A stretch of DNA of 64,000 nt from Begonia masoniana (lineage: Eukaryota; Streptophyta; Magnoliopsida; Cucurbitales; Begoniaceae), in contig CM039510.1 of assembly GCA_022432975.1 (NCBI GenBank), positions 34,583,677 to 34,647,676 on the forward strand, given 5' to 3'. Made by a program: the position numbers and the translations under genes. The number at the start of each line of letters is the position of its first letter. The stretch's first letter is position 1. Below the pieces are notes generated by a model, which was given only the letters and a program-made list of their open reading frames with translations, was not told the origin of the DNA and did not search any database. This document shows positions 1 through 64,000 of this stretch, piece by piece.

Positions 1-704
1 AAGTCGTCCGTTGCTTTGTCTATGTTGCTCTGTCATCCGATTGTATTTTATGTTACTCTGTCATCCAATTGTATTTTATGCTGCTCTGTCATCCAATTGC
101 TGTTCTGTCATCCATTTTCTGTCATCCCTTCCTCTATTTGTCGACTGCCATACAATTGCTGCTCTGTCATCTGATTGCTGTTTTGTCATCCGTTTTCATT
201 TGTCATCCGTTTTCTGTTCTGTCATCCGATTGCTGCTCTGTCATCCGATTGTCTTCCTCTTTCTATTTTTCCTACCAAGTGTCCCTGTTCTAGAGCACTA
301 TTCTTTTCTTTTAAACCTCGCCGTGATTTTTTCCTCCTCTCTCTCAGATCTGATTGATTCTTCAGCCATATTCTCCTCCTTCTCCATAATTCTATCCTTT
401 ATTTTTGTTAAATAAAATCTCATTTGCTGATTTATCTTCTCTCTCTTCATAATCTTCTTTTTATTTTATTTTTTGCTAATAAATCTGCATTCAAATAAGT
501 TAATACTAAATTCAAATTAGTGATAAAAATCTGCTATTTTTTGAGAATATACATGAAATACATTAAATTCAACCAATCTCTTGATGTTGCAGTATCCTGC
601 AGCAATTATAGTAAATTTCACAAATTTCTTTTTATATTCACTCAAATCATATAAATTTTATCAATAAAAAATAGTATAAAATAACTCTAATTTAAGAGTT
701 ATCA
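1..704 (-). mobile_element. 3' LTR (partial) of the Athila-like element
   Basis: On the minus strand the LTR begins TGATAACTC at 704 and runs off the left edge of the window. It matches the interrupted second copy at 9172-10354 plus 25809-26278, for example in the CTGTCATCCGATTG-rich stretch and in the AT-rich 420-700 segment. The terminus carries an inverted motif, ATAACTC then GAGTTAT, 8 bases apart. It is preceded on the minus strand by a purine-rich tract. No coding function is expected; short reading frames over the CT-rich repeat are not genes. The flanking target-site duplication lies outside the window. Confidence 0.85.
20..252. repeat. Degenerate minisatellite in Athila-like LTR
   Basis: About a dozen imperfect copies of a 14-30 bp unit around CTGTCATCCGATTG, with variable TATTTTATGCTGCT spacers. 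The same array occurs in the second LTR at about 10190-10354 and resumes at 25809, so it is part of the LTR and not an independent satellite. Confidence 0.8.
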
Positions 705-720
705 AATACTCCCAAACTTG
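705..720 (-). other. Polypurine tract of the Athila-like element
   Basis: Read on the minus strand, the bases just before the TGATAACTC start of the 3' LTR are AAGTTTGGGAGTATT, the usual kind of plus-strand primer directly abutting the LTR. Confidence 0.7.
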
Positions 721-2347
721 AACAATTACTCGTCCTTAAGTGATGCAACACAAAATTAAAATAAAACAATTTTCAAACCACCATTTATAAATTCCATGCA
801 ATTGTCAAAGTGTTCCAACTTGTAAATTTTTGAAAAATTCCACTATCAAAATTAAGATCCATCAACAAAGAATTATTTCCCATGAACTAAATTGTCAAAG
901 TGTGTGTGTGCTCAAACTCCTCTTAAATTGCTAAGTTCAACCATCAACACTAAACATCACAATACATATCATAGGATGTCAACTCTTTAATGTCATTCCT
1001 AAATCTATTAGCTTTCAAAGGTTCTTCTTATTTCTTTTATTTTTTAAATAAGTGAGGGGGATATATAATAAATTTTTTATTTTTTATTTTTTTAATATTG
1101 ACTTTATCTATAAGTCACACTACCTTTTTACGCGATTGACAACATTGGTGATGAAGTCCTCCGGTTACTTAGTAGTATCACCTCAAGACATATATTCGTA
1201 TCAAATAGAGGAGTATAGCCAATAAATATGCAACGGAGTTCCTCATAAAGTTCCTTTAATTTATTTCTACCCATCGAGTATCCAAAAGGCTCACTCGAAA
1301 TTGAAAGTAGATTAGAAAATTACATTTATTCCTTTTTTTTATATAACCCCCAAACTTATTATTTATTATATGTTTTTATTTTATATATTTTTTAGAAGAA
1401 GTCTTTTATTGCTAATTTCTTTCATCAAACACTAAATTATTGACACTTAGATATAATTGTAATATCTAGAAGGGATAATATTCCTAAGCAACTAAACGGA
1501 GTTTGTGTTCTAGGAAAAATTTAGCTCACGGGAATAATTCTTACTTAACTTTTCAAACTGTGCAATAGAGGCATTTTTTATTAAACTTGCTCAAATTGGG
1601 GAACACTTAGAAATTGGTCGATTCCTCAACCCCTTTTGACGATTCCTTCGACCGAAGTGATTCACTAATGGGTTGGTGTCTTCGACCAAATTTCTCACTA
1701 ATACCATCGACCGAATGATTCACTAATCAGTCGATGTCTTTGACCAAATATAAACAACAGAAACAAGACATAAAAACTTTAAATAAGGCATAGAAATCAA
1801 CAGTAGAAAATGATTTTATCCAACCAACAATTAAAACTAGCATCGGAACAAAATAAACATTAGAACACGCCTATCCCAAATACTTTCCTTTACCCCCAAA
1901 CTTAAAGATGACAGTGTCCCTACTGTCGAACAAAATAGAGTTCAAAATTTAAACAAAACAAAGCAAAACTAGGGGGTAAGTACTTCCCTGGAATCTCATT
2001 TGTTCCATTAGATGCAGAGTTTCACGTTGCTGTGCCATTTTAGTTTTGCAGAAGCAGCAAGCCTTCCATGATTTGTTGTTGAAAGATAATGCGCTCGGCT
2101 GATGCTACAGTTCCATTTGCAGCATTTGGATTGTGTGATAACTTTCTTTACGGTGCTTCCTCTTCATCAGCTTCTTCGTCCCCTGATTTTTGCATACCTG
2201 ACTTTTTTTTTTATTTGCTACAACAAACATTGTAGCATCAACATTATTTTTAGCAAAAACTTCAAAAAAAAAAAAAAGATATCAGAAATTGGGTTGCCTC
2301 CCAATAAGCGCTTGATTTTTAAGTCTTCAGCTTGACTTTCTCATGCT
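721..2347 (-). other. Non-coding 3' internal region of Athila-like element
   Basis: No reading frame here resembles protease, RT, RNaseH or integrase on either strand. In an autonomous Athila this interval would hold pol and often an env-like frame. It contains a run of A at about 2263-2276 and a few tandem TCGACC-type words at 1617-1745. I see no host gene. This is the main sign that the element is a non-autonomous deletion derivative. Confidence 0.6.
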
Positions 2348-3410
2348 TCACGTTTCTATGCTTTGTGGCTGATATGCTATGGTCACTTTATGTTTAAAGT
2401 AAAAGGGCAGGTGCTTACGCTCCAGTGTTGGTGCGTCTTCAACAAATAGCTTGAAAACTTCTAGGTTATATATCGTTTGAATTAATGCCTCACACTTTTT
2501 CCTGTGGCTCCTAGAAAATTGCTTCATGTCTTCCATTTTCATCTTTTCAGATATGTTGAAGCAATCTTCTACATCGTACGAGCACTTTATAGCTTTCAAT
2601 ATATTAAAAGTAATATGTTGGTCATTCACGTCTCTGCCACAGCCAAGAATCTCCTCTTTTCTCCCAAAAATTTCTTTTTCTACGTGCTTCTGTAGTCTTT
2701 GAGGGAATGGTAGTGGTGGCCTCTGAGTTTTCCATTCACTTCGTTGCTGTGGTCGCATTGCTGCAGCATCAGTTTCTACAACGCCAGTTTCTAGATTATC
2801 CTTTCTTACTTCCTCCACATCCTCTTGTTCCACCAACTCTTCTTGTTTCTTTAAATTTTCTACTTTCTGTTGCTTTTCTAGAATTTCTAGTTCTCTTTCA
2901 TTCCTCAATACTATGGCCTTGCAATATTCCCTTCTTGATCTTTGCAGTACTTCTGTATCACTTGATAATTGCCCTGCAGTCCTTGTTCTTAAAGATTGAG
3001 TCAGCTGCCCCATTTGTGTTTCAATATTCTTCATTAATGCAGCCAAGTTCTGCAAGATCACATCTGTCTTAGCAGCATATTCTCTGGTGAAGTTATCTGA
3101 TTGCTCTTGATGCATTAAATTATGCATTGGCTGTGAAAAACTTTGCTTGTAATTTTCAACAGATCTGTTTGATGCTGTAGCATTCTGCTGCTGTGAATCC
3201 CATTGAAAATTTGGATGCTGTTTCCAGCCAGGATTGTATGTCTGCGAGAAATGATTATTGTTTCTATTATACCCCACATAATTTGCAGATTCTAACTTAA
3301 TAGGGCATGAATTGTCATCATGATTTGCTCCACAAAAAATACATGAAACTTCTCTTGTCATTTGCCTGGGTGGTGTATTCATCAATTTGATAACATTCTC
3401 CAGTGTAGCA
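2348..3410 (-). pseudogene. Athila-type gag C-terminal part joined to pre-RT linker
   Basis: The open frame 3385-2348 encodes a 345-residue product starting just after the solo-LTR insertion; the frame extends upstream to 3410 and continues beyond the insertion at 6852. It has one CCHC-like finger (CIFCGANHDDNSCP), then the plant Athila gag signature NNHFSQTYNPGW and HPNFQW, then ETQMGQLTQSL and PPLPFPQRLQK. The last 30 residues (DAPTLERKHLPFYFKHKV) resemble the linker that normally precedes the RT domain, so protease and most of the spacer seem to be lost or condensed and RT is absent. I infer an internal deletion that left a gag-only, non-autonomous element. Not a host gene. Confidence 0.75.
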
Positions 3411-3714
3411 ATCTTTGTAACACCTGAGAATTTTCTACAACATACGTAGGCCTTGGATTAGGCGGTTAAGGGAGTTTAATGTTTTATTTTGGGTTATGTT
3501 AGGTGTATAATTTTAAGAGTGAAATTGGAAGAGAAAGTTAAGAGGAAATCCTAGATTTAAGTGGTTAGAAATTTGGGGTTGAGTTGGTAATTAAAAGTGA
3601 ATACAATGGGAAGGATTTAGAAGTTTCCAACGTAGGAAGGAAGGAAGGAAGGAAGGAAAAGTAAGAGGTTGAAAAGTCAAAAAGGTGATAGGTTGAAAAT
3701 TCAAAGTTAGTGAT

Positions 3715-4044
3715 GAACCAATAGGAAACAAATAAAAAGCTAGTAAGTGTATGAAGATGTGGTAAGTGAAAGACAATTCATGTTGGAATTTAGGAGTGAA
3801 AGAAGATGTGGCTATTTTATAAAAATGAAAACTTAGTAGGAGAAAAATTAAAAGTGAAAAAGTAAAAATGGTTAAAGAGAAAAATCTCTTTCTTCTTCCT
3901 CATTCTTCCCACGATTTCTTCCTCCATAGCCGATTCTTCTCCCTCTCATTCCTTCAAGATTTCTTAAGTTTAAGGTATGAAATTAAATGGGTTTTTAATT
4001 TATATGTTTAGGTGATGGTTTTTGGTGTTTTTAGAGGATTTTGT
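3715..4044 (+). repeat. Direct duplication flanking GGAA array, copy 1
   Basis: This block (from GAACCAATAGGAAAC to GAGGATTTTGTA) recurs at 4550-4879 nearly unchanged. A short GGAA run (about 3636-3658) lies before copy 1 and the long array lies between the copies, which suggests that the duplication arose by recombination through the GGAA tract. Confidence 0.85.
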
Positions 4045-4546
4045 AGGAAGGAAGGAAGGAAGGAAGGAAGGAAGGAAGGAAGGAAGGAAGGAAGGAAGGA
4101 AGGAAGGAAGGAAGGAAGGAAGGAAGGAAGGAAGGAAGGAAGGAAGGAAGGAAGGAAGGAAGGAAGGAAGGAAGGAAGGAAGGAAGGAAGGAAGGAAGGA
4201 AGGAAGGAAGGAAGGAAGGAAGGAAGGAAGGAAGGAAGGAAGGAAGGAAGGAAGGAAGGAAGGAAGGAAGGAAGGAAGGAAGGAAGGAAGGAAGGAAGGA
4301 AGGAAGGAAGGAAGGAAGGAAGGAAGGAAGGAAGGAAGGAAGGAAGGAAGGAAGGAAGGAAGGAAGGAAGGAAGGAAGGAAGGAAGGAAGGAAGGAAGGA
4401 AGGAAGGAAGGAAGGAAGGAAGGAAGGAAGGAAGGAAGGAAGGAAGGAAGGAAGGAAGGAAGGAAGGAAGGAAGGAAGGAAGGAAGGAAGGAAGGAAGGA
4501 AGGAAGGAAGGAAGGAAGGAAGGAAGGAAGGAAGGAAGGAAGGAAG
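4045..4546. repeat. Perfect (GGAA)n microsatellite, about 125 copies
   Basis: About 502 bases of uninterrupted AGGA/GGAA. Open frames on both strands (a lysine-glutamate-glycine-arginine repeat on plus, a leucine-proline-serine-phenylalanine repeat on minus) are artefacts of a 4-bp repeat. It lies within the first predicted intron of the surrounding LTR. Its purity implies very recent expansion or an assembly-sensitive tract. Confidence 0.98.
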
Positions 4547-4549
4547 TAT

Positions 4550-4879
4550 GAACCAATAGGAAACAAATAAAAAGCTAGTAAGTGTATGAAGATGTGGTAA
4601 GTGAAAGACAATTCATGTTGGAATTTAGGAGTGAAAGAAGATGTGGCTATTTTATAAAAATGAAAACTTAGTAGGAGAAAAATTAAAAGTGAAAAAGTAA
4701 AAATGGTTAAAGAGAAAAATCTCTTTCTTCTTCCTCATTCTTCCCACGATTTCTTCCTCCATAGCCGATTCTTCTCCCTCTCATTCCTTCAAGATTTCTT
4801 AAGTTTAAGGTATGAAATTAAATGGGTTTTTAATTTTATATGTTTAGGTGATGGTTTTTGGTGTTTTTAGAGGATTTTT
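4550..4879 (+). repeat. Direct duplication flanking GGAA array, copy 2
   Basis: Second copy of the block at 3715-4044. It includes a second copy of LTR exon 1 and donor 1 (TTTAAG|GTATGA at 4809/4810). Downstream the LTR continues in normal order. Confidence 0.85.
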
Positions 4880-6021
4880 GTAGAGATTGATTAGGGTTTG
4901 GAAACCCTAGGAGTAGTTAAAGATTAAATGGATTAGCTTAGGTGGTTTATGGGGTTAGAATGGTGATTTTGTGGAAGATTGTGAAAAACTGGTTTTTAGA
5001 GCAAAGGGTGCCGGTTATGTTTTTGTATTTTCGACTTGGCCAATGTATTTGGTTGGTTAATTTAAGTGTTTCAATGGATAGTAGACGTGTAGAGGTTTAC
5101 AGATTGAGGTGGCACGTCAAAATCCATTGAAAAATGAGAAAGTTATGGCCGTTTGAAGTTGGACGTTAAAAATTGTAGTAAAAATCAGGTTTAGGGCTTT
5201 GAGGGTGACTTTATTTTAGGTGTTGTTTAGTTTTAGTTAGAACCTCCTTTAGAGTTTAGTAATGGCCTACTAAGTTACGTTTTCTTTATTTTAGGTCGTC
5301 GAGCTAGCGAAGTGATTTGACGAAGTAAGCAAACAATTACCGAGCAGTCAGGTAAGTAGTGGTTGCTATCCTTTCGCCTTCGGGCCTACACCATAGAATG
5401 GTATGGTTATTTATTTCGTGTTGTGTTGTGTTGTGTTGCATATTCGTTGACATGCATCATGGTTTTACACGAGTTTCTTGCATGGTTTGGTTGTGAGCGT
5501 GAAATGTAATCAGATAAAGTAAATTGAGAAATGCATCTTGATTAGTGTGCCTTGTCGGGATTATGTGCTGGAGTGTAGCACCCCAAGGGGACCTCTATGA
5601 AAGATAACCGGCTAAAATACGCAATCTTGATTAGTGTGCCTTGTCGGGATTACGTGTTGGAGTGTAACACCCCGGAGGGACCTCTATGAAGGATGACTGG
5701 CTAAAATACGTAAATGTCGAGAGTATGAATTCCTAGACGTTATAGGATTCTACGATCGACGAGGGAGATTATGTATGGCCATCCTAGACGGTTATGGGAT
5801 GAGTGCTATCTGGTCTTGCTCTGGTGGTTGTGTTAGACGGTTATAGGATGTGTGCCTACTCGATCCACACGGCTTATGAAATGATTAAAGCAACAAACGG
5901 CAAATAAGCACAACTGAGCGTCAGAAATTGCATTGTGTTAGGTTAGATTGCATTGTGTTGTTGCATTTGTTATTCCCTACTTTCTAAGCATTAGGCTTAC
6001 GCTTTGTGTTCTATGGTATAG
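4810..6021 (+). promoter_or_regulatory. Two-intron LTR leader cassette (LTR 3416-6846)
   Basis: Intron 1 4810-5294, microexon 5295-5351, intron 2 5352-6021. The stem-loop GCC-TTCG-GGC, a cUUCGg tetraloop, lies 24 nt after donor 2 and is followed by CTACA. The inverted motif TAAGC-ATTAG-GCTTA (5985-5999) precedes the TATAG|GTGA acceptor. Confidence 0.6.
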
Positions 6022-6851
6022 GTGACGAGGTATATACAGGTGAGGTTGAGTGCGAGGATCAGGACTAGGAGCAATCGGAGATCCACGGGGCACGCCGGTG
6101 CAGGCAGTTGTCGGGGCGCTTCGACCTGGTTCTCGAGATGTGTGGCTTGTGTTTGGGGTTTGATATTTTGTGGTTGTTTAACAAATTTGGTTTGGTGTAA
6201 ATATTTATTGTTTTGGCACAATTGTGAACTTGGGTTAGATGTTTTATATATATATATATTTACAGGTTTTTGGGTTTTGCAAATTATAGGTGCTATGCCA
6301 CTCGTTTTGGTTTTAAAATAAACCACGTCGAGCTATTTTCTCTATTTTTTTATTAACCGTTTTTAGTTGAATTTCCAAGATTTTTACGGGGCACGAAGTC
6401 GAGAGTATCAGGAATGTGTGGTTAAATTTTAAGGTAATTTGGAGGTGTTTGGCTCAAAGAAAAATGAAGAAAATTGAGGAAAAGATGAAAAGTGGGCGTT
6501 TTTGGCCGAAGAGACCCGAGGAGGCCCGATCGGTCGGGCGCTAGGTGCCAATCGATCGGCCACGGGGCGCGTAGGTGCAAACAAGCGCGTGCGCGGTGCC
6601 CAGCGAGCACCCAGCACCAATTTTTTTAAAAAATTGTTTTTAATTTCCTATTTCTACTATGTTTTAACTCGATATTTTTCGACATATTTTAACGTCTTTT
6701 GGCACGTTTTCCAACAAAAGTCGAGGGTTCGAGAAACTCGAAACCCAAGTCGAAAAATTTACGAAAATATTTTTAAACGTCGTTTCAAACACGGAATAGC
6801 TTAGCAAAGTAACGCACCGAGCCGAGGCAGGTTTGGGGGCGTTACAATCTT

Positions 6852-6942
6852 TGCATTCAAGGCTAACACCTCATCCAAATCGTAAACTCCAGGTGCTCAC
6901 CTTGTAGGATTAAATCTTTCTGAAGACCATTGGTAGCTGTTC
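6852..6942 (-). pseudogene. Athila-like gag fragment between two insertions
   Basis: This 91-bp piece is Athila gag sequence caught between the solo LTR and the Cassandra insertion. On the minus strand it reads through DEVLALNAK and joins across the ATCTT duplication to the frame at 3410. It includes one copy of each flanking target-site duplication. Confidence 0.65.
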
Positions 6943-7027
6943 TGTAACGACCTATTTTCCCAGTAAGATATTGTCCGCTCTGGGATTGGGCCGTAGCCCA
7001 ATATCCTACTCTCACGGCTTTGTTTGG

Positions 7028-7106
7028 CGAAGACTTCTCAGTCGGTCACCCAACCTGGTACTACTCTCGCCGAAGCACTTTTAACTTTGGAGTCTTATGG
7101 GATCCG
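7028..7106 (-). repeat. 5S rRNA-derived segment in Cassandra LTR (1)
   Basis: The minus strand reads CGGATCCCATAAGACTCC, then AGTTAAAAGTGCTTCGGCGA, GAGAGTAGTACCAGG and TTGGGTGACCGACTGAGAAG. This matches the internal control region and 3' half of plant 5S rRNA (box A, intermediate element and the GGGTGACC box C are recognisable). It is not a 5S gene: the 5' third is replaced by LTR sequence. Confidence 0.9.
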
Positions 7107-7474
7107 TTGCCAATTGTGCTCCAAAACGCGTCTTGCTATCTTGGGAGGGTCTCTTTACATATGTTTCATTTTCACATACTTCCCCAAGCGATGTGGGATT
7201 GTGACGACCCCCTCTTTACGACCCGTCACCTTCCGGTTCGCCCGCTCGGACGTACCGCCATCCGGGTTCCAGTTTATGCAGCCATCGTACAGATACTTAC
7301 ACATCCAGGTCATCACAATCACCCCCCCCTGGGGGCCCAACGTCCTCGTTGGCCACATTTTCGATTGGGTACAAGCTCTGATACCATTTGTAACGACCCC
7401 TTTTCCCGGCAAGATATTGTCCGCTCTGGGGATTGGGCCGTAACCCAATATCCTCCCCTCACTGTTTTGTTTGG

Positions 7475-7554
7475 CGAGGACTTCCCAGTCGGTCACCCAA
7501 CCTAGTATTACTCTCGCCGAAGCACTTTTAACTTCGGAGTTCTTATGGGATCCG
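7475..7554 (-). repeat. 5S rRNA-derived segment in Cassandra LTR (2)
   Basis: Same block in the middle LTR, reading GAACTCCGAAGTTAAAAGTG and GGTTGGGTGACCGACTGGGA on minus. It is slightly closer to canonical 5S than copy 1 (GAACTCCGAAG is intact). Confidence 0.9.
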
Positions 7555-8086
7555 TTGTCAATTGTGCTCCAAAACACGTCTTGCTATTTTGGGAGGGTCT
7601 CTTTACATATGTTTCATTTCCACATACTTTTCCAAGCGATGTGGGATTGTGACGACCCCCGCTTTACGACCCGTCACCTTCCGGTTCTCCCGCGCGGACG
7701 TACCGCCATCCGGGTTCCAGTTTGTGCAGTCATCGTACACATACTTACACATCCGGGTCATCACAACATATGTTTCATTTCCACATACTTCCCCAAGCGA
7801 TATGGGATTGTGACGACCCCCTCTTTACGACCCGTCACCTTCCGGTTCGCTCGCGCGGACGTACCGCCATTCGGATTCTGATTTGTGCAGTCATCGTACA
7901 CATACTTACACATCCGGGTCATCACAATCACCCCCCCTCCTCGGGGGCCCAACGTCCTCGTTGGCCACATTTTCGGTTGGGTACAGGCTCTGATACCATT
8001 TGTAACGAACTATTTTTCTAGCAAGATATTGTCCACTCTAGGGATTGGGCCGTAACCCAATATCCTCCCCTCACTGCTTTGTTTGG

Positions 8087-8166
8087 TGAGGACTTCCGAG
8101 TCGGTCATCCAACCTGGTACTACTCTCGCCGAAGCACTTTTAACTTCGGAGTTCTTATGGGATCCG
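8087..8166 (-). repeat. 5S rRNA-derived segment in Cassandra LTR (3)
   Basis: Same block in the third LTR. It has one change in the box C stretch (GGATGACCGACT instead of GGGTGACCGACT), so the Pol III internal promoter may be weakened here. Confidence 0.88.
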
Positions 8167-8383
8167 TTGTCAATTGTGCTCCAAAACGCGTCTTGCTATC
8201 TTGGGAGGGTCTCTTTACATATGTTTCATTTCCACATACTTCCCCAAGCAATGTGGGATTGTGACGACCCCCTCTTTACGACCCGTCACCTTCCGGTTCG
8301 CCTGCGCGGACGTACCTGCCATCCGGGTTCCGGTTTGTGCAGTCATCGTACATATACTTACACATCCGGGTCATCACATGTTC

Positions 8384-9052
8384 ACTGCCATCCTTTTCAA
8401 TAAATCATACGCTTCATTGAAAGATTTTGATAAGAGAGTTCCATTTGTTGCAGCATCAACGATAGATCTTGTCTGCCCATTTAATCCATTGTAAAATGTC
8501 TCCAACTAAATCCAGTGTGGTATTCCATGGTTAGGGTATTGCCTGAGTAGTTCGTTGAATCTGTCTCAAGCTTCGTACAGTGACTCGCCATTTCGCTGCT
8601 GGAAACTTGTGATTTCATTCCTCATCCTAGCGTTCCTCATTGGTGGATGGTATTTCATGATAAACTTCTTGGCTAAATCTCCCCCACGTAGTAATTGTAT
8701 TTGATGGGATGCTATCCAACCAATCTCGTGCTCGGTCTCTTAAAGAATACGAGAATAGTTTGAGCCTTAATGCATCAGTAGAAACTCCAGGAAAGTGAAA
8801 CGAGTCGCTCACTTCTCCAAATACTTTGAGATGGCGATGAGGATTGTCTGTGACCATTCCACTAAATTGTCCAATGGTTTGAAGCATCTGAAACATGACC
8901 GGTTTAAGCTCGAATCGAGTAGCATTTAATTCTGGTCTCACAATACCAGGATTCAGATCGTCGAGCGTGGGAATGGCGAAGTCCTGAATAGGTCGATCTC
9001 GGTCATTAATTATTTGATTCAGAATGATTCTTCTTTCTTCCTGGTTATCCAT
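8384..9052 (-). pseudogene. Athila-type gag N-terminal part
   Basis: The ATG at 9052 opens a 141-codon frame to 8627 that matches the Retrotrans_gag domain: the motif FHFPGVSTDALRLKLFSYSL followed by RDRARDWLDSIPSNTITTW is typical of plant Athila capsids. A frameshift near 8640 ends it, but the family continues in another frame (RYHPPMRNARMRNEITSF, then a stop, then RFNELLRQYPNHGIPHWI, a stop, LETFYNGLNGQTRSIVDAA) down to the Cassandra insertion at 8383. The frame lies about 100 bp downstream of the primer binding site, as expected for gag. With 6852-6942 and 2348-3410 this is one gag gene broken by two insertions, a frameshift and stops. No host function. Confidence 0.85.
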
Positions 9053-9147
9053 ATTAGCTTTTTCAATCGTGAAGTATAAAACGTACCTTAAAAAATAAAC
9101 AAAAGCAAATATAAAAAATTATAGCAAAATAAAATAATTAAGAAATA

Positions 9148-9165
9148 TCCCAAACAACGGCGCCA
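9148..9165 (-). other. Primer binding site, tRNA-Asp type
   Basis: The minus strand reads TGGCGCCGTTGTTTGGGA six bases after the LTR end (CTAACA). Eleven leading bases match the complement of plant tRNA-Asp(GTC), the primer used by Athila/Tat-type elements; the CC>TT and G>T-type changes at the 3' half are divergence. It fixes the orientation of the element as minus. Confidence 0.85.
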
Positions 9166-9171
9166 AAAACT

Positions 9172-10354
9172 TGTTAGTGATTTTCTACACCCTAACGCAA
9201 GTGCACGTGTCGCTAACAAAGTAATAAAGTAAGTAAAAGTCAATCCCACGAGGATATTTTTAATTAAATTAATCTTGCTATAAATTTCTATAAAATAAAG
9301 ATAAAAATATTGAAATTAAATAAATAGTAGGAAATGATGAACTAAAATTACTCGAAATTAAATAAGACTTAAAAATGAAAATGATTTAAAAAGGTAATTA
9401 TGGAAAAAGCCTTGGTTAGGGTTGACTTTCTCTTTACATGCAATTACTACTGATGCTACAACAATGCTACAGTATCAGTCGCAGCACAGCAAGAATTCAT
9501 AATGTTTCTAAGGTTTCGTCGAATTTCCTAGATAAATTCGTTTCAGAATTTTCTTTTCGACTTTGAAAAGATAAAAACTTAATCCGAATTTTTGTGTGAA
9601 CCTATTCTTATCGCCAAATAAATTAATCTGAGCTACTTTGCAACAATTTTAATTTATTTAATTACTCATGTATCTTAAATTCCTATTTACCTATCGATAC
9701 AATAGGAACATGTGAATTTAAATCTGCCTATCGACACAATTGAATTTACGCAATAAAAACTATGAACAATTGTGCAATGAAAAATACGTAGCATTCATAG
9801 ATTAGAAAAAAAAACATATAAAGAGTACTCTCTTGCCTAACCAAGATAAGAAAAACTAGCCTAAAATCATAATAATAGAAAAACTAAAAAATAAAAAGTA
9901 GAAGAGAAGAAGAGGAAGAATGTTGTCGTCTCTCTGCCGCAGACCAGTCTCTTCAAAATAATAAAAATCCTCTCTTTTATAATTGCTTCTTCTCCTCATT
10001 TTGCGTGTCATCTTTTTTTTCTCTCTCCAGTCTGTTCCTTTTTTTCTCCTTCTAATCCACTGATTCCCTTGATCAACAGCTTATGATTATGATAGAATCT
10101 TCTTAATTTTCTCTCTTTTGTCGACCATTCTTGTCTACCGTTTTCTATCTACCGTTTTCTTTCTACCACTTTTTGTTCTCTGTCATCCACTTTTCTAAGT
10201 CGTCCGTTGCTTTGTCTATGTTGCTCTGTCATCCGATTGTATTTTATGCTGCTCTGTCATCCGATTGTATTTTATGTTGCTCTGTCATCCGATTGCTGTT
10301 CTGTCATCCATTTTCATTTGTCATCTATTTTCTATGCTGTCATCTGATTGCTGC
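9172..10354 (-). mobile_element. 5' LTR of Athila-like element, downstream part
   Basis: On the minus strand the LTR ends CTAACA at 9172, next to the primer site. It is interrupted at 10354/10355 by the palindromic element and resumes at 25809. Together the two parts make an LTR of about 1653 bp. Homology with the left copy in the overlapping segments confirms it. It carries the CTGTCATCCGATTG minisatellite at about 10190-10354. I see no gene in it. Confidence 0.88.
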
Positions 10355-10362
10355 TGATGTGC

Positions 10363-10538
10363 CCCGTAGGCCCATTACACGATCCCAGACCCGAGTCCAC
10401 AATTTGACTAACACACTTGTCTCTTTTGCAGGTCATGGTTCGTGTGAAGACTTGGAGGACACCGTGAATGACTTGAAGTGGGAGATTAAAGCTGGAGACG
10501 TTGACCAACCGAAGCATCTCCTCATGTGGAAAGACTAA
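10363..10538 (+). pseudogene. Chromovirus pol C-terminal tail in LTR (left arm)
   Basis: An open frame into the LTR start encodes VPRRPITRSQTRVHNLTNTL and ends KHLLMWKD at 10538. A P(I/M)TR(S/A)xxR tail is common at the end of chromovirus polyproteins whose frame reads into the 3' LTR. The mirror copy is at 25620-25795. It is not a complete gene. Confidence 0.5.
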
Positions 10539-11172
10539 AGAGACACCTTAATGCTCACATGGGAATTTGTCTTCCCGAGCTTTAATATTTGTTGCTTTTT
10601 TTGAAATTTCAAACTTATTGGCAAACGTTGGCCTTCTTGTTTAAACTTTATTAGATGCATGTTAGGATTAGATGAATGATAGGATTAGTTGGTGGCTTGG
10701 TTTGGCCCATTGAAGTTGAAGACATGGCTCAAGCCCACATAGTGACCATCATTCCTCTTCCAAGTCCAAGTCCAAGTGTAACACCCGGCATTTTGCCATG
10801 TAAATGTTTTCCCCGATAATTTATGTGGGATTAAATAGGTATTAATGCAAGGAGTATTTTTGTCAGAAACCAAAACGACGGTGTTTGTAGAATTTAAATT
10901 GTGGAACAAAAACCAAACTAAGTGTGATTAAAATGAACCAATTTGGTTGTAAACCAATGAAAGGGCAAAGTTGGCACTCAATTAAGGTGGTTGGGAGTAG
11001 GCCATTGGTTGGTTGCCATGTGGCAACTTGTTGAAGAAGACAACCTTCTTCTCCTCTCCTCCTCACTCTACGTAAAAAACCTTCACTTCTCCTCTGTTTC
11101 CTCTCTGCCAGGCGACAAAAGTTCACCCAAACACCTTTGATCTTCTAGAGTTTTCCTTGTTTTCTGCCTAAG

Positions 11173-11926
11173 GTAAACATCTTCTAATGCTAACACATTT
11201 GGACAAGCAAAAAGTATGCGTTTTGCTGAAGTTTTAGGTTAAGGTATTTAGGAGAAAACTCTCGGTTTTTGTATGGAAACACACCCACTGTTTTCTAAAT
11301 GTCCGAGATGAGTTTGCTGCATATCCTGCAAACTTATTAGTTAACATATGCAGCTGTTTAATACATCTTCATGCATGCTACAGATCCGAGCATTTCAGGG
11401 GCAGTCGAGCATCTGACACGACAGCAAACAGGTAAGTTCATACGTTTATGTTGGCCCTTATGGCCCTACAACTTGGAGGTACTAGGTATGGTTTGGGTAG
11501 ATAGGTTCTAGGTTATGTTTTAAGTTAAACATGTCTCTGTTATATTCTGTTTCCCTGTTGTATCCATTCTGCCATCTGTGAATGTTAAGTATCGCACTTA
11601 TCCATGCATACACGTTTTCCAGTAAAATCATGCAAATGTTTTCAACACTGGTTTTGAAGTAAGTAAGATAAAATCTGTAATGAAATGTGCGGTTAAGTGT
11701 GGATGAGGACTGGCATCCTGTCAAGTACTCCTGTTATGTCCTGAAAGTGGCATGTACATCCTGTTGCGCCAGCTCCTCCTCCCACTTATACCTTCCTGTC
11801 CAGTGAAATGTAATGTAATGTAATGTTCCTGTATTTGAAACGTTCATGCATAGCATATGCATCACTGCATTTATTCTGATATGTTCTTACTGAGCTTTAG
11901 GCTCATAGGTGAACTCCCTGTTGTAG
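11173..11926 (+). promoter_or_regulatory. Two-intron LTR leader cassette (Tekay 5' LTR)
   Basis: Intron 1 11173-11383 (211 nt), microexon 11384-11431, intron 2 11432-11926 (495 nt). Everything lies upstream of the primer binding site, so splicing would shorten the leader without touching gag-pol. The splice use is inferred, not shown. Confidence 0.6.
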
Positions 11927-12499
11927 GTACGGATCCTGTGGATGAGGACTTGGTGCCTCAGGCCGAGGTGTAGGTTGCTGTTGGCGGATCGAGCTCTCAG
12001 GGTTGGTTGCTGCAGTCAGGCAAAATTCTGTATGGAAGTTTATGTCTTTAAAGTAAAGTTCATATTTGTAAACTTTTCTGGATGTTTGAGGTTCTGTTTT
12101 AAAACCCTGTTGTAGTCTTGTGTTTTATTTTGAAAGTTTTGTGGGAAATTTTGAAATGTATAAGTCCTGTTGTTGGTGTATTTTTAAACCTCTGTATTTG
12201 ACAGATTGTATCCATATATTTTAAATGTTTTGAAAACATTCTGGAACTGCTTGAGTTCTCCATTTTCAGGTCATGCATGGATAGTCTCAAATTTTAGAGC
12301 TATCCATGCAGTTTGTCTGCTCGAACTCCCGTCATTTGTAGAGTATGATTTCAAAACTTTGTTTCGGAATCGGGTTTGAGGGTCTGAAGCCCTTATGCCT
12401 CCTGTTTTGATGTTCCCTGCCTGTAAGTCTTTATGTTAAAATTTGCTAAGTTTGTCACAAATTTCATCTTCCGGTCACTATTCACAATTTTCGTCTTCC

Positions 12500-13095
12500 G
12501 GTTGACGTCAGCATAAGTCTTCCGCCCAGTTATAAATTTTGTCTTCCGGTTGACGTCAGCATAAGTCTTCCGCCCAGTTTATAACTTTGTCTTCCGGTTG
12601 ACGTCATCTTCTCTTCCGATGACGTCGGCATAAGTCTTCCGCCCAGTTATAAATTTTGTTTTCCGGTTGACGTCATCTTCTCTTCCGATGACGTCAGCAT
12701 AAGTCTTCCGCCCAGTTTATAACTTTGTCTTCCGGTTGACGTCATCTTCTCTTCCGATGACGTCAGCATAAGTCTTCCGCCCAGTTTATAACTTTGTCTT
12801 CCGGTTGACGTCATCTTCTCTTCCGATGACGTCGGCATAAGTCTTCCGCCCAGTTATAAATTTTGTCTTCCGGTTGACGTCATCTTCTCTTCCGATGACG
12901 TCAGCATAAGTCTTCCGCCCAGTTTATAACTTTGTCTTCCGGTTGACGTCATCTTCTCTTCCGATGACGTCGGCATAAGTCTTCCGCCCAGTTATAAATT
13001 TTGTCTTCCGGTTGACGTCATCTTCTCTTCCGATGACGTCAGCATAAGTCTTCCGCCCAGTTTATAACTTTGTCTTCCGATGACGTCAGAACGTC
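12500..13095. repeat. TGACGTCA tandem array in Tekay 5' LTR (short form)
   Basis: About ten units of two alternating kinds, roughly 48 bp and roughly 70 bp, built from GACGTCAGCATAAGTCTTCC, GCCCAGTTTATAACTTTG and, in the long kind, ATCTTCTCTTCCGATGACGT. Nearly every unit contains TGACGTCA or TGACGTCG. Open frames across it are repeat artefacts. Confidence 0.95.
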
Positions 13096-13473
13096 TTCCG
13101 GCTGACGTCATCATCTTCTGCCGGTTATGTTTGCTGCCTTTATCTTCCGATGACGTTATCCACTGATTTCTCCTCCGGTTCAGTGTGAAACTACATCTTC
13201 CGCCACTGTTTCCTGTTTCCATTCCCGCCAGTCTTATGCCTATTTCTGTTCGGTTATCTATTATTGAGATCTGTTTGTTTTCCATTCCAGAGAACTCTCT
13301 CCCCCTGCAAATGTTTTCGATTACTCACTGCAGTTCTCCCTCTCTGTTCACTGCTTTGACTGTTCTATTAGTTTAAAAAAAAAAATAATAGTCACCGTTT
13401 CCTGTAAATGTCCCGGAGTGACGGCTCCGATCCCGGAACCCGATTCGGATCCGGTTTCGGGCTGTCACAGTTA

Positions 13474-13485
13474 TGGTATCAGAGC
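13474..13485 (+). other. Primer binding site of Tekay element (tRNA-Met type)
   Basis: TGGTATCAGAGC four bases after the 5' LTR end, complementary to the 3' end of plant initiator tRNA-Met. Confidence 0.95.
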
Positions 13486-13636
13486 GACACGGTTTTAAAA
13501 TCGATTCTGTGAAATGTCTGACTGCGCAACCCGCCACGTGATATCGCTCCGCCAACTGTAAGTGTTTAAATTCCTGTAAAAGTTTGTTTATTAAATTAGG
13601 TTATTCTGTTATTCTACTTATAGGACTATCTTAGAA

Positions 13637-16600
13637 ATGGTGAGAGGACATCAGGAAGAGTCCAGTGAAAGCTCTCGAGCCATTGACCGACTAACCGAAC
13701 TGGTGGGTGCACAGTCACGTATGGTAGAGCGCATGATGGCTCGGGAAGATGATAGGAACAACAACCATGGGAACAACAATAATAATAATCCTGGAAATAA
13801 TGCACCGCGAGACAATAGTGGAGACAGATTTCGGCGACTTCAGCCACCCTCATTTGATGGGTTGTCTACAGACCTGACCCGTGCTGAAACCTGGATTCGA
13901 ACTATGGAAAAGATGTTCAGTTATGCAGAAGTAGAAGACAACAAGAAGGTTACTTGTGCCACGTTCCATCTCACTGAAAGTGCTGGATTCTTGTGGGATG
14001 CAGTACAATCGTCTACTGTGGCATTGAGTTGGGAGGGATTTAAAACACTCTTCTACGAGAAGTACTTTGACCGAGGAGTGAGAAAGGAAAAGTTACTTGA
14101 GTTTTCTCGGCTGCGACAGTATGGATCTGTGGCCGAGTATGTTCAGAAATTTGAGTCGCTATCCCGATATGCAACACACATGGTGGCCACTGATGAGAAC
14201 AAGGTGCACCAGTTTATTCAAGGTTTAAAGATGGACCTTCTGCGAGGAATCACGACTGGAGGTTTTGATGAGGCACCATATGTGAAAGTGGTGGCCAAGG
14301 CTTATCAACTTGAGGCCTTAGAAATAAAGTCCCAGAGACAGAGAGAGCCACCAAGAGGAATTATAAGAAATGCTCATCAACAACAACAACAAAAGATTCA
14401 GAATGTACATCCTCAACAGCAACAGAACAGGGGCACTAAAAGGCCCAATGAGACCCTTACTTACCAGGACAAAGGGAAGAGACCTATGGGAGCTCCTCAG
14501 CTTCCTGTCTGCTCACGTTGCCAGAAGAATCATACAGGAGAATGCAGACTCTTCACTGGAGCTTGTTTCCGATGTGGCCAAGTAGGTCATCAAATTCGAA
14601 ATTGTCCAATACCCGACACCAGAACAGGACAGGCTGTGCCAAGAGTGTTTGCAATGATGGAGGACGTTGATGATGCTGATCAGCACACAGCAATTACAGG
14701 TACAATTTCAGTATGTGATGTGCCTGCTTATACCTTGTGGGACACGGGGGCCACACATTCGTTTGTGGCCATGGATTTTGTAGTTAGACAGAAGTTTTGT
14801 AGTACGTCCTCAGATCAACCCTACAGCGTTATGCTACCGTCCGGAGAGCTTATGCACTCCGAGCGGGTTGTACGGGGTGATATAGTGTCAGTGGGAGACC
14901 AGAAATTTTATGCCGATCTTATCGTCATCGGTATGAAAGGGTACGATGTCATTCTGGGGATGGACTGGCTATTTAGGCATTATGCCACCATCAACTGTAG
15001 GTCCGGGCTTGTGTCATTTAAGCGCCCAAATGAAGTAGAATTCTCCTATCAGGCAGTACCGAAGAAACACCGTATGCCTGTGATATCTTCCTTGAAAGCT
15101 CAACGACTGATGAAGTCAGGGTGCATTGGATTTCTTGCCCACGTTGTGGATGTTCGAAGGCAAAATGAGGTGGAACTTCAAAACATTCCGGTAGTCCGGG
15201 ACTTCTTAGAGGTTTTCTTAGATGACTTACCGGGATTGCCACCTGATCGTGACATCGAGTTTGAAATCGATGTGTATCCTGGTGCGGAACCAGTATCGAA
15301 GAATCCGTACCGTATGGCACCAATTGAACTGAAGGAGTTGAAGGCTCAGTTGAAAGAATTAATGGACAAGGGTTTTGTGCGCCCTAGTTTCTCTCCGTGG
15401 GGTGCTCCCGTCTTGTTTGTCAAGAAGAAGGATGGGTCCCTACGGATGTGTATTGACTACCGTGAGCTGAATAAGTTGACTATCAAGAATAAGTACCCGT
15501 TGCCAAGAATTGACGATTTGTTTGATCAGCTACAGGGGGCTCGGGTATTTTCTAAGATTGACTTACGCTCCGGCTATTACCAGTTGAAGGTCAGAGCTGA
15601 AGATATTCCAAAGACTGCCTTCAGAACCCGGTACGGACACTATGAGTTCTTGGTGATGTCGTTCGGGTTGACTAATGCTCCGGCAGCATTTATGGACCTA
15701 ATGAACAGGATATTCCATGATGTCTTGGATAAATTTGTGATCGTTTTCATCGACGACATTTTGGTTTATTCCAGGAGTGTGGCCGAGCATGAGAAACACT
15801 TGGCTATGGTACTGTCAATCCTGAAGCAACACCAATTATATGCCAAGCTGTCAAAGTGTGAGTTCTGGTTAAGCAAGATTAATTTCTTGGGCCACGTGGT
15901 GTCTGCTGAAGGAGTATCTGTGGACCCGGCCAAGATTCAGGCTGTAAGGGATTGTCCCAGGCCGAGAAATGCAAGTGAAGTACGGAGCTTTATCGGACTA
16001 GCTGGTTATTACAGGAAATTCATCAAGGGGTTTTCTGTGATAGCGAAGCCTATGACCAGCTTAACAAGGAAGGAAATCAAGTTCAAGTGGTCTGAAGCAT
16101 GTGAGGTGAGCTTTCAGACACTCAAGCAAAAGTTGACCACTGCTCCTCTGTTGATATTGCCAGTTGAAGATGGCAAATTCAGCGTATACTGTGATGCGTC
16201 AAAAGTTGGCTTGGGATGTGTACTGATGCAAGAAGGGAAGGTGGTAGCATACGCATCCCGACAATTGAAGACCCATGAGGAAAACTACCCTACTCACGAC
16301 CTTGAGTTAGCGGCAGTTGTGTTTGCGCTGAAAGTATGGAGACATCATTTGTACGGACAATCATGTGAGGTGTTTTCGGATCACAAAAGCTTGAAGTACA
16401 TATTTACTCAGAAGGAGTTGAATATGAGGCAAAGGCGGTGGTTAGAATTTGTAAAAGACTATGATGTTGAGATCAAGTACCATCCTGGTAAAGCTAATGT
16501 GGTAGCTGATGCACTGAGCAGAATGCCAGCTACTATGCAACCAGTAATATCGGCCGTATCGACGCCTTTGAGGACGGAGATACAGAAGTTCGATATGGAG

Positions 16601-17179
16601 ATAGTTTCTGGGCTATCGGCCATACTAGCAGACTTAACCCTACGGCCCACCGTCCTGGACCGTATTAAGGAAGCCCAGAAGACCAATTCAAAGGAGATGG
16701 CTGATATGGTGAGCAGAGTACCAAGGGCTTCTTCCGATTTTAGTTATTCGGGAGATGGAATTTTGAAGTTTAAGAACAGATGGTATGTTCCGAAAGACGA
16801 AGAACTACGGAAACACATCTTATCGGAAGCCCATTCGTCTCCTTTCTCTGTACATCCCGGAAGTACGAAGATGTATCAGGACCTAAAGCTTCACTTCTGG
16901 TGGCCGAATATGAAGAATGAAGTGGCCAAGTATGTGGAGTCTTGTTTAATATGTCAACAGGTCAAAGCTGAACATCAACGACCGATTGGAACGCTTCAGC
17001 CTCTTCCAATTCCTGAATGGAAGTGGGAGAACATTACAATGGACTTTGTTGTTGGACTTCCAAGAACAGTAAAAGGCCATAATAGTATATGGGTCATAGT
17101 GGACAGATTGACGAAGTCTGCCCATTCTCTATGTGAAGACGACATTCACCGTGGACCAGTATGCAGAACTGTACATTAA
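13637..17179 (+). pseudogene. Tekay gag-pol polyprotein, open through RNaseH, broken in integrase
   Basis: A single frame of 1180 codons. Gag occupies residues about 1-290 with [11 protein letters not shown] near 57. Two zinc fingers follow ([12 protein letters not shown] and [14 protein letters not shown], about 290-325). Protease has [10 protein letters not shown] near 365. RT starts about 560 with the catalytic FIDDILVYS near 704. RNaseH has [10 protein letters not shown] near 850 and SDHKSLKYI near 915. The integrase HHCC finger (CLICQQ) lies near 1105 and the first acidic residue (TMDFVVGLP) near 1134. The frame is lost at about 17130 and stops at 17179. The ATG was chosen because it follows the primer site by 150 bp and no upstream start is in frame. 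Such polyproteins form particles and copy element RNA in the cytoplasm. This copy is otherwise well preserved, so gag, protease and RT could still be made. Confidence 0.93.
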
Positions 17180-17753
17180 TGAGATTGTCAAGCTGCACGG
17201 CGTTCCATGTGTCAATTCGTCTCTGATCTCGATCCTAGATCACTTCCAAGGTTTGGAAAAAGTTTGCAAAGCTCCTTGGGCCAATAGATTGGACTTCAGC
17301 ACGGAATTTCACCCGCAGTCGGATGGACAATCGAGAGAACGATCAGGAATTGGAAGATAGTTACGGGCGTGCGTGTTGGAACGTCACGCCCATGCGAGGA
17401 GAAATGCACTTGTGGAGGTTGTTTACAACAATGAAGATATGGTAAGGGCCGTGCGTGCTGGACTTCACGCTCCTTGGAGTAGATACCTGCCACTTGTGGA
17501 GTTTGCTTACAACATAGCTACCAGGCTACGATCGGTATGCTCCATATGAAGCGCTTTATGGCAGAAAGTGCAGATCCCCGTTGTGTTGGGATGAAAGTCG
17601 GGGAACACAAAGCTTATCGGCCCCCGAAATACTGCAACCAGATGTCTGGGGTAAATAACGGCGATTTAAGCAAAGAATCCAAGCTGCACAAAGTCGACAG
17701 AAAGTTACGCAGACCACAGGAGAGGGACCTTAGAGTTTGCCGAAGGTGATGAG
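17180..17753 (+). pseudogene. Scrambled integrase core region of Tekay element
   Basis: Family resemblance persists in pieces and in different frames: EFHPQSDGQSRE at about 17306-17341, PLVEFAYN at about 17490-17513 and [16 protein letters not shown] sequence around 17547-17580. Stops and frame changes separate them. The block 17357-17437 (GGAAGATAGTTACGGGCGTG to CACTTGTGGAGGTTG) is a diverged tandem copy of 17438-17512. The D-D-E core therefore cannot be translated intact. Damage this dense is out of keeping with the near-identical LTRs and the long open frame before it. Confidence 0.8.
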
Positions 17754-18161
17754 GTGTTCTTGAAGGTGTCACCTTTCAAGGGCATAATGAGATTCGGCAA
17801 GAAAGGGAAGCTAAGCCCAAGGTTTATTGGGCCTTTTCCCATTTTGAAGAGAATTGGGAGCATGGCCTACAGACTACAACTACCAGCGTCAATGAATGGT
17901 GTTCATGATGTTTTCCATGTCTCGATGCTGAGAAAATGTGTACGAGATCCAACTCAGATCGTGGAACATGTGGACTTTGACATTATGCCGACACTTACAT
18001 ATGAAGAAAGGCCCATACAGATTCTGGATACCTCAGTCAAGGTATTGCGCAACAAGGTGATTCCACTGGTGAAAGTTTTGTGGCGCAATCATAATGTGGA
18101 AGAAGCCACTTGGGAAAGACTGGAGGATGTTAAAACACAATATCCAGACTTCTTTGCTTAG
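17754..18161 (+). pseudogene. Tekay integrase C-terminus with chromodomain
   Basis: An open frame of about 135 codons, from FLKVSPFKGIMRFGKKGKLS and PRFIGPFPILKRIG (integrase C-terminal GPY/F-like module), through the HDVFHVSMLRKC motif, to a C-terminal chromodomain VLWRNHNVEEATWERLEDVK ending PDFFA. Chromodomains of this class are thought to steer integration to heterochromatin. It is separated from the gag-pol frame by the damaged segment 17130-17753, so it would not be produced from this copy. Confidence 0.9.
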
Positions 18162-18185
18162 GCAAATTTTGGGGACAAAATTTCT

Positions 18186-18201
18186 ATTAAGGTGGGTGGA
18201 A
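18186..18201 (+). other. Polypurine tract of Tekay element
   Basis: ATTAAGGTGGGTGGAA directly abuts the 3' LTR start at 18202, after the conserved TTTGGGGACAAAATTT lead-in. Confidence 0.85.
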
Positions 18202-18596
18202 TGTAACACCCGGCATTTTGCCATGTAAATGTTTTCCCCGATAATTTATGTGGGATTAAATAGGTATTAATGCAAGGAGTATTTTTGTCAGAAACCAAAA
18301 CGACGGTGTTTGTAGAATTTAAATTGTGGAACAAAAACCAAACTAAGTGTGATTAAAATGAACCAATTTGGTTGTAAACCAATGAAAGGGCAAAGTTGGC
18401 ACTCAATTAAGGTGGTTGGGAGTAGGCCATTGGTTGGTTGCCATGTGGCAACTTGTTGAAGAAGACAACCTTCTTCTCCTCTCCTCCTCACTCTACGTAA
18501 AAACCTTCACTTCTCCTCTGTTTCCTCTCTGCCAGGCGACAAAAGTTCACCCAAACACCTTTGATCTTCTAGAGTTTTCCTTGTTTTCTGCCTAAG

Positions 18597-19350
18597 GTAA
18601 ACATCTTCTAATGCTAACACATTTGGACAAGCAAAAAGTATGCGTTTTGCTGAAGTTTTAGGTTAAGGTATTTAGGAGAAAACTCTCGGTTTTTGTATGG
18701 AAACACACCCACTGTTTTCTAAATGTCCGAGATGAGTTTGCTGCATATCCTGCAAACTTATTAGTTAACATATGCAGCTGTTTAATACATCTTCATGCAT
18801 GCTACAGATCCGAGCATTTCAGGGGCAGTCGAGCATCTGACACGACAGCAAACAGGTAAGTTCATACGTTTATGTTGGCCCTTATGGCCCTACAACTTGG
18901 AGGTACTAGGTATGGTTTGGGTAGATAGGTTCTAGGTTATGTTTTAAGTTAAACATGTCTCTGTTATATTCTGTTTCCCTGTTGTATCCATTCTGCCATC
19001 TGTGAATGTTAAGTATCGCACTTATCCATGCATACACGTTTTCCAGTAAAATCATGCAAATGTTTTCAACACTGGTTTTGAAGTAAGTAAGATAAAATCT
19101 GTAATGAAATGTGCGGTTAAGTGTGGATGAGGACTGGCATCCTGTCAAGTACTCCTGTTATGTCCTGAAAGTGGCATGTACATCCTGTTGCGCCAGCTCC
19201 TCCTCCCACTTATACCTTCCTGTCCAGTGAAATGTAATGTAATGTAATGTTCCTGTATTTGAAACGTTCATGCATAGCATATGCATCACTGCATTTATTC
19301 TGATATGTTCTTACTGAGCTTTAGGCTCATAGGTGAACTCCCTGTTGTAG
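18597..19350 (+). promoter_or_regulatory. Two-intron LTR leader cassette (Tekay 3' LTR)
   Basis: Exact counterpart of 11173-11926, with all four splice motifs and the hairpin unchanged. Confidence 0.6.
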
Positions 19351-19917
19351 GTACGGATCCTGTGGATGAGGACTTGGTGCCTCAGGCCGAGGTGTAGGTT
19401 GCTGTTGGCGGATCGAGCTCTCAGGGTTGGTTGCTGCAGTCAGGCAAAATTCTGTATGGAAGTTTATGTCTTTAAAGTAAAGTTCATATTTGTAAACTTT
19501 TCTGGATGTTTGAGGTTCTGTTTTAAAACCCTGTTGTAGTCTTGTGTTTTATTTTGAAAGTTTTGTGGGAAATTTTGAAATGTATAAGTCCTGTTGTTGG
19601 TGTATTTTTAAACCTCTGTATTTGACAGATTGTATCCATATATTTTAAATGTTTTGAAAACATTCTGGAACTGCTTGAGTTCTCCATTTTCAGGTCATGC
19701 ATGGATAGTCTCAAATTTTAGAGCTATCCATGCAGTTTGTCTGCTCGAACTCCCGTCATTTGTAGAGTATGATTTCAAAACTTTGTTTCGGAATCGGGTT
19801 TGAGGGTCTGAAGCCCTTATGCCTCCTGTTTTGATGTTCCCTGCCTGTAAGTCTTTATGTTAAAATTTGCTAAGTTTGTCACAAATTTCATCTTCCGGTC
19901 ACTATTCACAATTTTCG

Positions 19918-22530
19918 TCTTCCGGTTGACGTCAGCATAAGTCTTCCGTCCAGTTATAAATTTTGTCTTCCGGTTGACGTCAGCATAAGTCTTCCGCCCA
20001 GTTTATAACTTTGTCTTCCGGTGACGTCATCTCTCGACGTCATCTTCTCTTCCGATGACGTCGGCATAAGTCTTCCGCCCAGTTATAAATTTTGTCTTCC
20101 GGTTGACGTCATCTTCTCTTCCGATGACGTCAGCATAAGTCTTCCGCCCAGTTTATAACTTTGTCTTCCGGTTGACGTCATCTTCTCTTCCGATGACGTC
20201 GGCATAAGTCTTCCGCCCAGTTTATAACTTTGTCTTCCGTTGACGTCATCTTCTCTTCTCTTCCGATGACGTCAGCATAAGTCTTCCGCCCAGTTTATAA
20301 CTTTGTCTTCCGTTGACGTCATCTTCTCTTCCGATGACGTCGGCATAAGTCTTCCGCCCAGTTATAAATTTTGTCTTCCGGTTGACGTCATCTTCTCTTC
20401 CGATGACGTCGGCATAAGTCTTCCGCCCAGTTATAAATTTTGTCTTCCGGTTGACGTCAGCATAAGTCTTCCGCCCAGTTTATAACTTTGTCTTCCGGTT
20501 GACGTCATCTTCTCTTCCGATGACGTCAGCATAAGTCTTCCGCCCATTTTATAACTTTGTCTTCCGGTTGACGTCATCTTCTCTTCCGATGACGTCAGCA
20601 TAAGTCTTCCGCCCAGTTTATAACTTTGTCTTCCGGTTGACGTCAGCATAAGTCTTCCGCCCAGTTATAAATTTTGTCTTCCGTTGACGTCATCTTCTCT
20701 TCCGATGACGTCAGCATAAGTCTTCCGCCCAGTTTATAACTTTGTCTTCCGGTTGACGTCAGCATAAGTCTTCCGCCCAGTTATAAATTTTGTCTTCCGG
20801 TTGACGTCAGCATAAGTCTTCCGCCCAGTTATAAATTTTGTCTTCCGGTTGACGTCATCTTCTCTTCCGATGACGTCGGCATAAGTCTTCCGCCCAGTTT
20901 ATAACTTTGTCTTCCGGTTGACGTCAGCATAAGTCTTCCGCCCAGTTATAAATTTTGTCTTCCGTTGACGTCATCTTCTCTTCCGATGACGTCAGCATAA
21001 GTCTTCCGCCCAGTTTATAACTTTGTCTTCCGTTGACGTCATCTTCTCTTCCGATGACGTCGGCATAAGTCTTCCGCCCAGTTTATAACTTTGTCTTCCG
21101 GTTGACGTCAGCATAAGTCTTCCGCCCAGTTATAAATTTTGTCTTCCGGTTGACGTCAGCATAAGTCTTCCGCCCAGTTATAAATTTTGTCTTCCGGTTG
21201 ACGTCAGCATAAGTCTTCCGCCCAGTTTATAACTTTGTCTTCCGATGACGTCGGCATAAGTCTTCCGCCCAGTTTATAACTTTGTCTTCCGTTGACGTCA
21301 TCTTCTCTTCCGATGACGTCAGCATAAGTCTTCCGCCCAGTTATAAATTTTGTCTTCCGTTGACGTCATCTTCTCTTCCGATGACGTCAGCATAAGTCTT
21401 CCGCCCAGTTTATAACTTTGTCTTCCGGTTGACGTCAGCATAAGTCTTCCGCCCAGTTATAAATTTTGTCTTCCGGTTGACGTCAGCATAAGTCTTCCGC
21501 CCAGTTATAAATTTTGTCTTCCGGTTGACGTCAGCATAAGTCTTCCGCCCAGTTATAAATTTTGTCTTCCGGTTGACGTCATCTTCTCTTCCGATGACGT
21601 CAGCATAAGTCTTCCGCCCAGTTTATAACTTTGTCTTCCGGTTGACGTCAGCATAAGTCTTCCGCCCAGTTTATAACTTTGTCTTCCGTTGACGTCATCT
21701 TCTCTTCCGATGACGTCAGCATAAGTCTTCCGCCCAGTTTATAACTTTGTCTTCCGTTGACGTCATCTTCTCTTCCGATGACGTCGGCATAAGTCTTCCG
21801 CCCAGTTTATAACTTTGTCTTCCGTTGACGTCATCTTCTCTTCCGATGACGTCGGCATAAGTCTTCCGCCCATTTTATAACTTTGTCTTCCGTTGACGTC
21901 ATCTTCTCTTCCGATGACGTCAGCATAAGTCTTCCGCCCAGTTTATAACTTTGTCTTCCGTTGACGTCATCTTCTCTTCCGATGACGTCAGCATAAGTCT
22001 TCCGCCCAGTTATAAATTTTGTCTTCCGGTTGACGTCAGCATAAGTCTTCCGCCCATTTTATAACTTTGTCTTCCGTTGACGTCATCTTCTCTTCCGATG
22101 ACGTCGGCATAAGTCTTCCGCCCAGTTTATAACTTTGTCTTCCGGTTGACGTCATCTTCTCTTCCGATGACGTCGGCATAAGTCTTCCGCCCAGTTTATA
22201 ACTTTGTCTTCCGGTTGACGTCATCTTCTCTTCCGATGACGTCAGCATAAGTCTTCCGCCCAGTTATAAATTTTGTCTTCCGGTTGACGTCAGCATAAGT
22301 CTTCCGCCCAGTTATAAATTTTGTCTTCCGTTGACGTCATCTTCTCTTCCGATGACGTCGGCATAAGTCTTCCGCCCAGTTTATAACTTTGTCTTCCGGT
22401 TGACGTCAGCATAAGTCTTCCGCCCAGTTTATAACTTTGTCTTCCGGTTGACGTCAGCATAAGTCTTCCGCCCAGTTTATAACTTTGTCTTCCGTTGACG
22501 TCATCTCTCTTCCGATGACGTCAGCATAAG
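19918..22530. repeat. TGACGTCA tandem array in Tekay 3' LTR (long form)
   Basis: Roughly 45 units of the same 48-bp and 70-bp kinds as at 12500-13095, in irregular order, with small internal deletions (for example CCGTTGACG for CCGGTTGACG). The palindrome TGACGTCA recurs in almost every unit, giving many dozens of candidate bZIP sites in one LTR. Confidence 0.96.
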
Positions 22531-22709
22531 TCTTCCCCCTGCAAATGTTTTCGATTACTCACTGCAGTTCTCCCTCTCTGTTCACTGCTTTGACTGTTCT
22601 ATTAGTTTAAAAAAAAAAAATAATAGTCACCGTTTCCTGTAAATGTCCCGGAGTGACGGCTCCGATCCCGGAACCCGATTCGGATCCGGTTTCGGGCTGT
22701 CACACCAAG

Positions 22710-24038
22710 TCCAAGTCCAAGCCCAAGCCCAAGCCCAAGCCCAAACCCAAGCCCACCATTAGGTCTATATATTCATGGCATTGGTGTTTGTAACTTTTTT
22801 TGGTTGATTTATGAGCACCCACGGATTTCTCTCTCAATAGAAGAAGAAGCTTGGAGCAAAGAGCTTCCAAGGTAAGCTCGGTTGACAACAACCGAGGGGT
22901 TGCGCCCCCGAACCATTCTTCTAGCTTGGTAGCTAGTTGGAGTGGATTTTGCCACCTTCTTCTCCACTCTTTTGAGAGCGGAAAATAGCAAGGAGTGGCC
23001 TTAACCGGTTCCTTGAATCGAGTTTTTTTCCTTGGAAGAAACTCTTGCCGGAAGCTCCATTTAAGCACTCACCTACCGATTCTCGGAAAACATTCCATAA
23101 ATCCTTCATCTTAACGAATCTGGACCACGACTTTCACCAGCACACACCTCACTCACTTCACAAGATTCATCTAAAATTTCATTAAATTTCAAGCACGTTT
23201 GATATTTCTTTTACATTTTCCATTCTCGGTTTTCTCGGATTTGTGTCACCCGGAGCTAACCGGTCTTCTTCGAGTTCTTGAGTCCTATTTGCAGGTCGGA
23301 GCTCATCATGTTGTAGGAGATCTAGACTGTACACTAAAATATTGTCAAAATAGACAACAATAAATTTTTCGAGGAAATCTTTCAGCACGTGGTGCATAAC
23401 CATCAACAAGGGTCCCTCAGGAGCGCGCACGACTTCGCCCTCAGTGTCACTTTCCTAGACATCTTTGTCCTCTATTCCTACCTCGTGGTCATCCTCACTC
23501 TCAACTTCTCCCGTATCTTCCTTGATAATCATCACCCGTCGATTCGGACATTGAGCCATATAATGACCTAGACCTTGACATTTATAACACTTGATTTCTC
23601 TCGCTCTTAGTTGGTTGGCTTTATCGACTAAGGTTTTGTTACTGGACTCCTTAAGTGGCCAACTAGGGTTAAAAGGCTTCTTTCCTTCAGTCTTGTCAAA
23701 GGGCTTGATTGGCGCGGGTGACTTAGGTGTGACTTTGGGTGGAATGTGGGGGGTAAACTTAGGAGGGTAGGTGGATTTCATCTTTCTATTGAGCTGTCGC
23801 TCAATCGTCATAGCCATATAAACAATTGCATCTAAGGACTCTGCCGCGTGTATTTCAACGGTGTCTCCTATGTCTCTATTCAAACCCCGAATGAATCTAG
23901 CAATGACTTGCTCCTCAGGTTCTTCCATATCTACTCGTATCCTTAGAGTTTCAAATTCAGCTAGGTAAGCCTCAACGGATCGAGTTCCTTGCCGTAGGTT
24001 TTGGATTTGAAGGAATAGATCTTGACGGTAATGGGTGG
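22710..24038. mobile_element. Left arm of palindrome, inner part
   Basis: Continues 10355-10776 after the Tekay insertion. It contains the CCAAGC microsatellite (22705-22755), a TATATATTCATGG promoter-like motif near 22768, and the inverted gag/RT frame. Its mirror image is 24072 to about 25400. Confidence 0.85.
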
Positions 24039-24075
24039 CTATGAACCTCTTAGTCATGAGCGACTTCATACCCAC
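23182..24075 (-). pseudogene. Chromovirus gag plus RT scrap, left arm
   Basis: The minus-strand frame 24075-23455 encodes a gag piece (motif QNLRQGTRSVEAYLAEFETL, then ARFIRGLNRDIGD) and one CCHC finger (CYKCQGLGHYMAQC), followed by an acidic stretch. A stop after EDKDV separates it from 23430-23182, which carries RT core residues YFDNILVYS (catalytic YFDD changed to YFDN) directly fused to LTR-like sequence. RT before and after this scrap, RNaseH and integrase are missing. The mirror copy lacks the stop. Reina/CRM-like affinity is inferred from the gag and tail motifs. Confidence 0.8.
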
Positions 24076-24928
24076 CCATTACCGTCAAGATCTATTCCTT
24101 CAAATCCAAAACCTACGACAAGGAACTCGATCCGTTGAGGCTTACCTAGCTGAATTTGAAACTCTAAGGATACGAGTAGATATGGAAGAACCTGAGGAGC
24201 AAGTCATTGCTAGATTCATTCGGGGATTGAATAGAGACATAGGAGACACCGTTGAAATACACCTGGTAGAGTCCTTAGATGCAATTGTTCATATGGCTAT
24301 GACGATTGAGCGACAGCTCAATAGAAAGAGGAAATCCACCTACCCTCCTAAGTTTACCCCCCACATTCCACCCAAAGTCACACCTAAGTTACCCGCGCCA
24401 ATCAAGCCCTTTGACAAGACTGAAGGAAAGAAGCCTTTTAACCCTAGTTGGCCACTTAAGGAGTCCAGTAACAAAACCTTAGTCGATAAAGCCAACCAAC
24501 TAAGAGCGAGAGAAATCAAGTGTTATAAATGTCAAGGTCTAGGTCATTATATGGCTCAATGTCCGAATCGACGGGTGATGATTATCAAGGAAGATACGGG
24601 AGAAGTTGAGAGTGAGGATGACCACGAGGTAGGAATAGAGGACAAAGATGTCGAGGAAAGTGACACTGAGGACGAAGTCGTGCGCGCTTCTGAGGGACCC
24701 TTGTTGATGGTTATGCACCACGTGCTGAAAGATTTCCTAGGAAAATTTATTGTTGTCTATTTTGACGATATTTTAGTGTACACTCTAGACCTCCCACAAC
24801 ATGATGAGCTCCGACCTTCAAATAGGACTCAAGAACTTGAAGAAAACTGGTTAGCTCCGGGTGACACAAATCCGAGAAAACCGAGAATGGAAAATGTAAA
24901 AGAAATATCAAACGTGCTTGAAATTTAA
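24035..24928 (+). pseudogene. Chromovirus gag plus RT scrap, right arm
   Basis: A 297-codon frame mirroring 23182-24075 and uninterrupted: gag C-terminal half with finger CYKCQGLGHYMAQC near residue 165, acidic region, then GPLLMVMHHVLKDFLGKF and the RT core YFDDILVYT, ending in LTR-like sequence (MENVKEISNVLEI). Only about 30 residues of RT are present, so it is no polymerase. The frame points outward towards the right-hand end; the start crosses the palindrome centre and is not a natural gag start. Confidence 0.8.
24039..24071. other. Spacer at the centre of the palindrome
   Basis: 33 nt between the arms GATCTTGACGGTAATGGGTGG (24018-24038) and its reverse complement from 24072. The short asymmetric centre is what a fold-back or template-switch event would leave. 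Confidence 0.9.
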
Positions 24929-25803
24929 TGAAATTTTAGGTGAATCTTGTGAAGTGAGTGAGGTGTGTGCTGGTGAAAGTCGTGGTCTAGATTAGTTAAG
25001 ATGAAGGATTTATGGAATGTTTTCCGAGAATCGGCCGGTGAGTGCTTCAATGGAGCTTCCAGCAAGAGTTTCTTCCAAGGAAGAAAACTCGATTCAAGGA
25101 ACCGGTTAAGGCCACTCCTTGCTGTTTTCCGCTCTCAAAAGAGTGGAGAAGGAGGTGGCAAAATCCACTCCAACTAGTTACCAAGCTAGAAGAATGGTTC
25201 GGGGGCGCAACCCCTCGGTTGTTGTCAACCGAGCTTACCTTGGAAGCTCTTTGCTCCAAGCTTCTTCTTCTATTGAGAGAGAAATCCGTGGGTGCTCATA
25301 AATCAACCAAAAAAAGTTACAAACACCAATGCCATGAATATATAGACCTAATGGTGGGCTTGGGTTTGGGCTTGGGCTTGGACTTGGACTTGGACTTGGA
25401 AGAGGAATGATGGTCACCATGTGGGCTTGAGCCATGTCTTCAACTTCAATGGGCCAAACCAAGCCACCAACTAATCCTATCATTCATCTAATCCTAACAT
25501 GCATCTAATAAAGTTTAAACAAGAAGGCCAACATTTGCCAATAAGTTTGAAATTTCAAAAAAGCAACAAATATTAAAGCTCGGGAAGACAAATTCCTATG
25601 TGAGCATTAAGGTGTCTCTTTAGTCTTTCCACATGAGGAGATGCTTCGGTTGGTCAACGTCTCCAGCTTTAATCTCCCACTTCAAGTCATCCACGGTGTC
25701 CTCCAAGTCTTCACACGAACCATGACCTGCAAAAGAGACAAGTGTGTTAGTCAAATTGTGGACTCGGGTCTGGGATCGTGTAATGGGCCTACGGGGCACA
25801 TCA
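24072..25803. mobile_element. Right arm of palindrome
   Basis: Reverse complement of 10355-10776 plus 22705-24038, with a small number of substitutions (for example AAESLDAIVYM against LVESLDAIVHM in gag) and a shorter CCAAGC-type microsatellite (25360-25400). It ends CACATCA at the GCTGC duplication. Confidence 0.88.
25620..25795 (-). pseudogene. Chromovirus pol C-terminal tail in LTR (right arm)
   Basis: Mirror of 10363-10538, with one amino-acid change (TVDDL for TVNDL). It ends KHLLMWKD. It is the LTR-overlapping tail of a lost pol. Confidence 0.5.
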
Positions 25804-25808
25804 GCTGC

Positions 25809-26278
25809 TCTGTCATTCGATTGTCTTCCTCTTTCTATTTTTCCTTCCAATTGTCCCCGTTCTAGAGCACTATTCTTTTCTTATAAACCTCGCCGTGATT
25901 TTTGCCTCCTCTCTCTCTTAGATCTGATTGATTCTTCCGCCATATTCTCCTCATTTTCCATAATTCTATCATTTATTTTTGGTAAATAAAATCTCCTTTG
26001 CTAATTTATCTTCTTTCTCTTCATAATCTTCTTTTTAGTTTATTTTCCGCTAATAAATCTGCATTTAAATAAGATAATACCAAATTCAAATTAGTGATAA
26101 AAATCTGTTATTTTTTGAGAATATGCATAAAATACATTAAATTCAACAAATCTCTTGATGTTGCAGCATCCTGCAGTAATTATAGTAAATTTCACAAATT
26201 TCTTCTTACATTCACTCAAATCATATAAGTTTTATCAATCAAAAATAGTATAAAATAACTCTAGTTTAAGAGTTATTA
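25809..26278 (-). mobile_element. 5' LTR of Athila-like element, U3 end
   Basis: Aligns with 239-704 of the left LTR. On minus the LTR starts TAATAACTC at 26278 (TG changed to TA). It abuts copia RNaseH sequence, which places the Athila insertion inside a copia element. Confidence 0.85.
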
Positions 26279-26903
26279 GTGGTTTATTCATATCTGGAAC
26301 AATTTCTAGATCACTAAAGAACTTGCGGAGCCAAACAGCTTCTTTAGCTGCTTCTGAAGCAGCTATGTACTCGGCTTCCATAATCGAATCAGAAACTCCT
26401 CCTTATTTGGTACTTCTCCAAACGATGGCTCCACCACCAAGAGTAAATACTGATCCAGATATTGACTTTCGATTATCTATATCAGATTGAAAATTAGAAT
26501 CCGTATATCCTGTAGGAATCAAATCCCTACTTGAATATACAAGTATATAATTTCTCGTTCTCCTAAGATACTTGAGAATGTGCTTGACTGCTATCCAGTG
26601 ATCTAATCCTAGATTAGACTGAAAACGGCTAACTATCTCTACTGCATAGCAAATGTCAGGTCTTGTGCATAACATAGCATATATCAAGCTACCAACTGCT
26701 GATGCATATGGATAGCGTCTCATATCCTCCTCCTTTTGAGGCGTGTCAAAACACTGCTTCTTAGAAAGAGTAACTCCATGATGAGAAGGTAAATTATCCT
26801 TCTTAGAGTTCTGCATTGAATATCTGACGAGCATCTTGTCAATATACAATGCCTGAGACAAGGCTAACAACTTATTCTTGCGATCTCTAAATAGCGAAAC
26901 CAA
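26279..26903 (-). pseudogene. Ty1-copia RNaseH region, copia-1
   Basis: The minus frame 26903-26403 carries the copia RT-RNaseH connection and RNaseH: YPYASAVGSLIYAM and CTRPDICYAV, then HWIAVKHILKYLRRT, then GYTDSNFQSDIDNRKSISG. A stop replaces a codon after WRSTK; the frame continues as GGVSDSIMEAEYIAASEAAK and EAVWLRKFF to 26279, where the Athila LTR cuts it. The 3' end of this copia must lie left of the window. RNaseH would degrade the RNA of cDNA hybrids; here it is broken by the stop and the insertion. Confidence 0.88.
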
Positions 26904-27600
26904 AAAATATAGCTCGCTTCTCCCAAATCTTTCATTTGGAATTGCTTAGCCAACCAAGCTTTTATGTTTGATAATAATCCTATATTATTCCCAATAAGTA
27001 GAATGTCATCGACATAAAGAATTAGAAAAACCACTTGCTTCTCCTTTAAGAGCTTGTATACACAAGACTCATCAAGACATTGCACAAATCCATAAGATTT
27101 GATCGCATCATCAAATCTCATATACCATGATCTGGATGCTTGCTTGAGTCCATAAATAAACTTATGCAATTTACAAACTTTTTGTTTTGCATCCTGTACT
27201 ATGAAACTTTCTATCTGCTCCATGTAGATAGTCTCCTCAAGATGGCCATTCAAAAAAGCTATCTTGACGTCCATTTGCCAAATCTCATAATCATAATGAG
27301 CAGCTATGGAAAGTAGAATACGAATAGACTTAAGCATTGCTACTGGTGAGAAGGTTTCTTCATAGTCAATCCTTTCCTTTTGGGTATAACCCTTAGCCAC
27401 TAGTCTAGCATTGAATGTCTCTACATTCCCGTCTATTCCAAGTTTCCTCTTGTAGATCCATTTACACCCAATGGGTTTTACCCCTTCAGGTAAATCTACA
27501 AGATCCTAGACTGAGTTGGAATATATAGATTCCATTTCAAGTTTCATAGCTTCAAGCCATGCTTCTTTGTCAGAGTCTTCCATTGCACATTTATATGTCA
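26864..27600 (-). pseudogene. Ty1-copia reverse transcriptase, copia-1
   Basis: The minus frame 27400-26864 has AKGYTQKERIDYEETFSPVA, the MDVKIAFLNGHLEE block, KFIYGLKQASRSWY and the catalytic LYVDDILLIGN. Upstream, out of the open frame, are EGVKPIGCKWIYKRKLGIDG and EAWLEAMKLEM, so RT begins near 27600. A frame change near 26890 links it to RNaseH. The core motifs are intact, but stops upstream make it a pseudogene. Confidence 0.9.
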
Positions 27601-27775
27601 ATGGATCATCTTTCCTATCATCAGTGATAGCAACTTGTGCTTCACTATCGTGTCTATATCGAGATGGTAGTCGTACTACTCTATCGCTACGACAATGTGT
27701 AATGATAGGCTGACTAGAGAAGGTGGTATTTTCTGTACCTTGTGGATCAACAACTGTTGTTGCAACAAGTCTAAC

Positions 27776-28420
27776 CTAATCAGATATAATCTCTTCTAAG
27801 ACAATCTTACTATGAGGTTTATAATTTGTTATATAGTCACGTTCTATGAATATGACATTTATTGATACAAATACCTTATTATCATTAGGACTATAAAACA
27901 AACCTCCTTTCGTGCCTTGCGCATATCCAACAAACATGCATACCTCAGTTCTTGGTTTCAGCTTCCCAGTCTTACCTTCTAACACATGTGCAGAACATCC
28001 CCATATGCGAAAGTATCTCAAATTAGGTTTGTGACCACTCCATAACTCTAAGGGTGTTTTAGGTATAGACTTAGATGGAGCTACGTTAAGTATGTAGGTT
28101 GCTGTTTGTAAAGCATATCCTCAAAACGATTTTGGAAGAGAGGAATAGCTCATCATGGATCTTACCATATTAAGCAATGTTCGATTTCTTCTTTCAACAA
28201 CACCATTTTGCTAAGGCGCGCCTGGTGCTGTTAGTTGGGATATTATTCCATTTTCTAACAGCTAATCTTTGAATTCACTTTCAAGGTACTCACCACTTCG
28301 ATCTGATCAAAGACACTTGATTAGCTTTAAATTCTTGAAACGTTCTAAAAGTTTTAGATTTAAGCTGAATTAGGTAAGTATATCCATATCTTGAAAAATT
28401 GGAGAATGAGAAGTAGATTT
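27776..28420 (-). pseudogene. Ty1-copia integrase, C-terminal half, copia-1
   Basis: The frame 28021-27776 has RYFRIWGCSAHVLE and CMFVGYAQGTKGGLFYSP, typical of the copia integrase C-terminal domain. Upstream the family continues with stops: QNGVVERRNRTLLNMVRSMM around 28150-28225 (including the catalytic E region), DRSGEYLESEFKD around 28275-28315, then YGYTYLI and a KTFRTFQEFK stretch to about 28420. The integrase N-terminus, protease and gag are not found beyond it, where a plus-strand copia LTR begins. The direction and order agree with RT and RNaseH to the left, so this is one minus-strand element. Confidence 0.85.
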
Positions 28421-28461
28421 CCTTCTTTCGGTGCCTACAACAAACATCTCATTTAATGAGA

Positions 28462-29187
28462 TGTTGAAAATAAAAAAATAAGAAGGTTTCGATGCCTTCA
28501 ATTGCGGCAGTTCACATTCCTTATTTTAAGGAATGTGTTCCTTCAGCGACTTTATAAATAGAGGCCCGAAGGAACTTCGAAGAGCATCCGAAGAGAAATG
28601 AAATCTTTTATCCAAGAGAGAGGGAGAAAATCACTTCTGAGTGAAGAGGAAGAGAAATATAGTGAGGATTATTTTTTAGGGAGAGAAAAGAAAGAGTTTG
28701 AGAAAAAAATAGGTGTGGTGCTTTTGTGCACATTGAGAGTTCTAAGAGTGGTAATTTCTCTTAGTAAATATTTTCTAGAATATTAGATATCTAGAAAAAT
28801 ATTGTAAATCCAATTTTTCATAGTGAGATCTTTCTGGACTCGGTCCCTGTGGTTTTTTTTTCGATTTGGTTTTTCACGTAAAATTCTTGGTGTTCATTTT
28901 AGCCATTATTTCTCTTACTTCTTGGCCGTTATAATTTTACGGTGTGAGAAAATATTTCTGGTATTTTTCGGATCGCATCTGCTATCGTTTCTCGTACCGC
29001 TTGGTTAGTGGTGTAATTGTACTGTGTAAGTAAGTTATGTCTAGAAGACTAGAATTCAAGTGGACTGATTGTGACCGTCCAGCCTTTCCTGAGAACTTAC
29101 TTGGAAAGGTAATTATGTCTAAAGAGATTGTCAAGAGCATTCTTTCTTGAGAATTATCATGATCAGTACTTTTCATATTTTACAACA
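28462..29187 (+). mobile_element. Ty1-copia-type LTR (copia-2)
   Basis: Starts TGTTG and ends ACAACA, followed by a degenerate tRNA-Met primer site. It carries a canonical TATA box (TTTATAAATAGAGG, 28551). Two short perfect inverted repeats lie around the start: AACATCTCATT / TAATGAGATGTT (28444-28466) and CACATTCCTTA / TAAGGAATGTG (28513-28537). The left boundary is tentative because the first inverted repeat crosses it. No matching partner LTR was found in the window; the LTR-like sequence at 59582 is different. Confidence 0.65.
28551..28560 (+). promoter_or_regulatory. TATA box of copia-2 LTR
   Basis: TTTATAAATA, followed by GAGGCC; transcription would start some 25-30 bases downstream, giving a leader of about 600 nt within R/U5. 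Confidence 0.6.
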
Positions 29188-29188
29188 G

Positions 29189-29201
29189 TGGTATTATTAT
29201 C
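29189..29201 (+). other. Degenerate primer binding site, copia-2
   Basis: TGGTATTATTATC, two bases after ACAACA, against the tRNA-Met-type TGGTATCAGAGCC; the first six bases match. Confidence 0.5.
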
Positions 29202-30226
29202 TTTGTTCCCGCCGAAGTTTCGTTGTTTTTCCTAACAACTACCTCCTAAAAGAATTCTAGATACTAGAGGTAAATTAGTGTTGCATTTTTCAACGGTGAA
29301 TGTGATTGGTTTATTGGATACTCTCACTCTTTACGGACTATTCCATGTGGCTGGAGTTTTTTAAAGGTAGCGGCGCTGTACAAATTTCTGTCAATGACAG
29401 AAGGCAGAGAATGCTTCCCTTTGGTGGATTGTCGGAATTATGTGAAAGGGGGCGACGACGTTCTACCTTTATTTTCTATGCGGCTAAGTTTATCCTAATA
29501 TGCATCTTGTGTTAGGTTGGGTTGGGCAGACACAGTCGTTAAGGGATAGAGTTCTTTTGTTTTGGGCCGGTGGAAGATCCCTTGTTCTTGAACTTGGCTT
29601 GCTTGGAGTGGCAGTGAATGGCTAGCATAAGTCATCATCCAATCTTTGGAGAATTTAATAGGACCCTGAGTGAAGCAGAGAGACATGAGTTCAAAACATC
29701 CAACATTCTTCTGCTTGTGGACTATTATTAAAAGCTTTTGGTTCTTGGGTTGGCAAAAGATGGCACCATGCATACCAAGACTAGAGTCATTTATCCATAT
29801 ATCGTCAACCTTGGTGATTGTCAAATCGTTTGGGACACAACAAAATGGAGGATAAGAATTAAAGAAGAGATTATCAAAATTTCTACACATGACTTTGAGG
29901 ACAAGGTCATTTTTGAATGGGGTACCACTAATGTTAGAAAGTAAAGCAAATTTTTTGGTACAATTGTAATTAGACGGTAAATTCGTTAAGCATTAGTGTG
30001 GACAAACTTATGGAGTACAAGAATGAAAGTGTTTGTGGTGAAAGAGACGTGTAATAGTGCAAAGGAGTGTATATGGTGGGTGAAAGGCAGTGAAGAGAAC
30101 ATTATCAAATTAACTTAACAATATTGTTATTTATATTGAGAGTAGTTCCGAGTATAACTAGACTAGTGATATTTTTCTCCTTTTATTCTGAGTTTGGCGT
30201 GTTTCCTCTAGATTTATGTTTGTTCT
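29202..30226. other. Unresolved retroelement relic
   Basis: No domain could be named with confidence. A 131-codon minus frame (29890-29495) contains GIFHRPKTKELYPL, vaguely like the protease-integrase joint of copia elements, but nothing catalytic. The interval ends with GTTCT (30222-30226), the left target-site duplication of the next element; after removing that element the sequence would continue at 50793. Confidence 0.4.
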
Positions 30227-30510
30227 TGACGCAGCGGGATGCGGGAACGAACGAAAAAAAACTCTCTCGCAAGAGAAATCAAGAGAAACTATAATTTTCT
30301 GAATCTTGAATAATAATTGAATAATTGAAAATTCGGAATACAACCTTAAATAAAATAGCCAACTAATTTAGGAAATTAAAATAAAATAAAATAATGCATA
30401 AAATAGTTCATAAAATCTTTAAATGCTGATTTAAAGATGATTTGAAGGCTCATAGAATCTTTGAATGCTGATTTGAAGCTGATTTGAAGGCTTAGGGAAT
30501 CACCACATCA
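30227..30510 (-). mobile_element. 3' LTR (284 bp) of deletion-derived gypsy element
   Basis: On minus it starts TGATGTGGTGATTCCC at 30510 and ends CCCGCTGCGTCA at 30227. It matches 50510-50787. Outside it lies the target duplication GTTCT (30222-30226, 50788-50792). The inner side has the purine tract GGTGGGGGATAA (30511-30522). Confidence 0.93.
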
Positions 30511-32459
30511 TTATCCCCCACCATAGAAAAACTCGACCTTGAGTGTTTCGGATATATTAATTCATCGTCTGGAAATAATGGAAAGATATGGTATTGAATG
30601 TCCCTCATAGGTGGCAAACCACTCGGCAGCTCCTCAAGAACGAAGTCAGCAAACTCTTCCAATAACAGGTTGACTTCTTGGGGTAGTTCGGTCGTTGAAT
30701 GCTCTTCACCAACCACTAAAATCTGCTGCATGATTAGTGCATAAGCCTCTTGAGATTCTTTAATCGCTTCATCCATTTCATGACCCGTTTGAGTACTAAT
30801 AAGGAAAGATTGTCCCTCTACTTTAGAAGTTTTAGGACGGTGCTTTGCTTTCAAAGGAAGTAATGTGAACTTCATCCTGTCCTTCGCCAAATTATAGACG
30901 TTATCCCTGCCTACGTGTTGAGCGTCCACGTCAAATTGCCACGGTCTACCAAATAGAATGTGTCATGCATCCATATCTACGATATCACAGTACACTTCAT
31001 CTGTATATTTGCCGATAGAAAATGGTACCTTGCATCGTTCTTTCACTTGAATCTCCTCGGCTGCCTTGATCCATCCAATTGAGTACGGAGTAGGGTGCTT
31101 CTCTATTGGTAATTGTAAAATTTCTACGGCTTTTCTGCCAATAATATTCTCGCAACTACCACTGTCGATGATCAAATCAAAGAGTCGACCATTAATAGTG
31201 CATCTTGTGCAAAATAATTGATGTCTCTGGGAGCAATCTTCTTGCTTAGGAGTGAGCATCAATTTTCGAATTACGAATGCCTCTTCTCCCCTCTCTCCAT
31301 CCCCTTCTTCAAACTCTTCCACGTCACCGTCGGGTTCACAACAACTTTCTTGCTCATGCTCATCTCTATCAACAATATTGATTGTTCTCCAATTCGAACA
31401 CTCGTTGGACCGATGACCAGGCTGATTGCATCGGAAACGTTTGCCAAGGATAGGTCTCGCATAGGGGTTGGTTGATTTTGGCACTTCTTTATTTTCGGTT
31501 ACCACTCGCTTCCCAATCGATTTATCTTCTGTCTATTCTGAGCGAGCTGGGATATTAGAAACTGACTTTTCTTTCTCCATATTATTTCTTTGAAACCCTT
31601 CATTCTCGTAAGTACGCCTGCTCGAGTCAAACCTACTATTGTTGCCCTGTTTCTCTTGGATCATCAGTTCAACCTTTATCGTCATATTCTTCGCTTCATT
31701 CAGACTTCGCAAAACATGAACTCCGATTTTGTCTCGAATATAGGGTTTCAACCCATCCAAATATCGAGCCACTTGCTGCCCTTCGCTTTCTCGTAGGTCA
31801 TTCCTTTCTGCCAATCTCATGAATTCAGCTGTATAATCATAAACAGTTCTCATACTTTGATGGCAACGCAGATACTGTTGGAAGAGAATTTGTTCATAAT
31901 CAGGGGGCAAGAAATCCACCGGTAATAATTGCTTCATCCGAGTCCAGGTTCTAACAGGTTGTTTGCCTTCCCGATAGCGCCTGTTTTGTAGCCTCTCCCA
32001 CCATGCAGAAGCTCCACCTTTCAATTGGCACGCCACCAATTTCACCTTTTTTTTCTGACGGAATCTCCATGTATTCGAAGAATCGATTAACCTCAGCAAC
32101 CCAATCGATGAAATCTTCGATTTTTAAATTTCCGTTGAAGCTAAGGATGTACACCTTCAGTTTAAATTTGTTTTTGACAAAATGATAGTCATGATTATTA
32201 AATCTACCGTGACCGCCACCAAATCTGTCGCGACCACCGCCAAATCTACCATGACTGCCGCCGTAGCGACCATAGCAATTTTCCATTGTTTCCACCTCTT
32301 CTTCTTCTTCATCTGAATCAACCTCATAATTGAGTATAGGTCGTCTTAGATTATTTGCAAGAACAGGTAGTTCATAGTGTTTGCCCTGAGCAGTCTCATC
32401 TCTCGGACGAATCTTCTCACCATCTCTGTTTCTATTGGCATCAAACCCTAGGGTGTTAA
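30492..32459 (-). pseudogene. Gypsy gag-protease with pol deleted
   Basis: Minus-strand pieces in order: a glycine/arginine-rich gag segment and [18 protein letters not shown] (frame 32295-31951); a gag core (32099-31533) with [20 protein letters not shown] and EFMRLAERNDL; one zinc finger FRCNQPGHRSNEC; and a protease with LFDLIIDSGSCENIIG (31505-30963). After a stop, 30929-30492 continues GRDNVYNLAKDR and LPSGLPPMRDIQYHI, the start of RT. The frame then jumps directly to a C-terminal tail SRSSFSMVGDNDV. RT, RNaseH and integrase are therefore deleted. A 1-bp frameshift near 32060 and two stops disable gag. The missing N-terminus is at 50313-50475. Confidence 0.82.
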
Positions 32460-33606
32460 TGTAACACTCGAAAAAATTTCTACAACATGCGTAGCCTTTA
32501 GATAGATTATGTTATAAGGGTTTGAGGGTTTAGCATATATTCTAGGGTTATGCTAAGTTTAGGAGGTAAAAAGTGAAGTTTGGAGAGTAAATCAATAGAG
32601 TTGGTAATGGTTAGAGTTATAGTTGGTTGAGTTAATTAAAGTAAAGGAAATTTGTAAAAGAGAGAGGAGAAGAGTGTGATGCCCCACGTAGGAAGTATAG
32701 AAAAGAAAGTTTGAAGGGTTGGAAAAATCAAAAGTTAAAAGGGATAAAGTGTAGAGAAAAGTGGAAAGTGAGGTTTGAATTGGTCAAACCTTGTGATTTG
32801 AGAAAGATGAGAAAAATGGGGGATGTGGGGTGTCTTCCACGTTGGAAGGAATAAAGGTGGGGAAGAGGGTAATTTTTATAATTTTATTTAGTTGAGTGGT
32901 TTATTTTTAAAAGTGGAAAAAGTTAGATTGTAAAGGTAATAGAAATTCAAGGTTAAAAAGGCAAAAAAGGGTTGTCTTCCTCACCCTTTCTCCACGATTT
33001 TTACAGCAGCAAGAAGAGGGCTCTCCCTCCACTTCCTCTTCAATTTTCTTCAAGATTTGAGGTTAGTACTTGATGGGTTTTATTTTGTATGAATAATAGT
33101 GGAGTTTGTTGATGTTTTTGGTGACATTTGTGAAGTTTTGAAGGAGTTTGAAAAACCCTAGGTGGGGATTTCGAAATTATGTTTTCTCTTGATGTATTTT
33201 CTTGCCAATTTGATGTTTTAAGCATTCAATAGGTTCGTTTAGGGTGTTTAGACAATTAAATTGAAGAATGGATGGAAGTTGGAGAAAAACCGATTTTGGG
33301 AACATTGATGGCCGATTCTGTTTTGGTGTTTTCGGTCTTGGAAAATTGTTTGGTTGCCAAATTTGAGTGTTTCAATGGATAGTAGACGTGTTGAGGTTTA
33401 TGGAATGAGGTGGCACATCAAAATCCGTTGAAAATCAATGGAGTTTTGGTCGTTTAAAGTTTAGACACTGAAAATGTGGGAAAAATCGGATTTTAGAGGT
33501 TTTGAAACTTTAAATGGGTTAAAGTGATTAGTTTTGGTTTAGGTAATTCTTTAGAATTTATTAGGTTGGTACTAAGTGAGTTTTGATTGTATTTGTTAGG
33601 TTGACA
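32460..33606 (+). mobile_element. 5' LTR of family A element, first part
   Basis: TGTAACACTCG to the TGACA duplication. Donor 1 TTTGAG|GTTAGT lies at 33062, acceptor 1 ends at 33599. The nested insertion entered 7 bases into the microexon, after GTTGACA. A CT-rich region with CTCACCCTTTCTCC at 32978 probably marks the leader start. Confidence 0.88.
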
Positions 33607-34867
33607 TGTAACGCCCCGAGTTATCTGAACCCGGTTCGTTACACAAAAGTTCGTACATGACTAAGAGATCTCAACCGTATTATTTTTTTTTTTAAACTTT
33701 GCTCAATATTCAACATTTGACATAAGCTAAAGTCTCAAAACATTTAAAACTTGCAATGGAAATCTTTTGGACAACAATAGAGTTAAACAAAACTATAAAC
33801 ATTGTTTGAAATGTAAGAGATAAACGGCTAAAAAGAAATAGAGGTTTGAATCGTGAAATACTTGGGAAATCGCAGAAGTCAAACGCATCTGCCGATGGAT
33901 AAAGTCAACGGAAGAAGCAGAAACAGCAAATAGAAGGCTTCTACCGATGACGTGGACCAGAAAAGTTGAAAACAAAAGACATCTCTCGGTGGACTGCATC
34001 TACCGATAACGTCAGCCGGATAAATCAATTATCCAACATCAACCGATCGCAAAACGACAAAGCATAATACTCACTCGTACCAGTAGTGCAAAATCTACAT
34101 CTTCCGATAGAAATAAACCTACATCATCCGATGGCTTTTCTGAAGACATCTTCCGATAGAATTAAACCTACATCATCCGATGGCTTTTCTGAAGACATCT
34201 TCCGATAGAAAACAGAGCGACATTTCAACTATTTCTTGCTATGCAAGCACAACTCTAAGTACAGAAAAGAATTTACTGATTTCACCACAACCATTCAAAA
34301 ACAATTCAAATCATTGCATTACTCAAGTCCAGTATAATCCAGTGTTAAAAACCAACGGAATACTATTATCAGAAAAGTCTCAAAGTACTTTTTGAAAACA
34401 TCAAGGCAACTTCTATCATCAGAAAGTTTAACATACTCAAATTGAAATCACTGTCCACTAAACCTTCACAACCACTGACACCAGTTAAACTGTGACAGCC
34501 CGAAACCGGATCCGAATCGGGTTCCGGGATCGGAGCCGTCACTCCGGGACATTTACAGGAAACGGTGACTATTATTTTTTTTTTTTAAACTAATAGAACA
34601 GTCAAAGCAGTGAACAGAGAGGGAGAACTGCAGTGAGTAATCGAAAACATTTGCAGGGGGAGAGAGTTCTCTGGAATGGAAAACAAACAGATCTCAATGA
34701 TAGATAACCGAACAGAAATAGGCATAAGACTGGCGGGAATGGAAACAGGAAACAGTGGCGGAAGATGTAGTTTCACACTGAACCGGAGGAGAAATCAGTG
34801 GATAACGTCATCGGAAGATAAAGGCAGCAAACATAACCGGCAGAAGATGATGACGTCAGCCGGAAGA

Positions 34868-37395
34868 CGCTTATGCCGACGTCATCGGAAGACAAAGTTA
34901 TAAACTGGGCGGAAGACTTATGCTGACGTCATCGGAAGAGAAGATGACGTCAACCGGAAGACAAAATTTATAACTGGGCGGAAGACTTATGCCGACGTCA
35001 TCGGAAGAGAAGATGACGTCAACCGGAAGACAAGTTATAAACTGGGCGGAAGACTTATGCTGACGTCATCGGAAGAGAAGATGACGTCACCGGAAGACAA
35101 AATTTATAACTGGGCGGAAGACTTATGCCGACGTCATCGGAAGAGAAGATGACGTCAACCGGAAGACAAAGTTATAAACTGGGCGGAAGACTTATGCTGA
35201 CGTCATCGGAAGAGAAGATGACGTCAACCGGAAGACAAAGTTATAAACTGGCGGAAGACTTATGCCGACGTCATCGGAAGAGAAGATGACGTCAACCGGA
35301 AGACAAAATTTATAACTGGGCGGAAGACTTATGCCGACGTCATCGGAAGAGAGATGACGTCAACCGGAAGACAAAGTTATAAACTGGCGGAAGACTTATG
35401 CTGACGTCAACCGGAAGACAAAGTTATAAACTGGGCGGAAGACTTATGCTGACGTCAACCGGAAGACAAAATTTATAACTGGGCGGAAGACTTATGCTGA
35501 CGTCAACCGGAAGACAAAATTTATAACTGGGCGGAAGACTTATGCTGACGTCATCGGAAGACAAAGTTATAAACTGGGCGGAAGACTTATGCCGACGTCA
35601 TCGGAAGAGAAGATGACGTCAACCGGAAGACAAAATTTATAACTGGGCGGAAGACTTATGCTGACGTCATCGAAGAGAAGATGACGTCAACCGGAAGACA
35701 AAGTTATAAACTGGGCGGAAGACTTATGCTGACGTCATCGGAAGAGAGATGACGTCAACCGGAAGACAAAGTTATAAACTGGGCGGAAGACTTATGCTGA
35801 CGTCAACCGGAAGACAAAATTTATAACTGGGCGGAAGACTTATGCTGACGTCAACCGGAAGACAAAGTTATAAACTGGGCGGAAGACTTATGCTGACGTC
35901 ATCGAAGAGAAGATGACGTCAACCGGAAGACAAAATTTATAACTGGGCGGAAGACTTATGCTGACGTCAACCGGAAGACAAAGTTATAAACTGGCGGAAG
36001 ACTTATGCCGACGTCATCGGAAGAGAAGATGACGTCAACCGGAAGACAAAATTTATAACTGGGCGGAAGACTTATGCTGACGTCAACCGGAAGACAAAAT
36101 TTATAACTGGGCGGAAGACTTATGCTGACGTCAACCGGAAGACAAAGTTATAAACTGGGCGGAAGACTTATGCTGACGTCAACCGGAAGACAAAGTTATA
36201 AACTGGGCGGAAGACTTATGCTGACGTCATCGAAGAGAAGATGACGTCAACCGGAAGACAAAATTTATAACTGGGCGGAAGACTTATGCTGACGTCAACC
36301 GGAAGACAAAATTTATAACTGGGCGGAAGACTTATGCTGACGTCAACCGGAAGACAAAATTTATAACTGGGCGGAAGACTTATGCCGACGTCATCGGAAG
36401 AGAAGATGACGTCAACCGGAAGACAAAATTTATAACTGGGCGGAAGACTTATGCTGACGTCAACCGGAAGACAAAGTTATAAACTGGGCGGAAGACTTAT
36501 GCTGACGTCAACCGGAAGACAAAATTTATAACTGGGCGGAAGACTTATGCTGACGTCAACCGGAAGACAAAATTTATAACTGGGCGGAAGACTTATGCTG
36601 ACGTCAACCGGAAGACAAAATTTATAACTGGGCGGAAGACTTATGCTGACGTCAACCGGAAGACAAAATTTATAACTGGGCGGAAGACTTATGCTGACGT
36701 CATCGAAGAGAAGATGACGTCAACCGGAAGACAAAGTTATAAACTGGGCGGAAGACTTATGCTGACGTCAACCGGAAGACAAAATTTATAACTGGGCGGA
36801 AGACTTATGCCGACGTCATCGGAAGAGAAGATGACGTCAACCGGAAGACAAAGTTATAAACTGGGCGGAAGACTTATGCCGACGTCATCGGAAGAGAAGA
36901 TGACGTCAACCGGAAGACAAAATTTATAACTGGGCGGAAGACTTATGCCGACGTCATCGGAAGAGAAGATGACGTCAACCGGAAGACAAAATTTATAACT
37001 GGGCGGAAGACTTATGCTGACGTCAACCGGAAGACAAAGTTATAAACTGGGCGGAAGACTTATGCTGACGTCATCGGAAGAGAAGATGACGTCAACCGGA
37101 AGACAAAGTTATAAACTGGGCGGAAGACTTATGCTGACGTCAACCGGAAGACAAAGTTATAAACTGGGCGGAAGACTTATGCTGACGTCATCGGAAGAGA
37201 AGATGACGTCAACCGGAAGACAAAATTTATAACTGGGCGGAAGACTTATGCCGACGTCATCGGAAGAGAAGATGACGTCAACCGGAAGACAAAGTTATAA
37301 ACTGGGCGGAAGACTTATGCTGACGTCAACCGGAAGACAAAATTTATAACTGGGCGGAAGACTTATGCTATGCTGACGTTCACCGGAAGACGAAA
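34868..37395. repeat. TGACGTCA tandem array in solo LTR, main block
   Basis: About 45 units of the 48-bp and 70-bp kinds, inverted relative to the Tekay copy. Unit variants (CATCGAAGAG for CATCGGAAGAG, AGAGAGATG for AGAGAAGATG) are shared by scattered units, a sign of local homogenisation. Confidence 0.96.
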
Positions 37396-37544
37396 ATTGT
37401 GAATAGTGACCGGAAGATGAAATTTGTGACAAACTTAGCAAATTTTTAACATAAAGGACTTACAGGCAGGGAACATCAAAACAGGAGGCATAAGGGCTTC
37501 AGACCCTCAAACCGATTCCGAAACAAAGTTTTGAAATCATACTC

Positions 37545-38050
37545 AACCGGAAGACAAAGTTATAAACTGGGCGGAAGACTTATGCTGACGTCAACCGGAA
37601 GACAAAATTTATAACTGGGCGGAAGACTTATGCTGACGTCAACCGGAAGACAAAGTTATAAACTGGGCGGAAGACTTATGCCGACGTCATCGGAAGAGAA
37701 GATGACGTCAACCGGAAGACAAAGTTATAAACTGGGCGGAAGACTTATGCTGACGTCAACCGGAAGACAAAATTTATAACTGGGCGGAAGACTTATGCCG
37801 ACGTCATCGGAAGAGAAGATGACGTCAACCGGAAGACAAAATTTATAACTGGGCGGAAGACTTATGCTGACGTCATCGGAAGAGAAGATGACGTCAACGG
37901 AAGACAAAGTTATAAACTGGGCGGAAGACTTATGCCGACGTCATCGGAAGAGAAGATGACGTCAACCGGAAGACAAAGTTATAAACTGGGCGGAAGACTT
38001 ATGCTGACGTCATCGGAAGAGAAGATGACGTCAACCGGAAGACAAAGTTA
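37545..38050. repeat. Second, displaced TGACGTCA array block
   Basis: About nine units inserted where the other LTRs have a roughly 280-bp unique segment (12070-12345). Array-to-unique junctions are at ATCATACTC/AACCGGAAGAC and AAGTTACAAATATG. Confidence 0.9.
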
Positions 38051-38192
38051 CAAATATGAACTTTACTTTAAAGACATAAACTTCCATACAGAATTTTGCC
38101 TGACTGCAGCAACCAACCCTGAGAGCTCGATCCGCCAACAGCAACCTACACCTCGGCCTGAGGCACCAAGTCCTCATCCACAGGATCCGTAC

Positions 38193-38948
38193 CTACAACA
38201 GGGAGTTCACCTATGAGCCTAAAGCTCAGTAAGAACATATCAGAATAAATGCAGTGCTGCATATGCTATGCATGAACGTTTCAAATACAGGACATTACAT
38301 TACATTACATGTCACTGGACAGGAAGGTATAAGTGGGAGGAGGAGCTGGCGCAACAGGATGTACATGCCACTTTCAGGACATAACAGGAGTACTTGACAG
38401 GATGCCAGTCCTCATCCACACTTAACCGCACATTTCATTACAGATTTTATCTTACTTACTTCAAAACCAGTGTTGAAACATTTGCATGATTTTCTGGAAA
38501 ACGTGTATGCATGGATAAGTGCGATACTTAACATTCACAGATGGCAGAATGGATACAACAGGGAAACAGAATATAACATAACAGAGACATGTTTAACTTA
38601 AAACATAACCTAGAACCTATCTACCCAAACCATACCTAGTACCTCCAAGTTGTAGGGCCATAAGGGCCAACATAAACGTATGAACTTACCTGTTTGCTGT
38701 CGTGTCAGATGCTCGACTGCCCCTGAAATGCTCGGATCTGTAGCATGCATGAAGATGTATTAAACAGCTGCATACGTTAACTAATAAGTTTGCAGGATAT
38801 GCAGCAAACTCATCTCGGACATTTAGAAAACAGTGGGTGTGTTTCCATACAAAAACCGAGAGTTTTCTCCTAAATACCTTAACCTAAAACTTCAGCAAAA
38901 TGCATACTTTTTGCTTGTCCAAATGTGTTAGCATTAGAAGATGTTTAC
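38193..38948 (-). promoter_or_regulatory. Two-intron LTR leader cassette (solo LTR 34491-39343)
   Basis: Same splice motifs as at 11173-11926. Intron 1 38948-38738, microexon 38737-38690, intron 2 38689-38193. Confidence 0.6.
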
Positions 38949-39444
38949 CTTAGGCAGAAAACAAGGAAAACTCTAGAAGATCAAAGGTGTTTGGGTGAAC
39001 TTTTGTCGCCTGGCAGAGAGGAAACAGAGGAGAAGTGAAGGTTTTTACGTAGAGTGAGGAGGAGAGGAGAAGAAGGTTGTCTTCTTCAACAAGTTGCCAC
39101 ATGGCAACCAACCAATGGCCTACTCCCAACCACCTTAATTGAGTGCCAACTTTGCCCTTTCATTGGTTTACAACCAAATTGGTTCATTTTAATCACACTT
39201 AGTTTGGTTTTTGTTCCACAATTTAAATTCTACAAACACCGTCGTTTTGGTTTCTGACAAAAATACTCCTTGCATTAATACCTATTTAATCCCACATAAA
39301 TTATCGGGGAAAACATTTACATGGCAAAATGCCGGGTGTTACATAAACTGCCCCATCAGATGCCAGATCGATGCCTGATTGCACCCCTCCAACCTGCCTA
39401 GTCCTCAACATATTCAGAGAATTCACCTGCAGTATCCTCAACAC

Positions 39445-40024
39445 CTACATCACAAAACTCATCTATTAGCCTAATACTAAGTAAGTAAAGCAGTAATGAA
39501 ATGAAATGCTGAAACATAAATTCCTAAACATGCAATTTTTACTTTCTCATCTCAGTTGCATTCACATTCATTCATAAGCTGATCTGATCCCTCGGTTCCC
39601 TTGGGAAGTGGATCAATTTTTCCAATGTTATACCTTACATCGAAATTCATTTTCGTAATCTTTCAAAAACATGATGCATGACATACAAAATCATTCACAA
39701 GATACATAACCGTACTGTTTTGTGATGTAGGCCCGAAGGCACATGCATACTTTACTTACCTAGCTTCTGGAAATTGTCTGGTCGCTAGCTACTTCGGAAA
39801 TCTGCTCACCTAAGTTCATAACAGAATACAAATCAAAACTTCACTAAACCTCACCAAGAATCAAACAGTGGTTCAAGGAATCCAGTTAAAAACTCTACAA
39901 CCCGAGCATTCCCCTTTATCACTAAACCCGAATCTACGCTCAATCTCAGCATCCTCAAAATCCTCACATTGGACTCCTTCAGGTATTTAACCACTATATC
40001 ATAAGAGAAATGAGGAAAACTTAC
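39445..40024 (-). promoter_or_regulatory. Two-intron LTR leader cassette (solo LTR 33607-40295)
   Basis: Intron 1 40024-39810 with donor CTTAG|GTAAGT, microexon 39809-39760, intron 2 39759-39445 with hairpin GCC-TTCG-GGC, CTACA after it, and acceptor GATGTAG|GTG. Confidence 0.6.
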
Positions 40025-40300
40025 CTAAGTCGAAGGAGAATCGGGCGAGGAAAATCGCCTAGAGAGCTCGACTGCTTGAGCTGAAAACCCGAAGAGAAAA
40101 GTATGAAATGGTGGCGGCTACAGTGCATTAAATCCAATCCCTCTTTCCTTAAATACGTTATCCACTTTTAAAAATACAATTTACTCTAATGCCCTTGTCT
40201 AGTCTAATCATTCAATAACCCTACTTAAATTATTTGTTAATAAAGTGTATACCATTAATAATAAGAGAGCCGGTTCGATAGAACCGGGTGTTACATGACA

Positions 40301-41781
40301 GGTGTGTATTTGAGATTGACATAGTAAACGAGTACGTGTCTGGAGTCCAGGTAAGTAGTGGTTGTTTGTGATTGTGCCTTCGGGCCTACACCATGGAACG
40401 GTAAGGATTGTTTGCTTGTTTGTTTGTTTGTGTGGTATTTTATGTTATGCAATGTGTGACATGCATCATGGTTTTCAACCTACGAAATACGTGTTTGGCA
40501 TGTGTGAGTGATGAAAATGAAATGTAAGGTAAGAAAATGGATATGCAACTTGGTCTCAAGTAGTATTGCCTCGTCGAGCAAGTGGCTAGTTTGTAGCACA
40601 CCGAGAGGGATACTACGAGAGATGCTATACTAAATTACGTAATGTGTCGTCTGTATGAATGCCTCAACCTGATCGTGCTAGAAGGCACACTAAGGATTCT
40701 ACGATCGATATGGGAGGAGATTCGGTATGGCCGTCCCGGATTGTTTAGGATGTGTGCCTCTGATCTTGCTCCGTGGGTCAAGGTGTGGCCGTACTGGATT
40801 ATGTTGGGACGCGTACCTACTTGATTCACATGCAAGTGAAAGATAAATGCAAATGAAAATGAAATGAAAACAACAGAGCGTGTAGAAACTGCATTTAAGA
40901 GTTGAGTTGAGCATGCATTGTTTTAAAGTGCATTACTCCCTACTTACTAAGCATTAGGCTTACTTTTGTGTTCTGCGGTGTAGGTGAAGAGTTTTATTTC
41001 AGGTGAGCTGGATGAGGGAGCTCAGGGCTAGGTTGCAGTCGGTGGCGCATGGAGCATGCCGGTGCGGGCACTTGTCGGGGCACCTCGGTCACGTTCCTCG
41101 GGTAGTCGGTGGGGAGTTTGTATTTTGCTCTATTGACAGTTTGAGTATTTTGGATCGGTATTGTTGAATTGTACTTGGTGTAAATATATGTGGATTTGGT
41201 TTAGATGGTTTTATAAACGTGTGTTTTCAGGTTTTGGGATTTAGAGAAATTTTAGCCGTTATATTGCTCGTTTTTATTTTAAAGTAAATAATATCGGGAT
41301 TGACTTTTCTCTATATTTTTGTTAATCGTTTCGAGTAGATTTTCCAAAATTTTTATGGAGCACAGAGTCGGGGATGTCAGGAATGTGTGGGTAAATTTTC
41401 AGGTGATTTGGAGGTGTTTGGCTTGAAGAAAAATGAAGAAGAGTGGGAAAAAATCGAAAATAGGCGCATAGGGCGTGCTGGCACCCGAGAGGGTGCCGAA
41501 CGTTCGCCACCTGCGCGCGCGCAGGGTGGCGCGCGCGGCGCCCAGCCATACAAATTCTTTTTTTTTTTTTTAAATTTTGCATATTTTTAAAATGTTTTGA
41601 CCCGACCTTTTCCGACGTATTTTAAACGTATTTTACGCACGTTTTCTAACATTTTTCGAGGGTTCAAAAAATCCAAAAACTGAGTCAAAATTTTATCAAA
41701 AATTATTTTAAACGTCGTTTTAAACACAGTTTGGGTTAGCAAAGTAGTACACCGAGCCGGGGCGGGTTCGGGGGCGTTACA
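40301..41781 (+). mobile_element. 5' LTR of family A element, second part
   Basis: Resumes at GGTGTGTATTTGAGATTG after the second TGACA and ends GGGGGCGTTACA. It holds most of the microexon, intron 2 and the GC-rich patch at 41470-41550, which is rich in GCGCGC. A T-run follows at 41559. Confidence 0.9.
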
Positions 41782-41784
41782 AGT

Positions 41785-41796
41785 TGGTATCAGAGC
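41785..41796 (+). other. Primer binding site, family A element
   Basis: TGGTATCAGAGC three bases after the LTR end; tRNA-Met type, same as Tekay. Confidence 0.92.
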
Positions 41797-41940
41797 AAAA
41801 ATGGTCGAAATGTTCAAAGAATTACCCAACAATGCCGGCCGCCATGCAACGTGCTTCACCGACTATAAGTATTTCGTTACTTTTAGTTAGTTTCTTTCTA
41901 AGATTAGATTTTTCTAACTTTTTCAGGACTAGAATTTAAA

Positions 41941-42500
41941 ATGTCGAGGAACCCACGACAACCAGGACAACCTAGAAGCGAGCCTGAAGAGTTAGTCAAC
42001 CTTCTTACAGAGTTGGTCGGTATGCAAACCGAATTGTGGTTTATTCTAGTAAATCGGAGGTTGATTACATCTGAACGACTAGAAGCATCATACTGGGATG
42101 TGACGGCGAAGACAATAGAAGTAAAATTGGCAAATTGGGAGCGTGTTAAGTCAGTAGAAAACCCTAGGAGAAGTTTTAAGGAAATTACATCCCAGGTGAG
42201 CAGGGGTGAATCTTCTTCACAACCTCAAGAAACAAAAAGGCCGGGGAAAATTTAAATGATCCGAGGGAAGGAAAGAAGCCATGACGAAGGCAAAGGAGAA
42301 ATTTCCCACAATGTTTTAAATGTTTAAAAGCTCATCCAGGAGAGTGTGGGCAATATGTAGGCAAATGTTACAACTTTTTTGAGGATGGCCATTTTGTTCG
42401 AGAGTGCACCAAACCAAGAGTTATTCGGTGCTTCAAGTGTGAAGAACCAGGACACATAGCTAAGGACTGTCCCGCTATAAAGAATATCGAGATGTAGAGT
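41941..42500 (+). pseudogene. Degenerate gag with three zinc fingers, family A element
   Basis: An ATG at 41941 opens 104 codons (start EPEELVNLLTELVGMQTEL, resembling the coiled N-terminus of the Tekay gag) ending at 42255. In another frame from about 42311 come three finger-like motifs: CFKCLKAHPGEC, a damaged CYNFFEDGHFVREC and CFKCEEPGHIAKDC, then a stop. The capsid domain is missing or unrecognisable. It could not form particles by itself. The fingers look under less decay than the rest. Confidence 0.75.
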
Positions 42501-42770
42501 AATGATCAACCAGCGGTGACCTCAAGTATAGTATTTTAGTTATTCAATGCATGCTTTAATAGTTAGGAGTGTGTAGTATATTTATGAGGTATGTTCTAGT
42601 GTGATAAAGTTGAGAATACGGTGGATTAAAGGTAAGACGAGATAGACTTTAGCATGAGAGAGCTATGCGTCAAAATAGATAATCTAGGATTTTATCATCC
42701 TTGGAGAGATATATCCTATGAGAGATAAGATTGGAATATATAGAAATTTGACCCTAGTTAGTAAACTTTT
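42501..42770. other. Internal non-coding sequence, family A element
   Basis: No reading frame or domain. It ends at CTTTT (42766-42770), the left target duplication of the next solo LTR. Confidence 0.6.
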
Positions 42771-43379
42771 TGTAACACCTGGAAAATTTCGATAACGCGT
42801 ATAGGTCTAGGATTAATGGTTAGAGTAATTAATGTTAAGTGTTCGTGTAAATTAAAGTTAAGTGTTAATGGTTAGGAGAAAAGTCAAGGAAAAAGGAGTT
42901 TGACAAGTCAAAAATCAAACTGCAAGTGTGTGGAAAATCCAAAACATACTTGGACTAATATAAAAGATGAAATTGTGATGAAGATGTGGGAGAAATGGGA
43001 TGCTCCACGTTGGAAGAAAAAAGAGAAGAAATGAGTTTGGCAATTCAAACCAAAAAGTGTTTGAAAATTCAAAAAGGGGAGGTTGAATATTCAATGTATA
43101 TTTGAATCAATGAAAAGCTAAGTAATTGAGTAGAATAAAATATGGTAAAATTGAATGGAAGAAGAGGTTAAAGGAGGCAGCCACGTTGGAATTAAAGGAG
43201 AAAAAGGAGGGTTTGATTTGTAATTTTAAAGAAATTTTGGAAGAAAATAAAAAGGAGAAAGTGTTAGTGGTTAAATAGGAAAATTCCTTCTTTCTTCTTC
43301 ACTTCTTCTCTCGGTTCTCTTCAAGCTCCATAGCTGATCCATCCTCTCCTCTTTCTTTACATTTTGCAAGGAATTCAAG

Positions 43380-44409
43380 GTAAAAATTAAGTGGGTTTTG
43401 AGTTTAATACTTGTTAGGGTTGATTTTTGGTAGTTTTAGGATGTTTGGTGGGATTTAGTGAGGGTTAGAAAACCCTAGCTTGGAGATTCGGAAAATTGTG
43501 CTCTCCTTGATGGTTTTCTTCCTATTTTGATCATTTAATCCTTAGATATGATAGTTTAGGTTGTTTGAGTGGTTAGATTAAGGATTGGAAGAGAGTTACA
43601 CAAAAACCGAGCTAAGAACATTTGGTGGCCGATTATGTTCCCTGGTTTTCGGGTTGGCTAAGTGTGTTGTTTAGATAATTTAAGTGTTTTAATGAATAGT
43701 AGACGTGTAGAGGTTTACGGATTGGGGTGGCACGTCAAAATCCGTTGAAAAACGAGAAAGTTATGACCGTTCGAAGTTGGACGTTGTTAATTTTGGGTAA
43801 AAATCGGGTTTTAGTGTTTTAGAGTGAAATTGTTTTATGTGTTGTTTAGAAAATCCCTTAGACTTTATTGGTGACTTATCAAGCTAAATTTTTGTTATTT
43901 TAGGTCGTCGAGCTAGTGAAGTGATAAGACGAAGTAAGTAATTGGAAGCCAAGCAGTCAGATAAGTAGTGGAGTGCTTGTGTTTTTGCCTTCGGGCCTAC
44001 ACCATGGAACGGTAGGGAATTGTTTGTTTGTTTGGTTGGTTGTTTTGTTTCGTGTTGTGTTGTGTTATGTTATCGTGTTGTGTGGTGTTGTGTTGTCGTG
44101 TTATGTGGTGTGGTGTTGTTGTGTTGGGTTGTTGTGTTGTTGGGTTGTTGTGTTGTTGGGTTGTGTTGTACTGTTGTGTTGCATTGTTTGGCATTGTGAG
44201 TGTAAATAGTAATCAGACAAAATTCTTAAGGCATCGTTTGATGCGGGCAACTTTTAAGGCATCGTTTGATGCGGACAAATCCTTTTAGCCCAATTGAGCG
44301 TTAGAGACTGCATGTGTTAGAGTTGTGTGAGGGTGGTGTGTGCATGTTTGCGTTTATTATTTCCCTACTTGCTAAGCATTAGGCTTACGTTTTGTGTTTC
44401 GTGGTGTTG
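43380..44409 (+). promoter_or_regulatory. Decayed LTR leader cassette (solo LTR 42771-45256)
   Basis: Intron 1 and the microexon are recognisable. The intron 2 donor lost its GT (ATAAGT) and the acceptor lost its AG (TTG). Hairpin GCC-TTCG-GGC and TAAGC-ATTAG-GCTTA are retained. Confidence 0.5.
44040..44185. repeat. TGTTG/TGTGG-type simple repeat
   Basis: Pentamer-like G/T-rich repeat within LTR intron 2, just after the hairpin. Shorter versions occur at the same place in the other family A LTRs (5420-5440, 53570-53640). Confidence 0.85.
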
Positions 44410-45261
44410 GTGACGAGGCATATTCAGGCAAGCCTGATGAGGGAGCCTAGGATTAGACAACAGTCGGTGATGCAAGGAGCATGCCGGTGCGGGTACTTGT
44501 CGAGGCGCCTCGGTCACGTTCTTCGGGTAGTTGTGGGAATTTTGGTATTTTGTGTTGTAGATAGTCGTATTCCTATTTTGGATAATTATGATTAGTGAGG
44601 GCTTCGTTGGATGATTGGTATGGAATGATAGTGTTTTAAGGCTTTGATTTCAGGTTTTGGGTTATAGAAATTCTAGTCGTTATTCTGCTTGTTTTTATTT
44701 TAAAGTAAATAATGTCGGGTTTATTTTCTCTATTCGTTTTGTGTTGATTTTCCGAGATTTTTACGGGGCACGGAGTCGGGAGTGTCGGGAATGTGTGGTT
44801 AAACTTTCAGGTGATTTGGAGGTGTTTGGCTCGAGGAAAAATGAAGAAAAATGGAAAAGGGTCAAAAAATGGGCATTTTGGCCAAAGAAACCCGAGAGGG
44901 CCCGATCGATCGGGCTGGGGCGCAATGCTGTGCGCGCGCAGCGCGCAGCGGCCAAGCGAGCGGCGTGCACAGTTGGCGCACGATATTCGCGCGCGCTGCA
45001 CGCGATGGGCACGCGGCACCCAGCACACCAAATGTTGGTTTTTTTTAAATTTTGCCTATTTCCAAAATGTTTTGACCCGATCTTTTCCGACGTATTTTAA
45101 AAATATTTTACGTACGTTTTCCAACATTTTTCGATGGTTCGAAAAACTCGAAAACCGAGTAAAAAATTTATCAAATATTATTTTAAACGTCGTTTTAAAA
45201 ACGATTTGAGTTAGCTAAATAGCGCACCGAGCCAGGGCGGGTTCGGGGGCGTTACACCTTT

Positions 45262-47676
45262 GGAGTTTTAGGAATACGATAAATCAAAGTGAAGTTTGAA
45301 GTTAGAAACGAAATTATCGGGAGACACCCTAGACCGTCGAAATGCCATTAGTAAGTTTACGAGGATATGTGTAGATAATAAAAAAGTAGTATACTTTATA
45401 TTTATGTAGAGTTGAAAGTATCTAGAGGTAGACTGCGTTTGAGCGTTTAGATAGGGGCAAGGTGGTGACTGTGGAACCTGAGTGATCCTGTAGGAGTGTT
45501 GTACTAATCGATATCAAGGATAGAAATATGGGAATTCGATTTAGAGTTGAAGAGCTATTACGCATTGAGGCGTTAGGAGGAACAAAGTTAGATGTAAAGT
45601 TATACTCAGGTCATAAAACTAGTGGATTGCTAGGAATTTGGGCACCGTTTTAGGAGAGTACTCAATCAATGATGATTGGAGATATGTGAAAAGATGGGTT
45701 GTCGGGCTGTTGGTATTACTCGACCTAGGAATATGGAGCTAAAAAAAAGTGGGAATAGAAATCTGGATGCCTTGATTAAGTAGAGAAAAGTCTAGCTGCT
45801 TGAATTATGGTAATGTTATGAGGTTTAGCCTAAGGAACGCTGTGTTAGGGGGTATAGTAGCGAGGGTGATTACCTATGATAGAAATATAACGGGTACGAG
45901 TCTGGGTGAGCTGGAAGAGCAAAATAGAGTAGATTTAGTTATTAAACTTTGGAGAGAATTCCGAGAAAAATTGATATTTGTATTAGTGTTGAGAGAGAAG
46001 GACTTGGAAAAGATTTAGTAGTGTGTGAATTTGGTGAATAACTTAGGTTGGAATAGATAAGTTTAAGTGGATAATCTTAAGCGTAGATGTAAGTTAGAAC
46101 TCGAGTGCTTCTAGATCTTAGGTAAAGAAAATTGAGAAATTTAGAGAATAACGGATAAGAATGAGAGAAAGGTCTCACACAGAGATTTTACGAGTAAACT
46201 CAGGGGAAGGTTAGAATCTGAGGTTTATACCTTAAGTATCTAGTAGTGTATGATTTGAGAAATTTTAGAGTTTCAAATGAAAGGAACGGGAACTTGCATG
46301 ATAAGTGTTTGAGTACGTTAGGGATAATGTGAAGTTAGAAAGTTTGAAGGTTTGGCTCGTATGTAACGAAGTCTAAGCCTAGAATTTCGTAAATAGCTTA
46401 GGCTAAGGTTGACGAGCTTAAGAGGGAGATGTAAAGTAGAACTCAAGTGTTATTAGAGTATGAGTAAGGAAATAAAGATTGTGCAATGTAAGATAGAAGA
46501 GTGGCTATATTTTATTATGGATTTAGATGGACATATGAAAGAGATAAGTGAGGAGATTAGTTAACTTTAGTGAAGAGTTAAAATGATAAGATTAGCCATT
46601 AAGAATTGAATTTTGAAAGTGAATTTAGAGGGAAGGTTAATTTAGGAAGTTATGAAAATTTGAAGTCGAAATTAATGGGGTCGAAGTCGAAGTGCGTATA
46701 CACTATGTAGGCTGTTGGGTGAAGAGTGGAGAATTAAGTAGTTTAGACTTAAAATTTGAGAGTGTTTGGTGAGGATTGAAGTAGAAGTTGGACAAAACAA
46801 GTGTAGTGGATGTAGTGGATGAAATTATGGAAACTCATAGTATACTTTGCAAGAATAGTAGATAGATTTAGATAATGAGAGCAAGGGGTACGGGATATCG
46901 TGTTTGTTCGTGATTGTTTGAGGAAAGTAGGTGCAAAAGGTGAGAATAATAAATTAGGAATGAGATGGTAGAGTAGAAAGGAAATTGAAATTAAGAATAT
47001 GTTGTACTATGAAATTGTAGCAGGAGCTGAAAACTAAATGGTGTGGAGATGGAAAAGTAACGATAAAGAAAACCACTAAGGTAACTCTCCGAGGAAGTCG
47101 TATATTAGTAGAATAGTGAAAAACCTTAGAGAGAAAAAGGATGGGTGGCAGTATGATCTATAATTGAAGAAGGGAAAGTTTTGTGTCGTAAGTAATAGAG
47201 TTGAAGTACGCCATTTAGAGTAATGGGAAGAGGTTAGTCAAATCTCAGAATTTGAGAGTTGAGAGTGTTTCGTACTGATTGAGATAGCCTAGAGGTTTGA
47301 AGTAGTTATGTAAGTGTTTGATAGACACTGGACTAGAAAAGTATGTAAGTGTTTGATAGGCACTCGACTAGAAAAGTAAGTGAATATGTGAACTTAGTTA
47401 GGGAGAAGCTAAAGTAAAACGAGAAGTCAATAGACGAAGGAGAATTCGAGCTATGGAGTGCAGAGTTAGGTGAAGTCAACACTTTGAAAATGTAGAAATT
47501 TTCCTTATCTGAGAGATGATTAGGGGCACCCGATAGATGATTTAGGCTGTAGCGAGCGTAGTTGAGAGCTAGTGTGACAACCTAAAAGTTAAGGGAATAG
47601 AGTTGGAGTAAATAAGTTGAGGAATAACTAAGGCACGTCAAATTTTGAGGACAAAATTTTTGTAAGGATGGTGGAT
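45262..47676 (+). other. 3' internal region of family A element, no pol
   Basis: 2.4 kb without RT, RNaseH or integrase motifs in any frame I read; the plus strand is purine-rich. It ends with TTTTGAGGACAAAATTTTTG, the same lead-in to the purine tract as in the Tekay element. It may be deeply decayed pol or filler sequence. Confidence 0.65.
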
Positions 47677-50307
47677 TGTAACACCCGAAAAAATTTCTAC
47701 AACATGCGTAGCCCTTAGATAGATTATGTTATAAGGGTTTGAGGGTTTAGTATATATTCTAGGGTTATGCTAAGTTTAGGAGGTACAAAGTGAAGTTTGG
47801 AGAGTAAATCAATAGAGTTGGTAATGGTTAGAGTTATAGTTGGCTGAGTTAATTAAAGTAAAGGAAATTTGTAAAAGAGAGAGGAGAAGAGTGTGATGCC
47901 CCACGTAGGAAGTATAGAAAAGAAAGTTTGAAGGGTTGGAAAAGTCAAAAGTTAAAAGGGATAAAGTGTAGAGAAAAGTGGAAAGTGAGGTTTGAATTGG
48001 TCAAACTTTGTGATTTGAGAAAGAAGACAAAAATGAGGGATGTGGGGTGTCTCCCACGTTGGAAGGAATAAAGGTGAGGAAGAGGGTAATTTTTATAATT
48101 TTATTTAGTTGAGTGGTTGATTTTTAAAAGTGGAAAAAGTTAGATTGTAAAGGTAATAGAAATTCAAGGTTAAAAAGGCAAAAAAGGGTTGTCTTCCTCA
48201 CCCTTTCTCCACAATTTTTACAGCAGCAAGAAGAGGGCTCTCCCTCCACTTCCTCTTCAATTTTCTTCAAGGTTTGAGGTTAGTATTTGATGGGTTTTAT
48301 TTTGTATGAAGAATAGTGGAGTTTGTTGATGTTTTTAGTGAGATTGATGAAGTTTTGAAGGAGTTTGAAAAATCCTAGGTGGGGATTTCGAAATTATGTT
48401 TTCTCTTGATGTATTTTCTTGCCAATTTGATGGTTTAAGCATTCAATAGGTTCGTTTAAGGTGTTTAGACAATTAAATTGAAGAATGGATGGAAGTTGGA
48501 GAAAAACCGATTTTGGGAACATTGATGGCCGATTCTGTTTTGGTGTTTTTGGTCTTGGAAAATTGTTTGGTTGCCAAATTTGAGTGTTTCAATGGATAGT
48601 AGACGTGTTGAGGTTTACGGAATGGGGTGGCACGTCAAAATCAGTTGAAAATCAAGGGAGTTATGGTCGTTTAAAGTTTGGACACTTAAAATGTGGAAAA
48701 AATCGGGTTTTAGAGGTTTTAAACTTTAAATGGGTTATAGTGGTTAGTTTTGGTTTAGGTAAATCTTTAGAATTTATTAGGTTGGTACTAAGTGAGTTTT
48801 CATTGTATTTGTTAGGTTGACAGGTGTGTATTTGAGATTGATATAGTAAACGAGTACGTGCTGGGAGTCCAGGTAAGTAGTGATTGTTTGTGATTGTGCC
48901 TTCGGGTTTACACCATGGAACGGTAAGGATTGTTTGCTTGTTTGTTTGTTTGTGTTGTATTTTATGTTATGCATTGTGTGACATGCATCATGGTTTTCAA
49001 CCTATGAAATACGTGTTTGGCATGTGTGATTGATGAAAATGAAATGTAAGATAAGAAAATGGATATGCAACTTGGTCTCGAGTAGTATAGCCTCGTCGGA
49101 CAAGTGGCTAGTTTGTAGCACCCCGAGAAGGATACTATGAGAGATGCTATGCTAAATTAAGTAATGTGTCGTCTGTATGAATGCCTCGACCTGATCGTGC
49201 TAGAAGGCACACTGAGGATTCTACGATCGATATGGGAGGAGATTCGGTATGGCCGTCCCGGATTGTTTAGGATGTGTGCCTCTGATCTTGCTCTGTGGGT
49301 CAAGGTGTAGCCCGTCCTGGATTGTGTTGGGACACGTGCCTACTTGATTCACATGCAAGTGAAAGATAAATGCAATGAAAATGAAATGAAAACAACAGAG
49401 CGTGTAGAAACTGCATTTAAGAGTTGAGTTGAGCATGCATTGTTTTAAAGTGCATTACTCCCTACTTACTAAGCATTAGGCTTACTTTTGTGTTCTGCGG
49501 TGTAGGTGAAGAGTTTTATTCAGGTGAGCTGGATGAGGGAGCTCAGGGCTAGGTTGCAGTCGGTGGCCCATGGAGCATGCCGGTGCGGGCACTTGTCGGG
49601 GCGCCTCGGTCACGTTCCTCGGGTAGTCGGTGGGGAGTTTGTATTTTGCTCTATTGACGGTTTGAGTATTTTGGATCGGTATTGTTGAATTGTACTTGGT
49701 GTAAATATGTGTGGATTTGGTTTAGATGGTTTTATAAACGTGTGTTTTCAGGTTTTGGGATTTAGAGAAATTTTAGCCGTTATATTTCTCGTTTTTATTT
49801 AACGTCGGGATTCACTTTTCTCTATATTTTTGTTAATCGTTTCGAGTCGATTTTCTGAAATTTTTATGGGGCACGGATTCGGGGATGTCGGGAATGTGTG
49901 GGTAAATTTTCAGGTGATTTGGAGGTGTTTGGGTCGAAAAAAATGAAGAAAAGTGGGAAAAAACCGAAAATGGTCGCACAGGGCGCGCTGGCACCCGAGA
50001 GGGCGCCGAACGTTTGCCACCTGCGCGCTCGCAGGGTGGCGCGCGGCGCGCTGCTACGCGCAGCAGGCGCCCAGCACACACAAGTTCGTTTTTTTTTTAA
50101 TTTTGCCTATTTCCAAAATGTTTTGACCCGACCTTTTCCGACGTATTTTAAACGTATTTTACGCACGTTTTCCAACATTTTTTGAGGGTTCGAAAAACCT
50201 AAAAACCGAGTAAAAATTTTATCAAAAATTATTTTAAATGTCGTTTTAAACACGGTTTGGGTTATCAAAGTAGCGCACCGAGCCGGGGCGGGTTCGGGGG
50301 CGTTACA
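47677..50307 (+). mobile_element. 3' LTR of family A element (2631 bp)
   Basis: TGTAACACCCG to GGGGGCGTTACA, uninterrupted. Leader: donor 1 TTTGAG|GTTAGT at 48279, acceptor ending 48815, microexon 48816-48872 (57 nt), donor 2 CAG|GTAAGT at 48873, hairpin GCC-TTCG-GGT at 48898-48907 (a G-U pair replaces G-C), acceptor TGTAG ending 49505. GC-rich patch at 49980-50080, T-run at 50088. Confidence 0.93.
48279..49505 (+). promoter_or_regulatory. Two-intron LTR leader cassette (3' LTR of family A element)
   Basis: Intron 1 48279-48815, microexon 48816-48872, intron 2 48873-49505 (633 nt, same length as in the 5' LTR). Confidence 0.6.
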
Positions 50308-50312
50308 GTTAA

Positions 50313-50475
50313 AACAACCAATCAAGTCTTCAAAGCGCTGCTCGATACGCCGGAATCGTTGATCAACATTTTCCTCCAAGTTTTTGAATGCCGCCTCTTG
50401 AGCCTCTAATCTAGCTCGCAAGACTCCCACTTCCTGAACAACGTTCGGGACGTGATTGCTTACTGTACTGGCCAT
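50313..50475 (-). pseudogene. Gag N-terminus of deletion-derived gypsy element
   Basis: The minus-strand ATG at 50475 opens MASTVSNHVPNVVQEVGVLR, then a heptad-like coiled stretch (EAAFKNLEENVDQRFRRIEQ) up to the GTTAA duplication, after which it continues at 32459. The start lies about 20 bases after the primer site. Confidence 0.75.
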
Positions 50476-50495
50476 CGCAGACTAAACTGAAAACA

Positions 50496-50507
50496 GCTCT
50501 GATACCA
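50496..50507 (-). other. Primer binding site, deletion-derived gypsy element
   Basis: The minus strand reads TGGTATCAGAGC two bases after the LTR end CCCGCTGCGTCA. Confidence 0.92.
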
Positions 50508-50509
50508 CC

Positions 50510-50787
50510 TGACGCAGCGGGATGCGGGAACGAAAAAAAAAAAAAACTCTCTCGCAAGAGAAACCCTAATTTTCTGAATGTTGAATAATAATTGAATAAT
50601 TAAAAATTCAGAATACAACCTTAAATAAAATAGCCAACTAATTTAGGAAATTATAATAAAATAAAATAATGTATAAAATAGTTCATAAAATCTTTAAATG
50701 CTAATTTGGAGATGATTTGAAGGCTCATAGAATCTTTGAATGCTGATTTGAAGGCTTAGAGAATCACCCCATCAAATCACCACATCA
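50510..50787 (-). mobile_element. 5' LTR (278 bp) of deletion-derived gypsy element
   Basis: Partner of 30227-30510. A few indels separate them: an A-run of 14 against 8, and an 11-base CACCCCATCAAAT insertion-type difference near the end. Target duplication GTTCT at 50788-50792. Confidence 0.93.
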
Positions 50788-50792
50788 GTTCT

Positions 50793-51181
50793 TATTACTA
50801 TTTTCATTTTCTATATACTATTCTCCTTACCACACATCACATGGATGTCAAACTATGAGGTAACAAGAATTGATGATTTTGAGGATCTAGTTACAGATTT
50901 TGCTCTTTTTTCATACTGAGATTCTACAACTTTTGAGGTTGTTGTCAAATAACAAAAATGGAAGAAGGCTATAGAAGAAGAGAATTTAGCCATTGAAAAG
51001 AATAATACTTGGAAGCTAATCGAACTTCCACGTGGGCACATGACTATCAGTGTTAAGCAGGTTTATAAAACAAAGATGAAAGAGGATGGCACAATCGATA
51101 AGTACAAGAATTTGGTATGGATTACAAGGAAGTGGTTGCTCTAGTTGCAACATAAGACACAATTAGATTGATGATTGTGTT
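50793..51181 (+). pseudogene. Ty1-copia RT, N-terminal part (copia-3)
   Basis: Plus-strand, several frames: KWKKAIEEENLAIEKNNTWK, LIELPRGHM, KQVYKTKMKEDGTIDKYK, matching the opening of copia RT. Stops interrupt it. It breaks off at DTIRLMIVF at the GTGTT duplication and resumes at 58643 with VAQHS-type sequence, so the RT was split by the 51182-58637 insertion. Confidence 0.85.
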
Positions 51182-51424
51182 TGTGACGACCTTTACACTA
51201 TTCCTAATTTTACCGTACAAATTTTTCATTTTATTACTTAAACTTTAAACCTAACGCTTGGGCGGAAATAAACCTTTAAAATCGAAATCGTTGAAGTTAT
51301 GCTTTTAAATCATTTGACAAAACTTAAAACAATTTAAATAAAACTCAAAACAATTAATTAAAACAATTAAAATTTAATTAAAACAAGTCGTGGGGCAAAA
51401 AGGGACGTTTGTCCCTAAAATGAT

Positions 51425-51610
51425 GGGGCGATCGATCGCCCAAAACAGGCAATCGTTCGCCCCTCGGTGATCGCCTGTTTTTGCCCAGCGATCGTCTTCC
51501 AGGCGATCGCGGATCGCCTGCCACCGAGGAGGGGCGATCGATCGCCTGGTTTCAAGCGATCGATCGCCACACGCTCTGGAATTTTTCCAGAGCGTGGCGA
51601 TCCTTCACGG
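51425..51610. repeat. GATCG-rich self-complementary patch
   Basis: At least nine GATCG sites in under 190 bases, including three GATCGATCG, and a perfect 12-bp inverted repeat CACGCTCTGGAA / TTCCAGAGCGTG (51571-51597). It lies near the 3' end of the LTR, where family A LTRs have similar GC-rich patches. Confidence 0.85.
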
Positions 51611-51632
51611 TGACTGATCGCCAGCTTCTCTG

Positions 51633-51653
51633 CCCCCCCCCCCCCCCCCCCCC
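51633..51653. repeat. Run of 21 C (G-run on minus)
   Basis: Uninterrupted homopolymer. On the LTR sense strand it is G21, able to form G-quadruplexes. Its length may be uncertain in assembly. Confidence 0.95.
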
Positions 51654-52470
51654 GGCTTTCTTCTCCCCTTTTTTCTTCTTTTTTTCTTTTCTTTCCTCCC
51701 TTGCACGATATACCTACAAACACCTAACACATACACTCCTTCCCCAATTATCACTAACACCTCATACATTTTCCAAACATACAATTTACACATAAAACCC
51801 CAAATACTCGTATCTCCTCCATAGCCTCATTTAAACCGACTCGAAACACGTTTAAAATGAAATATATTTTCATGAAAACGAACTACATGGATATGTTTAA
51901 AAACAGAACATATCTCTATTACCAAACATTTTACAAAATAAGTTTCTAAAACGTTTAAAAACTTCAAAACGTAACCTATCAACTAATCAGATCCAAGCGT
52001 CCTAATATGTTCTAACTATACATTTTAACCTATCTAATCCACCATTAACCCGAAATATCCTCAAAAACCCTCAAAATACATACATACACCCCCCACGGGT
52101 TGGGTTGTAACGCCCCGAGTTTTCTGAACCCGGTTCACTACTCAATGCTCGAACATGACTAAGAATTTTTTTTTTTTTTTTATTAATTTAAATCTTCACT
52201 CGACTGTAACACCCGGGTTTTTTTTTTTAGGAAAATTGGAGACAAAATAAAGGAATAATAAAATAGTCGTTTTAATTAATTTAAAAGAAAAGTGAATGGT
52301 TTTAGATTTGATTAATTTAAGTTATGTTAGTTATTGGGTTAATGAGTTATGCTCGGGAGTTTCGATGGAAAAGTTAGACCGAGGGTGAGGTGAGAGAATT
52401 ATCGAGGGTTCGTTATATTTTGGTTGAATGTATGGGAGGGTAAAACGGTAATTAGCTAATTAATGAAATA

Positions 52471-52501
<31 letters not shown>

Positions 52502-52694
52502 AAAAATTTAATAAAAACAACAGAATAGCCGAAGCTATTCTGTTGCTCGAAGGCCGACGAGGGCAGGGGAGAAGGGGAGAGCGGCGGGAGGCGAGGCGAC
52601 GTTCTCCGACCAAGACCGACGGCGATTTCCGACGGTCTCCGGCCAGACAACGGCGGCGAGTGGGCTTCGGTTGTTCCCGCGCATGAACTGGCAG

Positions 52695-54273
52695 GTGAGA
52701 CTCGGTTTAGCCCTGTTTTCGGTTCTGTTGGAGACCGGGGGTGACGAGCTCGATTGAGCTCCGATCACCGGCCTAAATTGGCCGCCTCCGGCGTGGGTTT
52801 GCCGACCCCTGGATCGGCTATGGTTGATTGGCCGTGAGGAGCCCGAATTGGGCGAAATTCAGAAAGCCCTCTTTAGGGCATTTCGGGTTTTCTGAATTGG
52901 AACTTCGATTTTAGGTTGGTTTATGTTAATTGAGGCTAGATATGGTTGATTGGTGAGGAATTGAGTAAGATTTGATGAAAAATCGAAAAAGGGGAAATTA
53001 CGGGTTAAGGGGCAGTTCGGGTTTTTGTCAATTTGACCTAGCTAGAGTCGGTTGTTTTCAAATTCCTTTTGGCAAGTTAAAATAGGTTATTAGAGGAGTA
53101 CGTGGCCGCTGGAATCGTTCGATTCCGATAACCGATGCAAAAGTTATGCACGTTTGAGGTTTCGGGTCGGTTTTTACCGAACCCAAATTAGTGGCCCATT
53201 TAGTTAGATTTTAATTGGATTAAGTTAGAAATAGGAGTTTGAGAATAGATTGGGGAATGTAAGCTTGATTTAATGAAGTTTGAAGTTGGACGTTGTTATT
53301 TTTACATAAATTCGGGTTTTAGAGCTTGAGAGTAAGAAATTGGATTAAGTGTTGTTAGTTTGGTTAGTTGATTTCCTTAGAATCCTTTAGTGTGTTACTA
53401 AGTTGAGTTTTCGTTATTTTAGGAAAACGGACGTGTGATTTGGTTGGACGAAGTGAACGAGAACGTATCGGGCAACCAGGTAAGTAGAGGATGTTTGTTT
53501 TGCCTTCGGGCCTACACCATGGAACGGTAGGGAAATCTTTGCTTGTTTGCTTATTTTGTTGTTTCGTTTCATGTTGCGTGTCGTTGTTTTGTTTCGTGTG
53601 TCGTTGGTTTGTTTCGTGTTGTATTGCATATCTTTGTTGAAACATGCATCGTGAGTTATAGTACGCTACGCTAGAGATTAGTGGCATTGTTTGGCATTGT
53701 GAGTGTGAACGTAATCAGATAAATAATGTTCCTTGTCGGGATACAGTGCTTGCAGTGGCACCCCGAAGGGAACTTGAGATCTCAAATAGTGTGCCTTGTC
53801 GGGATACGGTGCTTGCAGTGGCACCCCGAAGGAAACTCTATGAGAGACCGGCTAAAATACGAGATCTGGAATAGTGGGCCTTGTCGGGATACGGTGCTTG
53901 CAGTGGCACCCCGAAGGGAACTCTATGAAGGATTGGCTAAAATACGTAAAGGTCGTGAGTATGAATTCCTAGACGGTTATAGGATTCTACGAACGACGAG
54001 GGAGGTCATGTATAGCCATCCTAGACGGTTATGGGATGCGTGCTATCTGGTCTTGCTCTGGTGGTTCGGAGTGTGGCCATCCTAGACGGTTATGGGATGT
54101 GTGCCAACTCGTTCCACACGGCTTATGAAAGATTAAAGCAACGAACAGCAAATAACCACAACTGAGTGTTAGAAACTGCATATGCTAGGTTGATTGCATT
54201 GTATTGTTGTCTCATTCGTATTCCCTACTTGCTAAGCGTAAGTTTACGTGTGTGTGTGTGTTCTGTGGTGTAG
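52695..54273 (+). promoter_or_regulatory. Two-intron LTR leader cassette (solo LTR 52205-54930)
   Basis: Intron 1 52695-53422 (728 nt), microexon 53423-53479, intron 2 53480-54273 (794 nt). A (GT)n tract immediately precedes the acceptor. Confidence 0.6.
53725..53935 (+). repeat. Tandem GCCTTGTCGGGATAC repeat in LTR intron 2
   Basis: Three units of about 60-80 bp containing GCCTTGTCGGGATACGGTGC and AGTGGCACCCCGAAGG. The family A LTR at 5540-5700 has two related units. Confidence 0.8.
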
Positions 54274-55949
54274 GTAACGACGCAGTTACAGGTGAGCTAT
54301 GTGAGTCAGCCAGGACTTGGGAGCAGTCGGAGATGCACGGGGCGTGCCGGTGCAGGCAGTTGTCGGGGCGCCTCGACCATGGTCTTCGGTGATGTGGGGC
54401 TTTGTATTTTAGTAGTTTATTGTAATGTCTGTTTGTAGAAATGTTGGGAATATGTATCTCGTTTTAGTTGATGTTTTAATGGTTGTGGTATAGCTATGTG
54501 TATTTGTGGTATATAGTCATAGTTAAGGGTGATGTATCGCCCTGTACTGTGGACTTTCTTTACGTAGGGATGTTAGCATTTTAGTTTCCCTCTTTACTGC
54601 TGTTGGAGATTTCGTAGGTTGGTTAGATAGTTGGAATATTCTGGTCTGGTTGGGATTGGATTTTATGCAGGTTTTTAGCATTTTGGAGGCGCCATTTTCA
54701 GGCGTTACTTTGCCGAAATTTTCGGGAATGACGCCGTGGTGCTTAACGGTTAGAATTAAGGAAAATCAACGAGTCTAGGCAGTTAGGTATGACCTGAGAG
54801 AAAGCTTAAGGTAATTTAGTTTTAAATTCCGCTATGTCAGTTTTATTTATACCTAGGTGTTTATAAGAATTTTTGGGGTTAGAGTGAGCCAAGTAGCGCA
54901 CCGAGCCAGGGTGGGTTCGGGGGCGTTACAGACAGTCAAAATTTGGCATTTTTCTAAAAACTCAAAACATTTAAAAATTTGCAGCGGAAATCATTTGAAC
55001 CACAATGAAGTTATACGAAACTACGAAATGCTGTTGAATTGTTAAGAAACAATCGGCAATTTGAAAATCTAGTTTAAACAGCGAAATATTAGAGAAGTCG
55101 TAGAAGTCAAACACATCTGCCGATTGATAAAGTCAACGAAAGAAGCAGAAATAGAAGATAGAAGGTTTCTACCGATGACGTCAGTCAAAAGACATCAACC
55201 GATCGCAAACGACAAAATACACTCTACATCCTCCGATGACTATACGACAAAAATCTTCCTACATCTACCGATGACGTCAACACGCATCTGCTGATGAGTT
55301 TACCGAGACATCATCCGATGGACTTTGACCTACACCTTTCGATAGAACAAACCTCATGTACCGGTGACTTTACTGAGACATCATCCGATGACTATTCTTA
55401 AGGCATCTTCCGATAGAATTAACCTACATCATCCGATGACTTTTCTTAAGGCATCTTCCGATAGATAACAACACATCTTCCTCCGATAGAAAACAATAAA
55501 CTTCTACACACATCCACCGATAGCTTTTACCAAAACATCATCCGATAGATAACTTACTCGACTCCTACCGATGGACAAAACAACATGGCAGTAGTCTTTA
55601 CTATAAATTAAGAAAGTCCCGACTATCAAAAGGACTTAAGCATTTTACCAAAAACCATTCAGAGGCAGTTTAAATCATTGTATTGCTCACATTCAGTAAA
55701 AACAACATTATAAAATCCAACAGAACACTAATGTCAGGAAATCTCCAAAACTAATTCAAAAGGTTGCTACCACTACTATCATGAAAAACTCAATGTACTC
55801 AGATTGAATCATTATCAACTAGACCTTCACAACCGCTGACACCAGTTAACCCGCCTCATCAGTTTACCAGACCGGAGCATGAATGTACCCCTCCAACCAC
55901 ATCTACTCATCTGTGCACACGGGAAATTCACCTGCAGTAATCTCTTCAC

Positions 55950-56706
55950 CTACATCACAAAACTCATCTATTAGCCTAATGCTAAGCAAGTAAAGCAAGA
56001 AATGAAATGTGTACTGAAATGTAAATCCTAAATATGCAGTTTCTACTTTCATTCCTCAGTTATGTTGCATTCGTTCACTGGTCTGATGATCCCTGATACA
56101 ATGGGAGGTGGATCAGTTTTCCCAGGGTATGAATCCATATATTCAATTAAGGGGCGGATTAATTCCCTTAACAGCTGATTTGATCCCTGATACAATGGGA
56201 GGTGGATCAATTTTCCCAAGGTATGAATCCGTATGTTCGATTAAGGGGCGGATTAATTCCCTTAAAAGTATACTGTTACAATCTGTTCACATCTCACCAT
56301 GCTACTCCATGTAAATTCATTTTCGTTTTCTTTCAAAATATGATGCATGGCAACTGAAAAGAAACATTCATTCATGCACACACAAATCCTACTGTTTTGT
56401 GATGTAGGCCCGAAGGCACATGCAAACTCTACTTACCTGGTCTCCTGGAAAAACTTGGTTGCAAGCTACTTCGGGTATTACTCAAACCTAAAACCATAGA
56501 CAGAGCATACATTAAATTTCCTCTAATCTTCATTCTAAACCACTAGAAATCTAAGGGAGACTGTTTTGGGAACTCTAGTCATTGTGCATTCCCGATTTCA
56601 ACTTAAACCGAAACCACCACTCGCTTATCGCCTTCTCAAAACCTCATTTACCATCCCTCCTACCAACGATAGATACAATGTAACAAGAAATAGAAGCAAA
56701 ACTCAC
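55950..56706 (-). promoter_or_regulatory. Two-intron LTR leader cassette (solo LTR 52106-56976)
   Basis: Intron 1 56706-56488, microexon 56487-56437, intron 2 56436-55950. Confidence 0.6.
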
Positions 56707-57079
56707 CAAGTTCGGAGGAAATCGCTGGAGGAAGTCGAAGGGGGTCTCCTATCGCGCTCAGCTAAGCTGAGGAGCTGAGAATGGAGAGGAAATGAAATAA
56801 ACAGTGGCGGCTACTTCATTAATAGTTTCCTTAAATACGTTATCCACCTTTGAATTTCTAATTACTCTTATGCCCTTGCCTAGTCATCCACTAACCCTAC
56901 ATTTAATATTGCCATATAAATTGTGCCATTAGTTTAAAAGGAATAGAGAAACGGTTTGATAGAACTGGGTATTACACGGGTTAAGCATCGACTGCGCCAG
57001 CACACCCCGCGAGCCATCCTCCGCCAACTGCATCACTCCTCGGGTGGAGGGATCTCGTCCTCACCTAAGTCAAGATCAC

Positions 57080-58078
57080 CTACACCATACAGACAATCTA
57101 TGAGATAAAAATCTCAGCAAGCTTCGTAAATGTAAATGCATGCTGTGCATATGAGTTCGTAAATCATGCAACATTTTTTTATCTTTACATAGGTTGTCAT
57201 CGAGATCTTGACCCCCTAAATGGAGAGGGCATATCCTTTCCACCTAGAGGAGGGGGGTACATGCTTGCAACACGCACAGCCATGCCTGAGCCCCACCTCG
57301 CATGACCATAAACATACATCAATTCATATTAGATGTGGTATTGTGATAGACCCATAATCGATCCATACAATAGATCAATAGCCCCCTTTCAGGCCACATC
57401 GCCATTTTCTTTAAAACATAGTGCGAAAATTCATTTTCATGCTCCTTTAAAATACGTGATGCTTGAACATATAGCATAATTAAACATGTATCATACGTAC
57501 CATCAAAACAATAAAAGCAATTAAAGACATAACCTATAAATGACTAAACCTAACTACCCAACCAAAGCAATTTAAACAAACACGTCACCAAAACTCCTCG
57601 AGACGACATCGACGTACGGTGTAGGCTTATCAGCCAGAGTAAGTCATGAGAACTTACCTCGTGTCTGTTGAAATCCAAGCTCCGTCCACGAGCGTTCACC
57701 TAAGGCAATTTCACAATATTGTTGTTAAACGAGTTTAAACTATTAAACGTCCAAATTTAACGAAACATTAACTAAGAAAATTTCCTAAAGCCTTAATTTG
57801 GTTCATTGAAGCATTTTATCGAGCAATTCACGCTCGCGAATTTACAAAACTCCATTAATGGAGATTTCTCAAACCTCAAAATCCAGTTTTCCAACCTAAA
57901 CACCGCATACACTCTAAACTTCATCCATTAACGTTTAATACGTCAATATATCCACAACTACGATAAACCTATCAATTTCGAACCCTAAATCACGTTTTTA
58001 ACGAAAGCCTAAACGAACCCTAATCGTTTAAACTCCGTAAAAACTGAAAAAAACTTTGCTAAACCCTTAGAATCGTAC
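57080..58078 (-). promoter_or_regulatory. Two-intron LTR leader cassette (solo LTR 51182-58637)
   Basis: Intron 1 58078-57700, microexon 57699-57658, intron 2 57657-57080. The hairpin uses different bases (GGCT/AGCC) in the same place and is also followed by CCTACA. Confidence 0.58.
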
Positions 58079-58642
58079 CTAGGGTCAGGATTGGGGAAGA
58101 AATCGCGAAGAAAACGAGTCGAACGGAGGAGCTCGTTCGTCAGAAATGGAGAACGTCGTGCGTGAGGGAGAAATCACCAAAGGAAATTGCAGAGGGGGCT
58201 TCGCGTGGAAATGGTGAAGGAAGAAGAAGGTTTTTGGTTTTAATTAAAATTTTACTTTGCAAATTACCATTTTGCCCTTCCTTTGATTTTCTATTTGTTT
58301 CGTCCTTCGTTTAGTTAATTAGCTAACCATTCGGCTTCTCCAAATTTTCTTAATCCGCCAATAAATCCAACTTATTACTAGGGTTCAATTAAAACTGTCC
58401 GTTCGCAATTCGGACCTCGTTTACTATTTTTACTAAAGTATCCTTTATATTATGATAAACACAATTTTCGTAAAATTAGCGTTACGACTCCTAAAATTCT
58501 CGAAATTTTCTTAAAATTCTTATAAATTATTAGGATCGTAATAACGCTTTCTTTTTGCAAAACCGACTTGATTCGACATATTTACAAAAATGTCATTTAC
58601 ATTATAATATTAGTATTCCATACAGCCGGGTATTACAGTGTT

Positions 58643-59530
58643 TGTAGCTCAACACTCTTGACACAGCTTCCAATAGGATGTAGATTCAATATTTTTACCT
58701 GGAGAATTGCAAGAAGAGGTAGATCAATCTTCTGTCGAGGTGAAGTTGTGTAATGAGTTTAGTTTATAAACGTTAAAAAAAGAAAAAAAAAATAAAAAAA
58801 AATAATAATTATATGGACTAAAACAAACTCCAAGAACTTGGTATACTCGTATAAATGCTTCTTTTTTAAGAAAATGTTGTCGAAAGTGTCCATATGACCA
58901 GTAGAAAAGTTGTTGAACATGGAAGAAAAATGCTAATGATCTGTTTATATGTAGATGATTTGATCTATTTAAGAAATGACAAGACTATGTTTGAAAGTTT
59001 AAGCAATCCATAAAGTTGGAGTTTGATTGATTAATCTTGGGCTAATAATGCATTATTTTCTTGACATAGACTGCTGCATGAATATTTAGATAAATTTGAA
59101 ATGAAAAAGTGCAACTCTGTCACTACTCCAGCAAAAAAAGTTCCAGGCTTGTGAAAAATCCAGGAAGGAAAGTTAATAGCACTCTTTACAAGCAAATAGT
59201 TGGAAGCTTGATGTACTTAACAACAACCAGGCCTGATGTAATGCAAGCAGTAAGACTGATTAGAAGCTATATTGAGAGTCCAAAAAAAAAATTGTTGAAA
59301 AGCTTCAGGTTAATCAACTAGGTTCTGCTCAAACTTTTGGTGAAAATAGTTCAACCATGGGAGATGCAAGCACATAGATGTGAGATACCATTTCTCGCAT
59401 CATCTTACAAAAGATGGAATTATCGATCTCATTTATCGTAGAAGTTAAGATCACGTCACCGATATTTTTTCCAAACCTCTCAAATTTGCAAGTTTTTTGA
59501 AGCTGGGGAAGATTCAATTTGAAGATTGAT
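58643..59530 (+). pseudogene. Ty1-copia RT C-terminus and RNaseH (copia-3)
   Basis: Resumes the RT of 50793-51181. Plus-strand motifs in shifting frames: LICLYVDDLIYLRND-like sequence around 58937-58980 (catalytic YVDD), SSRLVKNPGRKVNSTLYKQI and VGSLMYLTTTRPDVMQAV (frame 59109-59321). A deletion joins YIESPKK to a late RNaseH part MGDASTIDVRYHFL-like around 59358-59400 and DIFSKPLKF-like around 59460-59485. Many stops. Not functional. Confidence 0.85.
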
Positions 59531-59581
59531 TATGCATTTGTTTAACTCAATATTTGCAAATGGTCAGTTTAAGAAAGGGTT

Positions 59582-60050
59582 TGTTGGTTATTTGATCCAA
59601 TCATTTAGGAGTTTGATTTTCATTTATTATTCTCCATGAGTTTTCCTTTATTTCTAGCATGTAGTTGCTTTAAGTAGTTGTTAATTTCTTACTCATTAAT
59701 TTGTTATCATTTTGTGTGGAGTCATTCAGTGCTTTCAATACAATATTGTCTGCTTTTGGGTCGAAATCCGTACAGTTTTGTTATTAAGATTAGCCCATAT
59801 CGCGTTGTCTTAAGTAGGGAGGAGAACTCTATTTATAAGCAACTCAATTTACATTTTATCAAGCGATGTGAGGATTGTGCACCCACTGTTATAAACTGGG
59901 CCTTGAAAATCAACAAAATTTCTAGTCATCGTTGTCTTCACCGGGCGACAGGCTACCACATTTTGCATCTTTGGAAGGCTAGTTTTACTTTATTCGTCTT
60001 GTCTAATTATGCAAGTCTCTTAAGAGGTGAACTAGAGTTTGAGACGTCAT
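59582..60050 (+). other. Possible 3' LTR of copia-3 or intergenic sequence
   Basis: TGTTGGTTATTTGATCC follows a purine tract AAGAAAGGG, as at a copia 3' LTR start. No partner LTR is present and the end cannot be fixed. It contains a CCCATATCG motif 35 bases before CTATTTATAAGC (about 59788-59836), which resembles the USE and TATA of plant snRNA genes, but no snRNA follows. The right edge overlaps the likely 3' UTR of the WAT1-related gene. Confidence 0.35.
59989..59994 (-). terminator. Candidate polyadenylation signal of WAT1-related gene
   Basis: AATAAA on minus, 154 bases after the stop codon at 60148. Nothing else marks the transcript end. Confidence 0.4.
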
Positions 60051-60147
60051 AATACGAAGGGATATATGAGCAGATCATTGCGTCCAGAAAATCTAATTTA
60101 TCTGAGCATTGACGACAAAACACAAGCCTTAGTAAAAGTAGGGTGAG

Positions 60148-63100
60148 CTAGACGCGATCCACCGCCTTTGATTCTGCATGATTTTCCTCCTCATTTTCTG
60201 CTGCAGCTTCAACGCTCGGCTCCTTGCTTTTCGCCCACAACACACTGTAAAGGCTCACCACCAACACAACTCCCCCTAAAACACTGCATTCATTCAACAA
60301 ATTTCAATTTACGACCAAACCCAGGTCCATGTCTACTCATTCAACGCTTGTTTTGAAAGAAAATGCAGAATGATTGGTGAAGTGGAAATAATGTAATCAC
60401 CTTCCCAGGCTAATGCTCTCCTTCAAAAGGAGTAAAGAGCCAGCCGTGGTGACGACCAAATTCATTGGCGTTGACATAGCTAGGAAAACAGGGCCATTCT
60501 TTTTCATCACCCAGCTTTGCAACACATTTGCGAAGAATGTCACGAAACAGCCCTGCCAAAACCTATCAACTTGTCAGCATACTATTATTACTATATCTGT
60601 TAATTAATCTTAATTAGTTTTTTAATCAGTTTTTTCCACTTAGTATATATATGGGTAAATTGTACATGTAATGAGATACTTTTCAACAGTAAAGAATACA
60701 GAATAAAATATTCAAAACTTCTCTCCTCTGCTTCTTCTTCTTCCTCATTCTCTTCTGCATACGTCTCACCCCTCTTTCATATTTCTCAACTTGGTATCAG
60801 AGCCTGTGACATCCCCCTCCTCCCCTCTGGACGCCTCTCTCCCACTATTTCCTCCAATGAACCAAACCTTAACCATAAATCTAGACTCCACACATTATTT
60901 AATCTGGAAAACACAAATTCTCAATATCGTCATAGCAAATGGTATTGAAAACATACTTGACGGCTCTTTTCCTGCTGCCCCTCAGTTCTTGGATTCCCTC
61001 TCCCTCCAGCTCAACCGGAATTTCATGCTTTGGCAACGCTACAATCGGCTTATTATGAGCTGGATCTTCAGCTCCCTCTCGGACACCATACTGCCACAGA
61101 TTATCAGCTTACACACAGCCAGCAAAATCTGGCTTGCTCTTGGTCAAATCTATGCATCTTCTTCACTAGCCAGGATCACGGACCTCAGAAGCCAGCTTCA
61201 TACTCTGTCGAAGGATGGCCGTTTAGCAAATATATATATCCAGAAACTTACCTCACTGTGCAATACTCTGTCGGCAATCAGCGAGCTTGTCTCTTACCGT
61301 GATCAGGTAATACATTTTCTCAACAGATTGGGGAGCGATTACAATCCGTTCGTGACTTCAATCATGAATCGTGCCGACCAACCCCCTCTGGACGAGATTT
61401 ACAGCTTGCTCCAGAGCTATGATTTTCGACTGGAAAAGCAGAACCCTACTGCTCCGTTCCCAAATAGGAGCTCCCTTCAAGCCAATACCGCCGTCTCGAG
61501 CTTCCATCGTCCTCCTCGACCGTTCAGCCACACTCAATAAAGACCTAGGTCTGCGCCCCTTTCAGCAAATTTCCAAGGCTCCTTCATGTCGGGTAATCCA
61601 CAAGTCTGGCGCTCCAATCGGCCCAATTACAACTCTCGGCCCAAGTGCCAAATCTGCAACAAGTTGGGTCATGTGGCTTCAATCTACTACCATCGGATGA
61701 ATGGATCCTACAGGCCAGCCCAAGTCCCTCATTCACACGCCTTTCAGTCACAAACCCATAACCCACCAGCCTTTCAGTCTCAACACAATCAGCAGCCCCT
61801 TCACCACTCCAACTCCAGCCAACCTCAAATCAACACAACAGGAATTTTACCCCTACCATCCCCGTCCACTGCGAACACTGCTGCTCCGTGGATGCTGAAT
61901 TCCGGCGCAACCCAGACGTCTCACCCCTCTCTCATATTTCTCAACTTAACTTAGCAAAACCTTTTCTTCTTTTCTCTCTTGGGAATATTAACAAACAGTT
62001 GGTGATCAAAATCAGAGTAAAAAAGTAAAAGTATCAGATTGCTTACACAGTAAACCACAGCAAGTAATCTAACATCGAAACCCAGTTTCCACTGAGCTGG
62101 GTCTCTTTCGATGGCAATGGCGACGACAAATGTTTGAACTGCACTTGACAAAGTTTGGAAAGAGGTGAATGCAAGCGGAAATGGATATGTTTTCAGAAAC
62201 CGCGCCTGTTTTCATGGTACAATAAACCCTCATTAGGTCTTCTGAAGGCTATAGTAGATAAACAAATAGTAAATCGTGACAGAAGAAGTCGTTAAAAAAT
62301 AAGACCAATATTGTGGTGGTATCTTCATTGTACGTTTTGCCAAGACATTGTCAAGGTTTGATGAAAAAAAAACTATGACATATTGAGATGAAATAAACAA
62401 ATTTAACGAGGCTTTAAATATCAATACTGGTTGATAGTGTGGTTAAAGTTGAGATAAATATGAGTTGAACCTGAAGAACAAGCCAGAGACCCCAAGAAAT
62501 GCTGGAGAGGAAGAGAAGGAAACAACCAAGGATCCATCTTTGGAAAGAAGTTGGAGGTCGATGATGAAGTTGTTGAGCAGAGAGGTTGCCGAATTGGAGA
62601 AAGTTAGAATGGAAGAATGGCTTCAAATGTGGGCCCCTGTAAAAAGTGAGTATCACTACTCCTGCTAAGCACAGAACAATGCCTGCTACCTTTGCCACTC
62701 CAGGAAGAGCTTTTAGATTAACCTTCTCCAATCTGCATCAAATTAATCAACAATCCAAATCATCTTTCATATCATTGTGTTCTATCTACACTGTTTATTC
62801 CATGGGCCCAAGTGTTGGCCTCTTCCAATAGTCGGACCGACCCCAACGGGGTCCAACAAGACCTTAATCAGAGATTGACCGACCTTGGTAGCTTCATGTC
62901 GGGCCCCTTGCTCATGGACCTCAAGGGTCCTTAAAAAAAACGACTTGTATGTCGGTTTAGTAAACACATGCACGGTTAAATGAACTGTTTTTGTGCGAAT
63001 TTCAAACATTGATTTAGCTTGTTTGATCATAGATCGTAATGAAGAAACTTGGAAATACCCAAATAAAAAGGCAAAGAAGAAGGTGGTAACAGGAATGCAA

Positions 63101-63586
63101 TTAAAGAAAGCAGCCCCCAAAGTTGCGGACGTAAAATCGATTGCAGCCCCGCAAGCATTTAGTGCAAAAGTATGCCTGCAGCATCGGCAAAAAACAAGTA
63201 AGAACCCTAATTACAAACGGTTATACGATCTTGCAAAGCAGTTGGCCCTTTTCTGCTTACCCAATAAAGGAAAACATTGAAATCTTGCAAAAGAACACAA
63301 AAGTAAGAGGAGATAGTCCTTTTCTGCAAACGCAAACCAAAGGACATGATCAAAGAAGTCAGAAAACTAAGAGAATCCAACTACATTACACGAAAAAACA
63401 GCATAATTATTACCTTTCATAATACAGGGTGAGGGGGATTAAGATAATGATTCCAGCAGCTTGTCTGTAGAAGACGAACACGTAAGGACTCATGCCTCCT
63501 GCAAAAGCAGCTTTGGAGAGCAGGATCATTCCAGCTACTGAAACTTGTATCAAGATCAATGCCCAGTAAGGGTTTTTTGAATTCAT
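60148..63586 (-). CDS. WAT1-related (nodulin MtN21/EamA) membrane transporter, 7 exons, intact
   Basis: Exons on minus: 63586-63414, 63323-63261, 63175-63059, 62732-62471, 62205-62047, 60552-60401 and 60283-60148. All introns are GT-AG, phases match, and the total of 1062 bp gives 353 residues, normal for this family. The start is the ATG before NSKNPYWALILIQ; the frame extends upstream only to a GTG. Landmarks: YVFVFYRQAAGIIILIPL (exon 1), FTSATLGAAFFNCIPVTTFF (3), LEKVNLKALPGVAKVAGIV (4), AIERDPAQWKLGFDVRLL (5), VMKKNGPVFLAMSTPMNLV (6), SVLGGVVLVVSLYSVLWAKS (7). Two EamA domains with about ten membrane helices are expected, and an acidic cytosolic tail. Relatives move auxin or amino acids across vacuolar or plasma membranes; the substrate here is unknown. 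Intron 5 is 1494 bp because of a copia insertion. Confidence 0.94.
60643..61943 (+). mobile_element. Truncated Ty1-copia element in intron 5
   Basis: Inserted antisense to the host gene. It comprises a short 5' LTR (about 60643-60788), the primer site TGGTATCAGAGC (60792-60803), gag and the start of protease, then a jump to the last 28 bases of the 3' LTR (61916-61943). The jump lies in ACGTCTCACCCCTCT, shared by both LTR ends. The putative target duplication is ACTTA (60638-60642, 61944-61948). The 5' LTR start (GTATATATATGGG) is not a clean TG, so that boundary is tentative. Confidence 0.75.
60856..61915 (+). pseudogene. Copia gag and protease start, Ale/Retrofit-like
   Basis: The ATG at 60856 (MNQTLTINLDSTHYLIWKTQ) opens the UBN2-type copia gag: LWQRYNRLIMSWIFSSLSDT, ALGQIYASSSLARITDLRSQ and FLNRLGSDYNPFVTSIM. 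A stop at 61540 and a frame change precede the zinc finger CQICNKLGHVASIYYH, whose third cysteine/histidine position reads Y. The protease active site reads LNSGATQ, with the catalytic D replaced by N, and is cut by the deletion. No integrase or RT. Nonfunctional. Confidence 0.85.
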
Positions 63587-64000
63587 TGTTTCGACTCTAG
63601 TTCTCGCTCTTTGGATCACTAAAAAACTGAGAGAAACCCCTCTAAATTATTTCAATAACTGGAGGAAAGATGTAGACATTGTTGTGCTTAAAAAGATCTT
63701 GTAACGTAGGCAGGAGGCATTCTAGCTGTTTTAAATGAGCATATTCGAGTAACAAGTTGGTTTTTTTAATATATTGGACTTGGTTTTGTCATCTTTACCT
63801 TTTTCATTTACTTACTTTAGTGAATTTTATCATAGTTTAAGCTTTCCAGAATATTTTATGGTCCGTGCGGTTCTTACAACCATTTCCATTATTAAATCAA
63901 GTCAGGGTTTTCAATGACCTGAACTTAGAGTTTGACTCTTAGCTGGTGTTCTTTCAAATCTTGGAAGTTATGTTTGTGCTTTAAACTCTAAATCAATAAA
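63587..64000 (-). promoter_or_regulatory. 5' UTR and promoter region of WAT1-related gene
   Basis: On minus, an AT-rich TATA-like stretch CCAATATATTAAAAAAA lies at 63761-63777, about 175-190 bases before the ATG. No repeat element is recognisable in this interval, and the transcript start cannot be placed. Confidence 0.4.

What the first reader, a model, noticed from the sequence alone, without database searches (positions are those of the whole stretch)
10777..13469. Conserved two-intron spliced leader with a covarying stem-loop inside Tekay-type LTRs
Seen directly: all eleven large LTRs here (3416, 10777, 18202, 32460, 42771, 47677, 52205 on plus; 34491, 33607, 52106, 51182 on minus), from five subfamilies with little overall similarity, share one order of signals. 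These are AG|GT donor, intron, (C/T)AG acceptor, microexon (57 nt in family A and C, 48 in Tekay, 50-51 in D, 42 in E), a near-consensus AG|GTAAGT donor, 20-30 nt, a hairpin, CCTACA or CTACA, then a TGTAG|GT acceptor. The hairpin covaries: GCC-TTCG-GGC, GCC-TTCG-GGT (G-U pair), GGCC-CTTAT-GGCC, GGCT-GATA-AGCC. Upstream of the last acceptor is a second inverted motif (TAAGC-ATTAG-GCTTA or GAGC-TTTAG-GCTC). Inference: the leader is spliced inside the LTR, before the primer site. Spliced RNA would serve translation while unspliced RNA is needed as genome, because a spliced template would delete the introns from the LTRs. That no intron-less LTR is seen suggests selection or packaging of unspliced RNA, perhaps through the hairpin. 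I know of introns in other plant retroelements (Ogre), but not of this arrangement.
Basis: partly seen in the sequence, partly recalled or inferred. Interest (0 to 1): 0.88.

Follow-up and report, generated by a model that had tools for sequence, protein, structure and literature searches.

The report
Retroelement intron locks its splice sites
The long terminal repeats of these plant retrotransposons carry two introns, and the second can fold so that its two ends pair with, and so could hide, its own splice sites, which would let one transcript serve either as messenger or as intact genome copy.

Summary
All 11 LTRs share the order of signals; copy 42771 has lost both intron-2 splice sites. 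Genomic footprints indicate that intron 1 is spliced: copies with intron 1 exactly joined out exist in two families (A: 21 of 22 hits, against 802 with it; F: 22 pattern hits against 1,285). So "no intron-less LTR" is wrong. Joined exon 2-exon 3 gave 0 hits in A, A-prime, F and D, against 1,413 (A) and 2,147 (F) intact donors.

P0 pairs the 5' splice site with the stretch before the branch-point-like motif. P2 pairs CCTACA and the next 9 nt with the 3' splice site, AG|G included. Over 24 distinct rows 86.3% of cells pair (slid 31-47%); 80 cells changed on both sides against 34.8 shuffled, 0 of 500. Both splice sites can thus be masked. Best reading: a lock that keeps part of the RNA unspliced as genome. 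No RNA data: intron-2 splicing and the lock's direction are inferred.

The parts
10777..13469 (+). LTR A1 (5' LTR of the element 10777-22704; 5-bp target-site duplication CCAAG; tRNA-Met-type primer site at 13473)
11173..11383 (+). intron 1 of A1 (AAG|GTAAAC ... CTACAG|AT); the matching stretch is exactly missing in 21 genomic LTR copies
11384..11431 (+). microexon (exon 2), 48 nt
11432..11926 (+). intron 2 of A1 (GTAAGT ... TTGTAG), 495 nt
11432..11443 (+). P0 5' strand = 5' splice site +1..+12
11453..11465 (+).
11465..11479 (+). P2 5' strand (anti-acceptor, CCTACAACTTGGAGG)
11879..11890 (+). P0 3' strand (anti-donor, ends ..CTTAC before the branch-point-like motif)
11891..11905 (+).
11913..11927 (+). 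P2 3' strand = 3' splice site, last 14 intron bases plus first exon base
18202..22704 (+). LTR A2 (3' LTR), introns 18597-18807 and 18856-19350; P2 18889-18903 with 19337-19351
34491..39343 (-). LTR A3 (solo, duplication GTTTA), introns 38948-38738 and 38689-38193; P2 38656-38642 with 38206-38192
33607..40295 (-). LTR E (interrupted by A3): intron 1 40024-39810, exon 2 39809-39760, intron 2 39759-39445; P2 15 of 15 paired, 39731-39717 with 39458-39444; P0 39759-39748 with 39492-39481
52106..56976 (-). LTR F (interrupted by C3): intron 1 56706-56488, exon 2 56487-56437 (51 nt), intron 2 56436-55950; P2 15 of 15 paired, 56408-56394 with 55963-55949
51182..58600 (-).
3416..6846 (+). LTR C2: exon 2 5295-5351 (read by eye), intron 2 5352-6021 (acceptor TATAG); P2 5385-5399 with 6008-6022
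52205..54930 (+). LTR C3: intron 1 52695-53422, exon 2 53423-53479, intron 2 53480-54273; P2 15 of 15 paired, 53511-53525 with 54260-54274
42771..45256 (+). LTR C1: intron-2 region 43961-44409 with both splice sites mutated; helix arms still pair 14 of 15
32460..41781 (+). LTR D1 (interrupted by E inside the microexon): intron 2 40351-40983; P2 40385-40399 with 40970-40984
47677..50307 (+). LTR D2: intron 2 48873-49505; P2 48907-48921 with 49492-49506
13595..17179 (+). gag-pol open frame of element A (gag, protease, RT, RNase H, integrase zinc finger)

Best explanation
The LTRs of these Tekay-like Ty3/gypsy retrotransposons (clade not tested) encode a leader with two GT-AG introns. Intron 1 is an ordinary intron; RNAs spliced at it have been reverse transcribed and have founded recently active intron-1-less lineages (shown by genomic footprint). 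Intron 2 is a structured, self-locking intron. Its 5' splice site pairs with an anti-donor (..ACTTAC in many copies) just before the branch-point-like motif (P0). Its 3' splice site, AG|G included, pairs with an anti-acceptor (CCTACA..) about 33 nt after the donor (P2). Hairpins P1 and P3 bridge the short gaps. P0 and P2 cross, so they form a pseudoknot or are two alternative states. Helices and covariation: shown. That the locked form blocks U1, U2 and U2AF and keeps a share of RNA unspliced, so that an RNA with intact LTR sequence is left for reverse transcription while unlocked RNA becomes spliced mRNA: inferred.
For: P2 pairs in 11 of 11 window copies (12-15 of 15 positions); over the 8 distinct types, permuting partners reaches the observed pairing in 45 of 20,000. 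With relatives: 17 distinct types, positions 7-15 (outside the motifs used to find them) 121 of 153 paired, 0 of 50,000 permutations. P0 positions 7-12, 22 distinct types: 92 of 132 paired, 0 of 20,000. Both helices on 24 distinct rows: 86.3% paired (shuffled 74.4%, slides 31-47%), 80 cells changed on both sides against 34.8, 0 of 500 each. Own-family arms fit better than cross-family arms for A, G, E and F. P0 starts at the first intron base and P2 ends on the first base of exon 3. A P2-like helix is missing from intron 1 in 4 of 5 copies, and P0-like pairing there is weak, -4.1 to -7.8 against -7.9 to -14.1 kcal in intron 2. Unconstrained folding places P2 in the best fold of 5 of 7 introns at 37 C. 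G has a local hairpin over donor 2. Intron-1 loss: 21 copies (A) and 22 pattern hits (F); intron-2 loss: 0 in A, A-prime, F and D.
Against: No RNA reads: splicing of intron 2 is inferred from signals only. The 43 intron-1-less copies may stem from as few as two events, so the contrast with intron 2 is strong by copies (A alone: Fisher 6.5e-10) but not by independent events (one event against 802, none against 3,560: p = 0.18). Joins differing at more than 3 bases from the patterns would be missed; D has no denominator. P2 is not in the best fold of A1 or, at 37 C, of C2. Own arms are not the best match for C1 and C2, whose acceptors are mutated. C3's intron 1 has a P2-like match of -19.8 kcal near its donor. 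In A, P0 and P2 each carry a 2x2 mismatch; the outer ends fray (P0 position 12 pairs in 9 of 24 rows, P2 position 15 in 12 of 24). The number of pairs with two-sided change (13 of 27) and of further pair types (36) does not exceed shuffles (175 and 309 of 500). The rows are related, so shuffles overstate significance; with one copy per major family the true pairing is the best of 24 permutations in each of four choices, the least p possible with four. Exon 3 is not ATG-poor.
Confidence: 0.6

Rival explanations
1. Tether: P0 and P2 bring the ends of intron 2 together and promote its splicing, replacing the missing polypyrimidine tract.
For: The helices join the two ends of the intron and leave the branch-point-like A and hairpin P3 between them; by eye no clear pyrimidine tract lies before acceptor 2.
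Against: P0 covers GTAAGT itself and P2 covers the AG itself, so both would have to open before use; G covers its donor with a further local hairpin. No intron-2-less copies were found, which is not what efficient splicing predicts.
Confidence: 0.2
2. Genome-RNA structure: the pseudoknot is mainly a packaging, dimerisation or reverse-transcription element of the unspliced RNA, and the overlap with splice sites is how the element tells genome from message.
For: It lies in the part of the leader that splicing would remove; young intron-1-less elements of family A keep it.
Against: The helices stop at the splice junctions; no packaging data of any kind.
Confidence: 0.12
3. Intron 2 is never spliced; the conserved signals are binding sites or relics inside a structured leader.
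For: 0 genomic footprints of intron-2 removal in A, A-prime, F and D.
Against: Near-perfect donor and acceptor kept across the families sampled (24 distinct rows; rows were picked by these motifs); exon/intron contrasts in GC and ATG content for exon 2.
Confidence: 0.08
4. Exons 1 to 3 encode a small protein that is read only after splicing.
For: Microexons of 48, 51, 57 and 42 nt are multiples of three (E has 50); an open frame with a stop at the same place runs across exon 3 in A, C2, D2, E, F and G.
Against: No ATG in the open frame of the seven copies joined, C3's downstream of its lost stop apart; in A a TAA closes the frame at the end of exon 1; two frames of exon 3 score alike and third positions are hardly more variable.
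Confidence: 0.03
5. The helices are chance or shared ancestry.
For: The rows are related and positions 1-6 of each helix are fixed by splice-site-like motifs.
Against: 80 cells changed on both sides against 34.8 in shuffles, 0 of 500; slid registers fall to 31-47% paired; 0 of 50,000 and 0 of 20,000 permutations for the positions outside the motifs.
Confidence: 0.02

Closest known systems
[quoted passage not shown]
   Same: A plant LTR retrotransposon whose RNA is only partly spliced (PMC6317226, passages read)
   Different: That intron lies inside the coding region and joins two frames; here two introns lie in the untranslated LTR before the primer site, and one carries a covarying lock
EVADE (EVD) and other short GAG RNAs made by splicing and early termination
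   Same: Splicing separates a message from the full genomic RNA (PMC12786077 and PMC7730604, passages read)
   Different: Described there as splicing that yields subgenomic, Gag-coding RNAs; no LTR introns or splice-site-pairing helices appear in the passages
Maize CRM4TR cDNAs (tandem repeats derived from a centromeric chromovirus)
   Same: Three full-length cDNAs lack most of the UTR and one has a further splice in the LTR (PMC3648361, passages read)
   Different: Splicing seen in a tandem-repeat derivative; no two-intron plan, structure or intron-less LTRs described in the passages
Retroviral leaders (HIV-1 major splice donor with the packaging signal beside it; weak or structured 3' splice sites); recalled
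   Same: The unspliced genome is kept by making splicing inefficient, and genome-only RNA structure lies behind the donor
   Different: No known case recalled in which an intron pairs both its 5' and 3' splice site with its own opposite ends inside an LTR
Dscam docking/selector pairs and yeast intron-end pairing; recalled
   Same: Long-range pairing inside an intron governs splicing
   Different: As recalled, those pairings bring sites near without covering the donor GT and acceptor AG
C. elegans Cer1, whose spliced RNA encodes a protein needed to export the unspliced RNA
   Same: One element balances spliced and unspliced RNA (PMC12786077, passage read)
   Different: Works through a protein; here no coding signal was found in the exons

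Membership tests
Tekay/Del clade of Ty3/gypsy chromoviruses | gag, protease, RT, RNase H and integrase of gypsy type | tested here: met
   Pfam gag, RVP_2, RVT_1, RNase H, Integrase_H2C2 in 13595-17179; element A only
Tekay/Del clade of Ty3/gypsy chromoviruses | chromodomain at the integrase C terminus | tested here: inconclusive
   Chromo E 6e-4, 20.1 bits, below the curated 25.1, in 17670-18158
Tekay/Del clade of Ty3/gypsy chromoviruses | place inside the Tekay clade in a tree of RT or integrase | not tested
   no clade reference set was built; the RT stretch matched 7,994 scored proteins, and of the best 120 listed those with an organism name are plant proteins
Spliceosomal GT-AG intron (intron 1) | GT-AG ends and precise absence in related copies | tested here: met
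   21 copies in A lack exactly the predicted stretch; 22 pattern hits in F, not read beyond the matched bases
Spliceosomal GT-AG intron (intron 1) | junction-spanning RNA reads | not testable with these tools
   no RNA data held
Spliceosomal GT-AG intron (intron 2) | GT-AG ends and branch-point-like motif | tested here: met
   not in C1
Spliceosomal GT-AG intron (intron 2) | genomic footprint of removal | tested here: not met
   0 joined exon 2-exon 3 copies in A, A-prime, F and D; RNA not testable
Ogre-type intron-bearing element | intron between protease and RT frames | tested here: not met
   protease to integrase zinc finger lie in one open frame 13595-17179; introns lie in the LTR
Covarying long-range RNA structure | more compensatory change than shuffled or slid registers | tested here: met
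   cells changed on both sides, covariation score and cells paired: 0 of 500 shuffles; the counts of pairs and pair types do not exceed shuffles
Rfam-described RNA family | match at the gathering score | tested here: not met
   only 5S rRNA (twice) and snoR71 in the window

The most novel reading that the evidence does not exclude
A pseudoknotted double lock in the LTR intron pairs both splice sites with antisense copies of themselves carried at the opposite end of the same intron. It acts as an RNA-fate switch: closed RNA is the genome, open RNA is the message. It has been kept by covariation across divergent families of a plant retrotransposon clade, while the unlocked neighbour, intron 1, has been lost in at least two families through reverse transcription of spliced RNA.
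Probability: 0.45. Interest if true: 0.92.

Novelty: new variant of a known kind. Interest (0 to 1): 0.85.

Why it matters
A retroelement that splices inside its own LTR risks erasing the introns at each round of copying. These elements show a contrast in one genome: intron 1 does get erased, intron 2 has not been seen erased, and intron 2 carries helices that cover its splice sites. That makes the old question of how one transcript is divided between genome and message directly testable in plants, for LTR families with more than a thousand copies each in this genome. A 2025 review says that plant LTR elements generally lack introns, with Ogre and EVADE as exceptions (PMC12786077, passage read).

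Tried and rejected
Coding exons: microexon lengths divisible by three and a shared stop in exon 3 looked promising, but there is no ATG at the head of the open frame, frame A is closed, and codon positions show no clear signal (in one search the starts of C1 and C2 were misplaced, mended). Hairpin 1 by itself as proof of covariation: too short in the TTCG families; my structure string for it was out of register, so its poor score says nothing. Relatives in viral contigs: none. Rfam: no family. Literature: ten searches listed no report, by title or abstract start, of introns within Tekay LTRs or of such helices; full texts were not read through, only passages of PMC7730604, PMC12786077, PMC6317226 and PMC3648361, and a term search of PMC3059260 that found none of its terms. 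The library lacks most subscription papers.

Dropped or doubled rows: the 48-copy scan left out loci L001-L008 (near-copies of A1) and any copy whose donor or acceptor failed the pattern, so C1, L011, L012 and L020; 6 of the 20 stretches fetched (L031-L035, L048) gave no hit. Some places were fetched twice (L013-L015, L019-L021 and L029 lie in the stretches L041-L047), so 48 counts sightings and the distinct types (17, 22, 24) are the sounder numbers. The same double counting touches the 46 exon-3 starts (45 with acceptor, 1 with TGTAA, 0 without intron). L027, one of the 22 junction-1 hits in A, has intron 1 and a changed acceptor and is not counted.
Full report
What is there. The window is 64 kb of a 795-Mb genome in 308 contigs, a plant by its contents and by the proteins its RT resembles, and holds many nested LTR retrotransposons. 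Element A (10777-22704) has LTRs 10777-13469 and 18202-22704, duplication CCAAG, a tRNA-Met-type primer site, and one open frame with gag, protease, RT, RNase H and integrase zinc finger; a second frame holds an integrase C-terminal domain and a weak chromodomain. I call the other LTRs A3 (34491-39343 minus), E (33607-40295 minus), F (52106-56976 minus), G (minus, through 58079-57079; ends not verified), C1 (42771), C2 (3416), C3 (52205), D1 (32460) and D2 (47677).

Donor 1, microexon, donor 2, hairpin, CCTACA and acceptor 2 are in all eleven, with C1 having lost both intron-2 sites and D2 reading TTTACA. Of 13 AGGTAAGT in the window, 10 are donor 2 of these LTRs and one is donor 1 of E. In five copies exons 1 and 2 are richer in GC than the introns (0.44-0.68 against 0.33-0.45) and nearly free of ATG: 3 in 933 nt against 134 in 4,421 nt (binomial 2.8e-8; the start of exon 1 was set by eye). 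Exon 3 is not ATG-poor (80 in 3,423 nt).

Footprints of splicing in the genome. A spliced intron should leave copies that lack exactly it, if spliced RNA is ever reverse transcribed. For family A the joined exon 1-exon 2 sequence, up to three mismatches, occurs 22 times and its reversed control never; 21 are LTRs of a subfamily (A-prime) with intron 1 exactly absent, the last (L027) is not. In these 21 donor 2 is present in 21, the acceptor motif was found in 20 (not L020) and CCTACAAC in 19 (not L011 and L012). The unspliced exon 1|intron 1 form occurs 802 times. For family F the join occurs 22 times, 19 of them with at most two mismatches, in several sequence variants, the unspliced form 1,285 times. 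The F copies could not be fetched. In 2 of the 15 on contigs C1-C8 a donor 2 lies at exactly the expected 52 bases (to which I gave 8 of the 22 places and 2 donors; the rest compared by eye with the list, which shows only 100 exact matches of 2,147); for the other copies intron 2 was not seen. Eleven neighbouring pairs of intron-1-less places, over both families, are 6.3-6.9 kb apart, as two LTRs of one element would be. Four A-prime pairs are 99.4-99.8% identical over about 1.77 kb, so these elements moved recently.

The joined exon 2-exon 3 sequence was not found: A 0, A-prime 0, F 0, D 0, against 1,413 donors and 2,960 acceptors in A and 2,147 donors in F (no count for D). A join differing by more than three bases would have been missed. 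By copies the contrast is overwhelming in A (Fisher 6.5e-10); by independent events it is not (one event against none gives 0.18).

The lock. CCTACA, right behind hairpin 1, is the reverse complement of the acceptor TGTAG|G, and the match runs on, family by family: CCTACATCACAAAAC with GTTTTGTGATGTAG|G in E and F, CCTACACCATGGAAC with GTTCTGTGGTGTAG|G in C3, CCTACAAC with GTTGTAG|G in A. This helix (P2) pairs in 11 of 11 window copies at 12 to 15 of 15 positions, with own arms better than cross-family arms for A, G, E and F, not for C1 and C2, whose acceptors are mutated. In 6 of 9 copies no other window of the same LTR fits the arm better than the acceptor; in F 1, in D2 3 and in A1 18 windows do. 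A second helix (P0) pairs the donor, +1 to +12, with the stretch that ends in CTT(A/G/T)C just before the branch-point-like motif; for 4 of 5 introns tested this is the donor's best partner in the whole intron, for G nine windows are better.

With relatives from 200 kb of the same genome and from the fetched loci, P2 positions 7-15 pair in 121 of 153 cells (0 of 50,000 permutations) and P0 positions 7-12 in 92 of 132 (0 of 20,000); positions 1-6 are largely fixed by the motifs used in the scan and say little. On 24 distinct rows both helices together give 86.3% paired cells (shuffled 74.4%, slid 31-47%), 80 cells changed on both sides (shuffled 34.8) and a covariation score of 0.353 (shuffled 0.163), 0 of 500 each; the number of pairs with two-sided change (13 of 27) and of further pair types (36) does not exceed shuffles (175 and 309 of 500). 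The rows are related, so these are not probabilities. Hairpin P3 keeps 30 of 30 cells over six types, but under the loose best-loop rule 8% of random places also reach 5 of 5. Hairpin P1 is a GC-rich stem with free loops, convincing in A and the G clade, weak as a 3-bp TTCG stem elsewhere.

Intron 1 has no such pair of helices in the five copies tested. The best partner of its 3' splice site is weak and lies elsewhere in four; in C3 a -19.8 kcal match lies near the donor. Pairing of its donor with its 3' end is -4.1 to -7.8 kcal, against -7.9 (G), -8.7 (A1) and -13.6 to -14.1 (E, F, C3) in intron 2.

How it most likely works. The order is P0a (donor), P1, P2a, intron body, P0b, branch point, P3, P2b (acceptor); intron 2 is 315-794 nt long in the window. 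P0 and P2 cross. Closed, they cover the donor, abut the branch point and cover the acceptor AG, so splicing of intron 2 should be held back. A plain fold without pseudoknots puts P2 into the best structure of E, F, G, C3 and D1 at 37 C, not of A1 or C2. Closed RNA would keep intron 2 and thus an intact LTR for reverse transcription; open RNA would be spliced. Steps shown: the helices, their covariation, the precise loss of intron 1. Steps inferred: splicing of intron 2, the direction of the effect, the link to genome fate.

Compared with what is known. Plant LTR elements are described as generally lacking introns, with Ogre and EVADE as exceptions (PMC12786077, passage); Ogre's intron lies between its coding regions (PMC6317226, passage). 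Maize CRM4TR cDNAs show splicing in UTR and LTR (PMC3648361, passages). My searches listed no report of introns in Tekay LTRs or of an intron that pairs both its splice sites with its own ends. It works like a retroviral leader, in which unspliced genome is spared by hampered splicing (recalled), with a device that I have not seen described.

Noticed in passing
window 6943-8378: Short repeats beginning TGTAACGA with 5S rRNA matches on the minus strand (7467-7576, 8075-8187) and tRNA-Met-type primer sites: this looks like the Cassandra type of small LTR element (name recalled).
   Followed up: partly
window 8522-8628: Plant snoRNA R71 match, plus strand.
   Followed up: no
window 12482-13217, 19910-22540, 34880-38060: The A LTRs carry 69- and 48-base tandem repeats downstream of exon 3 that differ in number: the 5' and 3' LTR of one element differ by 1.8 kb in length though the first 2.26 kb align at 98.6%.
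   Followed up: no
window 57630-57660 minus; L037, L038, L041, L050: In G a local hairpin over donor 2 (GGTAAGTT..GACTTACT) adds a further cover of the 5' splice site (fold); similar sequence behind donor 2 was seen by eye in L037, L038, L041 and L050.
   Followed up: partly
window 11927-11973 and counterparts: Exon 3 has an open frame ending at the same stop in several families, acid-rich, without a starting ATG; perhaps only purine-rich splicing-enhancer-like sequence.
   Followed up: yes
window 4045-4546: A tandem array with 8-base period inside LTR C2, upstream of its exon 1.
   Followed up: no
window 17100-17700: The integrase region of element A is not in one frame: the open frame ends at 17179 and further integrase C-terminal sequence lies in another frame at 17670-18161.
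   Followed up: no
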